This document shows positions 1 to 54,160 of a DNA stretch of 54,160 nt, one piece after another. The stretch's first letter is position 1. Every line of letters begins with the position of its first letter. Position numbers and translations under genes: made by a program. The stretch comes from Candidatus Gastranaerophilales bacterium (GTDB lineage: Bacteria; Cyanobacteriota; Vampirovibrionia; Gastranaerophilales; Gastranaerophilaceae). The stretch covers positions 1 to 54,160 of the forward strand of contig CALUVJ010000004.1 in NCBI GenBank assembly GCA_944324195.1, given 5' to 3'. The notes under the pieces were generated by a model, which was not told where the DNA came from, did no database searches, and was given only the letters and a program-made list of their open reading frames with translations.

Positions 1-126
1 CCTTGTGGGAGAGGGAAGAATTTCTTAGCGAGCTGTGCGAGCTTAGAAATTCGGGTGAGGGGTCCTGGATTGCTTCGCTACGCTCGCAATGACAATCATA
101 TAATCACCCTTCACGCTTCACGCATT
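1..126. repeat. dispersed-type intergenic repeats
   Basis: No gene is visible here. Positions 1-70 contain an imperfect hairpin (arms AATTTCT ... AGAAATT around 18-55) flanked by the purine-rich strings GGGAGAGGG and GGGTGAGGGG. Positions 66-96 hold a second imperfect palindrome (ATTGC ... GCAAT with CGCTACGCTCG inside). TTCACGC occurs twice in tandem near 111-124. These have the look of multi-copy intergenic repeats in bacterial chromosomes. A related purine-rich string lies before bioB at about 24971-24994. Copy number cannot be judged from one window. Confidence 0.5.
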
Positions 127-137
127 CCCCCCCCCCC
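127..137 (+). repeat. C11 homopolymer
   Basis: Eleven consecutive C residues end two bases upstream of the -35 box of the tRNA-Gln promoter. It is a candidate site for slippage or sequencing error. Confidence 0.9.
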
Positions 138-139
138 TC

Positions 140-167
140 TTGACATTAGAGATTGATATTTTATGAT
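140..167 (+). promoter_or_regulatory. sigma70-type promoter of tRNA-Gln
   Basis: A perfect TTGACA lies at 140-145 and TATGAT at 162-167, 16 nt apart. Transcription would start near 174, a few bases before the mature tRNA end. Confidence 0.7.
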
Positions 168-178
168 AATAAATGCGA

Positions 179-251
179 TGGGGCGTCGCCAAGTGGTAAG
201 GCAGCTGGTTTTGGTCCAGCCATCCCGGAGGTTCGAATCCTTCCGCCCCAG
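179..251 (+). tRNA. tRNA-Gln (anticodon TTG)
   Basis: The 73-nt sequence folds as a full cloverleaf. The acceptor stem TGGGGCG (179-185) pairs with CGCCCCA (244-250), with G251 as discriminator, and the U1-A72 pair is the tRNA-Gln hallmark. The anticodon stem GCTGG/CCAGC encloses TTTTGGT, giving anticodon TTG. The T arm has TTCGAAT. CCA is not encoded. It has its own promoter and terminator, so it is a single-gene unit. Confidence 0.97.
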
Positions 252-253
252 TT

Positions 254-281
254 AAAAAAGGGCATGCATATGCCCTTTTTT
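254..281 (+). terminator. rho-independent terminator of tRNA-Gln
   Basis: Stem GGGCAT/ATGCCC with loop GCAT, preceded by A6 and followed by T6. It could act in both directions. Confidence 0.9.
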
Positions 282-311
282 ATTGCTTTTTGTTTTTTTA
301 CATTTAAGGGG

Positions 312-340
312 TTCACAAGTATATAAAGATGTGATATAAT
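312..340 (+). promoter_or_regulatory. promoter of the giant FliD-like gene
   Basis: TTCACA (312-317), a 17-nt spacer, then TATAAT (335-340) with an extended TG at 332-333. Transcription is predicted to start near 347, giving a 5' leader of about 400 nt. Confidence 0.7.
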
Positions 341-358
341 TATTATTAAGATTGTATT

Positions 359-388
359 AACATAACATTTTGTATAAAATGTTATGTT
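359..388. repeat. 30-nt palindrome, copy 1
   Basis: The 13-nt arms AACATAACATTTT (359-371) and AAAATGTTATGTT (376-388) are perfect complements around GTAT. In RNA they would form a 13-bp hairpin at the very start of the leader. As DNA it could be a protein-binding site. Confidence 0.85.
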
Positions 389-499
389 ATATAAAATATA
401 ATAACAGTAAAGGTTTTAACCAAAACAATAATAAATTATTGAAATTTACAGTAAAAACAATAACGCCCAAAGGCAGCTGCCAAGCGCAAAACAATAAAA

Positions 500-529
500 A
501 ACATAACTTTTTATACAAAATGTTATGTT
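500..529. repeat. 30-nt palindrome, copy 2
   Basis: Second copy of the 359-388 palindrome in inverted orientation (the centre reads TATAC rather than GTATA), with a single arm mismatch (AACATAACTTTTT). Both copies are self-complementary, so they can also pair with each other across the 111 nt between them. Confidence 0.85.
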
Positions 530-530
530 G

Positions 531-567
531 CCTAATCGGCGAAAGCCGTGTGGCTAGTACAATTAGG
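531..567 (+). other. two-stem RNA element with GAAA tetraloop
   Basis: The closing stem CCTAAT (531-536)/ATTAGG (562-567) encloses a CGGC-GAAA-GCCG hairpin (537-548) and the single strand TGTGGCTAGTACA. AATCGGC (534-540) can alternatively pair with GCCGATT (638-644) inside the downstream terminator loop, so mutually exclusive folds are possible. Function unknown. Confidence 0.5.
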
Positions 568-617
568 AATATCTAAAAATGGAAACTCGAACAATAATAA
601 ATAATAATACTTGGAAT

Positions 618-662
618 AGGTATCGGAATTTTGCTTAGCCGATTTACCGGTACCTTTTTTTT
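618..662 (+). terminator. terminator-like hairpin inside the leader (possible attenuator)
   Basis: AGGTATCGG (618-626) pairs with CCGGTACCT (647-655) over nine base pairs with one G-U pair. The loop is 20 nt and is followed by T8 (655-662). It lies after the promoter and before the start codon at 755, so it would stop the giant gene's own transcript unless antagonised. Confidence 0.65.
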
Positions 663-754
663 ATTATTTGAGTGATTAACTGACATAAAACATAAATAAT
701 AAGGAATAAGACAACAGTAATTTACCCCTTTACAAGGACATACAGGTAGTAAAA

Positions 755-1090
755 ATGACCATTTCATTCAGCGGATTAGCATCAGGATTAGATACCTCAT
801 CATGGGTTGAGTCGCTTGTAGCATTGAAACAAGCGAAAGTTGATACGCTTGAAGAAGAGAAAGAAACTGTCTTACTTTCGCAGGAGACTTTAAGTAATAT
901 AAAATCATTTTTTAGTTCATTTAGAAGTGTTATAGAAAAAGTAACTGATGCAAAATATAGTATTCCGACGATGGATATTTTTGCTCAGAATTTAGCAAAT
1001 TCAAGTGATACCAGCGTATTAACGGCATCAGCCACTACAGAAGCGGAAGAATCTACGTATGAAGTTCTTGTGGACAAATTAGCTTCTAAT
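755..1090 (+). other. FliD_N domain of the giant protein
   Basis: Residues 1-~112: the LASGLDTSS motif and an amphipathic D0-type helix (VESLVALKQAKVDTLEEEKE), followed by the segment that leads into the first IN module. In known FliD this part forms the D0/D1 leg with the C-terminal domain. Confidence 0.85.
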
Positions 1091-4000
1091 ACACAGGCAT
1101 CAAGTAATTATACTTACATGACTACAATTGTACAAACAACAACCGCTACTCTCGATACCAAATTGATAAATTTAGGTGTTCAGACCGGTAAAATTGGGGT
1201 TAATGTCAACGGTATTGAACATGGAATTAATATTGGTGAAAGCGATACAATCGGAACTTTTATAGAAAAGATGAAAGAGATTGGTGTTGATGCAAGTTTT
1301 AATACTTCAACCGGCATTTTTTCCATTAATATTGATGCAAATGCGATAAATGATATTGACGGAACGGGAATTGTTGACGCATTTCACTTAGAGGGTGTTA
1401 ATGAGGGTTATGTAAGCAATGATTTAGCGATATCAAAAGTTGATACAATATATTCTGCCGCAACTGAAAACACTTTGTTGAGTGAGTTAGGCGTGAAGTC
1501 AGGGGAAATAGTTGTTGCTGCAAATGATACCAGTTATACAATATCAATTGATGAAAACAGTACGCTGGGCTCCTTTATACAGGATTTAACGGGAAATGGT
1601 ATTTTAGCGGAATTAGATGCTACCGGTGTATTTACAATTACTGATGCGGCGATTGTTGATGAAGGTACAACCTGTATTTTGGATGCATTAGGTTTGGATG
1701 TTGATATTTACGGCAAAATTCAAACAACGGGAAATTTAACTCATGTAACAGTAACAACAGAAGTTACTTCCGCAACATTGGACACTTTGTTGAAAGACCT
1801 TGGTGACGGAATAGAAATTACAGGCGGAGAGACAATAGTTGTAAAAGATAATGATAATAATGTTTCGACAATTACAATAGATACAACTGCGACATTAGGT
1901 GAATTATTTGATTCACTGGGCAAGGCCGGTATAACAGCATCATTAAGAGATGATGGGACTGTTGAGATTTCCGGAGGTGTTATAGAGGGTGGAACATTTG
2001 ATTTATCAGGCGAATTTGGACTAAAAGTAAATGCTTATAACGGTATGGTAACCGGTAATCCTTTGACAGAAACTATTACCGAAGTTACTCAGGCCGATTC
2101 CGGAACAAGATTAGTTGAGGATCTCGGCGTGCAAGCCGGCTATATAGAAATTGCAGATACAAATGGCAATATTCACTATGAAAAGATTTATGAAGGGCAG
2201 ACCATATCAAATTTTATAGCTGACTTGTCATCTTACGGGATAAAAGCATCTCTTGGAAGTGACGGCGTTTTAGAAATTGCCGGCGGCAGTTTTACGACTT
2301 TGACTGACGAGCAGGTTAATGATTTAGTAACTGCAGGTTCTATATTGGAAAGCAACACTGAGTATATAAAAGGTACTGATTTACTTACCAGATTATACGG
2401 AGCCCCTGTAATAAGCACAGATCAGATTACTGTTGTAAGTGTTTATGCCAAGACGCAGGCCTTGACATATTCATCCGTAAATACAGTAAACGCTTCTAAA
2501 ACAACAACATTGGCTTCACTTGGATTGACAACAGACGGAACGGTTGTTTTTACCATAGATAATAACGATACAAGAACTATAGATATTGATGGTACGATGA
2601 GTATTGAGGATTTGCTGACCTCATTGCAAAACTCAGGTATTACGGCATCCTGGAATAGTGAAAATTCAGGAATAACAATAGAGGATGCAGTTCTTACCGG
2701 CGGAACATCGGATTTAGCGGATGTATTAAATTTAACAACGACGGTTAATCAAAAATATGTCACATCGACGGCTTTATCAAAACAGGAAACCATCGTATCT
2801 TCTGCAACAGAAGATACATTGTTATCGGAATTCGGGATAACAAATACTATGTCTATAGAAGAGAGAACTGCAAGTATTTATGATAATAACGGTAATTTGG
2901 TAACGTCTGTAATTTTAACAGAGAATTTATCAGTTGGTGATTTGATAGACTATATTAACAGTTCAAATACAAATGCCAGTGCAAGCATTTCAAACGGGAT
3001 TTTTTCAATAGAAAACGGATATATTGAAAATTCAACTCTGGAAGCTGCTATGGGACTTGAAACATCAAGTAAATCAAGTTACGTACTTGGTTCGGTAATG
3101 ACAGTTACAACAGCTGCAACAATAATTGATGATACTACTTTAGGTGAAATTATAAGTATTTTGGGAACTCAAAATGCGGTTTCAAGCGGCTACTCTTTGC
3201 GATTTGATAACGAAGAATTAAATGTTTCATCATCAACAACGCTAGGTAATTTAATGCAGCAGATTCGTGATTTAGGCGGGACTGCAAGATTCGATTCTTC
3301 CGGCAGATTGGTAATCTCAGGCGGCACAGTTTCCGGAACAGTGGCATCAGCATTGGGAATTACTGTAAGAACTGCAACAACCGGTGTTACTGCAACCGGA
3401 GATGTGTTATATACCCAGGGAACTGTTTATGCTGATAGAAATTCAACTTTTGCAGATTTAGGTGTTAATAAAAATTTAACTTATATTGTTCACGACATAG
3501 ATGGTGCAACATTAAAAAAACTTACGATAAAAAGCTCTGATACTATCGGAGAATTTTTAGATACTTTAGAAGCAAATGATATTAGCGGAGAAATAGAAAA
3601 CGGGGTTATTTCTCTGGATTCTCTTGCCGGGAAATATATTACGGGAGAAGTTGCGGACTTTTTGGGTATTACATCTGCAACGACTACAAAAGTCGTTGAA
3701 ACAACCCAGAGTTCAACAGCATCAATTACTCATACAGAGACTATTATTGCTGATTTAACAACAAAACTCGGTGACATAAATGCTATAACTCAGGACGGGC
3801 AAAATATTTTAATATACAACAGTCGTCAGGAATGTATCGGCACTATTTCCGGGCTGACAACATCTTCAACAATAGGTGATATGTTTAATGCCTTAAGTGT
3901 ATATGATATAAGCGGTACAATTACTGACGGAATCATATCATTAACATCTCAAAGTAACAATTACGCATCCGGAGTTATAATGGATAACCTCGGAATAATC

Positions 4001-7000
4001 GTAACAGAAGGTTTGGCAACTACGGTTACTATCGGACAAACTGTAACATCAACCGCCCAAATTACCTGTACGACACTGGCAACTGCAACTGCAGGCTCCA
4101 CTCTGGGCGAATTAGGAATAAGTGATGCTTCACAAGGCTTTTTGGCTCCGGTTACGCAATTGACAGAAGCGGAGGCTAAGGCTCAGGGATATACTATAAT
4201 AAAAACCGCTCAACAATTACAAAGTATAAAATATGATCTCAGCGGTAAGTATATTCTTATGAGTGATATTGATTTAAGCGGTTTTAACTGGACAGCAATT
4301 GGAGATGCGACAAATAAGTTTTCCGGCGAATTGAACGGTAACGGATATGTAGTCAAAAATCTGGAAATAAATAAGACATCTTCTGACTATCAAGGGTTAT
4401 TCGGGTATATAGACAGAAATTCCGTAATTCAGAATATAGGTTTAGAAAATGTAAACGTAAAGGCAAAAAATTATGCAGGTGCCTTGGTTGGTTATAACTT
4501 CTACGGAACGATTTCAAATTCGTATACAACAGGAACTGTTACCGCACAGACAAGTTATGCCGGCGGTATTGCAGGTTATAATTTGGGCACAATAATAGAA
4601 TCCGCTTCCTCGGCAAATGTAAAGGCAGCATCTTACAGCGGCGGTATTACAGGAGCTAATTACGGGACAATATCAAATTCATACATTACGGGCAGAATCA
4701 ACGGTACAAACACTGTAGGCGGAATTGCAGGTGCTAATTTTAATTCAATAGTAGATTCTTTTTCATCAGGTATTATAAAAGGTACGGGGTCTGTAGGCGG
4801 AATTGCAGGTGAAAACTGGAGCTCAATATCAGATTCTCTGTCAATAAGTTCTGTTACAGGCAGTAATAATACCGGCGGTATGGTTGGTATTAATTACGAT
4901 ACCATATCAAATTCATATGCTGTTGGCAAAGTCAGCGGAACAAGTACATACGGAGGTTTTGCAGGAAATAATAGCGGCACTATAACAAATTCCGGATACA
5001 ACAAAGATATTACGGGAACATCGGCAGCTATAGGAACCGGCACTAATTCAGGTGTTGAGGATAAAACTATAGATGCAATCAGTTCATTATATAACAGCGG
5101 TTCTGTAGGGATGATTGATAATCAGATTCTCATTCGAAACGGAGATAATTCGCTGGATAGTATCTTTGTTAATTCCGATATGACAGTAAGAGAATTATTT
5201 GACGCTTTAGAAGGTTATGGAATAAGCGGTACGATAAGCGACGGGATAATCACCTTCAGTTCTTCAAACGGCGGTTATTTGGTTGGAGAAGTTGTATCGG
5301 CTTTGGGAATAGATTTGATTTCTTCAAATACCGTAGCGGTGACTACTACTTCTACAATGAAAGTTTCCTGTACAACAATAACAACTGCAACTTTAAGCAC
5401 GACATTAGATTATTTGGGTGTTCAGAGTGAAAGTGTTGCAGAGCTTTCAGGTCTTAAAGCCGGTGCGGATGGGTTTATAAAGTCTGTAGACAGATTAACG
5501 GAAGCGGAAGCGAGAGCTCAAGGTTATACTATCATAAAAACTGCAGCAGATTTAAAAAGTATATCTAATGACCTGGACGGGAAGTATATACTCATGAATG
5601 ATGTAGAATTAAGCGGTGTCGATTGGACTGCTATTTCTAACTTCGCGGGCGAATTAAACGGTAACGGCTATAGTATTAATAATTTAACAATAACAAAGAC
5701 TTCCACTAATTATCAAGGATTATTTGCTTCTACTGCTGCGGGGGCTGTGATTAAAAATTTAGGCTTAGAAAATGTAAATATAAAAGGTGACTCCTATACA
5801 GGCGCTTTGATTGGCAGTGTCAACGCTTCTGCTACTATTTCAAATGTATATGTAACAGGAAATATAGACGGTACCTCTTTTACAGGCGGCTTGATCGGTT
5901 ACGCATCTTCTATTACTATAGAAAATACTTATTCTTCTGTTGATGTTAACGCTAGATATAATTCTAATTCATATGCCGGCGGAATTATTGGCCGGGCATT
6001 GTATGCTACAATAAGCAACAGCTATACAACCGGAGATGTTACAGCAATAGGTTCTGTTGTAGGTGGTATTGCAGGTGAAATTTATTATTCAAAACTTTCG
6101 AATTCTTATGCTTTGGGTAATGTCTCCGGTAAGTCAAGCGTTGGCGGCCTGTTAGGCAGTGCTTATGCTACTACAAATATATCCAATACTTACGCTTCAG
6201 GTGAAGTAAATGGCAGCGCAAATAATGTCGGCGGTCTTATCGGGAGTTTAAGTAGTAATTCAAATCTTTCCAACAGCTATGCTTCCGGCGATGTGCGAGG
6301 TTCTGGATACGTTGGAGGCTTGGTTGGCAGTGCAAGCAGTGTCGTAAATATCTCAAATTCTCATTCAACTGGTTCTGTAAATGCAATTGCTAATAATACC
6401 GGCGGATTTGTAGGCTATGCTTATAATTCTGTTACAATTACCAATTCTTATGCTTCAGGAGATGTTACGGGTGCTTCATATACAGGAGGATTTGCGGGGT
6501 CAATACGAGACAGCGCAACTATATCCGATTCTTATGCAATCGGAAATGTTTCAGGCGCTCAATATACCGGCGGTTTCGTGGGATCAGCTAATAACACTGT
6601 TAATATTACTAATACTTATGCTGCGGGTGATGTTTCAGGAGGACAGTATACAGGCGGATTTATAGGATCCCTTTACTATTACGGGACAATAAAAAATTCA
6701 TATACTTCAGGCCATGTTGAATATATTGGCAATGAACAATATGGAGGAGCTTATGCGGGTTATGTAGCAAATAATTCTACAATAACCGGCGGGTACTATG
6801 ATAATACCGATTCCGGTATTACTAAATCTGTAGGTTCAATATATTCAACCCGTACTACTCCTGCTTCTGCAAGTGTTTCAGGTGTCAACACTTATGAAAC
6901 CAATAATAAAATTAATTCAATTGACGTAGATAATCTTGCCGTAAAAAACGGTACAAAAACAGTTGGAATAATACAGTTATCAAAAGATATGACTGTAGAG

Positions 7001-10000
7001 GACCTTTTGAGGGCGTTAGAGGAATATGATATTCAAGGCACTATTGAGGATGGTGTAATTTCTTTAACTTCAGACAGCGGCAATTATGTAATCGGAAATA
7101 TTGCTAATAAATTAGGTTTATATGCGGTAGTTGAAGGCGATTTGAACACTACAAACGGAATTTCATCTACATCTACTCTTGCGATTACAAAAACAGAAAT
7201 GGTTTATGCAACAGGCGGAACAAAATTGAGTGATTTAGGGTATGTTGACAGTGTAACCTATTATACTGCTTCTACAACGCCATCTGATTTTGTAGAAGAA
7301 GTAGCAAAAATATCAGAATCTCAGGCCAAAGAACTTGGATACACAGTTATAAAAACTGCTGACCAGCTTCAAAGCATGAGCGGTTCCGGCAAGTATATTT
7401 TAATGAATGATATCAACTTAAGCGGTTACGACTGGACAGCTATAACAGATTTTAGAGGCGAATTGAACGGTAACGGCTATGTTATAAATAATTTGACCAT
7501 AACCACTACTGCTAATCAGCAAGGACTTTTTGCTACAACTAGAGACGGAGCGGTGATTAAAAATCTGGGGTTGGAAAATGTGAACGTTACAGGCGGTAAT
7601 TACACCGGAGCTTTAATCGGGTATGGAACCGAGTATACGCAAATATCTAATGTTTATGTTAAAGGAAGTGTTAACGGCAGTAACTATACCGGTGGTATAG
7701 TTGGTATGGCAAGCTCAATAAGAGTTTCTTCCTCATATGCATCAGCGGATATATCCGGCAATCAATATGTAGGCGGTATTGTAGGGTGTGACAATAGTGA
7801 TTATGCATATATTAGTAACAGCTTTGTTCAAGGCCGCATAAGCAGTGCATCCAATTATGCAGGCGGTATTATAGGGTTGGTTGGAAGAGGTTCAATATCA
7901 ACATCTTATAGTGCCGCGGAAGTTATATCTAACGGTGATTATACCGGGGGTATAACCGGATACGCCGGAGTTTCTGTGTCTATATCACAAACCTATGTAA
8001 CGGGTAATGTTACAGGACGAAATTATACAGGCGGTATAGCAGGTGATATGAGCTATGAAGCTGATATAACACAAAGTTATGTAACCGGCAATGTTAGCGG
8101 TAACAGTTACGTAGGCGGTATAGCGGGAAATATGCACGGCGATACGTATACCTACACAAGCTCTTGGGATAATACAGAGCAAACCGGCTATAACTTTGCT
8201 GTAATAGGAGATATTTACGTTACGGGTAATGTAACTGGTGTACAATATGTTGGAGGATTGGCCGGATACTCCAGAATTGCCAAAATTACAAACGGTGATT
8301 TCTCCGGAAATTTGAGCGGTACTACTTGTGTAGGGGGTATAATAGGCTATTCTAGGGACTATACATCTTTGACTAATGATGTATTTCTGGGTAAAGTTAC
8401 CGGTGATAGGTATACCGGAGGTATTGCAGGAGAGGCTGATGAGACGTATTTCTATAGTGTTGTTTCGTCAGGCACGGTTATTGGCGGGGAAAAAGCAACA
8501 ACAGGCGGTTTGGTAGGGTATTATGATACAGACGGAAGCTGGAGCAATTCTTATGCATTATCATATGTAAATGATGGCGGTGCCCTTGCAGGCACTATAA
8601 GGTATGATTCTACAGTAACAGGAACATATGATCCTGATGCTGTTAATGTTACATCAACAAGGGGTGCATCAACGGGAACTTGCAGAGCAACAAAAACAAC
8701 TACCGATAAAATAGTAGAAGCTCTAAATGACGGAACCATTTATTCTCCTGAGGATACTATAATTATCAGAAACGGTGCATATACTACAGGATTAATCCGA
8801 ATTAATCAGGATATGACTCTTGATGAATTATGCGGCGAGTTGGAAAAATACGGTATAAAAGTTGAATTAAAAAACGGAGAGTTGACATTTATTTCTCCTG
8901 AAAACACTTATATAGCCGGCTCCTATGCGGCAAAACTCGGTATAACCACAAGTATTTCCGGCGATTCCGGTACTGTCGGAATAGCATCTTCTTCCACATT
9001 AGAAGTTACTTACACTGAATACGCTGCGGCTAACGTAAATACTACACTTAAATCTCTGGGAGCAAAAGATTATACAGGGTTTATGGCGGATTATGAATAT
9101 ATTTCAGAGGAACAAGCCAAGAAAATGGGCTATGTAATAGTCAAAACTGCCGATGATTTGAAAAATATTAAGAATAATTTAGATGCCAGATATATATTGA
9201 TGAATGATATAGACCTTGATGGTGTTAATTGGGAAGTTATAAATAATTTCACAGGAGAACTAAACGGTAACGGTTATGTTATTAAAAACTTAACTATTAA
9301 CAACTCTACAAAAGATAATCAAGGCTTATTCGGAACAATAGACGGCGCATTAATACAAAATATAGGTTTGCAAAACGTAAATGTTACCGGAAGAACAAAT
9401 GTAGGCGGTCTGGTAGGATTGAATGACGGAACGATATCAAATGCTTATGTTATCGGAAGTATAAACGGCACTGATTACGTTGGCGGCATAGTAGGTTCTA
9501 ATTCGGGCAAAATTAACAATGTTTATTCTGCCGGTTCGGTAAATGCCGACAATATGTATGCAGGCGGTATATCCGGTTCTAACTTTGATACTATAACTAC
9601 TGCTTTTTCTGCCGCAACTATTGAAGGTGAAGGTGTAATAGGCGGTATTTCGGGTGATAACTGGGGGTTAATTTCTAAAGCCTATTTCAGTAACAGTTTA
9701 ACCGGCAGCTCTACAGTCGGTGCTCTGGTCGGTGATAACAGAAACGGAAGAATACAATACGCACGATATGATTCTGACCTTGCCGGAGATATTTCAGGCG
9801 TAAGTCTCGGAAGTTCTTCCGGGATTACGGCTCTAAATACAACCCAGGTGAATGAGCTTATTAATGACGGGACAATGGCTCTGCCTGCAAACTATTTAAT
9901 AATTAAAAACGGTTCTGATTATGTAGACAGTTTCATAGTAGACCCTAATATGAGTATAAATGAATTATTTGCAAAACTTGCAGAGTATGATATTACCGGT

Positions 10001-13000
10001 ACTATGGAAAATAGTATTATTTCATTAAATTCTGAAAGCGGAAATTATATTGCAGGTGATATTGCGGGATTGCTCGGTGTTGATGCAATAACTGTCGGAA
10101 CTATCGGAATTTTATCAACCTCTACTATAAAAGTTTCAAATGCGGGTGTTATTTCTTACGCAACGGAAAGTACAACACTTGGAGAACTCGGATATACTAA
10201 TCAAAATTCTTCTAATCAGGCCGCAAGTGCAGGAGCATCCGGATTTATAGAAGATGTAGTACAAATATCTGAGACAGACGCGATAAGTCAAGGATATACG
10301 ATAATAAAAACCGCTAATGATTTGAAAAACATTAGTAGTAATGTTTCCGGTAAATATATCTTAATGAATGATATAGATTTATCCGGTGTATCTTGGAGTG
10401 CGATTACTAACTTCAGCGGCGAGTTAAACGGTAATGGTTACAGTATTAAAAATCTTACCCTCAGCAGCAGTGGTACTTATTATTTAGGACTTTTCGGATA
10501 TACAAGTTCCGGAGCGGTAATTAAGAATTTGGGCTTGGAAGATGTAAATGTTTCCGGTTACAGAGGGGTAGGGGCTCTGGTTGGCAGTGTCAGCAGTACT
10601 ACTACAATATCAAATGTGTATATGACAGGCACGGTACAAGGCAGCAATACAAATGTAGGCGGTCTGGTCGGATATTCAAATTATTTAACTATAGAAAACA
10701 GTTATGCTGCCGGTGATGTAATAGGCGTGAGTTCTACAGGTGGTCTTATTGGCGATGCAATAAGAACAACGATTAGAAATAGTTATACAAGCGGAGATGT
10801 TACAAGTTCAAACAGCTATGTCGGCGGTATTGCAGGTTCTGCCGACGTGGTCAGTATTTCAGGTACATATGCTACCGGAAATATATCAGGTTACGATAGA
10901 GTAGGCGGCTTGGTTGGTAGTACTCGTAGTATTACTATTACTGATAGCTTTACTACGGGTAATATAGACGGCAGGAATTATATTGGTGGTTTGACAGGCT
11001 ATTCAGATAGAACATTGAATGTATCTAATACGTATGCAATAGGTAATGTATCAGGAAGTACATCTGTAGGCGGTTTAGTCGGTTTTGTATATAATGGATC
11101 TTATTATACAATTTCAAATTCATTCACTAATGCAAATAATGTTACAGGTTCTATATCTAATAGTAGTACCAGTACTTTATATTCGAACGTGTATTACAAT
11201 CCGTCTAACAAAGTTTCTGCGTCTGCGGAAACTAATACGGCTGCTATTGCTGCAACATCTGATGAAATCCGTGAAATGTTTATAACCGCAAATAACAGGC
11301 CGTCTTTTGATTTAATCCTGTCTGGCGGCGGTGCAAATTCATATGATTTTATAGACTTAGATTCATCAACAACAATCGGAGAAATCTTCCAAATATTATC
11401 TGATTACGGATTTACGGGCAGTATTACCAATGGTGTTATAACACTGGAATCTGCTGATAATAATGTTATTCAAGGTGATATTTTAGATATACTTGATTTA
11501 AATACAGTGGTAGTTAACACTACAGAGGGCATTAGCGCAACATCATCTTCTGCGGTAACCGTAAATAACACTGTTACTTCCGGCGCGACTTTGGCTTCAT
11601 TGGGTGTTGCCGCAAGCAATACTTCTGCATTTCAAGTTAGTATAGATAATGAATCTGCTTCAGGGTTTATAGAAGGAGTTACAAGATTATCTGAATCAGA
11701 AGCTGCAAGTCAGGGATATACAATAATAAAGACTGCCGACGAATTGCAGGCAATTAAAAATAATTTAAGCGGTAAATATATTTTAATGAATAACATAAAC
11801 CTGAATGGTTACGACTGGGTTGCTATTGCGAATTTTAAAGGTGAATTGAATGGCAACGGATATACTATAAATAATTTAAAAATTGATTCAGAAAGCCATT
11901 TTCAAGGACTTTTTGCATCAACCCAAGCAGGAGTAAAAATTACAAATTTAGGCTTAGAAAATATTAACGTAAAGGGTGGTTCATCCGTAGGTGCTTTAAT
12001 TGGAAGTGTGGTCGGTTCTGCAACTGTATCCAATGTATACGCTAACGGTAAGGTCGAAGGCTCCTCTTATGTGGGTGGACTCATTGGAGAGGCCTATTAT
12101 GCAACGCTTACTGTCAGCAGTACAAACGCAGATGTTGATGTAACGGCAACGAGCTCATACGTAGGCGGACTTATAGGTTATGCTAATGGCAGGATAACAA
12201 TTAAAGACAGCTATACCACAGGAGATGTTATAGGTTATGGTGATATAGGTGGTTTATTGGGTTCCGGACGTTCTGTAATGGTAACCAATACTTATGCAAC
12301 AGGAAATATTCAAAGTATTGGCAGTAGTGACGTAGGCGGGTTAATAGGAAATCTTGATAATGGCACAGTAAAAAACAGCTATACTACAGGTAACATAACT
12401 GCAAGGAGTAGCAGCTATGTGGGCGGACTGATTGGGAATACATCTGGTAAGGTGAGCCTGGCTTATGTGTATTCTACCGGTGATGTATACGGTAATCAAT
12501 ATGTAGGCGGGCTGCTGGGACGAAATTGTGGCACTATAGATAATTCATATACTTCTGCTGACATATTTGCTTCAAGTTACTATGAGGCTATTTCATATAG
12601 CGGCACTGTCAGAAGTTCCTTAACAACCGGAACGGTTAATAATGTTGAAACTATCAGGTACTACAATTCTTATGGTTCAATTGGGACTATAGCAGACACT
12701 GCCACTTTAGTTAACGGTTTAAATGACGGAACTTATAGTTTGATGAGCAACAATTTGCTTATCATGAATAAAAATGATGTTGTAGGCAGTATAAAAATTG
12801 GCTCAAATACAACTATTGCACAATTAATGAATGAGCTCGCAAAATATGATATTGACGTAACACTGGAAGATGGGTATCTTTCTTTTGATTCTCCGGAGGG
12901 TAATTATATTGCAGGCTCTGCAGCTGCGCAATTGGGTATAAGCGTATCATCAGTAAACGACTTTAATCATATAGGAAACACTGATTCCAAACGGCTTGAA

Positions 13001-16000
13001 ACAAGCGGTACTTCAAATGCAAACGAAAATACCGCATTAAAAGATTTTGGCATTGTCAATGATAATTATGTAACTGTTATTCAAAATGGTACAGAGAAGG
13101 TAATTACGTTAAATTCTGAAAATACTATCGGTGACCTTATCTCTGCATTAGAACAGGCAGGCGTAACCGCATCAATTTCGGGCGGTAAGCTGACTGTTAC
13201 CGGAAATGAAAATTCTTACATAAAAGGTATTTCTAAAGATTTAGAAAATGCTTTGAAAATCTACAGCGGAAATGGTTATACTTATGAAAGCGAGTATAGT
13301 AATTCGTACACATCTAGAAACGTTATAACTTCAGGTCTTGATGCGGATTCAAGATTCGGCAATATAGGTATGGCGGCGGATAATTATATTACCGTTGTCC
13401 AAAATAATACAGAAAAAGTTGTAACTATCATGACAAGCAATACAGTTAATGATATGATTGCGGCCTTAAAAGATTTAGGTATTAATGTTTTATACGAAAA
13501 TGGTGAACTTACATTTGAAGGAAGTAAATATTCCTATATAAGCGGTATGACCGATGAATTAAAGAGTATACTTAATATGCAAGTCGGTAATGGTTATACT
13601 TATACCGCTGATTCAAATTATATTAACAAAATCTCTGATAAACTTGAATTTACGGGTACATTTACTCTAAGCGAAACTTCAACATTATCCGGTCTCGGAA
13701 TTTCTGATGAAACCGTAATGGAAATATCTCAAAATGGTGTCAGCCAATCTGTTACATTTAAACCAAATGCAACTATCGGAAATGTAATCAGTGAATTGAG
13801 CAAGTATGGCATAAGCGCTTATGTACAAGATGGTTTATTGACCATTGAAAGTGTCGGAAGTAATTACGTACTAAGTGTATCTCCTGATTTTGCCAAAGCA
13901 TTAAATATAAAAGTCGGCTCCGGAAATTCTTATACGAACGGAACAAGTTTTGTAAATACCATGAACACGCAGTATATTGATTCTTCTTACACAACAACAG
14001 TAAATCAAACTGCCACATTCTATTCTCTCGGAATGGAAAGCAATAACTACATAACAGTAATATCGAACAATACACAATACGTTTTAACAGTTAAGCAGAG
14101 TACTACAGTGGATGAAATGTTATCCGGTTTACGTCAATTAGGACTTAGTACTTCTATTACAAACGGTATAATTAAAATTAACGGAAATGAAAATTCTTAC
14201 ATTAAAGGTATGACAGATGAACTTCAGAATATATTGAAGATGAGGTCCGGTAATAATTATACCTATATAACAGGCGAAAGTTTCTTAAATACGGATTCTA
14301 AAACCCAAAACAAACAGGATATTACGACTATAAATACAAGAACCAGTTTGAGCAGCATAGGTTTGAGCAGTGATGGTTATTTCACCCTTATTTCCGATGG
14401 TGTGCAAACTGTTGTTACCATAAAAACTGATGATACCGTTTCAAATATGATTTCTAAACTGAAAGATGCAGGTATTTTTGCATCACTTCAAGACGGCAAA
14501 CTGGTTCTTGAAGGTACCGGAACAACTTATGTAAAAGGTATTTCTCAAAATATAAAAGATATTCTGAATCTACAGGCCGGTGATGATATAACTTATAAAG
14601 ACGGAAGTTTCACAATTAATTCTAATTCGGAATTGCAGGGTGATATAAGTACAATGACCGTAACTACTATTAATACGGAGTCCTCTTTTGCTGATATTAA
14701 TGTAAAAGGCGATAATTATATCACTGTTGTTTCAAACGGAAGTGAACATGTTATTACTGTATTCCCTGAATATACTATTCGAGATATGATTTCCGAACTT
14801 AATCAGTTTGGCATAACTGCTTCCGTAAATAACGGTATTTTGACCTTTGAAGCTTCAAATAATGCATATATTAAAGATATTTCCCGCGAATTAAAAACAG
14901 CTCTGAAATTAAAAGCCGGTGAAAATAATTCCTGGATAACAGATGGTGAAAAGACCTGGGTAAACAGTGATTCAGATTATCAAGACTATGAACTTTCAAA
15001 CTTGAAAGTTAGCGGGGATACTGTTTTGTCTGCAATAGACGGTTACAATAACGGCAACGGAAGATTACTTGCACATCTGTCGAATGGCAAGTTTGCAACT
15101 ATAACTATTGACTCAACTAAAACTCTGGATGAATTTTTTGACCAAATTTCAGAATACGGGCTTGTCGGTAATATAGATTCTGATGGGAAAGTTACCATTG
15201 AGGGAATTGGTAATACTTACCTGCAGGCGGTATCCGGAGGTTCTAATATTTTGACGGCATTAAATTTAGGCAATGTTGTTGAAAATGTTCAGACTGTTAC
15301 CGTTAATACGACTTCCAAAGCGTTCTCTTATGTCTCAGAGGTTGCCGCTACTGAAAATTCAATTCTGGAAAATATTTCTAACAATGCCGGCCAGTCATTA
15401 GGTGAAAGTGACGGAACAATAGTTCTTACGACTACATCTGAGGACAGCAGTCAGAGAATAACTTTAACATTTAGTAAAACCCAATCTCTTAACGATGTCA
15501 TAACCAAATTAAGAGAATATGGAGTTAATGCTTCAATTGATTCTGACGGCGTATTCTCAATCAGCACAAATTCTCTGAAAGATTTTGATATTTCCGGCAA
15601 TCTCGGTAATCTTCTGATGGGTTCTTACAGTAAAGATTATGAGGTCGGAACTACAAATACTTCAAGTGTTTTGACAGAAACAACATCAAAACCTATGGAT
15701 AATTCATCATTGTTATCAGAGTTTGGTGTTACAGGCGGGAATATTCTTATTACACAAATGGGAGTTGATTATACCGTAAATATTAATACAACAGAAATTC
15801 AAACTGTTTCTGATTTTACAAATCTGCTTATGGAATATGGTTTTTACTCCGGTATAGATTCAAAGGGCAGATTGGCAATATCAGCAATAGGAAAAAGCCA
15901 CTTATCTTCAATTGCCGGCGGTTCAAATATCCTGGAAATATTCGGGCTTGAAGATTGGACTCTTAACAATACGACTCAGACAAGTAATAATCTTACAACT

Positions 16001-19000
16001 TATGAAACTGTACTTGCCGGAACTACTATGAATACAAAGCTAAAAGATTTATTGGATTCAGAAGGTAATAAGCTTGATATAACAAGCGGCAGCATATATG
16101 TAAATCAACAGGGACAAAATCATCTAATCAGTATTGATGCTGAAGATACTTTATATACTCTGGCTAATAAATTAAATCAGTATGGAGTAAAATTAGAGTT
16201 AACATATGACGGGAAATTAAATCTTTCATCAGAAGGCGACGGTTTCTTAACAACGGAAGGTCTTGATTCGGGCATTGCCTCTAATATTTTGGAAAAACTA
16301 AATATTTCAGGGAATTGGCATACAAGCCAAACTTCAACCAGTGATACGTTAACATATGTAGAAGATGTTGACAGGACAATTACCGCTCAAACAAAATTAA
16401 GCGACTTACAGGATGCTTCAGGTAATAATTTGGGAATTACAAGCGGTACATTCTATGTCTACAGTAACGGTATCAGATATACCGAAACAATAACCGAAGA
16501 TATGACAGTCGGAGACTTCCAGGATTTAATGTCAAAGTATAGAATTGTAAGCAGTATTTCTCAAAACGGTTCAATATCTTTGAGTGCATATAATAACACT
16601 TATCTGGCAGAATCAGAATTTGCTGACGGAAATTCTAATATTGTCTCAAAATTGTTTACAGACTGGGATTTCTCAAATATTTATACGTCTAATAAACTTG
16701 AAGTATCAAAAGATATTGTTAAATCTGTTACTGAGGAAACAAAACTATCTGATATAAATGAAGGAACGTATCAAGCAGGCACGATAACCGTTGTAAAAGA
16801 TGGTGTAGAAACAGATATTCTGTTGGATGCCGACGATACAGTAGGTGATTTGTTTGAAAAATTATCATCTTACGGATTTGATTGTTCTGTAACATCAAAC
16901 GGGCAGATAGTTATAAGTAATGATGAAAATTATACAATCAAAGACTCTTCAGGTTCAAATATCTTTGATATTGCCGGTATAGACAGCAGCAGTTGGAATC
17001 AGGATAATTCTTATGTAACCGGTGATTTGAGTTCTGTTAAAATATCAACATTGGATGCTGCAGCTACAAAAGATACTTTGTTATCTCTCTTAGGTGTTTC
17101 TACCGGAGAATATTACATTTATAATAACGGAGTAAGATATACGGCATTTATTTCTTCTGACGAAACTATCGGTTCTTTGCTGGATACCTTAAAGTCATTT
17201 GGTCTGGAAACAAGTTTTGTACAGACTGATACAGGCTCTGCTTTAAAAATATTAGGCAATGGAAATTCTTATATAGCAAAATCTAACAGTGTTACTGATG
17301 CGTCAAATATTGTAGAAAAATTATTTACGGATAAAGTAAATACAAAATATGAATACTCCGGCCTGGTACAGACTTCAGAAGTCAAAACAGCTCTTGTAAG
17401 TGCAACAGAGGAAACTTTACTAAGTGATTTTGATTTAAACTGGGGCGATAGTATCTTAACTGCAGCCGGTCGTTTGTCAATTGACATTAACGGTGTAGAA
17501 AGTGTTATAGAAATCTCCTCCGACGAAACTTTCGGTTCACTTATAAATAAATTACAAGCACTTGGTGTTGACGCTTCTATAAGTAATGGTGTATTCAAAA
17601 TCCAAAGCGGTTTTGATACCATAACAATAAATCCGGATGAAACAACGTCAAACATTCTTGTAACTCTCGGCTTAGCTTATAAAGATGATTTAGGCGGGTA
17701 TTTAACCAGTGACAGAACTCTGGAAGCTACTACAACAACAGTAGAAGAAAAAACTTTGTCAGTTGCAAATTATGCGGGTATGGACACAAACTTGGAATCT
17801 CTGAATATTTCAGACGGTTCTTTGAGCATATACAGGAACGGACAAAAAGCTATAATTCAAATAAATTCCGATGAAACATTTGGCGAGCTGAGAGCAAGAT
17901 TAGCATCTGCTTATTCTGATTTGGATTTAGAATTTAAAGACGGCTATTTACGCATATATTCAAAAGAAAAAGACGTACAATTGGAAATCGGTTCAACAAC
18001 CGATACAACAAATTTACTTGCTATTACCGGCTTAGCTAAAAATGAAGATGGCGATATATTAAGTGCAAGAGAATTGTATTCCGTAAACACAGATTCAATT
18101 ATAACAGAATCCGGTTTATTCAGATTCGGCGATGTAACAGAAGGTACTTTTGTAATAGGTAATGCTACTTTTACAATAACAGACAAAACTACTATTTCTG
18201 ATTTGATATCACAAATCAATTCAAATGAAGAATCTAATGCAACGGCATACTGGGATAATATTCAAGGCAAATTTGTTATTAAATCAAGATCAACCGGTGC
18301 TGCCTATATTAATATAGAAGCCGGCACAAGTAATTTTACTGATATATTAGGTTTTACAAGTTCTGAATGGGATAGTACTGACGGAAGCCTTGATGTAACG
18401 CGCATGAATATTTCATCTCAGGAAGTAGGCTCAAATGCAAGATTTTCTATAAACGGAACGGCTTATACTTCTGCTTCTAATACTGTAACAAGTGATGTAT
18501 CAAGAATTAAAGGGTTAACTATAAATCTTAATGGCTTGACTGAAGGTTCTGCCGTTACTTTAACAGTTGAGCGTGATAAAGAAACTTTGGCAAGTGCGAT
18601 TTCTGATGTAGTCGATTCCTATAACGAATTAATGAAAAATGTAGACGAAGCAATTTCATCAGAAGGAGAGCTTCATGGAGAGACTACGTTAAAATTGCTC
18701 AGGAATCAGTTAAGATCATATATGACGAGTTCAGATCTCGGTGCAACCGTATTTAAAAATTTAAGCGCAATAGGAATATCCGTAAGCGATGCAAGTGCAA
18801 ATAATATTTCTACAACAACAGAAAGTATTATAAATCTGACTTTTGATAAAGAAGCTTTTCTTGATGCGTATGATGCTGATGAGGATGCAGTTAAGGCTTT
18901 ATTGATAGGAAGCAGCAATAATACGGGTATATTTACGAAGGTGGAAAACCTGCTGGAATCAAGTTTGCAATCCGTCGGCGGATACTTTGCATCTGCAGAA

Positions 19001-19156
19001 AGTTCATATAAACGTGAAATTTCACGTATCGATACTAAAATTGTAAATGCAACAAAAGATATTGAAAGATATAGGGAACGTTTGGAAAATAAATTTGCGT
19101 CAATGGATTTATTGATTGCAAATATGCAGCAGCAATACAGTTCATTTTTGGTATAG
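755..19156 (+). CDS. giant FliD-like flagellar cap/adhesin (6133 aa)
   Basis: The ends are those of the flagellar filament cap FliD (HAP2). The N-terminus ISFSGLASGLDTSSWVESLV is a canonical FliD_N start, and the last ~245 residues (SINGTAY ... VERDKETLASAISDVVDSYN ... coiled-coil tail ending ANMQQQYSSFLV) are FliD_C. FliD is normally about 450-700 aa; this is about ten times longer, roughly 0.63 MDa by estimate. Residues ~125-1120 are about nine hook-IN-like modules. Residues ~1122-3980 alternate six GLUG-type beta-helix blocks with IN-like linkers. Residues ~4080-5880 are about sixteen more IN-like modules. There is no Sec signal peptide, as expected for flagellar type III export. ATG at 755 has only a weak AGG eight bases upstream. 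No other flagellar gene is adjacent. I infer a filament-tip adhesin; the FliD ends are seen directly, the adhesion role is inference. Confidence 0.9.
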   Translation: MTISFSGLASGLDTSSWVESLVALKQAKVDTLEEEKETVLLSQETLSNIKSFFSSFRSVIEKVTDAKYSIPTMDIFAQNLANSSDTSVLTASATTEAEESTYEVLVDKLASNTQASSNYTYMTTIVQTTTATLDTKLINLGVQTGKIGVNVNGIEHGINIGESDTIGTFIEKMKEIGVDASFNTSTGIFSINIDANAINDIDGTGIVDAFHLEGVNEGYVSNDLAISKVDTIYSAATENTLLSELGVKSGEIVVAANDTSYTISIDENSTLGSFIQDLTGNGILAELDATGVFTITDAAIVDEGTTCILDALGLDVDIYGKIQTTGNLTHVTVTTEVTSATLDTLLKDLGDGIEITGGETIVVKDNDNNVSTITIDTTATLGELFDSLGKAGITASLRDDGTVEISGGVIEGGTFDLSGEFGLKVNAYNGMVTGNPLTETITEVTQADSGTRLVEDLGVQAGYIEIADTNGNIHYEKIYEGQTISNFIADLSSYGIKASLGSDGVLEIAGGSFTTLTDEQVNDLVTAGSILESNTEYIKGTDLLTRLYGAPVISTDQITVVSVYAKTQALTYSSVNTVNASKTTTLASLGLTTDGTVVFTIDNNDTRTIDIDGTMSIEDLLTSLQNSGITASWNSENSGITIEDAVLTGGTSDLADVLNLTTTVNQKYVTSTALSKQETIVSSATEDTLLSEFGITNTMSIEERTASIYDNNGNLVTSVILTENLSVGDLIDYINSSNTNASASISNGIFSIENGYIENSTLEAAMGLETSSKSSYVLGSVMTVTTAATIIDDTTLGEIISILGTQNAVSSGYSLRFDNEELNVSSSTTLGNLMQQIRDLGGTARFDSSGRLVISGGTVSGTVASALGITVRTATTGVTATGDVLYTQGTVYADRNSTFADLGVNKNLTYIVHDIDGATLKKLTIKSSDTIGEFLDTLEANDISGEIENGVISLDSLAGKYITGEVADFLGITSATTTKVVETTQSSTASITHTETIIADLTTKLGDINAITQDGQNILIYNSRQECIGTISGLTTSSTIGDMFNALSVYDISGTITDGIISLTSQSNNYASGVIMDNLGIIVTEGLATTVTIGQTVTSTAQITCTTLATATAGSTLGELGISDASQGFLAPVTQLTEAEAKAQGYTIIKTAQQLQSIKYDLSGKYILMSDIDLSGFNWTAIGDATNKFSGELNGNGYVVKNLEINKTSSDYQGLFGYIDRNSVIQNIGLENVNVKAKNYAGALVGYNFYGTISNSYTTGTVTAQTSYAGGIAGYNLGTIIESASSANVKAASYSGGITGANYGTISNSYITGRINGTNTVGGIAGANFNSIVDSFSSGIIKGTGSVGGIAGENWSSISDSLSISSVTGSNNTGGMVGINYDTISNSYAVGKVSGTSTYGGFAGNNSGTITNSGYNKDITGTSAAIGTGTNSGVEDKTIDAISSLYNSGSVGMIDNQILIRNGDNSLDSIFVNSDMTVRELFDALEGYGISGTISDGIITFSSSNGGYLVGEVVSALGIDLISSNTVAVTTTSTMKVSCTTITTATLSTTLDYLGVQSESVAELSGLKAGADGFIKSVDRLTEAEARAQGYTIIKTAADLKSISNDLDGKYILMNDVELSGVDWTAISNFAGELNGNGYSINNLTITKTSTNYQGLFASTAAGAVIKNLGLENVNIKGDSYTGALIGSVNASATISNVYVTGNIDGTSFTGGLIGYASSITIENTYSSVDVNARYNSNSYAGGIIGRALYATISNSYTTGDVTAIGSVVGGIAGEIYYSKLSNSYALGNVSGKSSVGGLLGSAYATTNISNTYASGEVNGSANNVGGLIGSLSSNSNLSNSYASGDVRGSGYVGGLVGSASSVVNISNSHSTGSVNAIANNTGGFVGYAYNSVTITNSYASGDVTGASYTGGFAGSIRDSATISDSYAIGNVSGAQYTGGFVGSANNTVNITNTYAAGDVSGGQYTGGFIGSLYYYGTIKNSYTSGHVEYIGNEQYGGAYAGYVANNSTITGGYYDNTDSGITKSVGSIYSTRTTPASASVSGVNTYETNNKINSIDVDNLAVKNGTKTVGIIQLSKDMTVEDLLRALEEYDIQGTIEDGVISLTSDSGNYVIGNIANKLGLYAVVEGDLNTTNGISSTSTLAITKTEMVYATGGTKLSDLGYVDSVTYYTASTTPSDFVEEVAKISESQAKELGYTVIKTADQLQSMSGSGKYILMNDINLSGYDWTAITDFRGELNGNGYVINNLTITTTANQQGLFATTRDGAVIKNLGLENVNVTGGNYTGALIGYGTEYTQISNVYVKGSVNGSNYTGGIVGMASSIRVSSSYASADISGNQYVGGIVGCDNSDYAYISNSFVQGRISSASNYAGGIIGLVGRGSISTSYSAAEVISNGDYTGGITGYAGVSVSISQTYVTGNVTGRNYTGGIAGDMSYEADITQSYVTGNVSGNSYVGGIAGNMHGDTYTYTSSWDNTEQTGYNFAVIGDIYVTGNVTGVQYVGGLAGYSRIAKITNGDFSGNLSGTTCVGGIIGYSRDYTSLTNDVFLGKVTGDRYTGGIAGEADETYFYSVVSSGTVIGGEKATTGGLVGYYDTDGSWSNSYALSYVNDGGALAGTIRYDSTVTGTYDPDAVNVTSTRGASTGTCRATKTTTDKIVEALNDGTIYSPEDTIIIRNGAYTTGLIRINQDMTLDELCGELEKYGIKVELKNGELTFISPENTYIAGSYAAKLGITTSISGDSGTVGIASSSTLEVTYTEYAAANVNTTLKSLGAKDYTGFMADYEYISEEQAKKMGYVIVKTADDLKNIKNNLDARYILMNDIDLDGVNWEVINNFTGELNGNGYVIKNLTINNSTKDNQGLFGTIDGALIQNIGLQNVNVTGRTNVGGLVGLNDGTISNAYVIGSINGTDYVGGIVGSNSGKINNVYSAGSVNADNMYAGGISGSNFDTITTAFSAATIEGEGVIGGISGDNWGLISKAYFSNSLTGSSTVGALVGDNRNGRIQYARYDSDLAGDISGVSLGSSSGITALNTTQVNELINDGTMALPANYLIIKNGSDYVDSFIVDPNMSINELFAKLAEYDITGTMENSIISLNSESGNYIAGDIAGLLGVDAITVGTIGILSTSTIKVSNAGVISYATESTTLGELGYTNQNSSNQAASAGASGFIEDVVQISETDAISQGYTIIKTANDLKNISSNVSGKYILMNDIDLSGVSWSAITNFSGELNGNGYSIKNLTLSSSGTYYLGLFGYTSSGAVIKNLGLEDVNVSGYRGVGALVGSVSSTTTISNVYMTGTVQGSNTNVGGLVGYSNYLTIENSYAAGDVIGVSSTGGLIGDAIRTTIRNSYTSGDVTSSNSYVGGIAGSADVVSISGTYATGNISGYDRVGGLVGSTRSITITDSFTTGNIDGRNYIGGLTGYSDRTLNVSNTYAIGNVSGSTSVGGLVGFVYNGSYYTISNSFTNANNVTGSISNSSTSTLYSNVYYNPSNKVSASAETNTAAIAATSDEIREMFITANNRPSFDLILSGGGANSYDFIDLDSSTTIGEIFQILSDYGFTGSITNGVITLESADNNVIQGDILDILDLNTVVVNTTEGISATSSSAVTVNNTVTSGATLASLGVAASNTSAFQVSIDNESASGFIEGVTRLSESEAASQGYTIIKTADELQAIKNNLSGKYILMNNINLNGYDWVAIANFKGELNGNGYTINNLKIDSESHFQGLFASTQAGVKITNLGLENINVKGGSSVGALIGSVVGSATVSNVYANGKVEGSSYVGGLIGEAYYATLTVSSTNADVDVTATSSYVGGLIGYANGRITIKDSYTTGDVIGYGDIGGLLGSGRSVMVTNTYATGNIQSIGSSDVGGLIGNLDNGTVKNSYTTGNITARSSSYVGGLIGNTSGKVSLAYVYSTGDVYGNQYVGGLLGRNCGTIDNSYTSADIFASSYYEAISYSGTVRSSLTTGTVNNVETIRYYNSYGSIGTIADTATLVNGLNDGTYSLMSNNLLIMNKNDVVGSIKIGSNTTIAQLMNELAKYDIDVTLEDGYLSFDSPEGNYIAGSAAAQLGISVSSVNDFNHIGNTDSKRLETSGTSNANENTALKDFGIVNDNYVTVIQNGTEKVITLNSENTIGDLISALEQAGVTASISGGKLTVTGNENSYIKGISKDLENALKIYSGNGYTYESEYSNSYTSRNVITSGLDADSRFGNIGMAADNYITVVQNNTEKVVTIMTSNTVNDMIAALKDLGINVLYENGELTFEGSKYSYISGMTDELKSILNMQVGNGYTYTADSNYINKISDKLEFTGTFTLSETSTLSGLGISDETVMEISQNGVSQSVTFKPNATIGNVISELSKYGISAYVQDGLLTIESVGSNYVLSVSPDFAKALNIKVGSGNSYTNGTSFVNTMNTQYIDSSYTTTVNQTATFYSLGMESNNYITVISNNTQYVLTVKQSTTVDEMLSGLRQLGLSTSITNGIIKINGNENSYIKGMTDELQNILKMRSGNNYTYITGESFLNTDSKTQNKQDITTINTRTSLSSIGLSSDGYFTLISDGVQTVVTIKTDDTVSNMISKLKDAGIFASLQDGKLVLEGTGTTYVKGISQNIKDILNLQAGDDITYKDGSFTINSNSELQGDISTMTVTTINTESSFADINVKGDNYITVVSNGSEHVITVFPEYTIRDMISELNQFGITASVNNGILTFEASNNAYIKDISRELKTALKLKAGENNSWITDGEKTWVNSDSDYQDYELSNLKVSGDTVLSAIDGYNNGNGRLLAHLSNGKFATITIDSTKTLDEFFDQISEYGLVGNIDSDGKVTIEGIGNTYLQAVSGGSNILTALNLGNVVENVQTVTVNTTSKAFSYVSEVAATENSILENISNNAGQSLGESDGTIVLTTTSEDSSQRITLTFSKTQSLNDVITKLREYGVNASIDSDGVFSISTNSLKDFDISGNLGNLLMGSYSKDYEVGTTNTSSVLTETTSKPMDNSSLLSEFGVTGGNILITQMGVDYTVNINTTEIQTVSDFTNLLMEYGFYSGIDSKGRLAISAIGKSHLSSIAGGSNILEIFGLEDWTLNNTTQTSNNLTTYETVLAGTTMNTKLKDLLDSEGNKLDITSGSIYVNQQGQNHLISIDAEDTLYTLANKLNQYGVKLELTYDGKLNLSSEGDGFLTTEGLDSGIASNILEKLNISGNWHTSQTSTSDTLTYVEDVDRTITAQTKLSDLQDASGNNLGITSGTFYVYSNGIRYTETITEDMTVGDFQDLMSKYRIVSSISQNGSISLSAYNNTYLAESEFADGNSNIVSKLFTDWDFSNIYTSNKLEVSKDIVKSVTEETKLSDINEGTYQAGTITVVKDGVETDILLDADDTVGDLFEKLSSYGFDCSVTSNGQIVISNDENYTIKDSSGSNIFDIAGIDSSSWNQDNSYVTGDLSSVKISTLDAAATKDTLLSLLGVSTGEYYIYNNGVRYTAFISSDETIGSLLDTLKSFGLETSFVQTDTGSALKILGNGNSYIAKSNSVTDASNIVEKLFTDKVNTKYEYSGLVQTSEVKTALVSATEETLLSDFDLNWGDSILTAAGRLSIDINGVESVIEISSDETFGSLINKLQALGVDASISNGVFKIQSGFDTITINPDETTSNILVTLGLAYKDDLGGYLTSDRTLEATTTTVEEKTLSVANYAGMDTNLESLNISDGSLSIYRNGQKAIIQINSDETFGELRARLASAYSDLDLEFKDGYLRIYSKEKDVQLEIGSTTDTTNLLAITGLAKNEDGDILSARELYSVNTDSIITESGLFRFGDVTEGTFVIGNATFTITDKTTISDLISQINSNEESNATAYWDNIQGKFVIKSRSTGAAYINIEAGTSNFTDILGFTSSEWDSTDGSLDVTRMNISSQEVGSNARFSINGTAYTSASNTVTSDVSRIKGLTINLNGLTEGSAVTLTVERDKETLASAISDVVDSYNELMKNVDEAISSEGELHGETTLKLLRNQLRSYMTSSDLGATVFKNLSAIGISVSDASANNISTTTESIINLTFDKEAFLDAYDADEDAVKALLIGSSNNTGIFTKVENLLESSLQSVGGYFASAESSYKREISRIDTKIVNATKDIERYRERLENKFASMDLLIANMQQQYSSFLV
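1140..4080 (+). repeat. hook-IN-like module array 1 (about nine units)
   Basis: Units of about 100-120 residues with the pattern ATxxTxLxxLG ... strand ... TIGxFIxxLxxxGIxASxxxxGxFxI. They match the Flagellin hook IN motif found in ones and twos in normal FliD and flagellins. The units are divergent in sequence, so the expansion looks old. Confidence 0.65.
4120..5040 (+). repeat. GLUG block 1
   Basis: Opens with LTEAEAKAQGYTIIKTAQQL, then YILMSDIDLSG and GELNGNGY (around 4325). About seven GLUG-like turns of the type GGIAGxNxGTISNSYxTG follow. This is typical of right-handed beta-helix GLUG proteins. Confidence 0.8.
5464..6840 (+). repeat. GLUG block 2
   Basis: Starts with LTEAEARAQGYTIIKTAADL, then YILMNDVELSG and GELNGNGY (around 5650), then many GGLIG/GGFVG turns with NSYASGDV-type strands. 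One of the longest blocks. Confidence 0.8.
7285..8640 (+). repeat. GLUG block 3
   Basis: Same preamble (ISESQAKELGYTVIKTADQL, YILMNDINLSG, GELNGNGY around 7457) and about a dozen GGIVG/GGIAG turns. One turn carries a longer insertion rich in Thr and Tyr near 8150-8190. Confidence 0.8.
9070..9810 (+). repeat. GLUG block 4
   Basis: Same preamble (ISEEQAKKMGYVIVKTADDL, YILMNDIDLDG, GELNGNGY around 9256). The shortest block, with about six turns. Confidence 0.8.
10230..11215 (+). repeat. GLUG block 5
   Basis: Same preamble (ISETDAISQGYTIIKTANDL, YILMNDIDLSG, GELNGNGY around 10420) followed by GLVG/GLIG turns. Confidence 0.8.
11655..12700 (+). repeat. GLUG block 6
   Basis: Same preamble (LSESEAASQGYTIIKTADEL, YILMNNINLNG, GELNGNGY around 11840) followed by GGLIG/GGLLG turns. 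Last block before the tandem IN-like modules. Confidence 0.8.
13010..15000 (+). repeat. tandem NYITVV-type IN modules (six units)
   Basis: Six units of about 105-110 residues share DNYITVVxN, a VTI strand, TVxDMIxxLxxxGI, a second strand, then SYIKGMTDELxxILxMxxGN. They are more alike than the other IN-like modules, suggesting recent tandem duplication. Confidence 0.7.
15000..18400 (+). repeat. hook-IN-like module array 2 (about ten divergent units)
   Basis: Divergent units with a SGxxYVxxxGxxxxxxI strand, a TxxxLxxxLxxYGxxxSI helix-strand and SNIxxxLxL tails. They bridge the NYITVV units to the FliD_C domain. Confidence 0.6.
18420..19156 (+). other. FliD_C domain of the giant protein
   Basis: The last ~245 residues contain ARFSINGTAYTSASNTV, the KGLTINLNGLTEGSAVTLTV segment, a SDVVDSYNELMKNVDEAIS helix and a heptad-like C-terminal helix (DIERYRERLENKFASMDLL). 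The last helix is the polymerisation/D0 element of FliD. Its integrity argues against a decayed gene. Confidence 0.88.
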
Positions 19157-19187
19157 AACGTAGTTATTTTCAACTTTATTTTAACTA

Positions 19188-19216
19188 TTGAGAAAATATT
19201 ATAAATGGGTTATACT
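19188..19216 (+). promoter_or_regulatory. promoter of the 19250 gene
   Basis: TTGAGA (19188-19193), a 17-nt spacer, TATACT (19211-19216); start predicted near 19223. The gene is therefore probably transcribed on its own. Confidence 0.7.
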
Positions 19217-19249
19217 AAGGTGTGATTGATTAATAAAGAGGTAAGATAT

Positions 19250-19960
19250 ATGTTAAAAAGAATTCTTTCAATCTTTTTTGTATTCAGTATTTTAAGCTTG
19301 AATACTATCCCTGTTTTGGCTCAGTCATCAGAACAAACACAGGCTATTGAACACCTTGATGTTCATAAAAAAGCTCCATGCAATGTTGTAACAATTACAA
19401 ATGTAAGAAATGTAGTTGAAAAAGGAAATGTTTTACAATTTGTTTTTGATGAAAAATATTTTTCAAAATGTTCTCAAGCCGGAGAACTCGTACATTTTGT
19501 TGTGCCGCAGGCTCTTTATACAAGAGAAGGTACGCTTCTCCTTCCTTGCGGAACAAAAATAGTAGCAGAAGTGATAAATGTTGAAAAACCAAAATGGTTT
19601 AACAAAAATGCTAGGGTAAGTCTTATATTCAGAAAAATCGTACTGCCTGATAACACTTGTATTGATATTAAAGCAAGACCATTTACAAAAGACTATAAGC
19701 TGAAAGAAGGTCCTTGGACTACAACCGGCAAGTTAGTATTATCAACACTGACTCTCGGTATTGTAGGTGCAGGTGCCGGTGTAGGTTTTGCATTTATACC
19801 AAACCCTGCAGAAATAGGCACCGGTTTGGCAATTGGTATTCCTATCGGCTGCGGTGTAGGACTTGCAGTAGGCTTAATTACCCCTGGCTGCCACTACAAA
19901 GCTAAAAAGGGTGAAGCTGTATATGCAATCTTGATGGATGACTTTAGTATTTGCAAATAA
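19250..19960 (+). CDS. secreted glycine-zipper protein of unknown function
   Basis: 236 aa. I chose ATG 19250 because AAAGAGG sits at 19235-19241 with good spacing and the signal peptide begins there (MLKRILSIFFVFSILSL, cleavage after VLA). Residues ~85-145 form a beta-rich domain (LLPCGTKIVAEVINVEKP ... VSLIFRKIVLPDN) like the small barrel domains of envelope proteins. Residues ~165-215 are glycine-rich and hydrophobic (GIVGAGAGVGFAFI, GCGVGLAVGLITPG), a glycine-zipper able to insert in a membrane. Five Cys lie outside the signal peptide. It stands directly behind the giant FliD-like gene but has its own promoter. Function not recognised. Confidence 0.8.
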   Translation: MLKRILSIFFVFSILSLNTIPVLAQSSEQTQAIEHLDVHKKAPCNVVTITNVRNVVEKGNVLQFVFDEKYFSKCSQAGELVHFVVPQALYTREGTLLLPCGTKIVAEVINVEKPKWFNKNARVSLIFRKIVLPDNTCIDIKARPFTKDYKLKEGPWTTTGKLVLSTLTLGIVGAGAGVGFAFIPNPAEIGTGLAIGIPIGCGVGLAVGLITPGCHYKAKKGEAVYAILMDDFSICK

Positions 19961-19976
19961 TGCTTTTTAATTCAAT

Positions 19977-20013
19977 AAAAAAAAGGAGCCGGATGTAATC
20001 CGGCTCCTTTTTT
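19977..20013. terminator. bidirectional terminator
   Basis: Stem GGAGCCGGAT (19985-19994)/ATCCGGCTCC (19998-20007), loop GTA, with A8 before and T6 after. It serves the plus-strand gene ending at 19960 and the minus-strand gene ending at 20016. Confidence 0.95.
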
Positions 20014-20015
20014 GA

Positions 20016-21320
20016 TTAGATAATTTGGTGCGGCATAGCAACTGAACCTCGTTCAAGTCGTTTCTGAAGTTCTCCTTCCGGATTATAGAACGGAGATACC
20101 GTCATAATTTTCGCCGCGATATCAGGATAATGATATATAAATTTTAGTTCACTTTCCGTAAGAGGTTTTTGAGTATGAACATTAGCATATCGGGCAAGTT
20201 CAAGAATGTTTCTTGCTTCATTTTCATCCTTAAATTCAATTTCAAGCTTGTCATAAACATTTCTAAATCCTTTTATGCCGCCATATTCTCCGGTTGTAAT
20301 CATTCTTCCTGTTTCAATGATTTCCGGTTCGCCTCTTCCGAGCTCTTCAAAATCATATAATTCATAATTTCTTCGGTCTTTTAAGGCTCCGTCAGCATGG
20401 ATACCTGATTCGTGAGCAAAAGCATTATCTCCGACTGCCGGCTGGTTTATAGGAATAGGTAGCCCAAATGCGTAGGCAGTATATTTAGCAAGCTTCCAGG
20501 ATTTGCTTAAGTCAATATGCTCATCAATTGAATATTGGTTTTTAAAACCTGCAGATTTTAAACATGCCAACAGACAAGATACTAAATCCGCATTGCCGGC
20601 TCTTTCTCCCATACCGTTTATTGCCGTGTTTATATAGGCATCAACACCTGCATCAACTGCTGCGCGTGCACCCTCTACAGAACAGGCAACCGCCATACCT
20701 AAATCATTATGGTAATGCAGCTCTATCGGCATTTCCGTCTCTTTTGCAAGCCTGTAAATTCTTTCATATGTTGTCTGCGGATCTTCATACCCTAAAGTAT
20801 CACAATATCTGAAACGATACGCACCGCATTTTTTTGCTTCTTTTGCAAGTTTAATTAAATAGTCCAAATTGCTTCTTGATGCATCTTCCGCATTTACGCC
20901 GATAATTTTTGCTCCTTTCGATACGGCGCATTCAACCGCCTCACAGGTCATCTTTAATATATCATCAGGAGTCTTTTTTCCCAGATACTTACCGTTAATC
21001 ATTTGTTCCGATGTAGATTGGGACAGATTACAGTTTTCTAAAAGAGGACAGTTGTTAAATGATTGCTCTACATCAGCGGCTATAGCACGCATCCATCCCG
21101 AAAGCTTAGTTCTTTTTATTACGCCGCGCTTAACCAGTTCTAAATTTGCATTAAGATAATTTAATTCGTGCATTGTTGTCGGGAATCCAAATTCGGATTG
21201 TGTTATTCCCATATCATCCAGCATCAAGTTTATAATTGTTTTTTGTAATTTTGCAAGTCCCAGTCTTGAAGTCTGGACACCATCCCTATTAGTTACATCC
21301 ACGAAATAAATTTTTGGCAT
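20016..21320 (-). CDS. isopropylmalate/homocitrate synthase family enzyme
   Basis: 434 aa, HMGL-like TIM barrel that condenses an acyl-CoA with a 2-oxo acid. Visible family motifs are VTNRDGVQTS at the N-terminus (the RDG.Q acid/metal motif), ELHYHNDLGMA (HxHxD), NTAINGMGERAGNADL and HESGIHADG (metal-binding HxH). It is shorter than LeuA (about 510 aa) and lacks a clear LeuA allosteric domain, so homocitrate synthase, citramalate synthase or Re-citrate synthase are equally possible. The start ATG has a strong GGAGGAG site. No other leucine or lysine gene is adjacent. Substrate is not assignable from sequence alone. Confidence 0.85.
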   Translation of the reverse strand: MPKIYFVDVTNRDGVQTSRLGLAKLQKTIINLMLDDMGITQSEFGFPTTMHELNYLNANLELVKRGVIKRTKLSGWMRAIAADVEQSFNNCPLLENCNLSQSTSEQMINGKYLGKKTPDDILKMTCEAVECAVSKGAKIIGVNAEDASRSNLDYLIKLAKEAKKCGAYRFRYCDTLGYEDPQTTYERIYRLAKETEMPIELHYHNDLGMAVACSVEGARAAVDAGVDAYINTAINGMGERAGNADLVSCLLACLKSAGFKNQYSIDEHIDLSKSWKLAKYTAYAFGLPIPINQPAVGDNAFAHESGIHADGALKDRRNYELYDFEELGRGEPEIIETGRMITTGEYGGIKGFRNVYDKLEIEFKDENEARNILELARYANVHTQKPLTESELKFIYHYPDIAAKIMTVSPFYNPEGELQKRLERGSVAMPHQII

Positions 21321-21449
21321 ACACTCCTCCTTGTCTGTTTAAATATTCTACAATATATCTTTACCCCCTGCAAGTATTTATCCCAAAGTATCCTCCAAAA
21401 AAAGTTTGGACGGCATATTTAAGAAGGGGCTTTGTGATATTGTTTTAAT

Positions 21450-22928
21450 TTAACGCAGATAGTTTACGATTTTCCCGCCAATGTCATAACGCTCGCAATA
21501 TCGTTTAAGTTCCTTAATTATGACTCCTGACAGAGCAAAAACAGCAATTAAATTAGGAACTGCAAGGAATAAAGTTACTGCGTCTGAAAGATTTATTATA
21601 CTTTTGAAATTCATGGCTGAGCCTGCAATTATACATATACAATAAATAATTTGAAAAATTCGGGTTTTAAGATTAGAAAATCCGAATAAGAAATTCCAGG
21701 CTTTTAGTCCGTAATATGAACCGCATAACATTGTAGAAAGTACAAAACAGCTCGCCATAACTGTTAGAATAACGGGATACCAAGGACATATAGTTGCAAA
21801 AGCTTTTGATGTAAGTTCAATTCCGGCAATACCGTCAACAGACAAATACGCTTTTGATACAACAATTACAAAAGCGGTTGCGACACCAACGATAACTGTA
21901 TCCACAAAAGGCTGCAGCATTGATATGAAAGCTTGAGCAACAGGTTTATTTGTATTAACTGCAGAAAATGCTATAGGTGCAGTGCCAAGTCCTGATTCAT
22001 TTGCAAACATTGCGCGCCTGAAACCCCATAGCATACAGGCAAAAGCTCCGCCCGTCATTGCTTTTGGAGAAAATGCTTCTTTAATTATAAGAACTACTGT
22101 TTCCGGAAGATGATGTATATTGACGATGCAAACCAAAAATGCACTTAAGACGTATAAGGAACACATTATAGGTGTTACTTTTGAGGTAAATTTGCCAATA
22201 GCCTTAATGCCGCCTATTATGGTAAACCACGTAATAATAGCAACAATGGCACCAAGTATCCAGCCGTTATTTGCAAATATACTGGAGTTGCCGCCCGTAA
22301 CTTCCGTAAATTGTGCTGTCATTGCATTTATTTGAAAAAGGTTCCAGCCGCCAATCATTGCAAAAATGCAGCATATTGCATAAACTTTTGCAAGTATAGG
22401 GGCAAAGTATCGGGAAATTTTCCCTTTTGATTTCAAACCGACAAGAATGTAATACATTGGTCCGCCTGAAACAGTTCCGTCCGGATTTGTTTTTCTGAAT
22501 TTTACTCCCAGTAAAACCTCAGAGAACTTGAGGGCCATAGAGAAAAATCCGGCAATTATCATCCAGAATATTACGCCCGGGCCACCTATTGATACTGCAG
22601 CTGCGGAGCCGGCAACATTGCCGATTCCGGCGGAAGCTGAAATGGTTGCACTTAATGCTTGAAAAGAGGATAATTCGCCCTTTTTTTTTCTTTGAAAACC
22701 TCCCGGGTTATTGTGCTTGTATTTATTTGTAATTAATTTAACGGCATGTTTAAATCCCCATATCCCTACAAAGCCGGTTCTGAAAGTAAAATACACGGCC
22801 GCAATTATAAGCAGAGCAGTAAGAAATTCCACCTTAACATTTCCTATTGTAATATATGAAAATATTAATCCGGATACTTTATCTGCTATAGGTGATAATA
22901 AGCTATCTATTACGGCATCAAGATTCAT
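21450..22928 (-). CDS. AGCS-family sodium:alanine/glycine symporter
   Basis: 492 aa inner-membrane protein with about ten hydrophobic segments. Characteristic AGCS motifs are present: SATISASAGIGNVAGSAAA, GGPGVIFWMIIAGFFSM, SGGPMYYI and FANESGLGTAPIAFS. It imports alanine or glycine with sodium. A nine-base A tract (coding sense, at 22681-22689) encodes the basic KKK segment and is a possible slippage point. It is apparently monocistronic between the synthase gene and a 58-aa small gene on the same strand. Confidence 0.93.
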   Translation of the reverse strand: MNLDAVIDSLLSPIADKVSGLIFSYITIGNVKVEFLTALLIIAAVYFTFRTGFVGIWGFKHAVKLITNKYKHNNPGGFQRKKKGELSSFQALSATISASAGIGNVAGSAAAVSIGGPGVIFWMIIAGFFSMALKFSEVLLGVKFRKTNPDGTVSGGPMYYILVGLKSKGKISRYFAPILAKVYAICCIFAMIGGWNLFQINAMTAQFTEVTGGNSSIFANNGWILGAIVAIITWFTIIGGIKAIGKFTSKVTPIMCSLYVLSAFLVCIVNIHHLPETVVLIIKEAFSPKAMTGGAFACMLWGFRRAMFANESGLGTAPIAFSAVNTNKPVAQAFISMLQPFVDTVIVGVATAFVIVVSKAYLSVDGIAGIELTSKAFATICPWYPVILTVMASCFVLSTMLCGSYYGLKAWNFLFGFSNLKTRIFQIIYCICIIAGSAMNFKSIINLSDAVTLFLAVPNLIAVFALSGVIIKELKRYCERYDIGGKIVNYLR

Positions 22929-22971
22929 ATGAATATTTTATAATAAACATGTTAAAAATACCGTTAATAAT

Positions 22972-23000
22972 AAAAAAAAGCCTAATTTTAAAAATCAGGC
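22972..23000 (-). terminator. terminator of the 58-aa gene
   Basis: On the minus strand GCCTGATTTT/AAAATTAGGC (with one G-U pair) is followed by T8. It supports expression of the small gene at 23073-23249. Confidence 0.75.
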
Positions 23001-23072
23001 ACTGTAGATTGGGGAATTAAAATAGTTAAATAGATGGTTTGGTACTAAATTTAAAGTTATTTTGCAAATTAT

Positions 23073-23249
23073 TTATTGCCTTTTTGCGCGGGATATAAAT
23101 GTTACTCTTGATTTCATATCCATAGCAAAAAGTCTCATTTCATCCATTAATACGTAGGATTTATCTTCCGCTTGATTTTCTTGAATATAGAATTCTCTTG
23201 AAATATTTGTAGCCATAGCATTAATATCGTATGTTTGTAGTAGTGCCAT
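23073..23249 (-). CDS. 58-aa small protein of unknown function
   Basis: Starts MALLQTYDINAMATNISREF and ends TFISRAKRQ. A clear GAGGTGAG ribosome site lies before the ATG and a rho-independent terminator 70 bases after the stop, so I regard it as real. It is charged, with no signal peptide or membrane segment, and its acidic middle (QENQAEDKS) precedes a Met-rich amphipathic stretch. The leader contains the three-copy ACTTAAGCC element, and an exact HLR1-type repeat lies further upstream on the same strand. Function not recognised. Confidence 0.7.
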   Translation of the reverse strand: MALLQTYDINAMATNISREFYIQENQAEDKSYVLMDEMRLFAMDMKSRVTFISRAKRQ

Positions 23250-23291
23250 ACTTTTCTCACCTCATCTCAGTTCTGATAAAAGAGCGTATTT

Positions 23292-23374
23292 ACTTAAGCC
23301 TGCTAATAATTTTTAGCTGATGCATTTTTACTTAAGCCACCGTCAGAAATCCGGTGATGCATTTCACTTAAGCC
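23292..23374 (-). repeat. three ACTTAAGCC direct repeats alternating with small hairpins
   Basis: ACTTAAGCC occurs at 23292-23300, 23330-23338 and 23366-23374, 38 and 36 nt apart. TGATGCATTT precedes the second and third copies. The spacers fold into hairpins with different sequences but the same position: GCTAA/TTAGC and CACCG/CGGTG. Conserved linkers with compensatory stems suggest a structured RNA, probably the leader of the minus-strand 58-aa gene. Confidence 0.6.
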
Positions 23375-23536
23375 GGGAGTTTATATCTTACATCTTATCC
23401 GCTTTAAAATAAACGGTTGAAGTATCAGATTTAACTTACCGATTTTCGTTTTTTACTCTCTTATGTTTTTATTAGATTTGTCTTACATATATATAAAGTT
23501 TATAGAAATTATCAAATTTCAATTTTAAGCAGTTTT

Positions 23537-23554
23537 GTTACAATTCTTAACATA
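23537..23554 (+). promoter_or_regulatory. HLR1-like direct repeat upstream of the 23702 gene
   Basis: GTTACA-AT-TC-TTAACA-TA, one mismatch to the cyanobacterial HLR1 consensus KTTACAWWNNKTTACAWW bound by RpaB. The second half-site (23547-23552) can serve as -35 to TATAAA at 23569-23574. Confidence 0.5.
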
Positions 23555-23609
23555 TTATATAGCGGTTATATAAACTTATTTCCTTGTTATTACTGTATTT
23601 AAGGCTAAT

Positions 23610-23627
23610 TTTGTAAAGTTTTGTAAC
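23610..23627 (-). promoter_or_regulatory. HLR1-type direct repeat (exact match, minus strand)
   Basis: The reverse strand reads GTTACA-AA-AC-TTTACA-AA, an exact fit to KTTACAWWNNKTTACAWW. It lies between the divergent genes at 23249 and 23702, so either could be the target. Confidence 0.5.
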
Positions 23628-23701
23628 AGTTTATTGAAAAACCCTAAAGTTTTTAGAAAAAATGCCGATATACATTATATATCATATAAGAGGTGTGTAT
23701 C

Positions 23702-24172
23702 ATGTCAAACTTCACAGTCAACGGAGTATATACTTACACAAGTAAAAACATTTACTCTTATCTGGGCAGAGTACCGGTAAATTCGGCTGCATTGGAAAGG
23801 GCCTTTGACGATTTTGGCATTAACCCTACCGGCTCTACAGATGATTTAAAGAAACTGAACAAGGCTATGTATGAAGAGTACTCACAGCAAGTTCAGGAAC
23901 AGATTAAAAATCAGAATAATGAAAAGGTTATACCTTGGGCTGGGATAATGGCACAGATCGGAATTCAGGCGACAGGTGATTATGACAAAGATTACGCAGC
24001 ATTCAACAATGCCATTCAGTTATTGAGCCAGAGTGCGATTGACGGTCAGGCAATGACATATTTTGCAGGCTTAAGATCTGAGGCACAGCAGGCTTTTGGA
24101 TTGTCCAACAAGCCGGGCGCTCAGGAAGCACCGATAAGTTACAAAGCTTATCAGGCACAATTCATGAGCTAA
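23702..24172 (+). CDS. 156-aa orphan protein
   Basis: ATG 23702 is preferred because AAGAGG (23688-23693) is spaced 8 nt from it. The N-terminus is polar and Tyr/Thr-rich (MSNFTVNGVYTYTSKNIYSY). A helical, Gln-rich region follows (YEEYSQQVQEQIKNQNNEK), and the C-terminal half has heptad-like helices. There is no signal peptide or membrane segment. It is monocistronic with its own terminator and an HLR1-like box upstream. I recognise no family. Confidence 0.75.
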   Translation: MSNFTVNGVYTYTSKNIYSYLGRVPVNSAALERAFDDFGINPTGSTDDLKKLNKAMYEEYSQQVQEQIKNQNNEKVIPWAGIMAQIGIQATGDYDKDYAAFNNAIQLLSQSAIDGQAMTYFAGLRSEAQQAFGLSNKPGAQEAPISYKAYQAQFMS

Positions 24173-24177
24173 GTTTA

Positions 24178-24208
24178 GGGCGGTCTGACAGTGGTAAGAC
24201 CGCCTTTT
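24178..24208 (+). terminator. terminator of the 23702 gene
   Basis: GGGCGGTCT (24178-24186) pairs with AGACCGCC (24197-24204), followed by T4. Confidence 0.85.
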
Positions 24209-24232
24209 GGTAGACTTATTTTCTTATCCTTA

Positions 24233-24241
24233 TGATATAAT
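24233..24241 (+). promoter_or_regulatory. extended -10 promoter of the SDR-bioB-chrA operon
   Basis: TGATATAAT is an extended -10 box 20 bases before the start codon at 24262. The -35 region is weak. Confidence 0.5.
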
Positions 24242-24261
24242 ATTCATAAGGATTTTTTATT

Positions 24262-24957
24262 ATGAATATACTTATTACAGGTGCAGGAAGAGGTATCGGA
24301 AAAGCTATTGCGGAAAGGTTGAATGGCGAGATTTTTGTGTGCGGAAGAAATGAAGAGCGTTTGAAACAGTTTGAGAATTATATCGTTTGCGATTTAACCG
24401 TCAATGAGGACTTGGAAAAACTAGGTGCTTATATTGTTCAAAATAATATTGATGTACTTATAAACAATGCCGGAGAATATATTTATTCTCAGATTGAGGA
24501 TGTCAGTATGGCTCAAATTGAGCACATTATGAAAACTAATCTGGAAGCGCCTTTGTATTTAATTAAAAAAGCGGTTCCTTTTATGAAAGAAAAAAAATGG
24601 GGCAGGATTATTAATATAGGTTCCATAAGCGGAGTTATGGGAGAAGCCGGTGCCAGTTTGTATTCGGCATCCAAAGCCGGACTTATAGGTGCAACAAAGG
24701 CGCTCGCTTTAGAACTTGCGGAATTCGGAATCACGGTAAATACAATTAATCCGGGATGGGTTGATACAGATATGGGAAATGCTTCGGCTGACGAAGGAGA
24801 GTTTTCTAAAGAAGAGATTATTGAATGTATTCCGCAAAGAAGGTTTGTAACACCTGAAGAAGTTGCTGGCATGGCTGAGTATTTAATCGCTGATGAGGCA
24901 CGAGGTGTTACGGGACAGTCAATAAATTTGTGCGCAGGCTTAACCTGCGGGTGTTAG
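24262..24957 (+). CDS. short-chain dehydrogenase/reductase (FabG-like)
   Basis: 231 aa, classical SDR. The N-terminal nucleotide-binding motif is TGAGRGIG (residues ~6-13), followed by NNAG and the catalytic Ser, YSASK (Tyr/Lys) and a NPGWVDTDM segment. It is likely an NAD(P)H-dependent 3-oxoacyl-ACP or related ketoreductase. The C-terminus ends AGLTCGC, with two Cys in the last four residues. It heads an operon with bioB 41 bases downstream, so a role in making the pimeloyl precursor or in fatty-acid reduction is plausible but unproven. Confidence 0.85.
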   Translation: MNILITGAGRGIGKAIAERLNGEIFVCGRNEERLKQFENYIVCDLTVNEDLEKLGAYIVQNNIDVLINNAGEYIYSQIEDVSMAQIEHIMKTNLEAPLYLIKKAVPFMKEKKWGRIINIGSISGVMGEAGASLYSASKAGLIGATKALALELAEFGITVNTINPGWVDTDMGNASADEGEFSKEEIIECIPQRRFVTPEEVAGMAEYLIADEARGVTGQSINLCAGLTCGC

Positions 24958-24970
24958 TTTATCCCTATCC

Positions 24971-24994
24971 AGTTAGGAGAGGGCAGGGTGAGGT
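24971..24994 (+). repeat. purine-rich string between SDR gene and bioB
   Basis: AGTTAGGAGAGGGCAGGGTG resembles the GGGAGAGGG ... GGGTGAGGGG string at 1-60. Here it has become the bioB leader and supplies the ribosome-binding purines. Confidence 0.4.
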
Positions 24995-24998
24995 AAAT

Positions 24999-25928
24999 AT
25001 GTTAACGAAAGAAGAATTATTAAATTTATACAATACGGATTTAGAAGAACTTTTAAGCAAAGCTCAAAAATATTTAAAAGATAAGGTTGAGTTTTGTTCA
25101 ATAATTAACGCACGCTCCGGCAAATGCTCGCAAAACTGCAAATATTGCGCTCAGAGTTCGCATTACAATACAAATATTGAAACATATCCGCTTATGGAGG
25201 TAAATGAGGTTCTGGGAGCCGCTCGTGACAGCAAAAAGAATGGAGCAGACAGAGTCGCCATTGTAACTTCCGGCAAAACTCCGGATGAAAGCGATTTCAA
25301 CAGAATGCTTGAAATGATAAAAGCTTTAAATAAAGATGGCATAAAAAGCTGCGCAAGTATAGGAATCTTAAATGAAGAGCAGGCAAAAAAGCTATCAGAA
25401 GCAGGATTAGTCAGATTTCATCACAACATAAACACATGCCGGTCTTACCACCCGCAAATATGTACGACCCATACTTATGATGACAGAATCAATACGGTTA
25501 ACCTTGTCAAAAAATACGGAATGGAGCTCTGCTGCGGGGTAATTATCGGGATGGGAGAAACTGTTGAACAAAGAGTTGAGATGGCATTAGAACTTGCAGA
25601 AATTAATCCTGACAGTATTCCCGTAAATATACTGACTCCGATTCCAAACACGCCTTTTGAAAATTATTGGGATAAAATCGATGAAGAAAATGTTTTGAGA
25701 ACGCTTGCTATATTCAAAATTGCATGTCCGAACGCTTCTATAAGAATTGCTGGCGGAAAGAAAGCAAGATTGTCCGAAGAAACTATTGAAAAAGCTTTCA
25801 AATATTGTGCAGACTCTGCTATTGTCGGAAATTACCTTACAACAACGGGCTTTTCTCCTGAAGAGGATATACTGCTGGTTGAAAAAGCCGGTCGAGAATT
25901 AAACGGGCAAAATTATGTCATTGTTTAA
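24999..25928 (+). CDS. bioB: biotin synthase
   Basis: 309 aa from ATG 24999; the longer frame from 24930 overlaps the SDR gene and would add a non-homologous tail. Radical-SAM motif CSQNCKYC gives Cys43, Cys47 and Cys50 for the 4Fe-4S cluster. HHNINTCRSY, GMELCCGVIIGMGET and the C-terminal RIAGGKKARL (the conserved Arg of the second cluster site) are typical of BioB. It inserts sulfur into dethiobiotin. No other bio gene is in the window. The downstream chrA start lies inside its 3' end, so the genes are probably translationally coupled. Confidence 0.96.
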   Translation: MLTKEELLNLYNTDLEELLSKAQKYLKDKVEFCSIINARSGKCSQNCKYCAQSSHYNTNIETYPLMEVNEVLGAARDSKKNGADRVAIVTSGKTPDESDFNRMLEMIKALNKDGIKSCASIGILNEEQAKKLSEAGLVRFHHNINTCRSYHPQICTTHTYDDRINTVNLVKKYGMELCCGVIIGMGETVEQRVEMALELAEINPDSIPVNILTPIPNTPFENYWDKIDEENVLRTLAIFKIACPNASIRIAGGKKARLSEETIEKAFKYCADSAIVGNYLTTTGFSPEEDILLVEKAGRELNGQNYVIV

Positions 25929-26454
25929 ATTGTTTTTAATATTTTGTAAAATAGGAGCTATTTTGCTTGGCGGCGGTTATGTAATACTGCCGATTATGAC
26001 AAGCGAGTTTGTGGACAAAAGAAAACTTGTATCACATGATGATGTCGTTGATTATTTTGCACTCGCACAATCGCTTCCGGGAATTATTGCCGCAAATATG
26101 TCAATGTTTATCGGATATAAACTCAGAGGGAAATGGGGCGCAATTATTGCAATGCTCGGTGTAACCTTTGTTCCTTTCTGGTGTATTGTTTTGCTCGCAT
26201 CTGTACTTTCTACCTTAGTCAATAACTCATATGTGCAGGGAGCACTCTGGGGTGTCGGAGTTTCTGTTATCGCGCTTATTATGCTTACTGTAAGAGAAAT
26301 GTGGCAAAAATCTAAAAGAAATGCATTTTTCTATACGATTTTTACTCTGACTTTAATCACTCTGATTGTTTTTAAACTTTCTCCTATCCAGACAATTTTA
26401 TTATTTACACTTATCGGTGTTGGATATAAAAGATTCAGGGAGGGCAGAGCATGA
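25915..26454 (+). CDS. chromate-transporter family subunit 1 (short ChrA)
   Basis: 179 aa, a single-domain member of the ChrA family. FCKIGAILLGGGYVILPIM is the signature N-terminal segment, and LAQSLPGIIAANMSMFIGY matches the PGP-type motif in modified form. About five or six membrane segments. It overlaps bioB by 14 bases and the next chrA gene by 4 (ATGA). Short ChrA proteins act as pairs of opposite topology. Substrate may not be chromate in an anaerobe. Confidence 0.88.
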   Translation: MSLFKLFLIFCKIGAILLGGGYVILPIMTSEFVDKRKLVSHDDVVDYFALAQSLPGIIAANMSMFIGYKLRGKWGAIIAMLGVTFVPFWCIVLLASVLSTLVNNSYVQGALWGVGVSVIALIMLTVREMWQKSKRNAFFYTIFTLTLITLIVFKLSPIQTILLFTLIGVGYKRFREGRA

Positions 26455-26987
26455 TATTTGTTCACCTTTTCTGGGAATTCTTTAAAATAGGTGTCTTTTC
26501 GTTCGGCGGCGGATACGCTACAATACCGTTTCTGTACCATATATCGCAGGTTTACAACTGGTATTCACTGGATGAGCTTACACAAATGGTTGCGGTAGCA
26601 TCAATTACTCCGGGGCCTGTAGGTATAAACGTTGCAACTTATGCGGGATTAAAAAGTGCAGGAATTTTAGGTTCTGCGCTTGCCACAATTTCAGAAATGC
26701 TCCCGTCACTTTTCCTTGTCATTATTGTTTCAAAACTTCTGAAAAAATTCAGCGATAATTTTTACGTAAGAGCAATTATAGAGACGTTAAAACCTATAAG
26801 CTGCGGACTTTTAACTGCCGTTGCAATTGGACTTTTAAAACCGGAAATAAAAGATGTCAAGGCAATGATTCTTCTTGCCGCACTTTTACTTCTTAGCTGG
26901 AAATCTAAAAAAGATCCGCTGTTTTATATCCTGATTGCGGCAGTTATAGGTGTTCTCGTTACAGCAGCAAAAGTTTACTTCGGTTAG
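26451..26987 (+). CDS. chromate-transporter family subunit 2 (short ChrA)
   Basis: 178 aa, paralogue of the preceding gene. It has FKIGVFSFGGGYATIPFL and the canonical SITPGPVGINVATYAG (PGP motif), then four or five further membrane segments. The start overlaps the previous stop by four bases. The last bases overlap the 3' end of the minus-strand OmpA/MotB-like gene, so the two operons converge without an intervening terminator. Confidence 0.9.
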   Translation: MIFVHLFWEFFKIGVFSFGGGYATIPFLYHISQVYNWYSLDELTQMVAVASITPGPVGINVATYAGLKSAGILGSALATISEMLPSLFLVIIVSKLLKKFSDNFYVRAIIETLKPISCGLLTAVAIGLLKPEIKDVKAMILLAALLLLSWKSKKDPLFYILIAAVIGVLVTAAKVYFG

Positions 26988-27646
26988 TCTTTTTTATCGT
27001 CCTGTTTCATAACGACTTTAAGTTCAACTCTGCGGCTTTTTGCATAATCTTCTTTGCCGTTTACAAGAACAGGAGAAGAGAAGCTTGCGCCTTCGACTAT
27101 AATCATTTTTCTTAACCTGTTTCCATTCTCTTTGTTATAAGGGGTATTTGTCATATAATTTGCAACTTCATACGCTCTTTTAAGACTCAGTTCCATGTTT
27201 TTCATATACTGCTCATCGTCGGAATACTCACCTCTGAAAGTCTGCGAATCCGTATGACCCTGTATAATAATTTTTTCTATATTTTTATTTAAATACTCAT
27301 TAGAAAATATTGAATCCAGATACGCCGGAGAGAATTTAGCCAGATACTGTTTTCCCTTCTCTGAAAGTTCATAACTATTAACATCAAATAATTCCAAATC
27401 CGAAATTTTAACAACACCGGCAGAGTCAATATTTGCATCAATATTTTGTTTCTTTAATGTCTCTTCAAGAGCCTGCGATGCCTTCTTTTGTTCAAGTTTA
27501 CCCTGAATTTTCTCATAATAGCTTGTCATATATGTATAAAAGAACAACACAATAAAAACCAACACAAGTGCGGTCATCAAATCTGTCATTGTGACCCAGA
27601 AAATATTATTTTCGTTTGAATCTTCTTTGTGCGGTCTTATTCTCAT
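26984..27646 (-). CDS. MotB/OmpA-type stator protein, ZorB-like
   Basis: 220 aa. A short basic N-terminus leads into a single membrane helix (TMTDLMTALVLVFIVLFF) with Asp22 at the position of the MotB proton-carrying Asp. A linker follows, then an OmpA/MotB-like peptidoglycan-binding domain (residues ~75-215: IIIQGHTDS, NMELSLKRAYEVANYM, RRVELKV). It follows the MotA-like gene by 16 bases, the arrangement of ZorA/ZorB or MotA/MotB. The pattern fits ZorB better than flagellar MotB. No ZorC, ZorD or ZorE is adjacent, so a defence role is not shown. Confidence 0.75.
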   Translation of the reverse strand: MRIRPHKEDSNENNIFWVTMTDLMTALVLVFIVLFFYTYMTSYYEKIQGKLEQKKASQALEETLKKQNIDANIDSAGVVKISDLELFDVNSYELSEKGKQYLAKFSPAYLDSIFSNEYLNKNIEKIIIQGHTDSQTFRGEYSDDEQYMKNMELSLKRAYEVANYMTNTPYNKENGNRLRKMIIVEGASFSSPVLVNGKEDYAKSRRVELKVVMKQDDKKD

Positions 27647-27662
27647 CTAAATCTCTCACCCC

Positions 27663-28550
27663 TTAAAACAGTTTATCCACAACATCCCCGCCGTTGTTAC
27701 CCTTATTGAAAGACTCGTTTAATTTGTTTAAACTGTATAGAATATTTTCCATATATGGAACTGTTGTATCAGCAATACTTTTTTCTATAGCTTTGGCAAA
27801 ATTTTCAGGCAAAGCTTTTAAAAGTTTTTCATTTGTAATACTCTGAACTTTTGACTCTTTTACCAAATCAATAAGGAATTTTTCGCTGGTAACAACATCA
27901 AATAGGCGTATTAACTCTTTTTGAATAGCCAAATAATATTTTTTACACATTCTGTTGTACATTATTTTTTCAATAAGCATAAACAGGAGCGAAAAGCCGA
28001 CCGCAAATACCGAACATAATGCTGCTATTTGTATATTTGCAGTAAGTCCGTTTAAAGACTCACCAACATTTGCTTCCATTGAAAAATTAACTTCCGTAAA
28101 AGCAATTGCCATTTTTAAAAAGGTAAAAAACGGACCTAAACCGGTCAAAAGTGTAGGCATTGTTTGTATAAATTTATGGTTAATTTTTGAATAAACAAGA
28201 GTATCTTCATTAAAAAAGTAAGAAGCATCAATTGTTAAATATATTTCAGGTTTAAATTCATTATTGGAGGTAGGATTTTTGGAAGCAATATATAATTTTT
28301 CAGGAAAAATCAAAGCTTTTTTGAAATCTTCCCAAGAGGTAGACGTAAAAGTATTGTTTTTCATAAAATTATCAAGTTCATTGAATCTGTATGAAAGTTC
28401 TTTTTTGTTTAAAGATTTTAAAAAAACATATACTGAATTAAGGTTTTTTTCAACGACTGAATAATTTCTCAAAACTGTCATTATGCAAAACAAAAAGCAA
28501 ATTGTTATAATCAAAATGGCAGGTTCTGTTATTATCTTTAATAAAGTCAT
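27663..28550 (-). CDS. MotA/ExbB-type proton channel protein, ZorA-like
   Basis: 295 aa. A first membrane helix lies at residues ~9-28. A cytoplasmic domain contains DASYFFNED, after which two helices surround MPTLLTGLGPFFTFLKMAIAF and TANIQIAALCSVFAVGFSLL. The xxxFFNExxL ... PxLLTGLG pattern resembles ZorA of Zorya phage defence more than flagellar MotA. The C-terminal tail (~95 aa, helical) is much shorter than in typical ZorA. ATG 28550 has an AAGGGAGAG site. It is divergent from the 28648 gene, 97 bases away. Alternatives are a generic TolQ/ExbB-like channel or an uncharacterised envelope motor. Confidence 0.7.
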   Translation of the reverse strand: MTLLKIITEPAILIITICFLFCIMTVLRNYSVVEKNLNSVYVFLKSLNKKELSYRFNELDNFMKNNTFTSTSWEDFKKALIFPEKLYIASKNPTSNNEFKPEIYLTIDASYFFNEDTLVYSKINHKFIQTMPTLLTGLGPFFTFLKMAIAFTEVNFSMEANVGESLNGLTANIQIAALCSVFAVGFSLLFMLIEKIMYNRMCKKYYLAIQKELIRLFDVVTSEKFLIDLVKESKVQSITNEKLLKALPENFAKAIEKSIADTTVPYMENILYSLNKLNESFNKGNNGGDVVDKLF

Positions 28551-28633
28551 ACTCTCTCCCTTAAATTACCTGAAAAATTTTGTATAATAAAAAATTTTAC
28601 TTATCAATTATAGCATAAAGTTTAATTTTGAAC

Positions 28634-28639
28634 TATAAT
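28634..28639 (+). promoter_or_regulatory. -10 box giving a leaderless transcript
   Basis: TATAAT ends eight bases before ATG 28648 and there is no Shine-Dalgarno sequence. The mRNA would start at or next to the start codon. No good -35 is visible. Confidence 0.5.
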
Positions 28640-28647
28640 ATTTGTAT

Positions 28648-31600
28648 ATGAAATGTCCTAAGTGTCATAAAGAAATTCCGGAGAATGCAACAGTATGTCC
28701 GTGCTGTCATAAAGTTCTTGCACTAGAGTGTCCCAATTGTCATACGATTGGTGAAACGCCTGTATGTGAAAAATGCGGGTATATTATTCTTACAAAATGC
28801 TCAAAATGCGGGAAAATGGTGCCTGCTGCGTTAGAAAAATGTAAGTGCGGGTTTCCTGTAAAAACAAGTATAGCATATCAGGAATGTGAAACAGATGAAT
28901 TTGCTTCTATAATAATTCAATTCCAGGCTCTAAAAAATATAAGACAGCAGTTGGGCTCACAGGAACTTTTTACAAAATTTTATTTTAAACTCCAAAATCT
29001 TTTGACGGCGCAATTTGCAGGATTTGAAGGCAATATTATAAATTATAACGGTACTTTTATCCTTAATATGAATAAAGAACTCTCATTCCCGACATCTGCA
29101 AATAAAGCGGTGCGTCTCGCTTTAAAAATCATGAATGCTTTTTCAGATTTAAATCTAAATGTATTTCAAGAATTAAAAACCCCGTTAAAATTAAATATTT
29201 CAATAATAAAAAAAATAGCAGAAGATTTGCTTGAAAAAATTACAGTTGATAATAGTGTAAAACTGTTGAACGTAAAGAAAACAGAAAAAAAGTATTTAAA
29301 GGGCATGCAGATTATTATTGATCAATATGTTTTCGACTGCATTAATAAAGAGTATAAGACGGACTCTCTGTATTCTGTAGAACAAAACGGACAATCACTT
29401 GTTTATTATGAAATATTGCTGGAAAGTTATATTTTGCCGCCTGCAGAAAAAACAGCCGATATACCGCAAGAAGCTGCACCGAGAGATATTGCGCGGAAAT
29501 CGCCGGAGCCCAAAAAAGTTGATGATATATATAGTTTTAAAGTCTTTGATATAAACGCTAAATGTAAATTTTTAAAAGCAAACGCCGTAAATTTTTTTGA
29601 TACATTTGATGGCAATAAGATTATTTCGGTCCGCTCAGAGCAAAATTTAACTCTTAAAACTTCGGATTTAATTGCTTATTTTGAGTCAAAAGGTATAAAA
29701 AGTATACGCGCGGTTTGTTCGGAAGAAATGACATATCAGCCTTGGGGTGTTTTTATAGAATTATTTAAAGATTATTACGGACTTTCTTTACATAAAGACT
29801 TTATTCCGCGGGATTTTGACGTAAAACGTTTTAATGAAATTGTAAACCTTATAAAGTCAAAACCCAGAAAGGCTGCCGCGCCGGAGGATGCAAGATTTGC
29901 TTATATGGAGGATTTTGGGGCATTTTTGGCATCATTAAGAAATTGTGTTGTGATTATTGAAGGTTTTGAATATATGGATGACACATCTATTCAGACCTTG
30001 GAACTATATTTTGACAGATTTAATAATATAAATATACAATTTGTATTTTTAACTGACAGAGAAGTTTCTCTTCATTCAAAAATTAAAGGCTTGCTCAGAA
30101 CACCTTTGTATTCAGAATATATATTGCAGCAAACAGGTATCGATGCGATTCTTACAAATATAAAAGAAGATGCGGCAGATTTTATTCAGTCTTTTTATTT
30201 TGAAAAAATTAAAGAAAATTTTAACGGTTCATTAATTTATTTTGATAATGCAATAAAGTATTTATTTGAGAAGAATATACTAATAAACTTTGAAAATAAA
30301 CTTATAATAAAAAGCAACAGTTCAATACTTATACCAAATACTTTATCAGGCTTAATAAAAGCCCGATTAAAGCATATCAGTAAGAATATGGAAGCTTCCA
30401 TGATATTGGCCTATTCTACATATCTTGGTGCCAGACTTGATTTTGATACGTTGAGAAAACTCGGAATAAAAAATGTTGAGCAAGCTGCAAATGATTTAAT
30501 AAAAGCCGGATTTGCATACGTAAACGATTCTGTTTTAAGCATAAATAACTTCAACATAGTTAAACCTGTAATTCAAAGCTCCTTAAAAAAAGAAGTAAAT
30601 GAGTTTTTGTCTAAAAATATTCTTGCAAATCTGGGTAAAGGTCTGTGCGATACCACTAGTTTGCTTATCATGGGAAAACTATCGCTTTTTAAAGAAGAAT
30701 ACCTGCTTTTATGGCGTAATTCACAATTTGCAATGAGTGTGGGGGATTATGATGCATATTTAAAAAATTGTCTGGGCTTTTTGTCCTTGATTGAGTATAT
30801 AGAAAATAATATTTCACAGGAGGATATTGAGAATAATAAAAAAGAAGTTTATCAGAATATATTAATGAGTCTTTATAATTATTCTCCGGAAAAAATTTAC
30901 TCTATAGAAAATGTTTTACTTATAGATGCTATTAATGAAAATAATGACGAAAAGATTGTAAGACTTTCAAATTTGATGCTCCAAGGAGCTCTTATAGCTT
31001 CAAATTATACTGATGCTTTATCGCTGCTCCATAATATACTAACACGAATGCCAAGCCCTACATTAATAACTGCTGATGGTGCCGTAAATACAAAGTTTTT
31101 GCTTTTATCTTTGGTAAATATTGAAATTTTATTTAATATTGGTGATTTTATTCAATGCGTTGATGTTGCAAAGGACCTGCTTGGTGTTATTAAGCCTGAC
31201 ATTATTGAGAAAATAAAACCGGCAAGTTTTTCTAAAAATTTATTTGTGGAACATATGTTGGAAACTTTTCGGCTGGCAGCGTTTGCAAAATTATTTCTGC
31301 AGGATGGTGATTTGGAAAATTTCTTTAGTGCGGTTGAACTTTCACTCAATACTGCTCTTCCTGACAAAGAATGTATAATAGCAATTCGGGATTTCTTGCA
31401 GGGAAAATCTTTTTCAACTTCAAATGTAGAAAATGCTCCTGCGTTTTCAAAGGTTATATATCTTATTCTTAATGAGTTTGCATATCACTTAAATGATTAT
31501 AAAACTTTTGCGCAAAATATTTATCAGGCAAAACTTCTTGCAGCAGAGATTCATCAAACCCAAATTGAAATGTTTTGTGACTTGCTTATTGCATATTCGT

Positions 31601-31941
31601 ATGCAAATATCGGAATTAAACAAAAAGCTGAAATCATATACAATGATGTATTGCAAAAAGCTGAAAGTTCTGCAATATTTAATATTTATACTCTTGCAAA
31701 GTATTTTCTTGCACTGCTTTACCTTTCTGATAACAAACAGAATGAAGCGTTACTCATAATAAATGATGCTCTTGCACTTTTGCAAAAGAATAATAATCAG
31801 GCAAAAATTATATATGTCCTGTTTGAAAAGCTCTTTATAGAAACAGCAAAAGCTCTTGATTTAACATCAATTGATGTCGAATCAGAAACGCAAAAGCTTG
31901 CGCTCGCAATCGGGGATGGCGAACTTTCAAGACTTTTATAG
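28648..31941 (+). CDS. zinc-ribbon / cyclase-like / STAND-like / TPR protein
   Basis: 1098 aa from ATG 28648. Residues 1-~75 carry repeated CxxC pairs (CPKCHKE, CPCCHK, CPNCHT, CEKCGY, CSKCGK), i.e. two or three zinc ribbons. Residues ~85-250 follow the outline of a class III nucleotide-cyclase fold without its metal Asp residues. Residues ~290-500 resemble the AAA/STAND module of MalT-like proteins: a Walker-B-like VVIIEGFEYMD is present, but the Walker A GxxxxGKS is missing. The remainder is helical TPR-like. The domain order is that of cyclase-AAA-TPR signalling proteins, but both enzymatic sites look lost. It is probably a sensor or scaffold. Confidence 0.7.
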   Translation: MKCPKCHKEIPENATVCPCCHKVLALECPNCHTIGETPVCEKCGYIILTKCSKCGKMVPAALEKCKCGFPVKTSIAYQECETDEFASIIIQFQALKNIRQQLGSQELFTKFYFKLQNLLTAQFAGFEGNIINYNGTFILNMNKELSFPTSANKAVRLALKIMNAFSDLNLNVFQELKTPLKLNISIIKKIAEDLLEKITVDNSVKLLNVKKTEKKYLKGMQIIIDQYVFDCINKEYKTDSLYSVEQNGQSLVYYEILLESYILPPAEKTADIPQEAAPRDIARKSPEPKKVDDIYSFKVFDINAKCKFLKANAVNFFDTFDGNKIISVRSEQNLTLKTSDLIAYFESKGIKSIRAVCSEEMTYQPWGVFIELFKDYYGLSLHKDFIPRDFDVKRFNEIVNLIKSKPRKAAAPEDARFAYMEDFGAFLASLRNCVVIIEGFEYMDDTSIQTLELYFDRFNNINIQFVFLTDREVSLHSKIKGLLRTPLYSEYILQQTGIDAILTNIKEDAADFIQSFYFEKIKENFNGSLIYFDNAIKYLFEKNILINFENKLIIKSNSSILIPNTLSGLIKARLKHISKNMEASMILAYSTYLGARLDFDTLRKLGIKNVEQAANDLIKAGFAYVNDSVLSINNFNIVKPVIQSSLKKEVNEFLSKNILANLGKGLCDTTSLLIMGKLSLFKEEYLLLWRNSQFAMSVGDYDAYLKNCLGFLSLIEYIENNISQEDIENNKKEVYQNILMSLYNYSPEKIYSIENVLLIDAINENNDEKIVRLSNLMLQGALIASNYTDALSLLHNILTRMPSPTLITADGAVNTKFLLLSLVNIEILFNIGDFIQCVDVAKDLLGVIKPDIIEKIKPASFSKNLFVEHMLETFRLAAFAKLFLQDGDLENFFSAVELSLNTALPDKECIIAIRDFLQGKSFSTSNVENAPAFSKVIYLILNEFAYHLNDYKTFAQNIYQAKLLAAEIHQTQIEMFCDLLIAYSYANIGIKQKAEIIYNDVLQKAESSAIFNIYTLAKYFLALLYLSDNKQNEALLIINDALALLQKNNNQAKIIYVLFEKLFIETAKALDLTSIDVESETQKLALAIGDGELSRLL

Positions 31942-31966
31942 GCTTAATGCATCCTTTTCTCTTTAA

Positions 31967-32056
31967 TTATTTACCCTTCTTTTCGCAAAGCGTAGGAATA
32001 CCAATCAATGCAAGGTAGAATACACAACCGAATAATATTAAGTTTAGTACTTCCAT
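31967..32056 (-). CDS. 29-aa single-span membrane microprotein
   Basis: MEVLNLILFGCVFYLALIGI and then a short tail PTLCEKKGK. An AAAGGAG ribosome-binding site sits seven bases before the ATG, unusually good for the region. The peptide is one hydrophobic helix with a positive C-terminal tail, like small subunits of membrane complexes (KdpF or CydX sort). It lies alone between the 1098-aa gene and the 32249 gene. No homologue recognised by eye. Confidence 0.6.
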   Translation of the reverse strand: MEVLNLILFGCVFYLALIGIPTLCEKKGK

Positions 32057-32173
32057 TGTTAAGACTCCTTTCCGGCAGTAAATATAATCACACTTGTGAA
32101 AATACCTACCACTCAGCTACCTATTATTCCTATTCCACATTTTCAGAATTTATAACATCATGTGACAAAAATC

Positions 32174-32191
32174 GTTACAAAACTTAACATA
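32174..32191 (+). promoter_or_regulatory. HLR1-like direct repeat before the 32249 gene
   Basis: GTTACA-AA-AC-TTAACA-TA, one mismatch to KTTACAWWNNKTTACAWW, about 75 bases upstream of the start codon. Confidence 0.5.
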
Positions 32192-32248
32192 TTGTTGTTT
32201 ACAATGAAATACATTTGAGTGTACAATTATATAAGGAGGCTTTTAATT

Positions 32249-32881
32249 TTGAGTAAAGGCTACGAAAATTTCAATAACATGGAAACATCTTTTAGAAAAT
32301 CCACACTAATTCAGGAGAGAATAGGGCTTGTATCAAGTCACATGTATAAACAGTTTCTGGATTATCAACACGCGACCATGAATACTACTGAAATTTTCTA
32401 TGAAATGATAGATAATTTAAAAGCTACTGCTGATTCACTGAGACAATCTTTTGCCGCCAGAGGTGTGACTACAGAAAACATATATGTTGAGCATGATAAA
32501 GATAAAACTGTAGTAGTTATAAATATTCTATGGCATACAATAAGCCTTACCACACGTTGTAATTATCAACCCCAAGCTCTGTTCAGAGAAAATGCCCCTC
32601 CAATGTTTTCCGGCAGAATAATGGCTATAAACGGAAATTATAATGAACTTATGGAAGGTATAACTTCAAGAAACGAAATGATGCAGGTTCTTTTAGATAA
32701 AGAAGTTGCCTCATTATTTGTTCCTGCCGATAAGTCACAAAATTCTATTTTCAAAATCAGGCATTTGGCAAACAGAGAATTTTTCTTAAACTCTTCCGAT
32801 GCATCAAGAGAATTTGTACTCAAAGTCGTCGAAACAATATGCGGCGGCGGTTTATATCACGAGTTTAAGAAGAAGTTTTAA
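32249..32881 (+). CDS. 210-aa orphan protein with TTG start
   Basis: The start is inferred as TTG 32249 because AAGGAGG (32233-32239) is spaced 9 nt; the GTG at 32219 lies before that site. The product (MSKGYENFNNMETSF...) is helical in the first 80 residues. It then shows an alternating beta/alpha region (KTVVVINILWHTISLTTRC) and the C-terminus VVETICGGGLYHEFKKKF. Soluble, no signal peptide. I recognise no family. It is single-gene with an HLR1-like box. Confidence 0.75.
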   Translation: MSKGYENFNNMETSFRKSTLIQERIGLVSSHMYKQFLDYQHATMNTTEIFYEMIDNLKATADSLRQSFAARGVTTENIYVEHDKDKTVVVINILWHTISLTTRCNYQPQALFRENAPPMFSGRIMAINGNYNELMEGITSRNEMMQVLLDKEVASLFVPADKSQNSIFKIRHLANREFFLNSSDASREFVLKVVETICGGGLYHEFKKKF

Positions 32882-32925
32882 GCAATATTTGAACTAAAGC
32901 GTGACAAATGTTTTATTTTCTCATA

Positions 32926-32950
32926 ACAAAAAGCCGCAATCTGTTGCGGC
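32926..32950 (-). terminator. hairpin with T-tract only on the minus strand
   Basis: GCCGCAA (32933-32939)/TTGCGGC (32944-32950) is a perfect stem. The T5 tract follows it only when read on the minus strand. It may nevertheless close the 32249 transcript as a hairpin. No minus-strand gene that needs it is visible. Confidence 0.5.
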
Positions 32951-33054
32951 ATTAACTCTCGTTAGATAAAGGAGTGGAGGAGAAAATAAAGAAAAGAGAT
33001 TATATTTAATTAATACCACATTATATATATTTATAACATAAAACGTATATATTT

Positions 33055-33098
33055 GTTACAAATCTTTACATTTAGTATTATTTTGTTTATTGTATAAT
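33055..33098 (+). promoter_or_regulatory. promoter of the dapB-fabZ operon with exact HLR1 repeat
   Basis: GTTACA-AA-TC-TTTACA-TT (33055-33072) matches KTTACAWWNNKTTACAWW exactly. A perfect TATAAT follows at 33093-33098. The -35 box is poor, as in activator-dependent promoters. CGGGAGG lies at 33107-33113 before the dapB start. Confidence 0.6.
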
Positions 33099-33120
33099 CA
33101 TTGTACCGGGAGGGTAAAGT

Positions 33121-33867
33121 ATGATTAATATAGCGGTATGCGGAGCAAACGGAAAAATGGGACAAGAGGTTATTAAGGCCGTTAGTGCAGCTGACGATAT
33201 GTCTCTTGCTGCTAAAATTGATATAAAAGATGGGGAATTTGCGACTATTAAAGATGCAAAAAACTCTGTGAAAATAGATATCTTAATTGATTTTACACAG
33301 CCAAAGTCTATTTATGAAAATGCTCTGTACTGCTTAAATAACGGAATAAGCATTGTGATAGGTACAACGGGCCTGAGTGACGAGCAGATTGGCGAATTAA
33401 AAAAACTTTCAGAAGCTCAAAAACTCGGCTGCTTTATTGCACCAAATTTTTCAACAGGCGCGGTTTTGATGATGAAATTTGCTCAAATGGCATCAAAATA
33501 TTTTGATAATGCGGAAATTATTGAGCTTCATCATAACCAAAAAAAGGATGCGCCTTCCGGAACTGCTGTTAAAACGGCTTTAATGATGTCGGAAGCAAAT
33601 TCTGATTTTACTAAAGGAAATTGTGCTGAAGTTGAGACAATTGAAGGTGCGCGCGGAGCGTCATCATACAATAACATACATATTCATTCTGTAAGGCTTC
33701 CGGGCTATATAGCCTCTCAGGAAGTTATTTTCGGAGCGGGCGGTCAGATTTTGACAATACGGCATGATTCAATGAACAGAGAATGTTACATGGACGGTGT
33801 TTTAAGAGCTGTAAGATATGTAGATGCAAACCATAATTTTGTTTACGGTTTAGATAATATTTTATAA
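33121..33867 (+). CDS. dapB: 4-hydroxy-tetrahydrodipicolinate reductase
   Basis: 248 aa, the family's usual length. GANGKMG (residues 8-14) binds NAD(P)H. DFTQP, APNFSTGAVL and the catalytic ELHHNQKKDAPSGTA segment are all intact. It makes tetrahydrodipicolinate for lysine and the diaminopimelate of peptidoglycan. First gene of the envelope operon, with asd 16 bases downstream. Confidence 0.97.
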   Translation: MINIAVCGANGKMGQEVIKAVSAADDMSLAAKIDIKDGEFATIKDAKNSVKIDILIDFTQPKSIYENALYCLNNGISIVIGTTGLSDEQIGELKKLSEAQKLGCFIAPNFSTGAVLMMKFAQMASKYFDNAEIIELHHNQKKDAPSGTAVKTALMMSEANSDFTKGNCAEVETIEGARGASSYNNIHIHSVRLPGYIASQEVIFGAGGQILTIRHDSMNRECYMDGVLRAVRYVDANHNFVYGLDNIL

Positions 33868-33883
33868 TTCAGAAGGGCAAAAG

Positions 33884-34897
33884 ATGAGAAAACCAAGAAT
33901 AGCTATTTTAGGTGCAACAGGCGTTGTAGGAAGAGAAATTACAAAAATTACGGAAGAACTCGGCATTGAGTATGAAAGTATAAAGTTTCTTTCAAGTGCA
34001 AGAAGTGCCGGCAGCAAGATAACTTTTAAGGAGCAAGAGTATACCGTAGAAGAAGCAATGCCGGAAGTCTTTGACAATGTAGATATTGTTATGGCATCTG
34101 CAGGCGGCTCAACAAGCAAATTATTTGCGCCTGAAATTGTTAAAAGAGGCGGTTTAATCATTGATAACTCCTCCGCTTTCAGAATGGAAGAAGATGTTCC
34201 TCTGGTAATTGCGGGAGTAAATGATGAGGATTTGAGGAAGCATAAGGGGATTATTGCAAACCCGAATTGTTCAACTTCACAATTAATGCTGGTTCTTGAA
34301 CCGTTAAAGAAATTCGGTATCAAAAGGCTTATCGTATCAACTTATCAGGCGGTTTCTGGCGCCGGACTTGCTGCGATTAATGAATTAAAAGCTGATACAA
34401 TTGCAAATCTGGAAGGAAAACCTTTTGAAAACAAGTGTTTCAAAAAACCGATTTCTTTCAATGTAATCCCGCAGATTGATGTTTTCTGCGAAAACGGATA
34501 TACAAAAGAAGAGATGAAGGTTGTAAACGAGACCAGAAAGATTCTTCACTTGGATGAAAGTACTAAAATTTCTTGTACGGCGGCCAGAGTTCCTGTATTT
34601 AACGGACATTCGGAAGCTGTTGATATAGAATTTGAGAATAATATTACACCTGATGAAGTCAGAGAAATTCTGAACAACGCTTATGGGGTTAAAGTTATTG
34701 ATAATCCTGAGAATTATGAATATCCGACAACAAGGGATGCAAGCGGAGTTGATCCGGTTTTTGTCGGAAGAATAAGAAAAAATCTGGCTTTTGAAAACGG
34801 AATTTCATTATGGTGTGTCGCCGATAATTTAAGAATCGGTGCCGCTTTAAACACGGTTAGAATATGTAAAAGAGTAATTGAAATGGGGTTATTTTAA
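33884..34897 (+). CDS. asd: aspartate-semialdehyde dehydrogenase
   Basis: 337 aa. GATGVVGRE forms the NADP-binding loop, NPNCSTSQ holds the catalytic Cys (~129) and STYQAVSGAG follows. It provides aspartate semialdehyde for the DAP pathway and for threonine/methionine. Same operon as dapB, so both steps feed diaminopimelate. The start is set by an AGAAGGG-like site 9 bases upstream. Confidence 0.97.
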   Translation: MRKPRIAILGATGVVGREITKITEELGIEYESIKFLSSARSAGSKITFKEQEYTVEEAMPEVFDNVDIVMASAGGSTSKLFAPEIVKRGGLIIDNSSAFRMEEDVPLVIAGVNDEDLRKHKGIIANPNCSTSQLMLVLEPLKKFGIKRLIVSTYQAVSGAGLAAINELKADTIANLEGKPFENKCFKKPISFNVIPQIDVFCENGYTKEEMKVVNETRKILHLDESTKISCTAARVPVFNGHSEAVDIEFENNITPDEVREILNNAYGVKVIDNPENYEYPTTRDASGVDPVFVGRIRKNLAFENGISLWCVADNLRIGAALNTVRICKRVIEMGLF

Positions 34898-34898
34898 T

Positions 34899-35108
34899 AT
34901 GAATATAAATAAGATTTCAGGAAAAATAACTGTCAGGCCGACAAATAAGAAAATGAGAGAAGCAAAACAAGCTGCAAGTAACTCGGGAATTTTGCCTAAA
35001 GAAATGCCTGTAGAAAAGAAAATTTATTTTCAGTCTATGTCAGACAAATTTGAAAAAATAAAAGACAGCATACAATTTTCAATTGATAAAATGAAGAGGG
35101 ATAGGTAA
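34899..35108 (+). CDS. 69-aa basic small protein
   Basis: Starts at ATG 34899, one base after the asd stop. Product MNINKISGKITVRPTNKKM... is Lys-rich, without membrane segment, and ends in a charged helix (DSIQFSIDKMKRDR). Its tight insertion between asd and rfaE2 argues that it is translated. Function unknown. Confidence 0.65.
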   Translation: MNINKISGKITVRPTNKKMREAKQAASNSGILPKEMPVEKKIYFQSMSDKFEKIKDSIQFSIDKMKRDR

Positions 35109-35576
35109 TTGGGTACTCTGGTCTCACAGTCGCAAATAGTTGAAATAGTAAGAAAAGGGCAGCAAAACGGAAAGACTTTTGCCGCTACTAACGGCTGCTT
35201 TGATATTTTGCATGTAGGCCATATCCGTTACCTGAGAAAAACCAAAGAACTTGCTGATTACTCAATTGTAATGCTTAATTCTGATAAGTCAGTAAAACAG
35301 ATAAAAGGCGAGGGCAGACCGATAAATTCTGAATCAGATAGGGCTGAAATATTAAATGCTTTGAGCTCAGTTGATTATGTGGTATTATTTGAAGAGAAGT
35401 CACCGGCAAAATTGCTTGAAGAAATAAAACCTGATATTTATACAAAAGGCGCTGACTATACTCTGGAAACTCTTCCGGAACGCGATATTGTTCTCAAAAA
35501 TAATATCAAAGTAGAATTTATAGAGTTTGTAAAAGGTAAATCTACAACTAATGTTATTAATAAGTGTTTAAAATAA
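35109..35576 (+). CDS. rfaE2: D-glycero-beta-D-manno-heptose 1-phosphate adenylyltransferase (HldE C-domain type)
   Basis: 155 aa. TNGCFDILHVGHIRYL is the nucleotidyltransferase HxGH motif, and KGADYTLETLPERDIV is the second signature of RfaE2/HldE. It starts at TTG 35109, directly after the previous TAA, with AGAGG and TAGG purines upstream. It makes ADP-heptose for LPS core sugars. No heptokinase domain is fused and none is adjacent. It sits before the lipid A genes, fitting an LPS role. Confidence 0.88.
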   Translation: MGTLVSQSQIVEIVRKGQQNGKTFAATNGCFDILHVGHIRYLRKTKELADYSIVMLNSDKSVKQIKGEGRPINSESDRAEILNALSSVDYVVLFEEKSPAKLLEEIKPDIYTKGADYTLETLPERDIVLKNNIKVEFIEFVKGKSTTNVINKCLK

Positions 35577-35592
35577 TTATAAGGAGTTTACT

Positions 35593-36714
35593 ATGAAAAC
35601 TTTTACATTGGAACAAATTGCACAAATTACAGGCGGTATGCTTTCTAAAGCAAAAGATGTAGCTATCACTAATATAGCTCCGCCGCTTCTGGCTGATGAA
35701 AATACATTGGCTTTAGCTTTAGGCGAAGATGAGATTAACAACTTAAGTAAAACAAAGGCAAAAGCAGCACTTGTTCCTTTGGGGGTTAATATTGACGGTT
35801 TTTCTACCATAGAAGTTGAACGACCTCGTCTTGCTATGATGAAGTTGATTACAATGTTTTATGAAGAGCCGCATGTAAACTCGGGAGTTCATCCGACAGC
35901 AACGGTTCATCCGTCTGCAAAACTGGGACAAAATGTATCTCTAGGTCCTAATGTTGTAATCGGTGAAAATGCACAAATCGGTGATAATACTAAGATTCTT
36001 GCAAACGGTTATATCGGAAACGGTGCTATTATCGGCAATGATTGTTTCTTCCACCCTGCAGTATGTATAGGTGACAGAGTTAAAGTCGGAAATAAAGTAA
36101 TTTTACACCACGGTGTTTCTCTTGGTGCCGACGGATTCAGCTTCGTAACGGAAAATCCTAATAATATTGAGCAGGCACGCAAAGATGGTGAAATTAAAGA
36201 AAATGATATAGAACAGGTTATATATAAAATCCCTTCAATCGGTTCAGTTGAAATCGGCAATAACGTAGAAATTGGTGCTAATACCGCAATTGACAGAGGT
36301 ACAATTGAAAATACAACAGTCGGCGATAATACTAAAATCGACGACCTTGTTATGATAGGGCACAATTGCAGAATCGGTAAAGGATGTATGATAGTTTCTC
36401 AGGTTGGTATTGCAGGAAGCTGTGTAATCGGTGACAGAGTCGTAATTGCAGGACAAGCCGGGCTTGCTGATCATATCAGTATCGGAGATGATACTATTAT
36501 CGCGGCCCAGGCCGGTGTTACAAAGAGTTTCCCTGCAAAATCAATTGTTGTAGGCGCTCCGGCTGTTCCTAGAAAGGAATTTATTAAGCAGCTTAAAATT
36601 ATGAAAGATGCGGGAGATTTAATAGCTAAATTCAAAAAGTATGAACCGCTTTTACGCTCTTTTGAAGAGGGGGTAAATGAGGGGGTAAGTTCGGGAAATA
36701 AAGCTACTGTATAG
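35593..36714 (+). CDS. lpxD: UDP-3-O-acylglucosamine N-acyltransferase
   Basis: 373 aa. N-terminal uridine-binding domain, then a left-handed beta-helix of hexapeptide repeats (residues ~100-310) with the catalytic MIGHNCRIG. A ~55-aa C-terminal helical tail includes EEGVNEGVSSG, encoded by a purine-rich segment. It adds the second acyl chain in lipid A synthesis. Good AAGGAG site. Third-step enzyme preceding lpxC in this operon. Confidence 0.96.
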   Translation: MKTFTLEQIAQITGGMLSKAKDVAITNIAPPLLADENTLALALGEDEINNLSKTKAKAALVPLGVNIDGFSTIEVERPRLAMMKLITMFYEEPHVNSGVHPTATVHPSAKLGQNVSLGPNVVIGENAQIGDNTKILANGYIGNGAIIGNDCFFHPAVCIGDRVKVGNKVILHHGVSLGADGFSFVTENPNNIEQARKDGEIKENDIEQVIYKIPSIGSVEIGNNVEIGANTAIDRGTIENTTVGDNTKIDDLVMIGHNCRIGKGCMIVSQVGIAGSCVIGDRVVIAGQAGLADHISIGDDTIIAAQAGVTKSFPAKSIVVGAPAVPRKEFIKQLKIMKDAGDLIAKFKKYEPLLRSFEEGVNEGVSSGNKATV

Positions 36715-36736
36715 TTTTATAAGGTGAACAGGTAAT

Positions 36737-37573
36737 ATGGGTACTATTAAAACAGAGATAAAGACTTCCGGAAAAGGATTAATGAAGAATAAAAACTGCG
36801 AGGTGGTAATTAAGCCTTCGAATAGCGGTCATATTCGTATTTTTTCCAGAGGGGCAAAAACTCCATTTAATGTATGCATTGAAAACCTTTATTCAACAGA
36901 ACACTGTGTAACCTTATGCAGTAAAGAACATAGAACTCTTCTTGGTGATTATAAGTATAAGGTAATGCTCTGCGAACACTTTATAGCAGCTTGCGCAATC
37001 TGCGGAATAGATTCAATTGACGTATATCTTTCAGAAACAGAAATGCCTATATTTGACGGCAGTTCAAAAGTCTGGGTTGATTTGTTTAATCAGGCCGGTA
37101 TAGAGGGCGTAAATAAAGATTTATATACGGTTAGCGAGCCTGTTTACTACCTGAACGGCAAAACAAGTCTTGTTGTTGTTCCGGATAAGGAACTCCGGAT
37201 AACTTATGCAGTAAATTATGACCATCCGGATTTAAGAGAAAGATGGGTTACGATGGACAACAATAATCTTAAAGAGATTATTGAAGCCAGAACTTTCGGG
37301 TTTTATAAGGATTTGAAAAAATTCCAGATGCTCGGGTTCGCAAAGGGCGTAACTATTGATAACACAGTGGGACTTAAGGATGAAGGATATACTACGGAAC
37401 TTCGTTCTAAAGACGAACCTATTAAACATAAAATACTGGATTTATTTGGTGATTTTTATTTAACGGGAGTTTCACCTTTGAATATGAGAGTTCAAATTCT
37501 TGTAAAAGAGGCCGGGCATGCTGTACATACAAAAGTCGCACAAATACTGAAAACAAAACTAGTTAAAATATAG
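36737..37573 (+). CDS. lpxC: UDP-3-O-acyl-N-acetylglucosamine deacetylase
   Basis: 278 aa. Zinc ligands and catalytic residues are visible: CEHFIAA (Glu-His), the ARTFGF threonine, KHKILDLFGD (His and Asp) and AGHAVHTK (His). The N-terminal GxGLHSG motif is diverged to GKGLMKNK, so this is a distant LpxC. It commits UDP-GlcNAc to lipid A synthesis. Located between lpxD and fabZ, as expected for an LPS operon. Confidence 0.93.
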   Translation: MGTIKTEIKTSGKGLMKNKNCEVVIKPSNSGHIRIFSRGAKTPFNVCIENLYSTEHCVTLCSKEHRTLLGDYKYKVMLCEHFIAACAICGIDSIDVYLSETEMPIFDGSSKVWVDLFNQAGIEGVNKDLYTVSEPVYYLNGKTSLVVVPDKELRITYAVNYDHPDLRERWVTMDNNNLKEIIEARTFGFYKDLKKFQMLGFAKGVTIDNTVGLKDEGYTTELRSKDEPIKHKILDLFGDFYLTGVSPLNMRVQILVKEAGHAVHTKVAQILKTKLVKI

Positions 37574-37596
37574 AGAAAATATAAAAGGAGAGATTT

Positions 37597-38076
37597 ATGA
37601 CAGAAGAATTAGGTGTAAAAATAGGTACAACAGATACCGGTGAAGATATTTTATCTTTTGATGTAATGCAAATTATGGAAATGATTCCTCACAGATACCC
37701 GTTTTTGCTTGTAGACAAAATTACTGAATGTGTTCCGGGTAAATACGCTAAAGGGTACAAAAACCTAACTATGAACGAAGCATTTTTCCAGGGACATTTT
37801 CCGGGGAATCCTGTAATGCCCGGAGTTTTGCAGCTGGAAGCATTGGCTCAGTGTTCAGCACCTGTTTTAATGTGCCTTCCTCAATATAAAGGGAAATTAA
37901 CACTTTATGCCGGTGTTGATAATGTAAGATTTAAAAACATAGTAAGACCGGGTGACAGATTTGATATGGTAATTGAGTTGATTAAAGCTAAAGGACCTAT
38001 TTGTAAGAGCCACGGAGTCGGATACGTAGACGGAAAAGTTTGTATTGAAGCAGATATGACAGTTGCTTTAAAATAA
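37597..38076 (+). CDS. fabZ: 3-hydroxyacyl-ACP dehydratase
   Basis: 159 aa. PHRYPFLLVD and QGHFPGNPVMPGVLQLEALA carry the His and Glu of the hot-dog active site. It dehydrates 3-hydroxyacyl-ACP in fatty-acid synthesis and competes with the lipid A acyltransferases for substrate, which explains the linkage to lpxC. Ends the operon with a terminator. AAAGGAG ribosome site. Confidence 0.97.
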   Translation: MTEELGVKIGTTDTGEDILSFDVMQIMEMIPHRYPFLLVDKITECVPGKYAKGYKNLTMNEAFFQGHFPGNPVMPGVLQLEALAQCSAPVLMCLPQYKGKLTLYAGVDNVRFKNIVRPGDRFDMVIELIKAKGPICKSHGVGYVDGKVCIEADMTVALK

Positions 38077-38091
38077 ATAATTTTAACAACT

Positions 38092-38122
38092 AAAAAAGGA
38101 GCTTTTATAAAGCTCCTTTTTT
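38092..38122. terminator. bidirectional terminator fabZ/ispF
   Basis: GGAGCTTT (38098-38105)/AAAGCTCC (38109-38116), loop TAT, with A6 before and T6 after. Serves both converging genes. Confidence 0.93.
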
Positions 38123-38137
38123 AGTATAAATTATAGA

Positions 38138-38632
38138 TTAAGAACCGATTTTTTCAAGCATAACAATAGCCTGTGCTTCTATAGCAAGTTTTTCACCTAC
38201 AGCATCTAATTGTTCTTTTGTTTTTGCCTTAATAGAAATATCCATTGGATCTAAGCCCATATATGGGGCTAAAACAGATTTCATTTGCGGAATGTAAGGC
38301 ATAAGTTTAGGTTCTTGTGCAATAATATTAGTATCAATATTACTAATCCAATATCCTTGTGATTGTACTTTATCACATACTTTTTTTAATAATGTTAAGC
38401 TGTCAGCACCTTTAAATCTATCATCTGTGTCTGGAAATAATGTTCCGATATCGTCCATTGCCAGTGCTCCTAAAAGAGCATCCATTATAGCGTGAACAAG
38501 GACATCCGCATCAGAGTGCCCTTCCAAGCCTTTTTCGCAAGGTATTTTAACCCCGCCGATTATTAAATCTCTGCCTTCTATAAGTTTGTGAATATCGTAA
38601 CCTATACCAATTCTATATTGTTGTTCTGACAT
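38138..38632 (-). CDS. ispF: 2-C-methyl-D-erythritol 2,4-cyclodiphosphate synthase
   Basis: 164 aa. GYDIHKL (metal-binding Asp and His), GHSDADVLVHAIMDALLGA and IKAKTKEQLDAVGE are IspF signatures. It shows that the organism makes isoprenoids by the MEP pathway. Monocistronic here; ispD is not adjacent. Confidence 0.97.
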   Translation of the reverse strand: MSEQQYRIGIGYDIHKLIEGRDLIIGGVKIPCEKGLEGHSDADVLVHAIMDALLGALAMDDIGTLFPDTDDRFKGADSLTLLKKVCDKVQSQGYWISNIDTNIIAQEPKLMPYIPQMKSVLAPYMGLDPMDISIKAKTKEQLDAVGEKLAIEAQAIVMLEKIGS

Positions 38633-38706
38633 GATAGTAACCCTCTTATTAAAACATCCTGTATATATTTATTATACCACATGTATGTTATCTTATAACA
38701 CTTTTC

Positions 38707-38724
38707 TTTACATTTGTTAACAAA
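38707..38724 (+). promoter_or_regulatory. HLR1-like direct repeat before the 38828 gene
   Basis: TTTACA-TT-TG-TTAACA-AA, one mismatch to KTTACAWWNNKTTACAWW. It lies between ispF (minus strand) and the 81-aa gene. A 10-nt direct repeat ATCTTAATAT (38729-38738 and 38739-38748) follows. Confidence 0.5.
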
Positions 38725-38827
38725 ATTTATCTTAATATATCTTAATATAAATATATAAAAAAGGCAATTTTTTAAAATTCATATACTTTATATATGTGTA
38801 AGAGATATTTGAAAGAGAGTAAGAATT

Positions 38828-39073
38828 ATGACAGCAACATACGATGCAATCGAAAGAAATAAAAAACCGGCAGGAGCTTTAGAAATTCCTTCTGACTTTC
38901 AATTCTATTATCTTAAAAAACAAGACAGACAAATGAGATTCAATAACGGCGGCGACCCAATCTATGCTGTATTTGATAAGATTGATAACAGACCTCTTTC
39001 AAAAATTGCAAGAGATTTTTTCAGAGAATTAGCAGATGACTCTATTCGTTTCGTTTCTACATTGATTAAGTAA
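38828..39073 (+). CDS. 81-aa orphan protein
   Basis: MTATYDAIERNKKPAGALEI at the start; KIARDFFRELADDSIRFVST near the C-terminus. Soluble and mixed charge, with no signal peptide. AGAGAG lies upstream. It has an HLR1-like box, as do several other orphan genes of the window. Its last eight bases overlap the end of the converging 39066 gene. Function not recognised. Confidence 0.75.
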   Translation: MTATYDAIERNKKPAGALEIPSDFQFYYLKKQDRQMRFNNGGDPIYAVFDKIDNRPLSKIARDFFRELADDSIRFVSTLIK

Positions 39074-39638
39074 GCTTAAAATCTTCTGCAAGCCATTCAA
39101 TCAAAGCTTTATCTTCTCCAAAGAAGATATCAAATTGCTTTTCAGCCTTTGGACTGCGTAAAACTTTCCTGCTAATGTTATAGGCAACAGGTTCGGATGT
39201 TTCACCTTTATTGCCGGAAATTGTATGAGTTTCAGTATCGTATACATTAGAGTAATTCAGATTCAGATTTACGCAAAATGGGATTTTTTTATGATCTTTT
39301 TCATCATATGAAATTAAACCGAAAGTTCTGCATATTATCCCGCGAGCATTATAAACCGCGCATATATTATCAACTAAAAAAGGGCATTCATACATTTTTT
39401 CTCTGGATTTTTTTAAAAGCTGTTGAATATTTTCAGTTACTTTCTCTTTTAATTCAGGTTCAAGATTATTATAATAAAGCATTATACAAACATACTCCAG
39501 CTCAGATAATGGGTATTCGCCCTCTCTGCAGCAGTAAGCACACCCCTTCTTGCATTTTATAAACTCTTTTTGGGCTTCAAACATTCTGGCAAGTTTTTTA
39601 TCCAGAAATTCTAAATATTCCCTATATCGCGTTATCAT
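39066..39638 (-). CDS. YkgJ-family cysteine-cluster protein
   Basis: 190 aa. KGCAYCCREGEYPLSELE, CPFLVDNICAVYNAR and IICRTFG show the Cys pattern of the YkgJ/UPF0153 zinc- or iron-sulfur-binding family. Function of the family is unclear. Last gene of an operon nrnA-yihY-ykgJ in which each gene overlaps the next. Confidence 0.82.
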   Translation of the reverse strand: MITRYREYLEFLDKKLARMFEAQKEFIKCKKGCAYCCREGEYPLSELEYVCIMLYYNNLEPELKEKVTENIQQLLKKSREKMYECPFLVDNICAVYNARGIICRTFGLISYDEKDHKKIPFCVNLNLNYSNVYDTETHTISGNKGETSEPVAYNISRKVLRSPKAEKQFDIFFGEDKALIEWLAEDFKLT

Positions 39639-40515
39639 GATTTTTCATCCTGTCTCTTCGAGCTTTTATTTCTTCACGTCTTTCCAGTTTTTCGTAAAGT
39701 TGAAAATTAATCTCTCCGCCGATTAATATTAATATTGAAGTATAATACAGCCACATCATCATAACCGCAAATCCGGCAACAGTTCCGTATACAAAATTGT
39801 ATGTGTGTAAATTGTTGATATAAACAGAAAACAGCCAAGAACCAAGCAGCCAGGATATACAGAAAAATATAGAACCCGGAAACGCACTGTGCCGTCTTAG
39901 TTTCTCATTTCCGCTTAAGTCAGGCAGTATGTAATAACTCAAATATGCCATTATAAACAGTGTTAAAAAAGCAATCGGCCAGCGGACAAATAGCATTATG
40001 TTTGCCAGATGCTGCGTCATACCAATATAAGCTACCAAGAATTTCATGATGACCTTACCAAAAACAATTAATGTAATGCTTAAAAATAGCACAAGAGTAT
40101 TTACAAAAACCATAATAAGAGCAAGGAGTCTTGAATACAAAAAGCTTCTGGTTTCTTTTACTTTGTATGCTCTGTTAAGCCCTTTTGCAACAATTGCTAC
40201 AGTGTTTGTTGAAAGAAAGAGAGTAATAAGAAAACCTAAAACAGCTACCAAGCCGCCTTTTTTAAAAAAGAAAACCTCGTTCAATACAGTATTTACCACA
40301 TTCATTACATCAGTAGGCATAATACTTTGCATAAAAATAAAAATAGGCTGCATAAAGTACTGCTTGCCAATATAGCCGAAAAGCGCGGTTAAAAACAAAA
40401 TAAAAGGACATATTCCAATACATAGCATAAATCCCATTTCTGATGCCATGCCAAAATAGTCATGTTCAATAACTGAATTTATTATACTTTTTAGTGTTTT
40501 AAATTTATATTTCAC
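39622..40515 (-). CDS. YihY/BrkB family inner-membrane protein
   Basis: 297 aa with about six membrane helices. The YihY pattern is clear: EMGFMLCIGICPFILFLTAL, LITLFLSTNTVAIVAKGLN, the YILPDLSG segment and a conserved C-terminal IYFY-like end (YNFVYGTVAGFAVMMMWLYY). It overlaps nrnA by 4 bases and the ykgJ-like gene by 17. Often annotated as ribonuclease BN, which is not supported for this family. Confidence 0.87.
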   Translation of the reverse strand: MKYKFKTLKSIINSVIEHDYFGMASEMGFMLCIGICPFILFLTALFGYIGKQYFMQPIFIFMQSIMPTDVMNVVNTVLNEVFFFKKGGLVAVLGFLITLFLSTNTVAIVAKGLNRAYKVKETRSFLYSRLLALIMVFVNTLVLFLSITLIVFGKVIMKFLVAYIGMTQHLANIMLFVRWPIAFLTLFIMAYLSYYILPDLSGNEKLRRHSAFPGSIFFCISWLLGSWLFSVYINNLHTYNFVYGTVAGFAVMMMWLYYTSILILIGGEINFQLYEKLERREEIKARRDRMKNHDNAI

Positions 40516-41459
40516 AACTTAATTTCTTTCAGTAACTTATCAACGGCTTCATTTATGCCTGCTTTAACGGTACAACCTGCGGCAAATGTATGTCCGCCGC
40601 CACCAAATTTTGAGCAAATTGATGCTACATCAATACATTTACTTCTCATAGAAATTTTAGTCAGTTTACTGTCGACTTCTTTTGCAACAAAAGAGACTTC
40701 GGTTGTTTCAATTGCTCTGAGGGTTTCTGCAATACCGTCCGTATAATCATCTCCGGCGGAAAATTTTTCTAAATCTTTTTTATACACAGTGGTGTATGCT
40801 ATTTTGTTATCGTTTAAAAAAACTGCTTTATTAACGCAATAGTTTTGGAACATTACAAAATTTTTTGTTTTAGTTTCATAGCACATTTTGTAAATATAAT
40901 TAGGATTAGCTCCTGAATCTACTAAGTCAGCAGCAGCTCTTAAGGTTTTAGCCGACGTATTTTCAAACCGAAAATTTCCTGTATCTGTCATTATCGCCGT
41001 ATATAATGCTATTGCAGAGTCTTTATCTATTTCCCATCCTTCTTTTTTGAATATATCAAATAATACTTCTCCGCAGGAACTGGCTTGCGGGTCTATAATT
41101 TGGTAGTTTCCAAATCCGGGATTTGTTTTGTGGTGGTCAATATTGATTGTACATTTAGCTTTATCGAATAAAATTTTAGAGTCCATTACCCTGTCAATAG
41201 CAGCAACATCGAGAGTTATAACAAGATCATAAACGAGCGACTTGTCAAAATATCTCTGTGAGAGATTAATATTTGGTATAAATTTGTAATTAAATGGTAC
41301 ATTAGAAACTACGCTCATATCCGCTTTTTTCTTAAATCTATGATATATCATACTGTACATGGCACACATAGAACCGAGCGTATCGCCGTCAGGATTCATG
41401 TGTGACAAAAGTAGTATCTTATTGGAAGATTTTATGATATCATTTAAGTTACAATCCAT
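40512..41459 (-). CDS. nrnA: bifunctional oligoribonuclease/PAP phosphatase
   Basis: 315 aa DHH/DHHA1 protein. SHMNPDGDTLGS, the IDHHKT motif, TDTGNFRF and the C-terminal GGGGHTFAAGC nucleotide-binding loop are all intact. It degrades short oligonucleotides and pAp. First gene of the three-gene minus-strand operon. The 21 bases to dciA on the other strand form a divergent promoter. Confidence 0.92.
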   Translation of the reverse strand: MDCNLNDIIKSSNKILLLSHMNPDGDTLGSMCAMYSMIYHRFKKKADMSVVSNVPFNYKFIPNINLSQRYFDKSLVYDLVITLDVAAIDRVMDSKILFDKAKCTINIDHHKTNPGFGNYQIIDPQASSCGEVLFDIFKKEGWEIDKDSAIALYTAIMTDTGNFRFENTSAKTLRAAADLVDSGANPNYIYKMCYETKTKNFVMFQNYCVNKAVFLNDNKIAYTTVYKKDLEKFSAGDDYTDGIAETLRAIETTEVSFVAKEVDSKLTKISMRSKCIDVASICSKFGGGGHTFAAGCTVKAGINEAVDKLLKEIKL

Positions 41460-41480
41460 AACAAAATAATAGCATAAACA

Positions 41481-41810
41481 ATGAAAAAAATTCTTTATAC
41501 AGATTTTGAAGGGGTAGATTCAGTAATAAGTACAATGATGGATAATCCGCAGCTCAAAAAAGCTATTACGCGGACTAACCTTAACAGTTTTTGGGATAAA
41601 ATTTTGCCTGCCAAATTTAAGGGACGTTCAAAACCTTATTCTATGCTTCCCGGCTATGTTATGGTAATTGCATGTGAAAATCCAATTATTGCACAGGAGC
41701 TTTCACTGCACAAAATCATCTTACTTAAAAAATTTGAACCTTATGCAAAGTCTTTGAAAATGAAAGTTTTAGATTTTAAGTTTGACCCTAAAAAATGGAT
41801 TTTAGATTAA
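41481..41810 (+). CDS. dciA: DciA-like DUF721 helicase-loader protein
   Basis: 109 aa. The core W-x-x-I-L-P and VIACENPIIAQELSLHKIILL fit the DUF721/DciA pattern, in which DciA loads DnaB in bacteria without DnaC. No Shine-Dalgarno before ATG 41481; the transcript may be leaderless. The stop overlaps the end of the minus-strand 41807 gene by 4 bases. Confidence 0.75.
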   Translation: MKKILYTDFEGVDSVISTMMDNPQLKKAITRTNLNSFWDKILPAKFKGRSKPYSMLPGYVMVIACENPIIAQELSLHKIILLKKFEPYAKSLKMKVLDFKFDPKKWILD

Positions 41811-43312
41811 TCCTTTTGATTTTCCCTGCAGATATTGATGCATTCTTCTATAGAATATTTGTACTTGCCATCAGGCAATTTTTCCTGGGAAAGCTCTATA
41901 AACGGCCGTACATACTTTCCGTCTATATAGGTAAAATAAGAAGTGACGTCATCATTAGCTATAATTTTTACTATTTCATCAGAGCTATACTGGCGTCCGG
42001 ATGATTTTAAGTAAGTGTTTAATGTCCAATTCAATCCGTATTTTTTGTTTTTTAGCAGATTTATGCATTGCTCCGGTGAAAATAAAGGTTTCCCATTTCT
42101 GTTATATTTTGCCAGGTAAGAAATTCTGTCAGTATAAAAGTAAGAATCTAGCTCACTTAAAACTTTACAGTATTCTTTTTCGCTGAAAACAGGCATTAAA
42201 TTACTATAACGTGCATTTATGATGTGTTTTGCCTTTGGCGGATGTGTATATATATTTTTTGCAATATTATCCCTCATTTCATCAGGAATAATTTCGCCGT
42301 TTTCCAATACAAGAGGGATTTGCGTATTAACAGAAGTATATACTTTATCAAAAAACTTATCAGCATCAACCCAACCGGCTCTTTTATTGTAAATATCCAA
42401 TATTGCTTGTTTTTTTCTTAATTCTTCCGCTTTCTTTTCGGCTTTTTCTTTAGCTTTTTCCTCGGCAAGTTTTTTAGCTGCTTCTTCAGCCTTCATTTGT
42501 GCCAGAAGTTTTTTTTCATCTCTAATTGTGCTTCTTATTTCTAAGTCTTTTCGTGCAATAGCTTCAGGCGTAAGCTTTTCTTGCTCTATAATCTCTTTTA
42601 TTGTGTTAATAAGTGTTTTTCCGTAATTTTTTTCGGTATTATTTAAATTTATTTCCATGGCTTCTTCAATTAAATAAGGTCTTTTATTTATTTCGTCGCC
42701 CATTTTTAATATTAGATTTTTGCAATCCTGAGCACTCAAAGCTTTGCAATGCAGTATCGCATCAAAAGCGTTCTCATTTGTTTTCAATATTTTAGAGTTT
42801 TTCATTAAAATTATGCAATCATTACTGTTAAATCTCGGTTTATTATCTTCATCTTTTGCATCTAAAATTTTTTTAAATATTTCTCTGTGTTTGAATATAT
42901 TTCCGCCAGTCTCCAGAAATATTGCTATAGATTCGTCGGCATTAAACCGGTAGGAACTGTCATCATTTTTGGCATAAATAATCTGGGAAAATCCTATAGG
43001 ATTAGCCTTAATATCTTCAGCATGGTGCAAGATTTCATATTTTTCTTCCTCGGAAAAACGATTAAGGGAAACTTTTAAATCATTTTTTGCCAAATACTTA
43101 TTCTCATTTGCGTAATATTCATTAATAATTTGTGCCGGATCTTTAATCTCTTTTTCAGCCTCAATAAACAATGCGCTTGCCGGCAGTGAAAAGCCCAGTT
43201 TTAATGTGCTAGAAATAAGTTTTTCTTTTTTACCGTTAAAAGCAATATTGTTTCTTCCTGGAGTTGTTATTTTTATATCAGTTCTGTAAGAAGGGATTTG
43301 GCTTATTTTCAT
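41807..43312 (-). CDS. orphan protein with repeated FxxxECIxLLK motif and coiled coil
   Basis: 501 aa. Short N-terminal leader with RNNIAFNGKKE. Residues ~130-170 and 410-500 repeat a ~14-residue unit: RFNADESIAIFLE, RFNSNDCIILMKN, LFSPEQCINLLKN, YSSDEIVKIIAN, YSIEECINICREN. A Lys/Glu/Ala-rich coiled coil lies near residues 265-305 (EEAAKKLAEEKAKEKAEKKA). No enzyme motif and no canonical signal peptide. Probably a structural or interaction protein. The start is ATG 43312 with a weak ribosome site. Family not recognised. Confidence 0.75.
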   Translation of the reverse strand: MKISQIPSYRTDIKITTPGRNNIAFNGKKEKLISSTLKLGFSLPASALFIEAEKEIKDPAQIINEYYANENKYLAKNDLKVSLNRFSEEEKYEILHHAEDIKANPIGFSQIIYAKNDDSSYRFNADESIAIFLETGGNIFKHREIFKKILDAKDEDNKPRFNSNDCIILMKNSKILKTNENAFDAILHCKALSAQDCKNLILKMGDEINKRPYLIEEAMEINLNNTEKNYGKTLINTIKEIIEQEKLTPEAIARKDLEIRSTIRDEKKLLAQMKAEEAAKKLAEEKAKEKAEKKAEELRKKQAILDIYNKRAGWVDADKFFDKVYTSVNTQIPLVLENGEIIPDEMRDNIAKNIYTHPPKAKHIINARYSNLMPVFSEKEYCKVLSELDSYFYTDRISYLAKYNRNGKPLFSPEQCINLLKNKKYGLNWTLNTYLKSSGRQYSSDEIVKIIANDDVTSYFTYIDGKYVRPFIELSQEKLPDGKYKYSIEECINICRENQKD

Positions 43313-43470
43313 TATTATTCCTTTTTATTTTTCTACAAATAGTTTAAAACCCCAAAATAGTTTTTTTGCGGATAAAGTAATAAATATTTACATTTGCAAT
43401 TTTGCTCCGTACGCTAATTCTTTCTTTTTAAATGTTTATGTTATTATATATGTAATTGGAGAGGATAATT

Positions 43471-46116
43471 ATGATAAATTTTTTATTAAAGCTGCTTGGC
43501 GACCCAAACGAGAAAAAAGTAAAAAAAATATCTGGAATCATTGATCATATAAATGCTCTTGAACCGGAATTTGAAAAACTGTCTGATGAAGAGTTAAGAG
43601 CAAAAACGGATGAATTTAAAGCTATATTGGCAAAACGCCCGACTTCTGATAACGAGAAAGCTGACAGAATTTTAGAAAAAGAAGCTCTGGATAAAATATT
43701 ACCGGAAGCTTTTGCAACTGTAAGGGAAGCCGGAAAAAGAGTTTTGAATATGCGTCATTTTGATGTTCAGCTAATTGGCGGATATTTTCTTCATAACGGA
43801 CATATTGCGGAGATGAGAACCGGTGAAGGAAAAACCCTTGTTGCAACACTTGCGGCATATTTGAATGCGCTTACCGGTAAAGGTGTCCATGTTGTAACTG
43901 TTAATGATTACCTTGCAAAGAGAGACAGTGAATGGATGGGGCAGATTTATAAGTTTTTGGGGCTTAGTGTAGGGGTTATCCTTTCAAATCAACATGATGC
44001 GGACGAGTTCAACAGAAAAAGAGCTGCTTATGCTTGTGATATAACTTATGGTACAAATAATGAATTCGGTTTTGATTATCTGAGAGACAATATGGCTGCT
44101 TCTAAAGAAATGCTTGTACAGAAACCGTTTAATTATGCAATCATTGATGAAGTTGACAGTATTTTGATAGATGAAGCAAGAACCCCGCTTATTATCAGCG
44201 GCAGAGTAGAAAAATCGGCCGATACATATACTTTAATGGCGAAAGTTGCTCCGCAGCTTGAAAAAAACAAAGATTATGAAGTCGATGAAAAGAACAAAAA
44301 TGTTATTTTGACTGAGGACGGTATAGACAGGGCACAAGAAATTATCGGATGTAAAGATTTATTTGATATTAATAATCAGTATGCACACGACTTGTTAAAT
44401 GCTTTAAAAGCTAAAGAGTTATTTATTAAAGATACTGACTATGTCGTAAAAGACGGTGAAATTATGATAGTTGACGAGTTTACCGGACGTTTAATGCCGG
44501 GCAGACGTTGGTCTGACGGGCTTCATCAAGCAATTGAGGCAAAAGAGGGAGTACAAATTCAGGATGAAACTCAGACTTTAGCAAGCATCACTTTCCAAAA
44601 TCTATTCAGACTTTATCCGAAATTGTCAGGAATGACAGGTACTGCAATGACAGAAGAAGCTGAATTTGGTAAAATTTATAATCTCGAAGTTACTGTGATT
44701 CCGACTAATAAACCTGATATTAGGATAAATTATCCTGACGTAATTTATAAAACCGAGAAGGCAAAATATAATGCTGTTGTAAACGATATAATTGAGCAAA
44801 ATAAATCCGGGCGTCCTGTTCTGGTAGGTACGGTGAGCATTGAAAAATCCGAATATATATCTTCACTTTTGAGTAAAAAAGGTATAAAACATAATGTTTT
44901 AAATGCAAAACAGCACGAAAGAGAAGCTTATATTATTGCTCAGGCAGGGCGTATTGGCGCAGTAACTATTGCAACAAACATGGCCGGCCGCGGTACAGAT
45001 ATTCTTTTGGGCGGTAATGCAGAATTTATGGCTAAGGAAGAATTGGAAAAACATAATATAACTTCTGATAATCCTAAATATGAAGAATTAAAAGATGCAG
45101 CACTCAAATCTGCAAGGGAAATTACTGAACGAGAGCATGCTAAAGTCGTAGAACTTGGTGGGCTTCACGTAATAGGTACTGAAAGACATGAGTCCAGAAG
45201 AATTGATAACCAGCTTAGAGGTCGTGCCGCTCGTCAGGGAGATCCGGGTTCTACCAGATTTTTCTTGTCATTAGAAGATAATTTGATGCGCATATTTGGA
45301 GGAGATAAAATTACTGGGCTGATGAATATGCTTAATGTCGAAGAAGATATGGCAATAGAATCTTCACTTATTTCCCGTCAAATTCAATCGGCACAGAAAA
45401 AAGTTGAAACGTACCATTTTGATATCAGAAAAAGTGTACTTCAATATGACGACGTCATGAATATTCAAAGGGAAAAGTTCTATGCACAAAGACGTAAAGT
45501 GCTTGAAGGCAAGGATTTGAGAAGCGATATTGAATATATGATTGATAAAGAAATTGACAGGCTTCTAAAGAGTTATATCACTCCGGAAATGAATCCTGAA
45601 GAATATATTCAAGAAGATTTGAAAACACTAATAAAAGAACTTCATTCAAATATTCCGCAGCTTTCATATATAACGGTAGATGACATAAAAAATCTGCGAT
45701 ATAACAGGATATATGATTCATTACAAGAGGCTGCTCAAAAAGCTTATAAAGAGCATGAAGAAGAAATTATCGGCTTTTATAATTCAATTTCAGAACAGTA
45801 TGACCCGTCTTTTCAAAAGCAGGAATTATTTTCCGAGAATAATATAATGCGAACTTTAGAAAGGGATATTCTCCTAAGAGTTGTAGACAATCAGTGGATA
45901 GATCACCTTCATAATATTGACATGTTAAAAGATGGCATAGGCTTGCGTGCATACGGGCAAAAGGATCCGCTTATAGAGTATAAAAAAGAAGCTTATGACT
46001 TGTTCAATAAAATGATGTTTGAAATACAGAGTAATACGGTTAAATATTTGTTCAGGGCAAAATTTGGAATCCAGTTTGTATCTGACGGAGATATAAATAC
46101 TATAGAGCAAAGTTAG
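43471..46116 (+). CDS. secA: preprotein translocase ATPase
   Basis: 881 aa from ATG 43471, since GGAGAGG (43458-43464) precedes it. MRTGEGKT (~residues 115-122) is Walker [21 protein letters not shown] the DEAD-like region, NMAGRGTDI and [14 protein letters not shown] motifs V/VI. The C-terminus ends in [16 protein letters not shown] without the Cys-rich SecB-binding tail of many SecA proteins. Drives Sec-dependent export. Four-base convergent overlap with the HAD gene. Confidence 0.98.
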
Positions 46117-46901
46117 ATATTACAAAATTTCTCCATTGCCTTTACAAATCCGTCATTAAAAACAGTGTCGGTTGTATAATTAGCAACTTTTTTTAATTCC
46201 TCCGTTGCGTTCCCCATTGCAACGCGGATTCCTCCTGCTTTTAAAAGCGCAATGTCGTTATTTTGGTCCCCGATAGTCAAAGTTTCTTCTTCTTTTATTC
46301 CCCAGTAGTTCTGCAAAAATTGAACCGCGCAGTATTTTGAAGCTTCTTTGTTGGAAAATTCAAGAAAATAAGGTGTTGATTTTACTATATAAAGCTCCGG
46401 AAAAATCTCCGGCAGCTTTTTTTCAAACCTGTCAATCTTTTCGGGATTGTTATAATCTATTGCAAGTAATTTATTAACCTTGTCCTTTTTTATATCTTTA
46501 AAAGAACAAATTTCATAATGCGTATGTAAATTGTTGCAATAACGCTCAATTTCATAACACTTTTTTTCAGAATACAAAATATCATCATTATAAAGATTAA
46601 TATGAATATTTTCCGCCCTTGCCCAGTCTAAAATTTTCTCCGTCTGCTCAGGAGTCAGACATCTTTCATAAAGTGTTTCATTATGATGTTTAATCAATCC
46701 GCCCTGATAAGATACTACAGGAGTATCAAGTCCCAAATCTTCCGCTATTAAAGAGGCTGCCGCGTTCATTCTGCCTGTTACAAGAACGACTTTAATACCT
46801 TTATTGCATAATTTTCGTACACAATGGTTTACCCCCTCGGTAAAATTCCCCTCCGGAATCAAAAGTGTTCCGTCAATATCAGTTGCTACAAGTTTTATCA
46901 T
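46113..46901 (-). CDS. Cof-type HAD hydrolase
   Basis: 262 aa. DIDGTLL is the HAD nucleophile motif, VTGRMNAAA motif II and [16 protein letters not shown] with VAMGNA motifs III/IV, matching the Cof/YidA subfamily of sugar- or cofactor-phosphate phosphatases. A long C2 cap is inserted after ~residue 85. Overlaps the TolC-like gene start/stop by 4 bases (same operon). Substrate cannot be assigned. Confidence 0.92.
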
Positions 46902-48160
46902 AATAAATCCTCTTCTATCAAAATATCATGTCCGATATCCTGCATCAATTCAAGATACGAATAAAAATGTTTGGACATAGATGTCAAATACTGACTCAAA
47001 ACTTCTTGATGTCCATTTTCATTAATAACCAAATCCGTATAAGAATTTTTACCTTTTATATAACCTTCTGTTGTCAATTTCACAATTTTTTCTGAATCTT
47101 CAAGAATCCTCTGTGAATAAGTCATATTTTCCGCAGAATATTTAAATATATTATAATCTTTTTTTAATTCGTACTTTAATTGATATTCATACGCTTTTTT
47201 ATTAACCTTGCTTCTTTCAAGAAAAATTTCCGCCTTCTGTATCTCCGGAGTAAAACTATATAAAACCGGTAAATCCAAGCCCAATCCGGCATAAGCTCCG
47301 CCATAATTATTAGCTGCTGACGGATGCGCCTGCCAGGCATAGCCGCCTGCAATACTTATATCAGGAATGCGATTCCGCTTTGACATTAAAAGTTCCTGCT
47401 CTGATTTTTTTATATTTTGATCAGAAATTTTTACTACATAACTGTATTCAAGCGCAGTTTTTTCCAAAAATTTGTAGTCAGGAAGTCTTATATCAAGAAA
47501 CGCCCAGTGAGCGAGAAGAGAATCTTCTTCTGTATCATACATGATTTCATCATTTCCGGTATTTAAAATTTTATTTAATTCAAATTGTTTAGCAAGCATA
47601 TTCGCTTTAGCGCGATTTACTTCTATAAGTTGTTGACCATACTGAATATCAGCTTTAAGATTATCAATTTCATAAGACGGATACTTTGCTTTTTTTGTCG
47701 TTATCTCTATCAAATCCTCAAACAACTTTAACCTGTCTTTTTGTATCTTATAAACAGATTTTGCATACAAAACATCAAAGTAGGCCTGCATAATTTGTAA
47801 TTTATAATTATGCTCCATCTGCTTTAATTCTGTTTCTTTTATAGAATAATCTTCCTGTGCAATTTTCTTTCTGACACCGCGTTTTAGAATTTCAACAGGT
47901 AAAGAAACACCCGCCTGGGAAGAATTTCCGAGAGCAACATTCCCGAGCATTACATTAGATTGAATTGAAGGATTTTTCAATCGGTCTGCAATCTTTATAT
48001 CTTTTTCCGCAGCTTTCAATTCCATACGCTTCATTTTTAAATCATAATTTTGGCTGAGACCGATTTCAATCATTTTATCAAGATTAACATTTAAAACACC
48101 CGCCTGAACACCAGGTGTTAAAAATATAAATAAAGCTAATGCAGGTAAAAATCTCTTCAT
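46898..48160 (-). CDS. TolC-like outer-membrane efflux factor
   Basis: 420 aa with a signal peptide (MKRFLPALALFIFLTPGVQA). Two halves of long coiled-coil helices are separated by short beta segments (SNVMLGNVALGNSSQAGVSL and DISIAGGYAWQAHPS), as in OMF proteins. No RND or MFP partner gene lies nearby, so its pump is elsewhere. Upstream of the HAD gene in a two-gene operon. Confidence 0.88.
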   Translation of the reverse strand: MKRFLPALALFIFLTPGVQAGVLNVNLDKMIEIGLSQNYDLKMKRMELKAAEKDIKIADRLKNPSIQSNVMLGNVALGNSSQAGVSLPVEILKRGVRKKIAQEDYSIKETELKQMEHNYKLQIMQAYFDVLYAKSVYKIQKDRLKLFEDLIEITTKKAKYPSYEIDNLKADIQYGQQLIEVNRAKANMLAKQFELNKILNTGNDEIMYDTEEDSLLAHWAFLDIRLPDYKFLEKTALEYSYVVKISDQNIKKSEQELLMSKRNRIPDISIAGGYAWQAHPSAANNYGGAYAGLGLDLPVLYSFTPEIQKAEIFLERSKVNKKAYEYQLKYELKKDYNIFKYSAENMTYSQRILEDSEKIVKLTTEGYIKGKNSYTDLVINENGHQEVLSQYLTSMSKHFYSYLELMQDIGHDILIEEDLL

Positions 48161-48177
48161 ATAGAATTAATATTAAC

Positions 48178-48200
48178 ATAAAAAAAACGCCCGAAGGCGT
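48178..48200 (-). terminator. terminator of the 48246 gene
   Basis: On the minus strand ACGCC-TTCG-GGCGT is followed by T8, a UUCG-capped hairpin. Confidence 0.88.
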
Positions 48201-48245
48201 ATAAATTTGGTTAATTAATAAGGTATTTTAATAAGGTTATTTATG

Positions 48246-48815
48246 CTAAACTTTGCTTTTCTTAAACCAGTTCACCGGATTAAGTTTTGAGAAAAAATTT
48301 GTTTTTGGGCCCGGCGGCTTTTTACCTCTTCTGAACACAAGAGCAAGAGAGCCAATCATAAGAAGCCCGGCCGCAATACCTTTTACGGCTTTTGGTATTC
48401 TTTCAAAAAATGAAGCAGTACCGTCCAATTTAGAAGAAATATTTGCTCCGACATCATTAAAACCGCCCCACGCATTTGCCTGACTTTGAGCATTTGCACC
48501 GATGCCGCCGAGCCCGAAAGCATTCAAGCCAGCATTTGATTCTGCACCTATTCCTCCCATGCCCCACGCATTCATGCCGGCATTGGAATTTACTCCGATT
48601 TGCTGCTGCATGGCAGATGGTGAAGAGTATGAAAAACTGTCTCCGTATTTTCCGTGATTTTGATACAAAGAACCCTGCATAGCATTTGCCAGATAAGGAT
48701 TTACCATGCCGTTCATTGCTGAAACATTGACTCCGCCGTTGCATAAATCATACGGAGCGTAATCAATGATTCCCTGAGCGTATAAATTATTTAAAGTATA
48801 CGGATTAACTGTCAT
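48246..48815 (-). CDS. Gly/Asn/Ala-rich repeat protein with C-terminal membrane anchor
   Basis: 189 aa from ATG 48815, chosen because AAAGG lies just before it. The middle holds three imperfect ~16-residue repeats (SNAGMNAWGMGGIGAE, SNAGLNAFGLGGIGAN, QANAWGGFNDVGAN). One hydrophobic helix (VKGIAAGLLMIGSLALVF) near residue 150 is followed by a basic tail (RRGKKPPGPK ... WFKKSKV), so the basic end is cytoplasmic and the repeat part may be outside, although no signal peptide is seen. An HLR1-like box lies upstream. Confidence 0.75.
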   Translation of the reverse strand: MTVNPYTLNNLYAQGIIDYAPYDLCNGGVNVSAMNGMVNPYLANAMQGSLYQNHGKYGDSFSYSSPSAMQQQIGVNSNAGMNAWGMGGIGAESNAGLNAFGLGGIGANAQSQANAWGGFNDVGANISSKLDGTASFFERIPKAVKGIAAGLLMIGSLALVFRRGKKPPGPKTNFFSKLNPVNWFKKSKV

Positions 48816-48872
48816 ACTAAAATACCTTTCACACATCTATATAAAGTTATTTTTTGTTAAAAAATTGCTTTA

Positions 48873-48890
48873 TTTGTAAAGCTTTGTTAC
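48873..48890 (-). promoter_or_regulatory. HLR1-like direct repeat before the 48815 gene
   Basis: The reverse strand reads GTAACA-AA-GC-TTTACA-AA, one mismatch to KTTACAWWNNKTTACAWW, 58 bases upstream of the start codon at 48815. Confidence 0.45.
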
Positions 48891-48900
48891 GATAAGTTTT

Positions 48901-50484
48901 ATGGAGAGAGATTTTATAAAAAAGCACCGGCAGATAATACTGATTAATTGTCTTATTCTTCTGGCTTTCATACTCGGCTACGGAAGATTCGGAGATATAA
49001 TTTTCGACTCCTTTAGAGAAGCTTACATTCCCGCTCAAATTATTAAAGGTCAGGTATTGTATAAAAACATATTTAATATCTATGCTCCGTTTTCGTATCT
49101 TTTTAATGCACTTCTTTTTAAAATCTTCGGAGTCAAATTGTCTGTTTTATATTTTGCAGGACTCTTTGCAACGGCAGGCATTACTAATTTTATTTATATA
49201 ATTTCTAACAAATTTTTTGATAAAAATTATTCCTTCGCATTCTCTCTGTTTTTCATCAGCGCGGCAGTACTCTCGGGAAACGTATTTAACTGCTTTTTCC
49301 CGTATTCTTACGGAATGCTTTACGGGCTTTTATTTATTCTTGCATCTTTATATTTTGCTTTAAATAAAAAATATACTCCCGCATTTTTAATGTACTCTTT
49401 TGCAATCTGCTCCAAATATGAGTTCTTACTTTTGTTACCGTTATTGTTTTACGCTGCAGGCAAAAAGAATCTGTGGAAAAATATTCTTGCATTAATCCTT
49501 CCCGCAATAATTACTTATTTACCGCTTTTAATTCAAGGAGCAGGAATAAAAAATCTCATCGTTTCATACCAGCTTACAATTGCCATGAGCGCAACAAAAA
49601 CGCTTTACTGGTTCTATTCTGTAACGGGGCTTGTGTTCAGACCGGAATTAATACCTGTTTATCTGGAAAACTTTATTAAATTTGCAATACCTGCGGCAGT
49701 AGCCTATTATGTCAGAAATTGGCTCATTTATCCCTTGATTCTTGCTTACTGCTATTTTATTTTTACTCCGGAAATCCTGATTTACATCTTCCCGCTCATT
49801 CTGCTTTTATTTATAGGAAGATTTACGGAATTATCTAACAAAGAAAGATTTTTTGTTGCAGCGTCCTTGTTGCTATCCGCGAAAATCTTTTTTGCCTTAA
49901 CTCTGCAATCATATGGGATATATTTTATTCCTTTTGCACTTATATCTATATTTATTCTGCTCCCCAAAAGAGTAAAGAATCCTGCTCTTGCGGTTCTTAT
50001 CCTGTGCGGAATCGCTTTTGGAATAAAAAATATTCAGACTCTTCATTCCAAAAATATCAAAATAACTTCAAAACAGGGAACAATATACACAACTTCCGGA
50101 AATTCAATAAAACCGCTTGTAGAATATATAAATGCAAACACAAAACCTGAAGATAAAGTCCTCGTCTATCCGGAATGTCTCGGAGTAAATATTCTAACAG
50201 GCAGAGATACAGATAACAAGTTTTACTCTCTCATACCTTTGTATGTAGAAACTTTCGGAGAGGATGTTATTATAAAGCGTCTGGAGATAAAACAGCCGGA
50301 ATATATTGTTATAAGTAATTATGACACCTCTATTTATTATTACTCATATTTTGGCAAAGATTACGCGGCAAAAATAATGGATTTTATTCTACAAAATTAT
50401 AATAAACAAACAGAAATAGGAAAAGGATTAGTTTTCACCGTTTATAAGCTTAAATCTCATCATCCTTCTCGGCAGCACGCCTGA
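48901..50484 (+). CDS. GT-C-like membrane glycosyltransferase
   Basis: 527 aa with about ten to twelve membrane helices and a ~120-aa C-terminal domain. The first loop has FDSFREAYIPAQIIKGQVLY and NIYAPFSYLF, the D/E-containing motif of GT39/GT83-type enzymes that use polyprenyl-phosphate sugars. A role in lipid A or protein glycosylation is possible. No Shine-Dalgarno; TACGAT at 48888-48893 suggests a leaderless transcript. Its last 35 bases overlap the converging 50450 gene. Confidence 0.75.
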   Translation: MERDFIKKHRQIILINCLILLAFILGYGRFGDIIFDSFREAYIPAQIIKGQVLYKNIFNIYAPFSYLFNALLFKIFGVKLSVLYFAGLFATAGITNFIYIISNKFFDKNYSFAFSLFFISAAVLSGNVFNCFFPYSYGMLYGLLFILASLYFALNKKYTPAFLMYSFAICSKYEFLLLLPLLFYAAGKKNLWKNILALILPAIITYLPLLIQGAGIKNLIVSYQLTIAMSATKTLYWFYSVTGLVFRPELIPVYLENFIKFAIPAAVAYYVRNWLIYPLILAYCYFIFTPEILIYIFPLILLLFIGRFTELSNKERFFVAASLLLSAKIFFALTLQSYGIYFIPFALISIFILLPKRVKNPALAVLILCGIAFGIKNIQTLHSKNIKITSKQGTIYTTSGNSIKPLVEYINANTKPEDKVLVYPECLGVNILTGRDTDNKFYSLIPLYVETFGEDVIIKRLEIKQPEYIVISNYDTSIYYYSYFGKDYAAKIMDFILQNYNKQTEIGKGLVFTVYKLKSHHPSRQHA

Positions 50485-51490
50485 GAATATTTCTGTCTAA
50501 TTTTTTCTTGCCGTATTTCTTATGAGATTCTTCCATAAGTTTTTCACTCGGACGCTTTTTACCCTTTGACTTCTTACCGGCAGATTTTATTTCATTCTCT
50601 GCATATCCCCCTGCATATTTACCCCTACCCCCGAGTTCTTTGTACCACATTGACCATAAAATCGAACGCATCGGAAGTGTGTATTGAATTAAAATTTGTG
50701 CCGCAAAAACCTTGATAGTAAAAATTGCAACATCGTATTCCGTCGGAGATTTTACGCCGTACTGAGTAAGATCAGGCATCGGAAGCTGAGAAATTACGGG
50801 AATTATCCCTCGTGCAAGGAAATCATTTATTCCCGTCAAATCAAAAACTTTTATAAATAACTGCGGAATAAAAATATAAGTTAATGCACCTGCTAATGCC
50901 ATCAGCATAAAAGTTGAAGCAAAATGACCCTTTACAAGCATCAGACTTCTTTTTACGCATCCGATAGGAGAAAGCTCCGGCTCAAATGTAAATACCTGAA
51001 AAACAAGTACAAAGTAAATTGCAAGTATACCGCAAATTATCAAGAACAGAGGACATAATGAAAGCGCTGAAAAAATTCCGAACAAAAACCATAATCCGAT
51101 AAAAGGTATTGTTCTTCTTTTTATCAATTCGGTATGTGCTCCAAAATCATAAACTCTGCCTGATTTTTGCATATTTTCATACATAGAATTTACTGCGCCG
51201 TATGCAACCAGATAATCCCAGAAAGCTTTAACAAAAATTGCAAGTCCCGGAAGAGTTATAAGAACAGACAATAATATAAGTATATTGAAATTATTTAAAG
51301 CGGAAAATTTATCAATCAGCGGAGGTAAATTTTTTGTATATAAATATGTAATTAAAAATACCAGAAGCAACCCTGCAATTTGCCCGAGTACAGGAAAAGT
51401 CATATACCGTACAAATTTTGTAAAGTTTGAAAAATACAAACCTATTGCTTCCATAAAAATATCCAAAGGCGTATTATTTTTTTTAGACAT
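50450..51490 (-). CDS. multi-pass membrane protein of unknown function
   Basis: 346 aa with about six hydrophobic segments and a highly basic C-terminal tail (KKSKGKKRPSEKLMEE). The segment ELSPIGCVKRSLMLVKGHF resembles the cytoplasmic helices of DUF975/glycerophosphodiester-type membrane proteins, but I cannot assign a family. A purine-rich insertion (50602-50634) encodes GGRGKYAGGYAEN just before the tail. Convergent 35-base overlap with the glycosyltransferase gene. Confidence 0.7.
   Translation of the reverse strand: MSKKNNTPLDIFMEAIGLYFSNFTKFVRYMTFPVLGQIAGLLLVFLITYLYTKNLPPLIDKFSALNNFNILILLSVLITLPGLAIFVKAFWDYLVAYGAVNSMYENMQKSGRVYDFGAHTELIKRRTIPFIGLWFLFGIFSALSLCPLFLIICGILAIYFVLVFQVFTFEPELSPIGCVKRSLMLVKGHFASTFMLMALAGALTYIFIPQLFIKVFDLTGINDFLARGIIPVISQLPMPDLTQYGVKSPTEYDVAIFTIKVFAAQILIQYTLPMRSILWSMWYKELGGRGKYAGGYAENEIKSAGKKSKGKKRPSEKLMEESHKKYGKKKLDRNILRRAAEKDDEI
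50602..50634 (-). repeat. G-rich segment inside a coding region, copy A
   Basis: The minus strand reads GGGGGTAGGGGTAAATATG followed by a second G run. A near copy lies at 52612-52638 in an unrelated gene. Possible small mobile or dispersed element. Confidence 0.5.
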
Positions 51491-51543
51491 TTATCTTTTC
51501 TCCGCTTCTCTTTTCTTACTCATTGTAGTATAAAGATATTAGT

Positions 51544-52155
51544 ATGAAAAATTTAACAAAAGAAGATTACCTGTCGGGCAAAGTTAACTTACACATACAT
51601 TCAAATTATTCCGACGGAAAAGCCGATTTTAAAGAGATTATAGATAACGCAAAGAAAAACGGTTATAAACTTATATCCATAACCGACCATAACACTGTTG
51701 ATGGACACAAAAAATATAAAGATGAAATTCTGATTACCGGAGCTGAATTTGACTGCTGGTTCGGATACGTTTTTATACACCTTCTTGCTTACGGAATAGA
51801 TGTAGAGAATCCTGCACTTGCCCCGTTTTTAGCAAAAACAAAAGCTGAAACGGAAGGAGATATTATACGTCTTTTTGCAAGAAGAAATGTTCCGAAATTA
51901 ATCAAAGCAATCCACGAAGCCGGCGGAATCGCAGTCCTTGCGCATCCTGCCTGTTACTGGGCAATCAGCCTGGAAGGTCTCATAAAAAAACTTATGAAAT
52001 ACGGCTTGGACGGAATAGAAGTATATTATCCTTACCCGAGATTCAGAAAAATCGTTAAATTCCATTCATCAAAAGATGTAAAAAAAATTGCCGACAAATA
52101 CCCGCAATTAATCCAAACGGGCGGAACAGATTTTCATGGCGAAAACTTTAATTAG
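51544..52155 (+). CDS. PHP-domain metal-dependent phosphoesterase
   Basis: 203 aa. HIHSNYSDG, ITDHNTVDG, TGAEF, AVLAHPA and GTDFHG are the metal-binding motifs of the PHP superfamily (YciV/RNase AM-like). It is shorter than YciV (about 290 aa) and ends a few residues after GTDFHG. Probably hydrolyses a nucleotide or oligonucleotide phosphate. TATAAA at 51529-51534 lies just before ATG 51544 with no Shine-Dalgarno, so the transcript is likely leaderless. Confidence 0.88.
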   Translation: MKNLTKEDYLSGKVNLHIHSNYSDGKADFKEIIDNAKKNGYKLISITDHNTVDGHKKYKDEILITGAEFDCWFGYVFIHLLAYGIDVENPALAPFLAKTKAETEGDIIRLFARRNVPKLIKAIHEAGGIAVLAHPACYWAISLEGLIKKLMKYGLDGIEVYYPYPRFRKIVKFHSSKDVKKIADKYPQLIQTGGTDFHGENFN

Positions 52156-52223
52156 CCAATCGTCTGAATAATTTACCCCCCAATTTGATAATTCTTTTTT
52201 TATCTTGACTGAAATAACATGGC

Positions 52224-52237
52224 TTAGTCGAGACTAA
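52224..52237. repeat. palindrome TTAGTC-GA-GACTAA before the radical-SAM gene
   Basis: Perfect 6-bp inverted repeat with a 2-base centre, four bases before the AGGAGG ribosome site of the 52249 gene. Could be an operator or a hairpin that limits translation. Confidence 0.5.
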
Positions 52238-52248
52238 AAGGAGGATTT

Positions 52249-53181
52249 ATGAGCAACAGTATTTATACGGCACCCGTATATAAACTAGTAGATTTCAATA
52301 ATCTGTTTATAGAACTTACCGCAAAAAATTGCAACCAGAGATGTTCAAGCTGTTATATAGAATTCGGGAACAGTTTTGGGATTACAAAACAAGTAAAAGA
52401 TTTTATTTCCGTCGATAAAATTAAAGAAGCACTTGAAGATACAAAAAATGAAAATTTGTACTGTATTTATTTAACCGGTGCTGAACCGATGACACACCCT
52501 GATTTTAATACAATTTTAAGACTTTGCCTCAAAAGATGCAATGTTTGTATTTGTACAAACGCAAGTTTTTTGAACGAGAAAAAAATAAGATTTCTAAAAA
52601 AAGTCGAAGAAGAGGGGGTAGGGGGAAATATGGGGATAAATGCCGGATTAAAAACAGGAGCAACGACAAGCTGCGGAACGGATATAAAGCAACAGGACAA
52701 AAGCGGAGGTAATCAGATATTTTTTAAATTGTCCGTCACACACTATAATGAACTTAAAAGCGACAAAGCCAAATACAGAGGCAATTTCCGACAAACAATT
52801 TATGCTCTTAAAACGCTTAGCAGATATAATTTTAACTCCGTTCTTAACGTACAAAATTTCTATAAACTAAAAGAGTCAGAAATTCTTGAAAATTTCAACT
52901 ACATATTTAAAGAAAATGAAATAACGAATACGGACATCCAAATAACAGCTTCCTACCCGTCATTTGAAGATGAAAATTTTTCAAAACCGTCTCAAAAAAC
53001 CGATTGCATGTACGGCCGAACTCTTTGTCAAAACGGAATATATTCTTGCCCATTCCTTGCAAATGATTACAGAGGACGTTCTGGCAGCTCCTTTAAAGAT
53101 TTTTCAAAAAACATAACTGCGGAAACAGATTTTTGTGCAACTTGCTCAAAAAATAATAACTACATGTTCGCAATAGGATAA
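52249..53181 (+). CDS. radical-SAM protein with SPASM-like C-terminus
   Basis: 310 aa. CNQRCSSC (Cys28, Cys32, Cys35) is the radical-SAM cluster motif and YLTGAEPMTHPDF the GGE-like strand. The C-terminal Cys residues (CMYGRTLCQ, CPFLAND, FCATC) suggest one auxiliary cluster. Residues ~121-157 are a Gly/Lys-rich insertion (EEGVGGNMGINAG ... DKSGGN) in the middle of the barrel, unlike the rest, starting at a G-rich DNA segment. Likely modifies a peptide or sugar; substrate unknown. AAAAGGAGG ribosome site. Confidence 0.82.
   Translation: MSNSIYTAPVYKLVDFNNLFIELTAKNCNQRCSSCYIEFGNSFGITKQVKDFISVDKIKEALEDTKNENLYCIYLTGAEPMTHPDFNTILRLCLKRCNVCICTNASFLNEKKIRFLKKVEEEGVGGNMGINAGLKTGATTSCGTDIKQQDKSGGNQIFFKLSVTHYNELKSDKAKYRGNFRQTIYALKTLSRYNFNSVLNVQNFYKLKESEILENFNYIFKENEITNTDIQITASYPSFEDENFSKPSQKTDCMYGRTLCQNGIYSCPFLANDYRGRSGSSFKDFSKNITAETDFCATCSKNNNYMFAIG
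52612..52638 (+). repeat. G-rich segment inside a coding region, copy B
   Basis: GAGGGGGTAGGGGGAAATATG plus GGGGATA nearly equals the minus-strand segment at 50602-50634. It opens the low-complexity insertion in the radical-SAM protein. Confidence 0.5.
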
Positions 53182-53255
53182 AAAATTTTACAAAAGAAAA
53201 ATAACTTATATAATCCTTATATAAGCATTTTCAGAGGATTACAGGCCTGAAAGAT

Positions 53256-53273
53256 AGTTAACATTTGTAACAT
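53256..53273 (-). promoter_or_regulatory. weak HLR1-like element before the GH57 gene
   Basis: The reverse strand reads GTTACA-AA-TG-TTAACT, two mismatches to KTTACAWWNNKTTACAWW. Weaker than the other sites and on the opposite strand to the gene. Confidence 0.3.
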
Positions 53274-53378
53274 TATTCCGTTGAATTAATACTAAAGAGT
53301 TAATTTTTTGATAAGATTATGTTATAAATAATAATGTAAAAATATATATTCAAACACGAGAAATGAACGGAGGCAAAA

Positions 53379-54160
53379 ATGTCAGTAGGACAATTCGTAT
53401 TTATGTTACACAGCCACCTGCCATATTACAGAAAAGCAGGTATGTGGCCATTCGGTGAAGAAAATCTTTACGAATGTATGGCAGAAACTTATGTACCTCT
53501 ACTTAACGCAATCGCAGAATTATATGATGAAGGTATAAAAGCGAAATTAACAGTCGGTATAACTCCAATTCTTGCAGAACAGTTAAATGATGAACACCTG
53601 CAAAACGGTTTTGTTGAATACATTGATTCGAGAATCAGTGCTGTTGCAAAAGATTTGGACAGATATCCTGATCCGAAAGTTGCTCATTCACAGCATTTAA
53701 AATATCTTGCAAAATATTACTACGATTTGTGGAATAAATTGAGAGATGATTTTGTTAATAAATACGAAAAGAACTTGATTAAATATTTCAAAAAATATCA
53801 AGACCTCGGCTGCATTGAAATTACAACCTCCGGTGCAACCCACGGTTTTTCTCCGCTTCTTGCTACTGACAGCAACCTGAATGCTCAATTTAAAGTAGGT
53901 CAGGATACAACAAAAAGATTATTCGGCAAAAAAGCAATGGGCGCATGGCTTCCTGAGTGTGCTTACCGTCAGGGATACGAATACGTAGGAAAAGACGGTA
54001 AAAAGCACTGGAGACCTGCTATCGAAGTTACACTGCAAAACAATGATATTCAATACTTCTTTACGGAATCTCACGTAATTGAGGGCGGAAATTCTATCGG
54101 TAACAGACGTGTAATCGGTATGTACGGAAATATTGAATATATTCCGCTTCCGGAAAGACC
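53379..54160 (+). CDS. GH57 1,4-alpha-glucan branching enzyme (5' part, cut by window end)
   Basis: 260 codons are visible and the frame is open at the end. MLHSHLPYYRK is GH57 motif 1, TTSGATHGFSPLL motif 2, and GAWLPECAYRQGYE motif 3 with the catalytic nucleophile Glu193. This is the prokaryotic-type glycogen branching enzyme seen in Thermus and in Cyanobacteria and relatives. ATG 53379 has CGGAGG five bases upstream. It implies that the cell stores glycogen. Confidence 0.93.
   Translation, partial: MSVGQFVFMLHSHLPYYRKAGMWPFGEENLYECMAETYVPLLNAIAELYDEGIKAKLTVGITPILAEQLNDEHLQNGFVEYIDSRISAVAKDLDRYPDPKVAHSQHLKYLAKYYYDLWNKLRDDFVNKYEKNLIKYFKKYQDLGCIEITTSGATHGFSPLLATDSNLNAQFKVGQDTTKRLFGKKAMGAWLPECAYRQGYEYVGKDGKKHWRPAIEVTLQNNDIQYFFTESHVIEGGNSIGNRRVIGMYGNIEYIPLPER

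Follow-up and report, generated by a model that had tools for sequence, protein, structure and literature searches.

The 54,160-nucleotide stretch of DNA analysed here (contig CALUVJ010000004.1 of a Candidatus Gastranaerophilales genome, referred to as the window) carries a gene for a giant FliD, which at the sequence level is shown to be a tenfold enlarged second copy of the flagellar filament cap protein. Our analysis shows this protein to be an ancient, vertically inherited FliD paralogue with its cap-forming ends (the D0/D1 coils and part of D2) kept intact, and its outer D2/D3 part was likely expanded by serial tandem duplication of the first outer module of ordinary FliD, up to 31 modules. 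Regarding its function, we favor, with a probability of roughly 0.6, an export-competent alternative or mixed filament cap bearing at its tip an appendage of megadalton size that is probably adhesive; both the capping and the adhesive role are inferred here, in the absence of data on the protein, its filament or its binding. The cap is commonly regarded as a small, constrained assembly chaperone, and conserved caps ten times larger raise the question of how much enlargement the flagellar type III channel and cap assembly can accommodate.

The gene occupies 18.4 kb as a single intact frame running from an ATG at 755 to a stop codon at 19154-19156 (Table 1), and the encoded protein, which begins MTISFSGLASGLDTSSW, has a calculated net charge of about -344 at pI 4.2. 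Membership in FliD was taken to require FliD_N followed by FliD_C in one frame, both over their Pfam cut-offs, and this was met, with residues 10-112 reaching 54 bits for FliD_N (cut-off 24.8) and residues 5892-6126 reaching 125 bits for FliD_C (cut-off 25.4). The Flagellin_N/C termini that would mark a giant flagellin are not those of this ORF, whose termini are FliD. A model of the C-terminal 704 residues, built on a 31-row alignment (mean pLDDT 71, whole-model pTM 0.39), displayed discrete alpha/beta modules plus a helical D1/D0 region; its Foldseek matches with E <=0.001 were exclusively FliD chains, and a second structure comparison with E. coli FliD (5h5v) gave a Z of 13.8. The D1/D2 FliD fold expected of a family member is present in this prediction, within the confidence that such a pTM allows. 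Because the outer head domain of P. aeruginosa FliD is likewise inserted, as a loop that follows the first two inner-head strands (PMC5072837), the module array of the giant occupies the proper place of the outer domain.

An iterated profile of the repeat identified 31 IN-like modules of ~80 aa each, spaced mostly 105-110 aa apart and the weakest still at an E of about 1e-12, and the core reads IN1-9, G, IN10, G, IN11, G, IN12, G, IN13, G, IN14, G, IN15-31, where G stands for a GLUG block. The term IN-like is a loose label: Flagellin_IN (PF07196) membership was not met, with three of 22 modules touched and a single listed score of 19.1 bits against a cut-off of 22.7, and nearly all modules show clear homology to the first module of the genome's own ordinary FliD. 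Apart from the last two modules, which are the counterparts of ordinary modules 1 and 2, the module 1 profile matches 28 of the 29 remaining modules with E <0.005 and outscores module 2, the match of IN13 being marginal. Since nearly all array modules score best with ordinary module 1, we infer serial growth from it, which makes module 1 the probable source of an array placed between FliD_N and the ancestral module pair.

Between the FliD ends, the Pfam families Glug and Peptidase_M26_N, the latter of which we take to be itself a GLUG-type beta-helix family, score far above cut-off, and our own GLUG profile counted 42 repeats in six blocks. Such blocks, read as parallel beta-helices, belong to a type that is widespread among surface proteins. 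In a model of residues 3500-4290, GLUG block 6 forms a beta-solenoid with a core pLDDT mostly >90, nearest to the beta-helix of IgA1 protease (2.4 A over 264 residues, Z as listed in Table 1) and followed by alginate epimerases, lyases, phage tailspikes and the adhesin PfbA. With a profile over cut-off and a predicted beta-helix fold, membership in the GLUG beta-helices (PF07581 / PF05342) is met. An enzymatic reading as an M26 (IgA1) peptidase was rejected, as the catalytic M26 C-terminal domain was not found, Pfam at E 0.1 reporting no M26 peptidase domain in any third of the protein.

These results bear on an earlier note, made on the same DNA without database searches, which had described a 6133-residue ORF with intact FliD parts at both termini around a giant repeat core of about thirty IN-like modules and six GLUG beta-helix blocks. 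Its coordinates, length and single frame were exact, both ends are matched by the Pfam profiles, the six blocks held by Pfam Glug and our own profile, with a predicted beta-helix fold for block 6, and the module number held at 31, the name being loose by Pfam as described above; none of the outcomes it had named as refuting its claim came about. Long reads had been proposed there as a check of the single frame, which is instead supported by homologues in relatives.

Table 1 Features of the giant fliD gene and its leader, in window positions.
Feature	Position	Strand	Evidence or remarks
Likely promoter, TTCACA-17-TATAAT, TG before second hexamer	312..340	+	consensus match only; conserved in L045
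Two 30-bp palindromes, near reverse complements of each other	359-388, 500-529 (span 359..529)	+	
Leader hairpin then T-run, possible attenuator	619..654	+	
Giant FliD ORF	755..19156	+	6133 aa, 643.5 kDa, pI 4.2, 10 Cys
FliD_N (D0/D1 N-terminal part and first D2 strands)	782..1090	+	Pfam PF02465
IN-like modules 1-9	1157..4006	+	iterated module profile
GLUG block 1, 7 repeats	4478..5026	+	Pfam Glug and own profile
IN-like module 10	5084..5320	+	iterated module profile
GLUG block 2, 11 repeats	5801..6733	+	Pfam and own profile
IN-like module 11	6896..7129	+	iterated module profile
GLUG block 3, 9 repeats	7607..8572	+	Pfam and own profile
IN-like module 12	8708..8953	+	iterated module profile
GLUG block 4, 2 repeats found	9404..9559	+	own profile
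IN-like module 13	9845..10090	+	iterated module profile
GLUG block 5, 6 repeats	10571..11068	+	Pfam and own profile
IN-like module 14	11291..11509	+	iterated module profile
GLUG block 6, 7 repeats	11990..12583	+	own profile; predicted beta-helix, IgA1-protease beta-helix Z 29.5
IN-like modules 15-29	12704..17683	+	iterated module profile and profiles of ordinary FliD modules
IN module 30, counterpart of ordinary FliD module 1	17786..18034	+	68 bits to canonical module 1
IN module 31, counterpart of ordinary FliD module 2	18110..18364	+	118 bits to canonical module 2
FliD_C (remaining D2, D1, D0 C-terminal part)	18428..19132	+	Pfam PF07195; FliD structures 5h5v, 9m6h, 9gnz

The intact frame is confirmed by relatives carrying homologous giant frames. 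The closest homologue, L045 (CALUSN010000158.1, from a Candidatus Gastranaerophilales MAG of another species), encodes 6131 aa in a module and block order identical to that of the window gene and stems from an independent assembly. Across 6098 aligned codons the two share 69% protein identity (94% in FliD_N, 88% in the C-terminal end and 55-79% in the core) at a pS of 0.70, i.e., with synonymous sites saturated. The dN/dS was about 0.11 overall, 0.035 in FliD_N, 0.053 in FliD_C and 0.04-0.25 in the GLUG blocks, and lay at about 0.04-0.25 across all regions; these ratios are rough because dS is saturated. That an 18-kb frame has stayed open up to synonymous saturation argues strongly for translation and selection of the gene, and we infer, albeit from sequence alone, that the window frame is very likely real and under selection. 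None of the DNA repeats of >=100 bp inside the ORF surpasses 75% identity, the maximum being about 74%, which makes short-read collapse unlikely.

In a tree of the FliD_C region, all 37 giants tested formed one clade (100/98) beside the canonical copies, with the giants of the genera g70, g79 and g1 branching off as successive subclades and the ordinary copies from these genera falling outside it. The giants nest within the FliD of the same bacterial family, which is the phylogenetic criterion for a FliD origin, and their monophyly with sorted genera points to one duplication before the genera split, followed by growth. Horizontal arrival or repeated origin is not needed to account for this pattern.

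The source genome holds four FliD_C loci, namely an ordinary FliD of 578 aa, the window giant and two more giants cut by contig ends. As separate observations on the latter, one (L006) contains a 1392-bp internal duplication (928-2319 and 2770-4161, 99.3% identical), reflecting either a recent block duplication or an assembly effect, and the third giant of the genome (L007) is split at 7414-7784 into two same-strand frames by a frameshift, an assembly error or decay. Sampling 35 genomes of this Candidatus Gastranaerophilales genus turned up a FliD frame of >=1000 aa in 29, and giants were also found in the genera g70 (2408-3187 aa) and g79 (2946, 6018 and 6603 aa); elsewhere in the class there were none, the listed FliD frames there measuring about 220-690 aa apart from a single 736-aa frame. 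In many giants a single frame holds both FliD ends, and the number of modules ranges from 8 to 36. GLUG or other beta-helix inserts are found in some and missing from others, many being purely or nearly IN modules (L051, L057, L058, L062 and L063 among them), one other giant has a weak Pectate_lyase_5-like insert by Pfam, and some inserts of L047 and L055 have no Pfam match. Ordinary FliD co-occurs with giants in nearly all genomes, and some of the giant-bearing MAGs are labelled rumen, yak colon or horse faeces. In at least two species, two giant fliD genes lie in tandem on one contig (L064; G005:C12 with L047 and L162).

The genome also meets the requirements for a flagellated one, i.e., flagellin, hook and export gate, with eight Flagellin_N loci, seven Flg_bbr_C loci and FlhA. 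Among the checks that the earlier note had proposed, flagellin and hook genes elsewhere were accordingly found, and the search of related genomes for the same architecture succeeded in three genera. The note had reported a single giant and knew of no described FliD of this size; the former extends to a second gene beside ordinary FliD and one of at least three giants in the genome. As to the latter, we found no paper on a FliD of this size in the open-access literature searched, but a 6603-aa relative exceeds the window gene, whose uniqueness is rejected.

In the reading we favor, the giant FliD would be exported unfolded via the flagellar type III channel and would form a cap at the filament tip, either by itself or together with ordinary subunits, both steps being inferred from family knowledge; its oligomerisation at the tip and its insertion of flagellin are likewise inferred. 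Once outside, the modules may fold as discrete beads into an out-and-back string tens of nm long per subunit, and a pentamer of giants only would amount to about 3.2 MDa; the earlier note had estimated several megadaltons at the tip for five or six copies. The beta-helix blocks would most likely bind glycans (mucin, plant fibre) or other cells, which is the least certain step, and the appendage would then serve the tip for adhesion or sensing in the herbivore gut; the adhesion or host-contact role, put forward as an inference from the outset, remains one. Points for this reading are the intact cap ends, purifying selection, the ordinary FliD alongside, and the presence of flagellins and FlhA. 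FliD-mucus binding has been reported in C. difficile and P. aeruginosa and is debated, a direct FliD-mucin interaction not having been shown for P. aeruginosa according to the same review (PMC4009794). Against it stand the locus, which lies outside any flagellar operon, and a promoter of sigma-70-like appearance. Furthermore, capping may not depend on the giant because ordinary FliD is nearly always present, five giant subunits might possibly hinder flagellin insertion, and adhesion is not the sole option because beta-helices occur in enzymes too.

Among the rival explanations, it remains possible that the giant is a flagellar-export adhesin and not a cap, with the FliD ends serving as export signal and anchor and the protein being released from the tip, held at the hook-filament junction or displayed on the surface. 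The retention of ordinary FliD, by which capping does not require the giant, and the variable module number would fit this view, yet the strong conservation covers the D1/D2 cap-forming parts and the C-terminal coil and thus extends beyond an export signal alone. A tip spacer or shield without specific ligand, in which module number sets the length and the array protects the cap or couples the filament tip mechanically to mucus, appears unlikely: the many giants with (nearly) IN modules only indicate that GLUG blocks are dispensable, and the acidic pI and strong negative charge are also in its favor, but beta-helix inserts, of the GLUG type or another, are seen repeatedly among the giants and are under purifying selection. 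An assembly or annotation artefact or a decaying pseudogene might be suspected from the metagenomic source, from the two frames of L007 and from L055, which is broken around unread bases. For the window gene this is all but excluded and, as far as sequence allows, refuted by the single frame without near-identical repeats, by the same-layout homologue in an independent assembly at synonymous saturation, and by the intact giants of many other species.

Going beyond the favored cap reading, a bolder joint reading, which the balance of evidence leaves slightly on the doubtful side, holds that the flagellar tips of some gut Melainabacteria are megadalton modular adhesive fibres, so that the flagellum would be both propeller and giant tip adhesin, and that a dedicated second FliD family has an outer domain turned into an array of duplicating cassettes (8-36 modules), into which beta-helix binding blocks are taken up.

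Compared with known FliD / HAP2 caps (PF02465, PF07195; PDB 5h5v, 9gnz, 6sih), the giant has homologous N- and C-terminal cap parts in the same order, and its last two outer modules resemble those of the genome's own ordinary FliD, whereas its 6133 aa contrast with 468 aa in E. coli and 578 aa in the same genome. The difference lies in 29 extra outer modules and six beta-helix blocks after FliD_N, in a second gene besides the normal one. The nearest precedent are the giant flagellins (Thomson et al. 2018, PMC6248924), likewise axial proteins with an outer part enlarged by internal domain duplication and novel inserts under vertical inheritance; however, giant flagellins build the filament itself, exceed 1000 aa and, in the case studied, have two tandem repeats, while the giant FliD is a cap protein with 31 repeats, remarkable for its size, clear duplication history and maintained family. 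The GLUG blocks are similar in sequence (Peptidase_M26_N) and predicted fold to the N-terminal GLUG beta-helix of IgA1 protease M26 (PDB 7uvk, 3n6z), but are embedded in a cap protein without a reported M26 peptidase domain. Adhesins of the Pectate_lyase_5 and PfbA types share beta-helix surface modules with giant FliDs, but use other export routes and are anchored in the cell envelope, not at the flagellar tip. The giant FliD is a clear case of a domain array that grew out of a native module, and it points to a possible attachment mechanism for poorly known gut bacteria: an old giant family persists in herbivore-gut Melainabacteria, whose flagellar tips may bear a megadalton sticky appendage. 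That FliD acts as an adhesin at the tip has long been argued from small FliDs; giants, in which such a role could hardly be missed, offer a direct test.

Upstream of giant fliD, a 24-30 bp palindrome occurs in several species (L045, L056, L063, L086, L088 and L091), with pairs, where present, 141-165 bp apart. Elsewhere in the source genome it was found at C7:41227-41297 and C39:2-25, a search with the reversed control pattern giving no site, and a role as operator, RNA switch or recombination site is in each case possible. An invertible segment between the palindromes is unsupported, the intervening sequence not being conserved beyond shuffles in either orientation. The leader RNA (window 350-700) matches no Rfam family and no known riboswitch; it folds far better than shuffles (z -6.9), and the hairpin with T-run shows changes on both arms in L045 and L063. 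Control of giant fliD by attenuation is conceivable, again on sequence evidence only. Downstream, window 19226-19960 encodes a protein of 244 aa that lacks a Pfam match and whose N-terminus resembles a signal peptide. Lastly, the source genome (G000) has three FHIPEP (FlhA-type) genes on contigs C64 (L175), C38 (L176) and C108 (L177), comprising the flagellar one, a second with a 702-aa frame adjoining FliH, and a distant C-terminal one adjoining a pyrimidine phosphorylase gene. Genes of the second type are present across the whole family, even where a genus lacks FliD, which suggests a conserved non-flagellar type III-like export gate.
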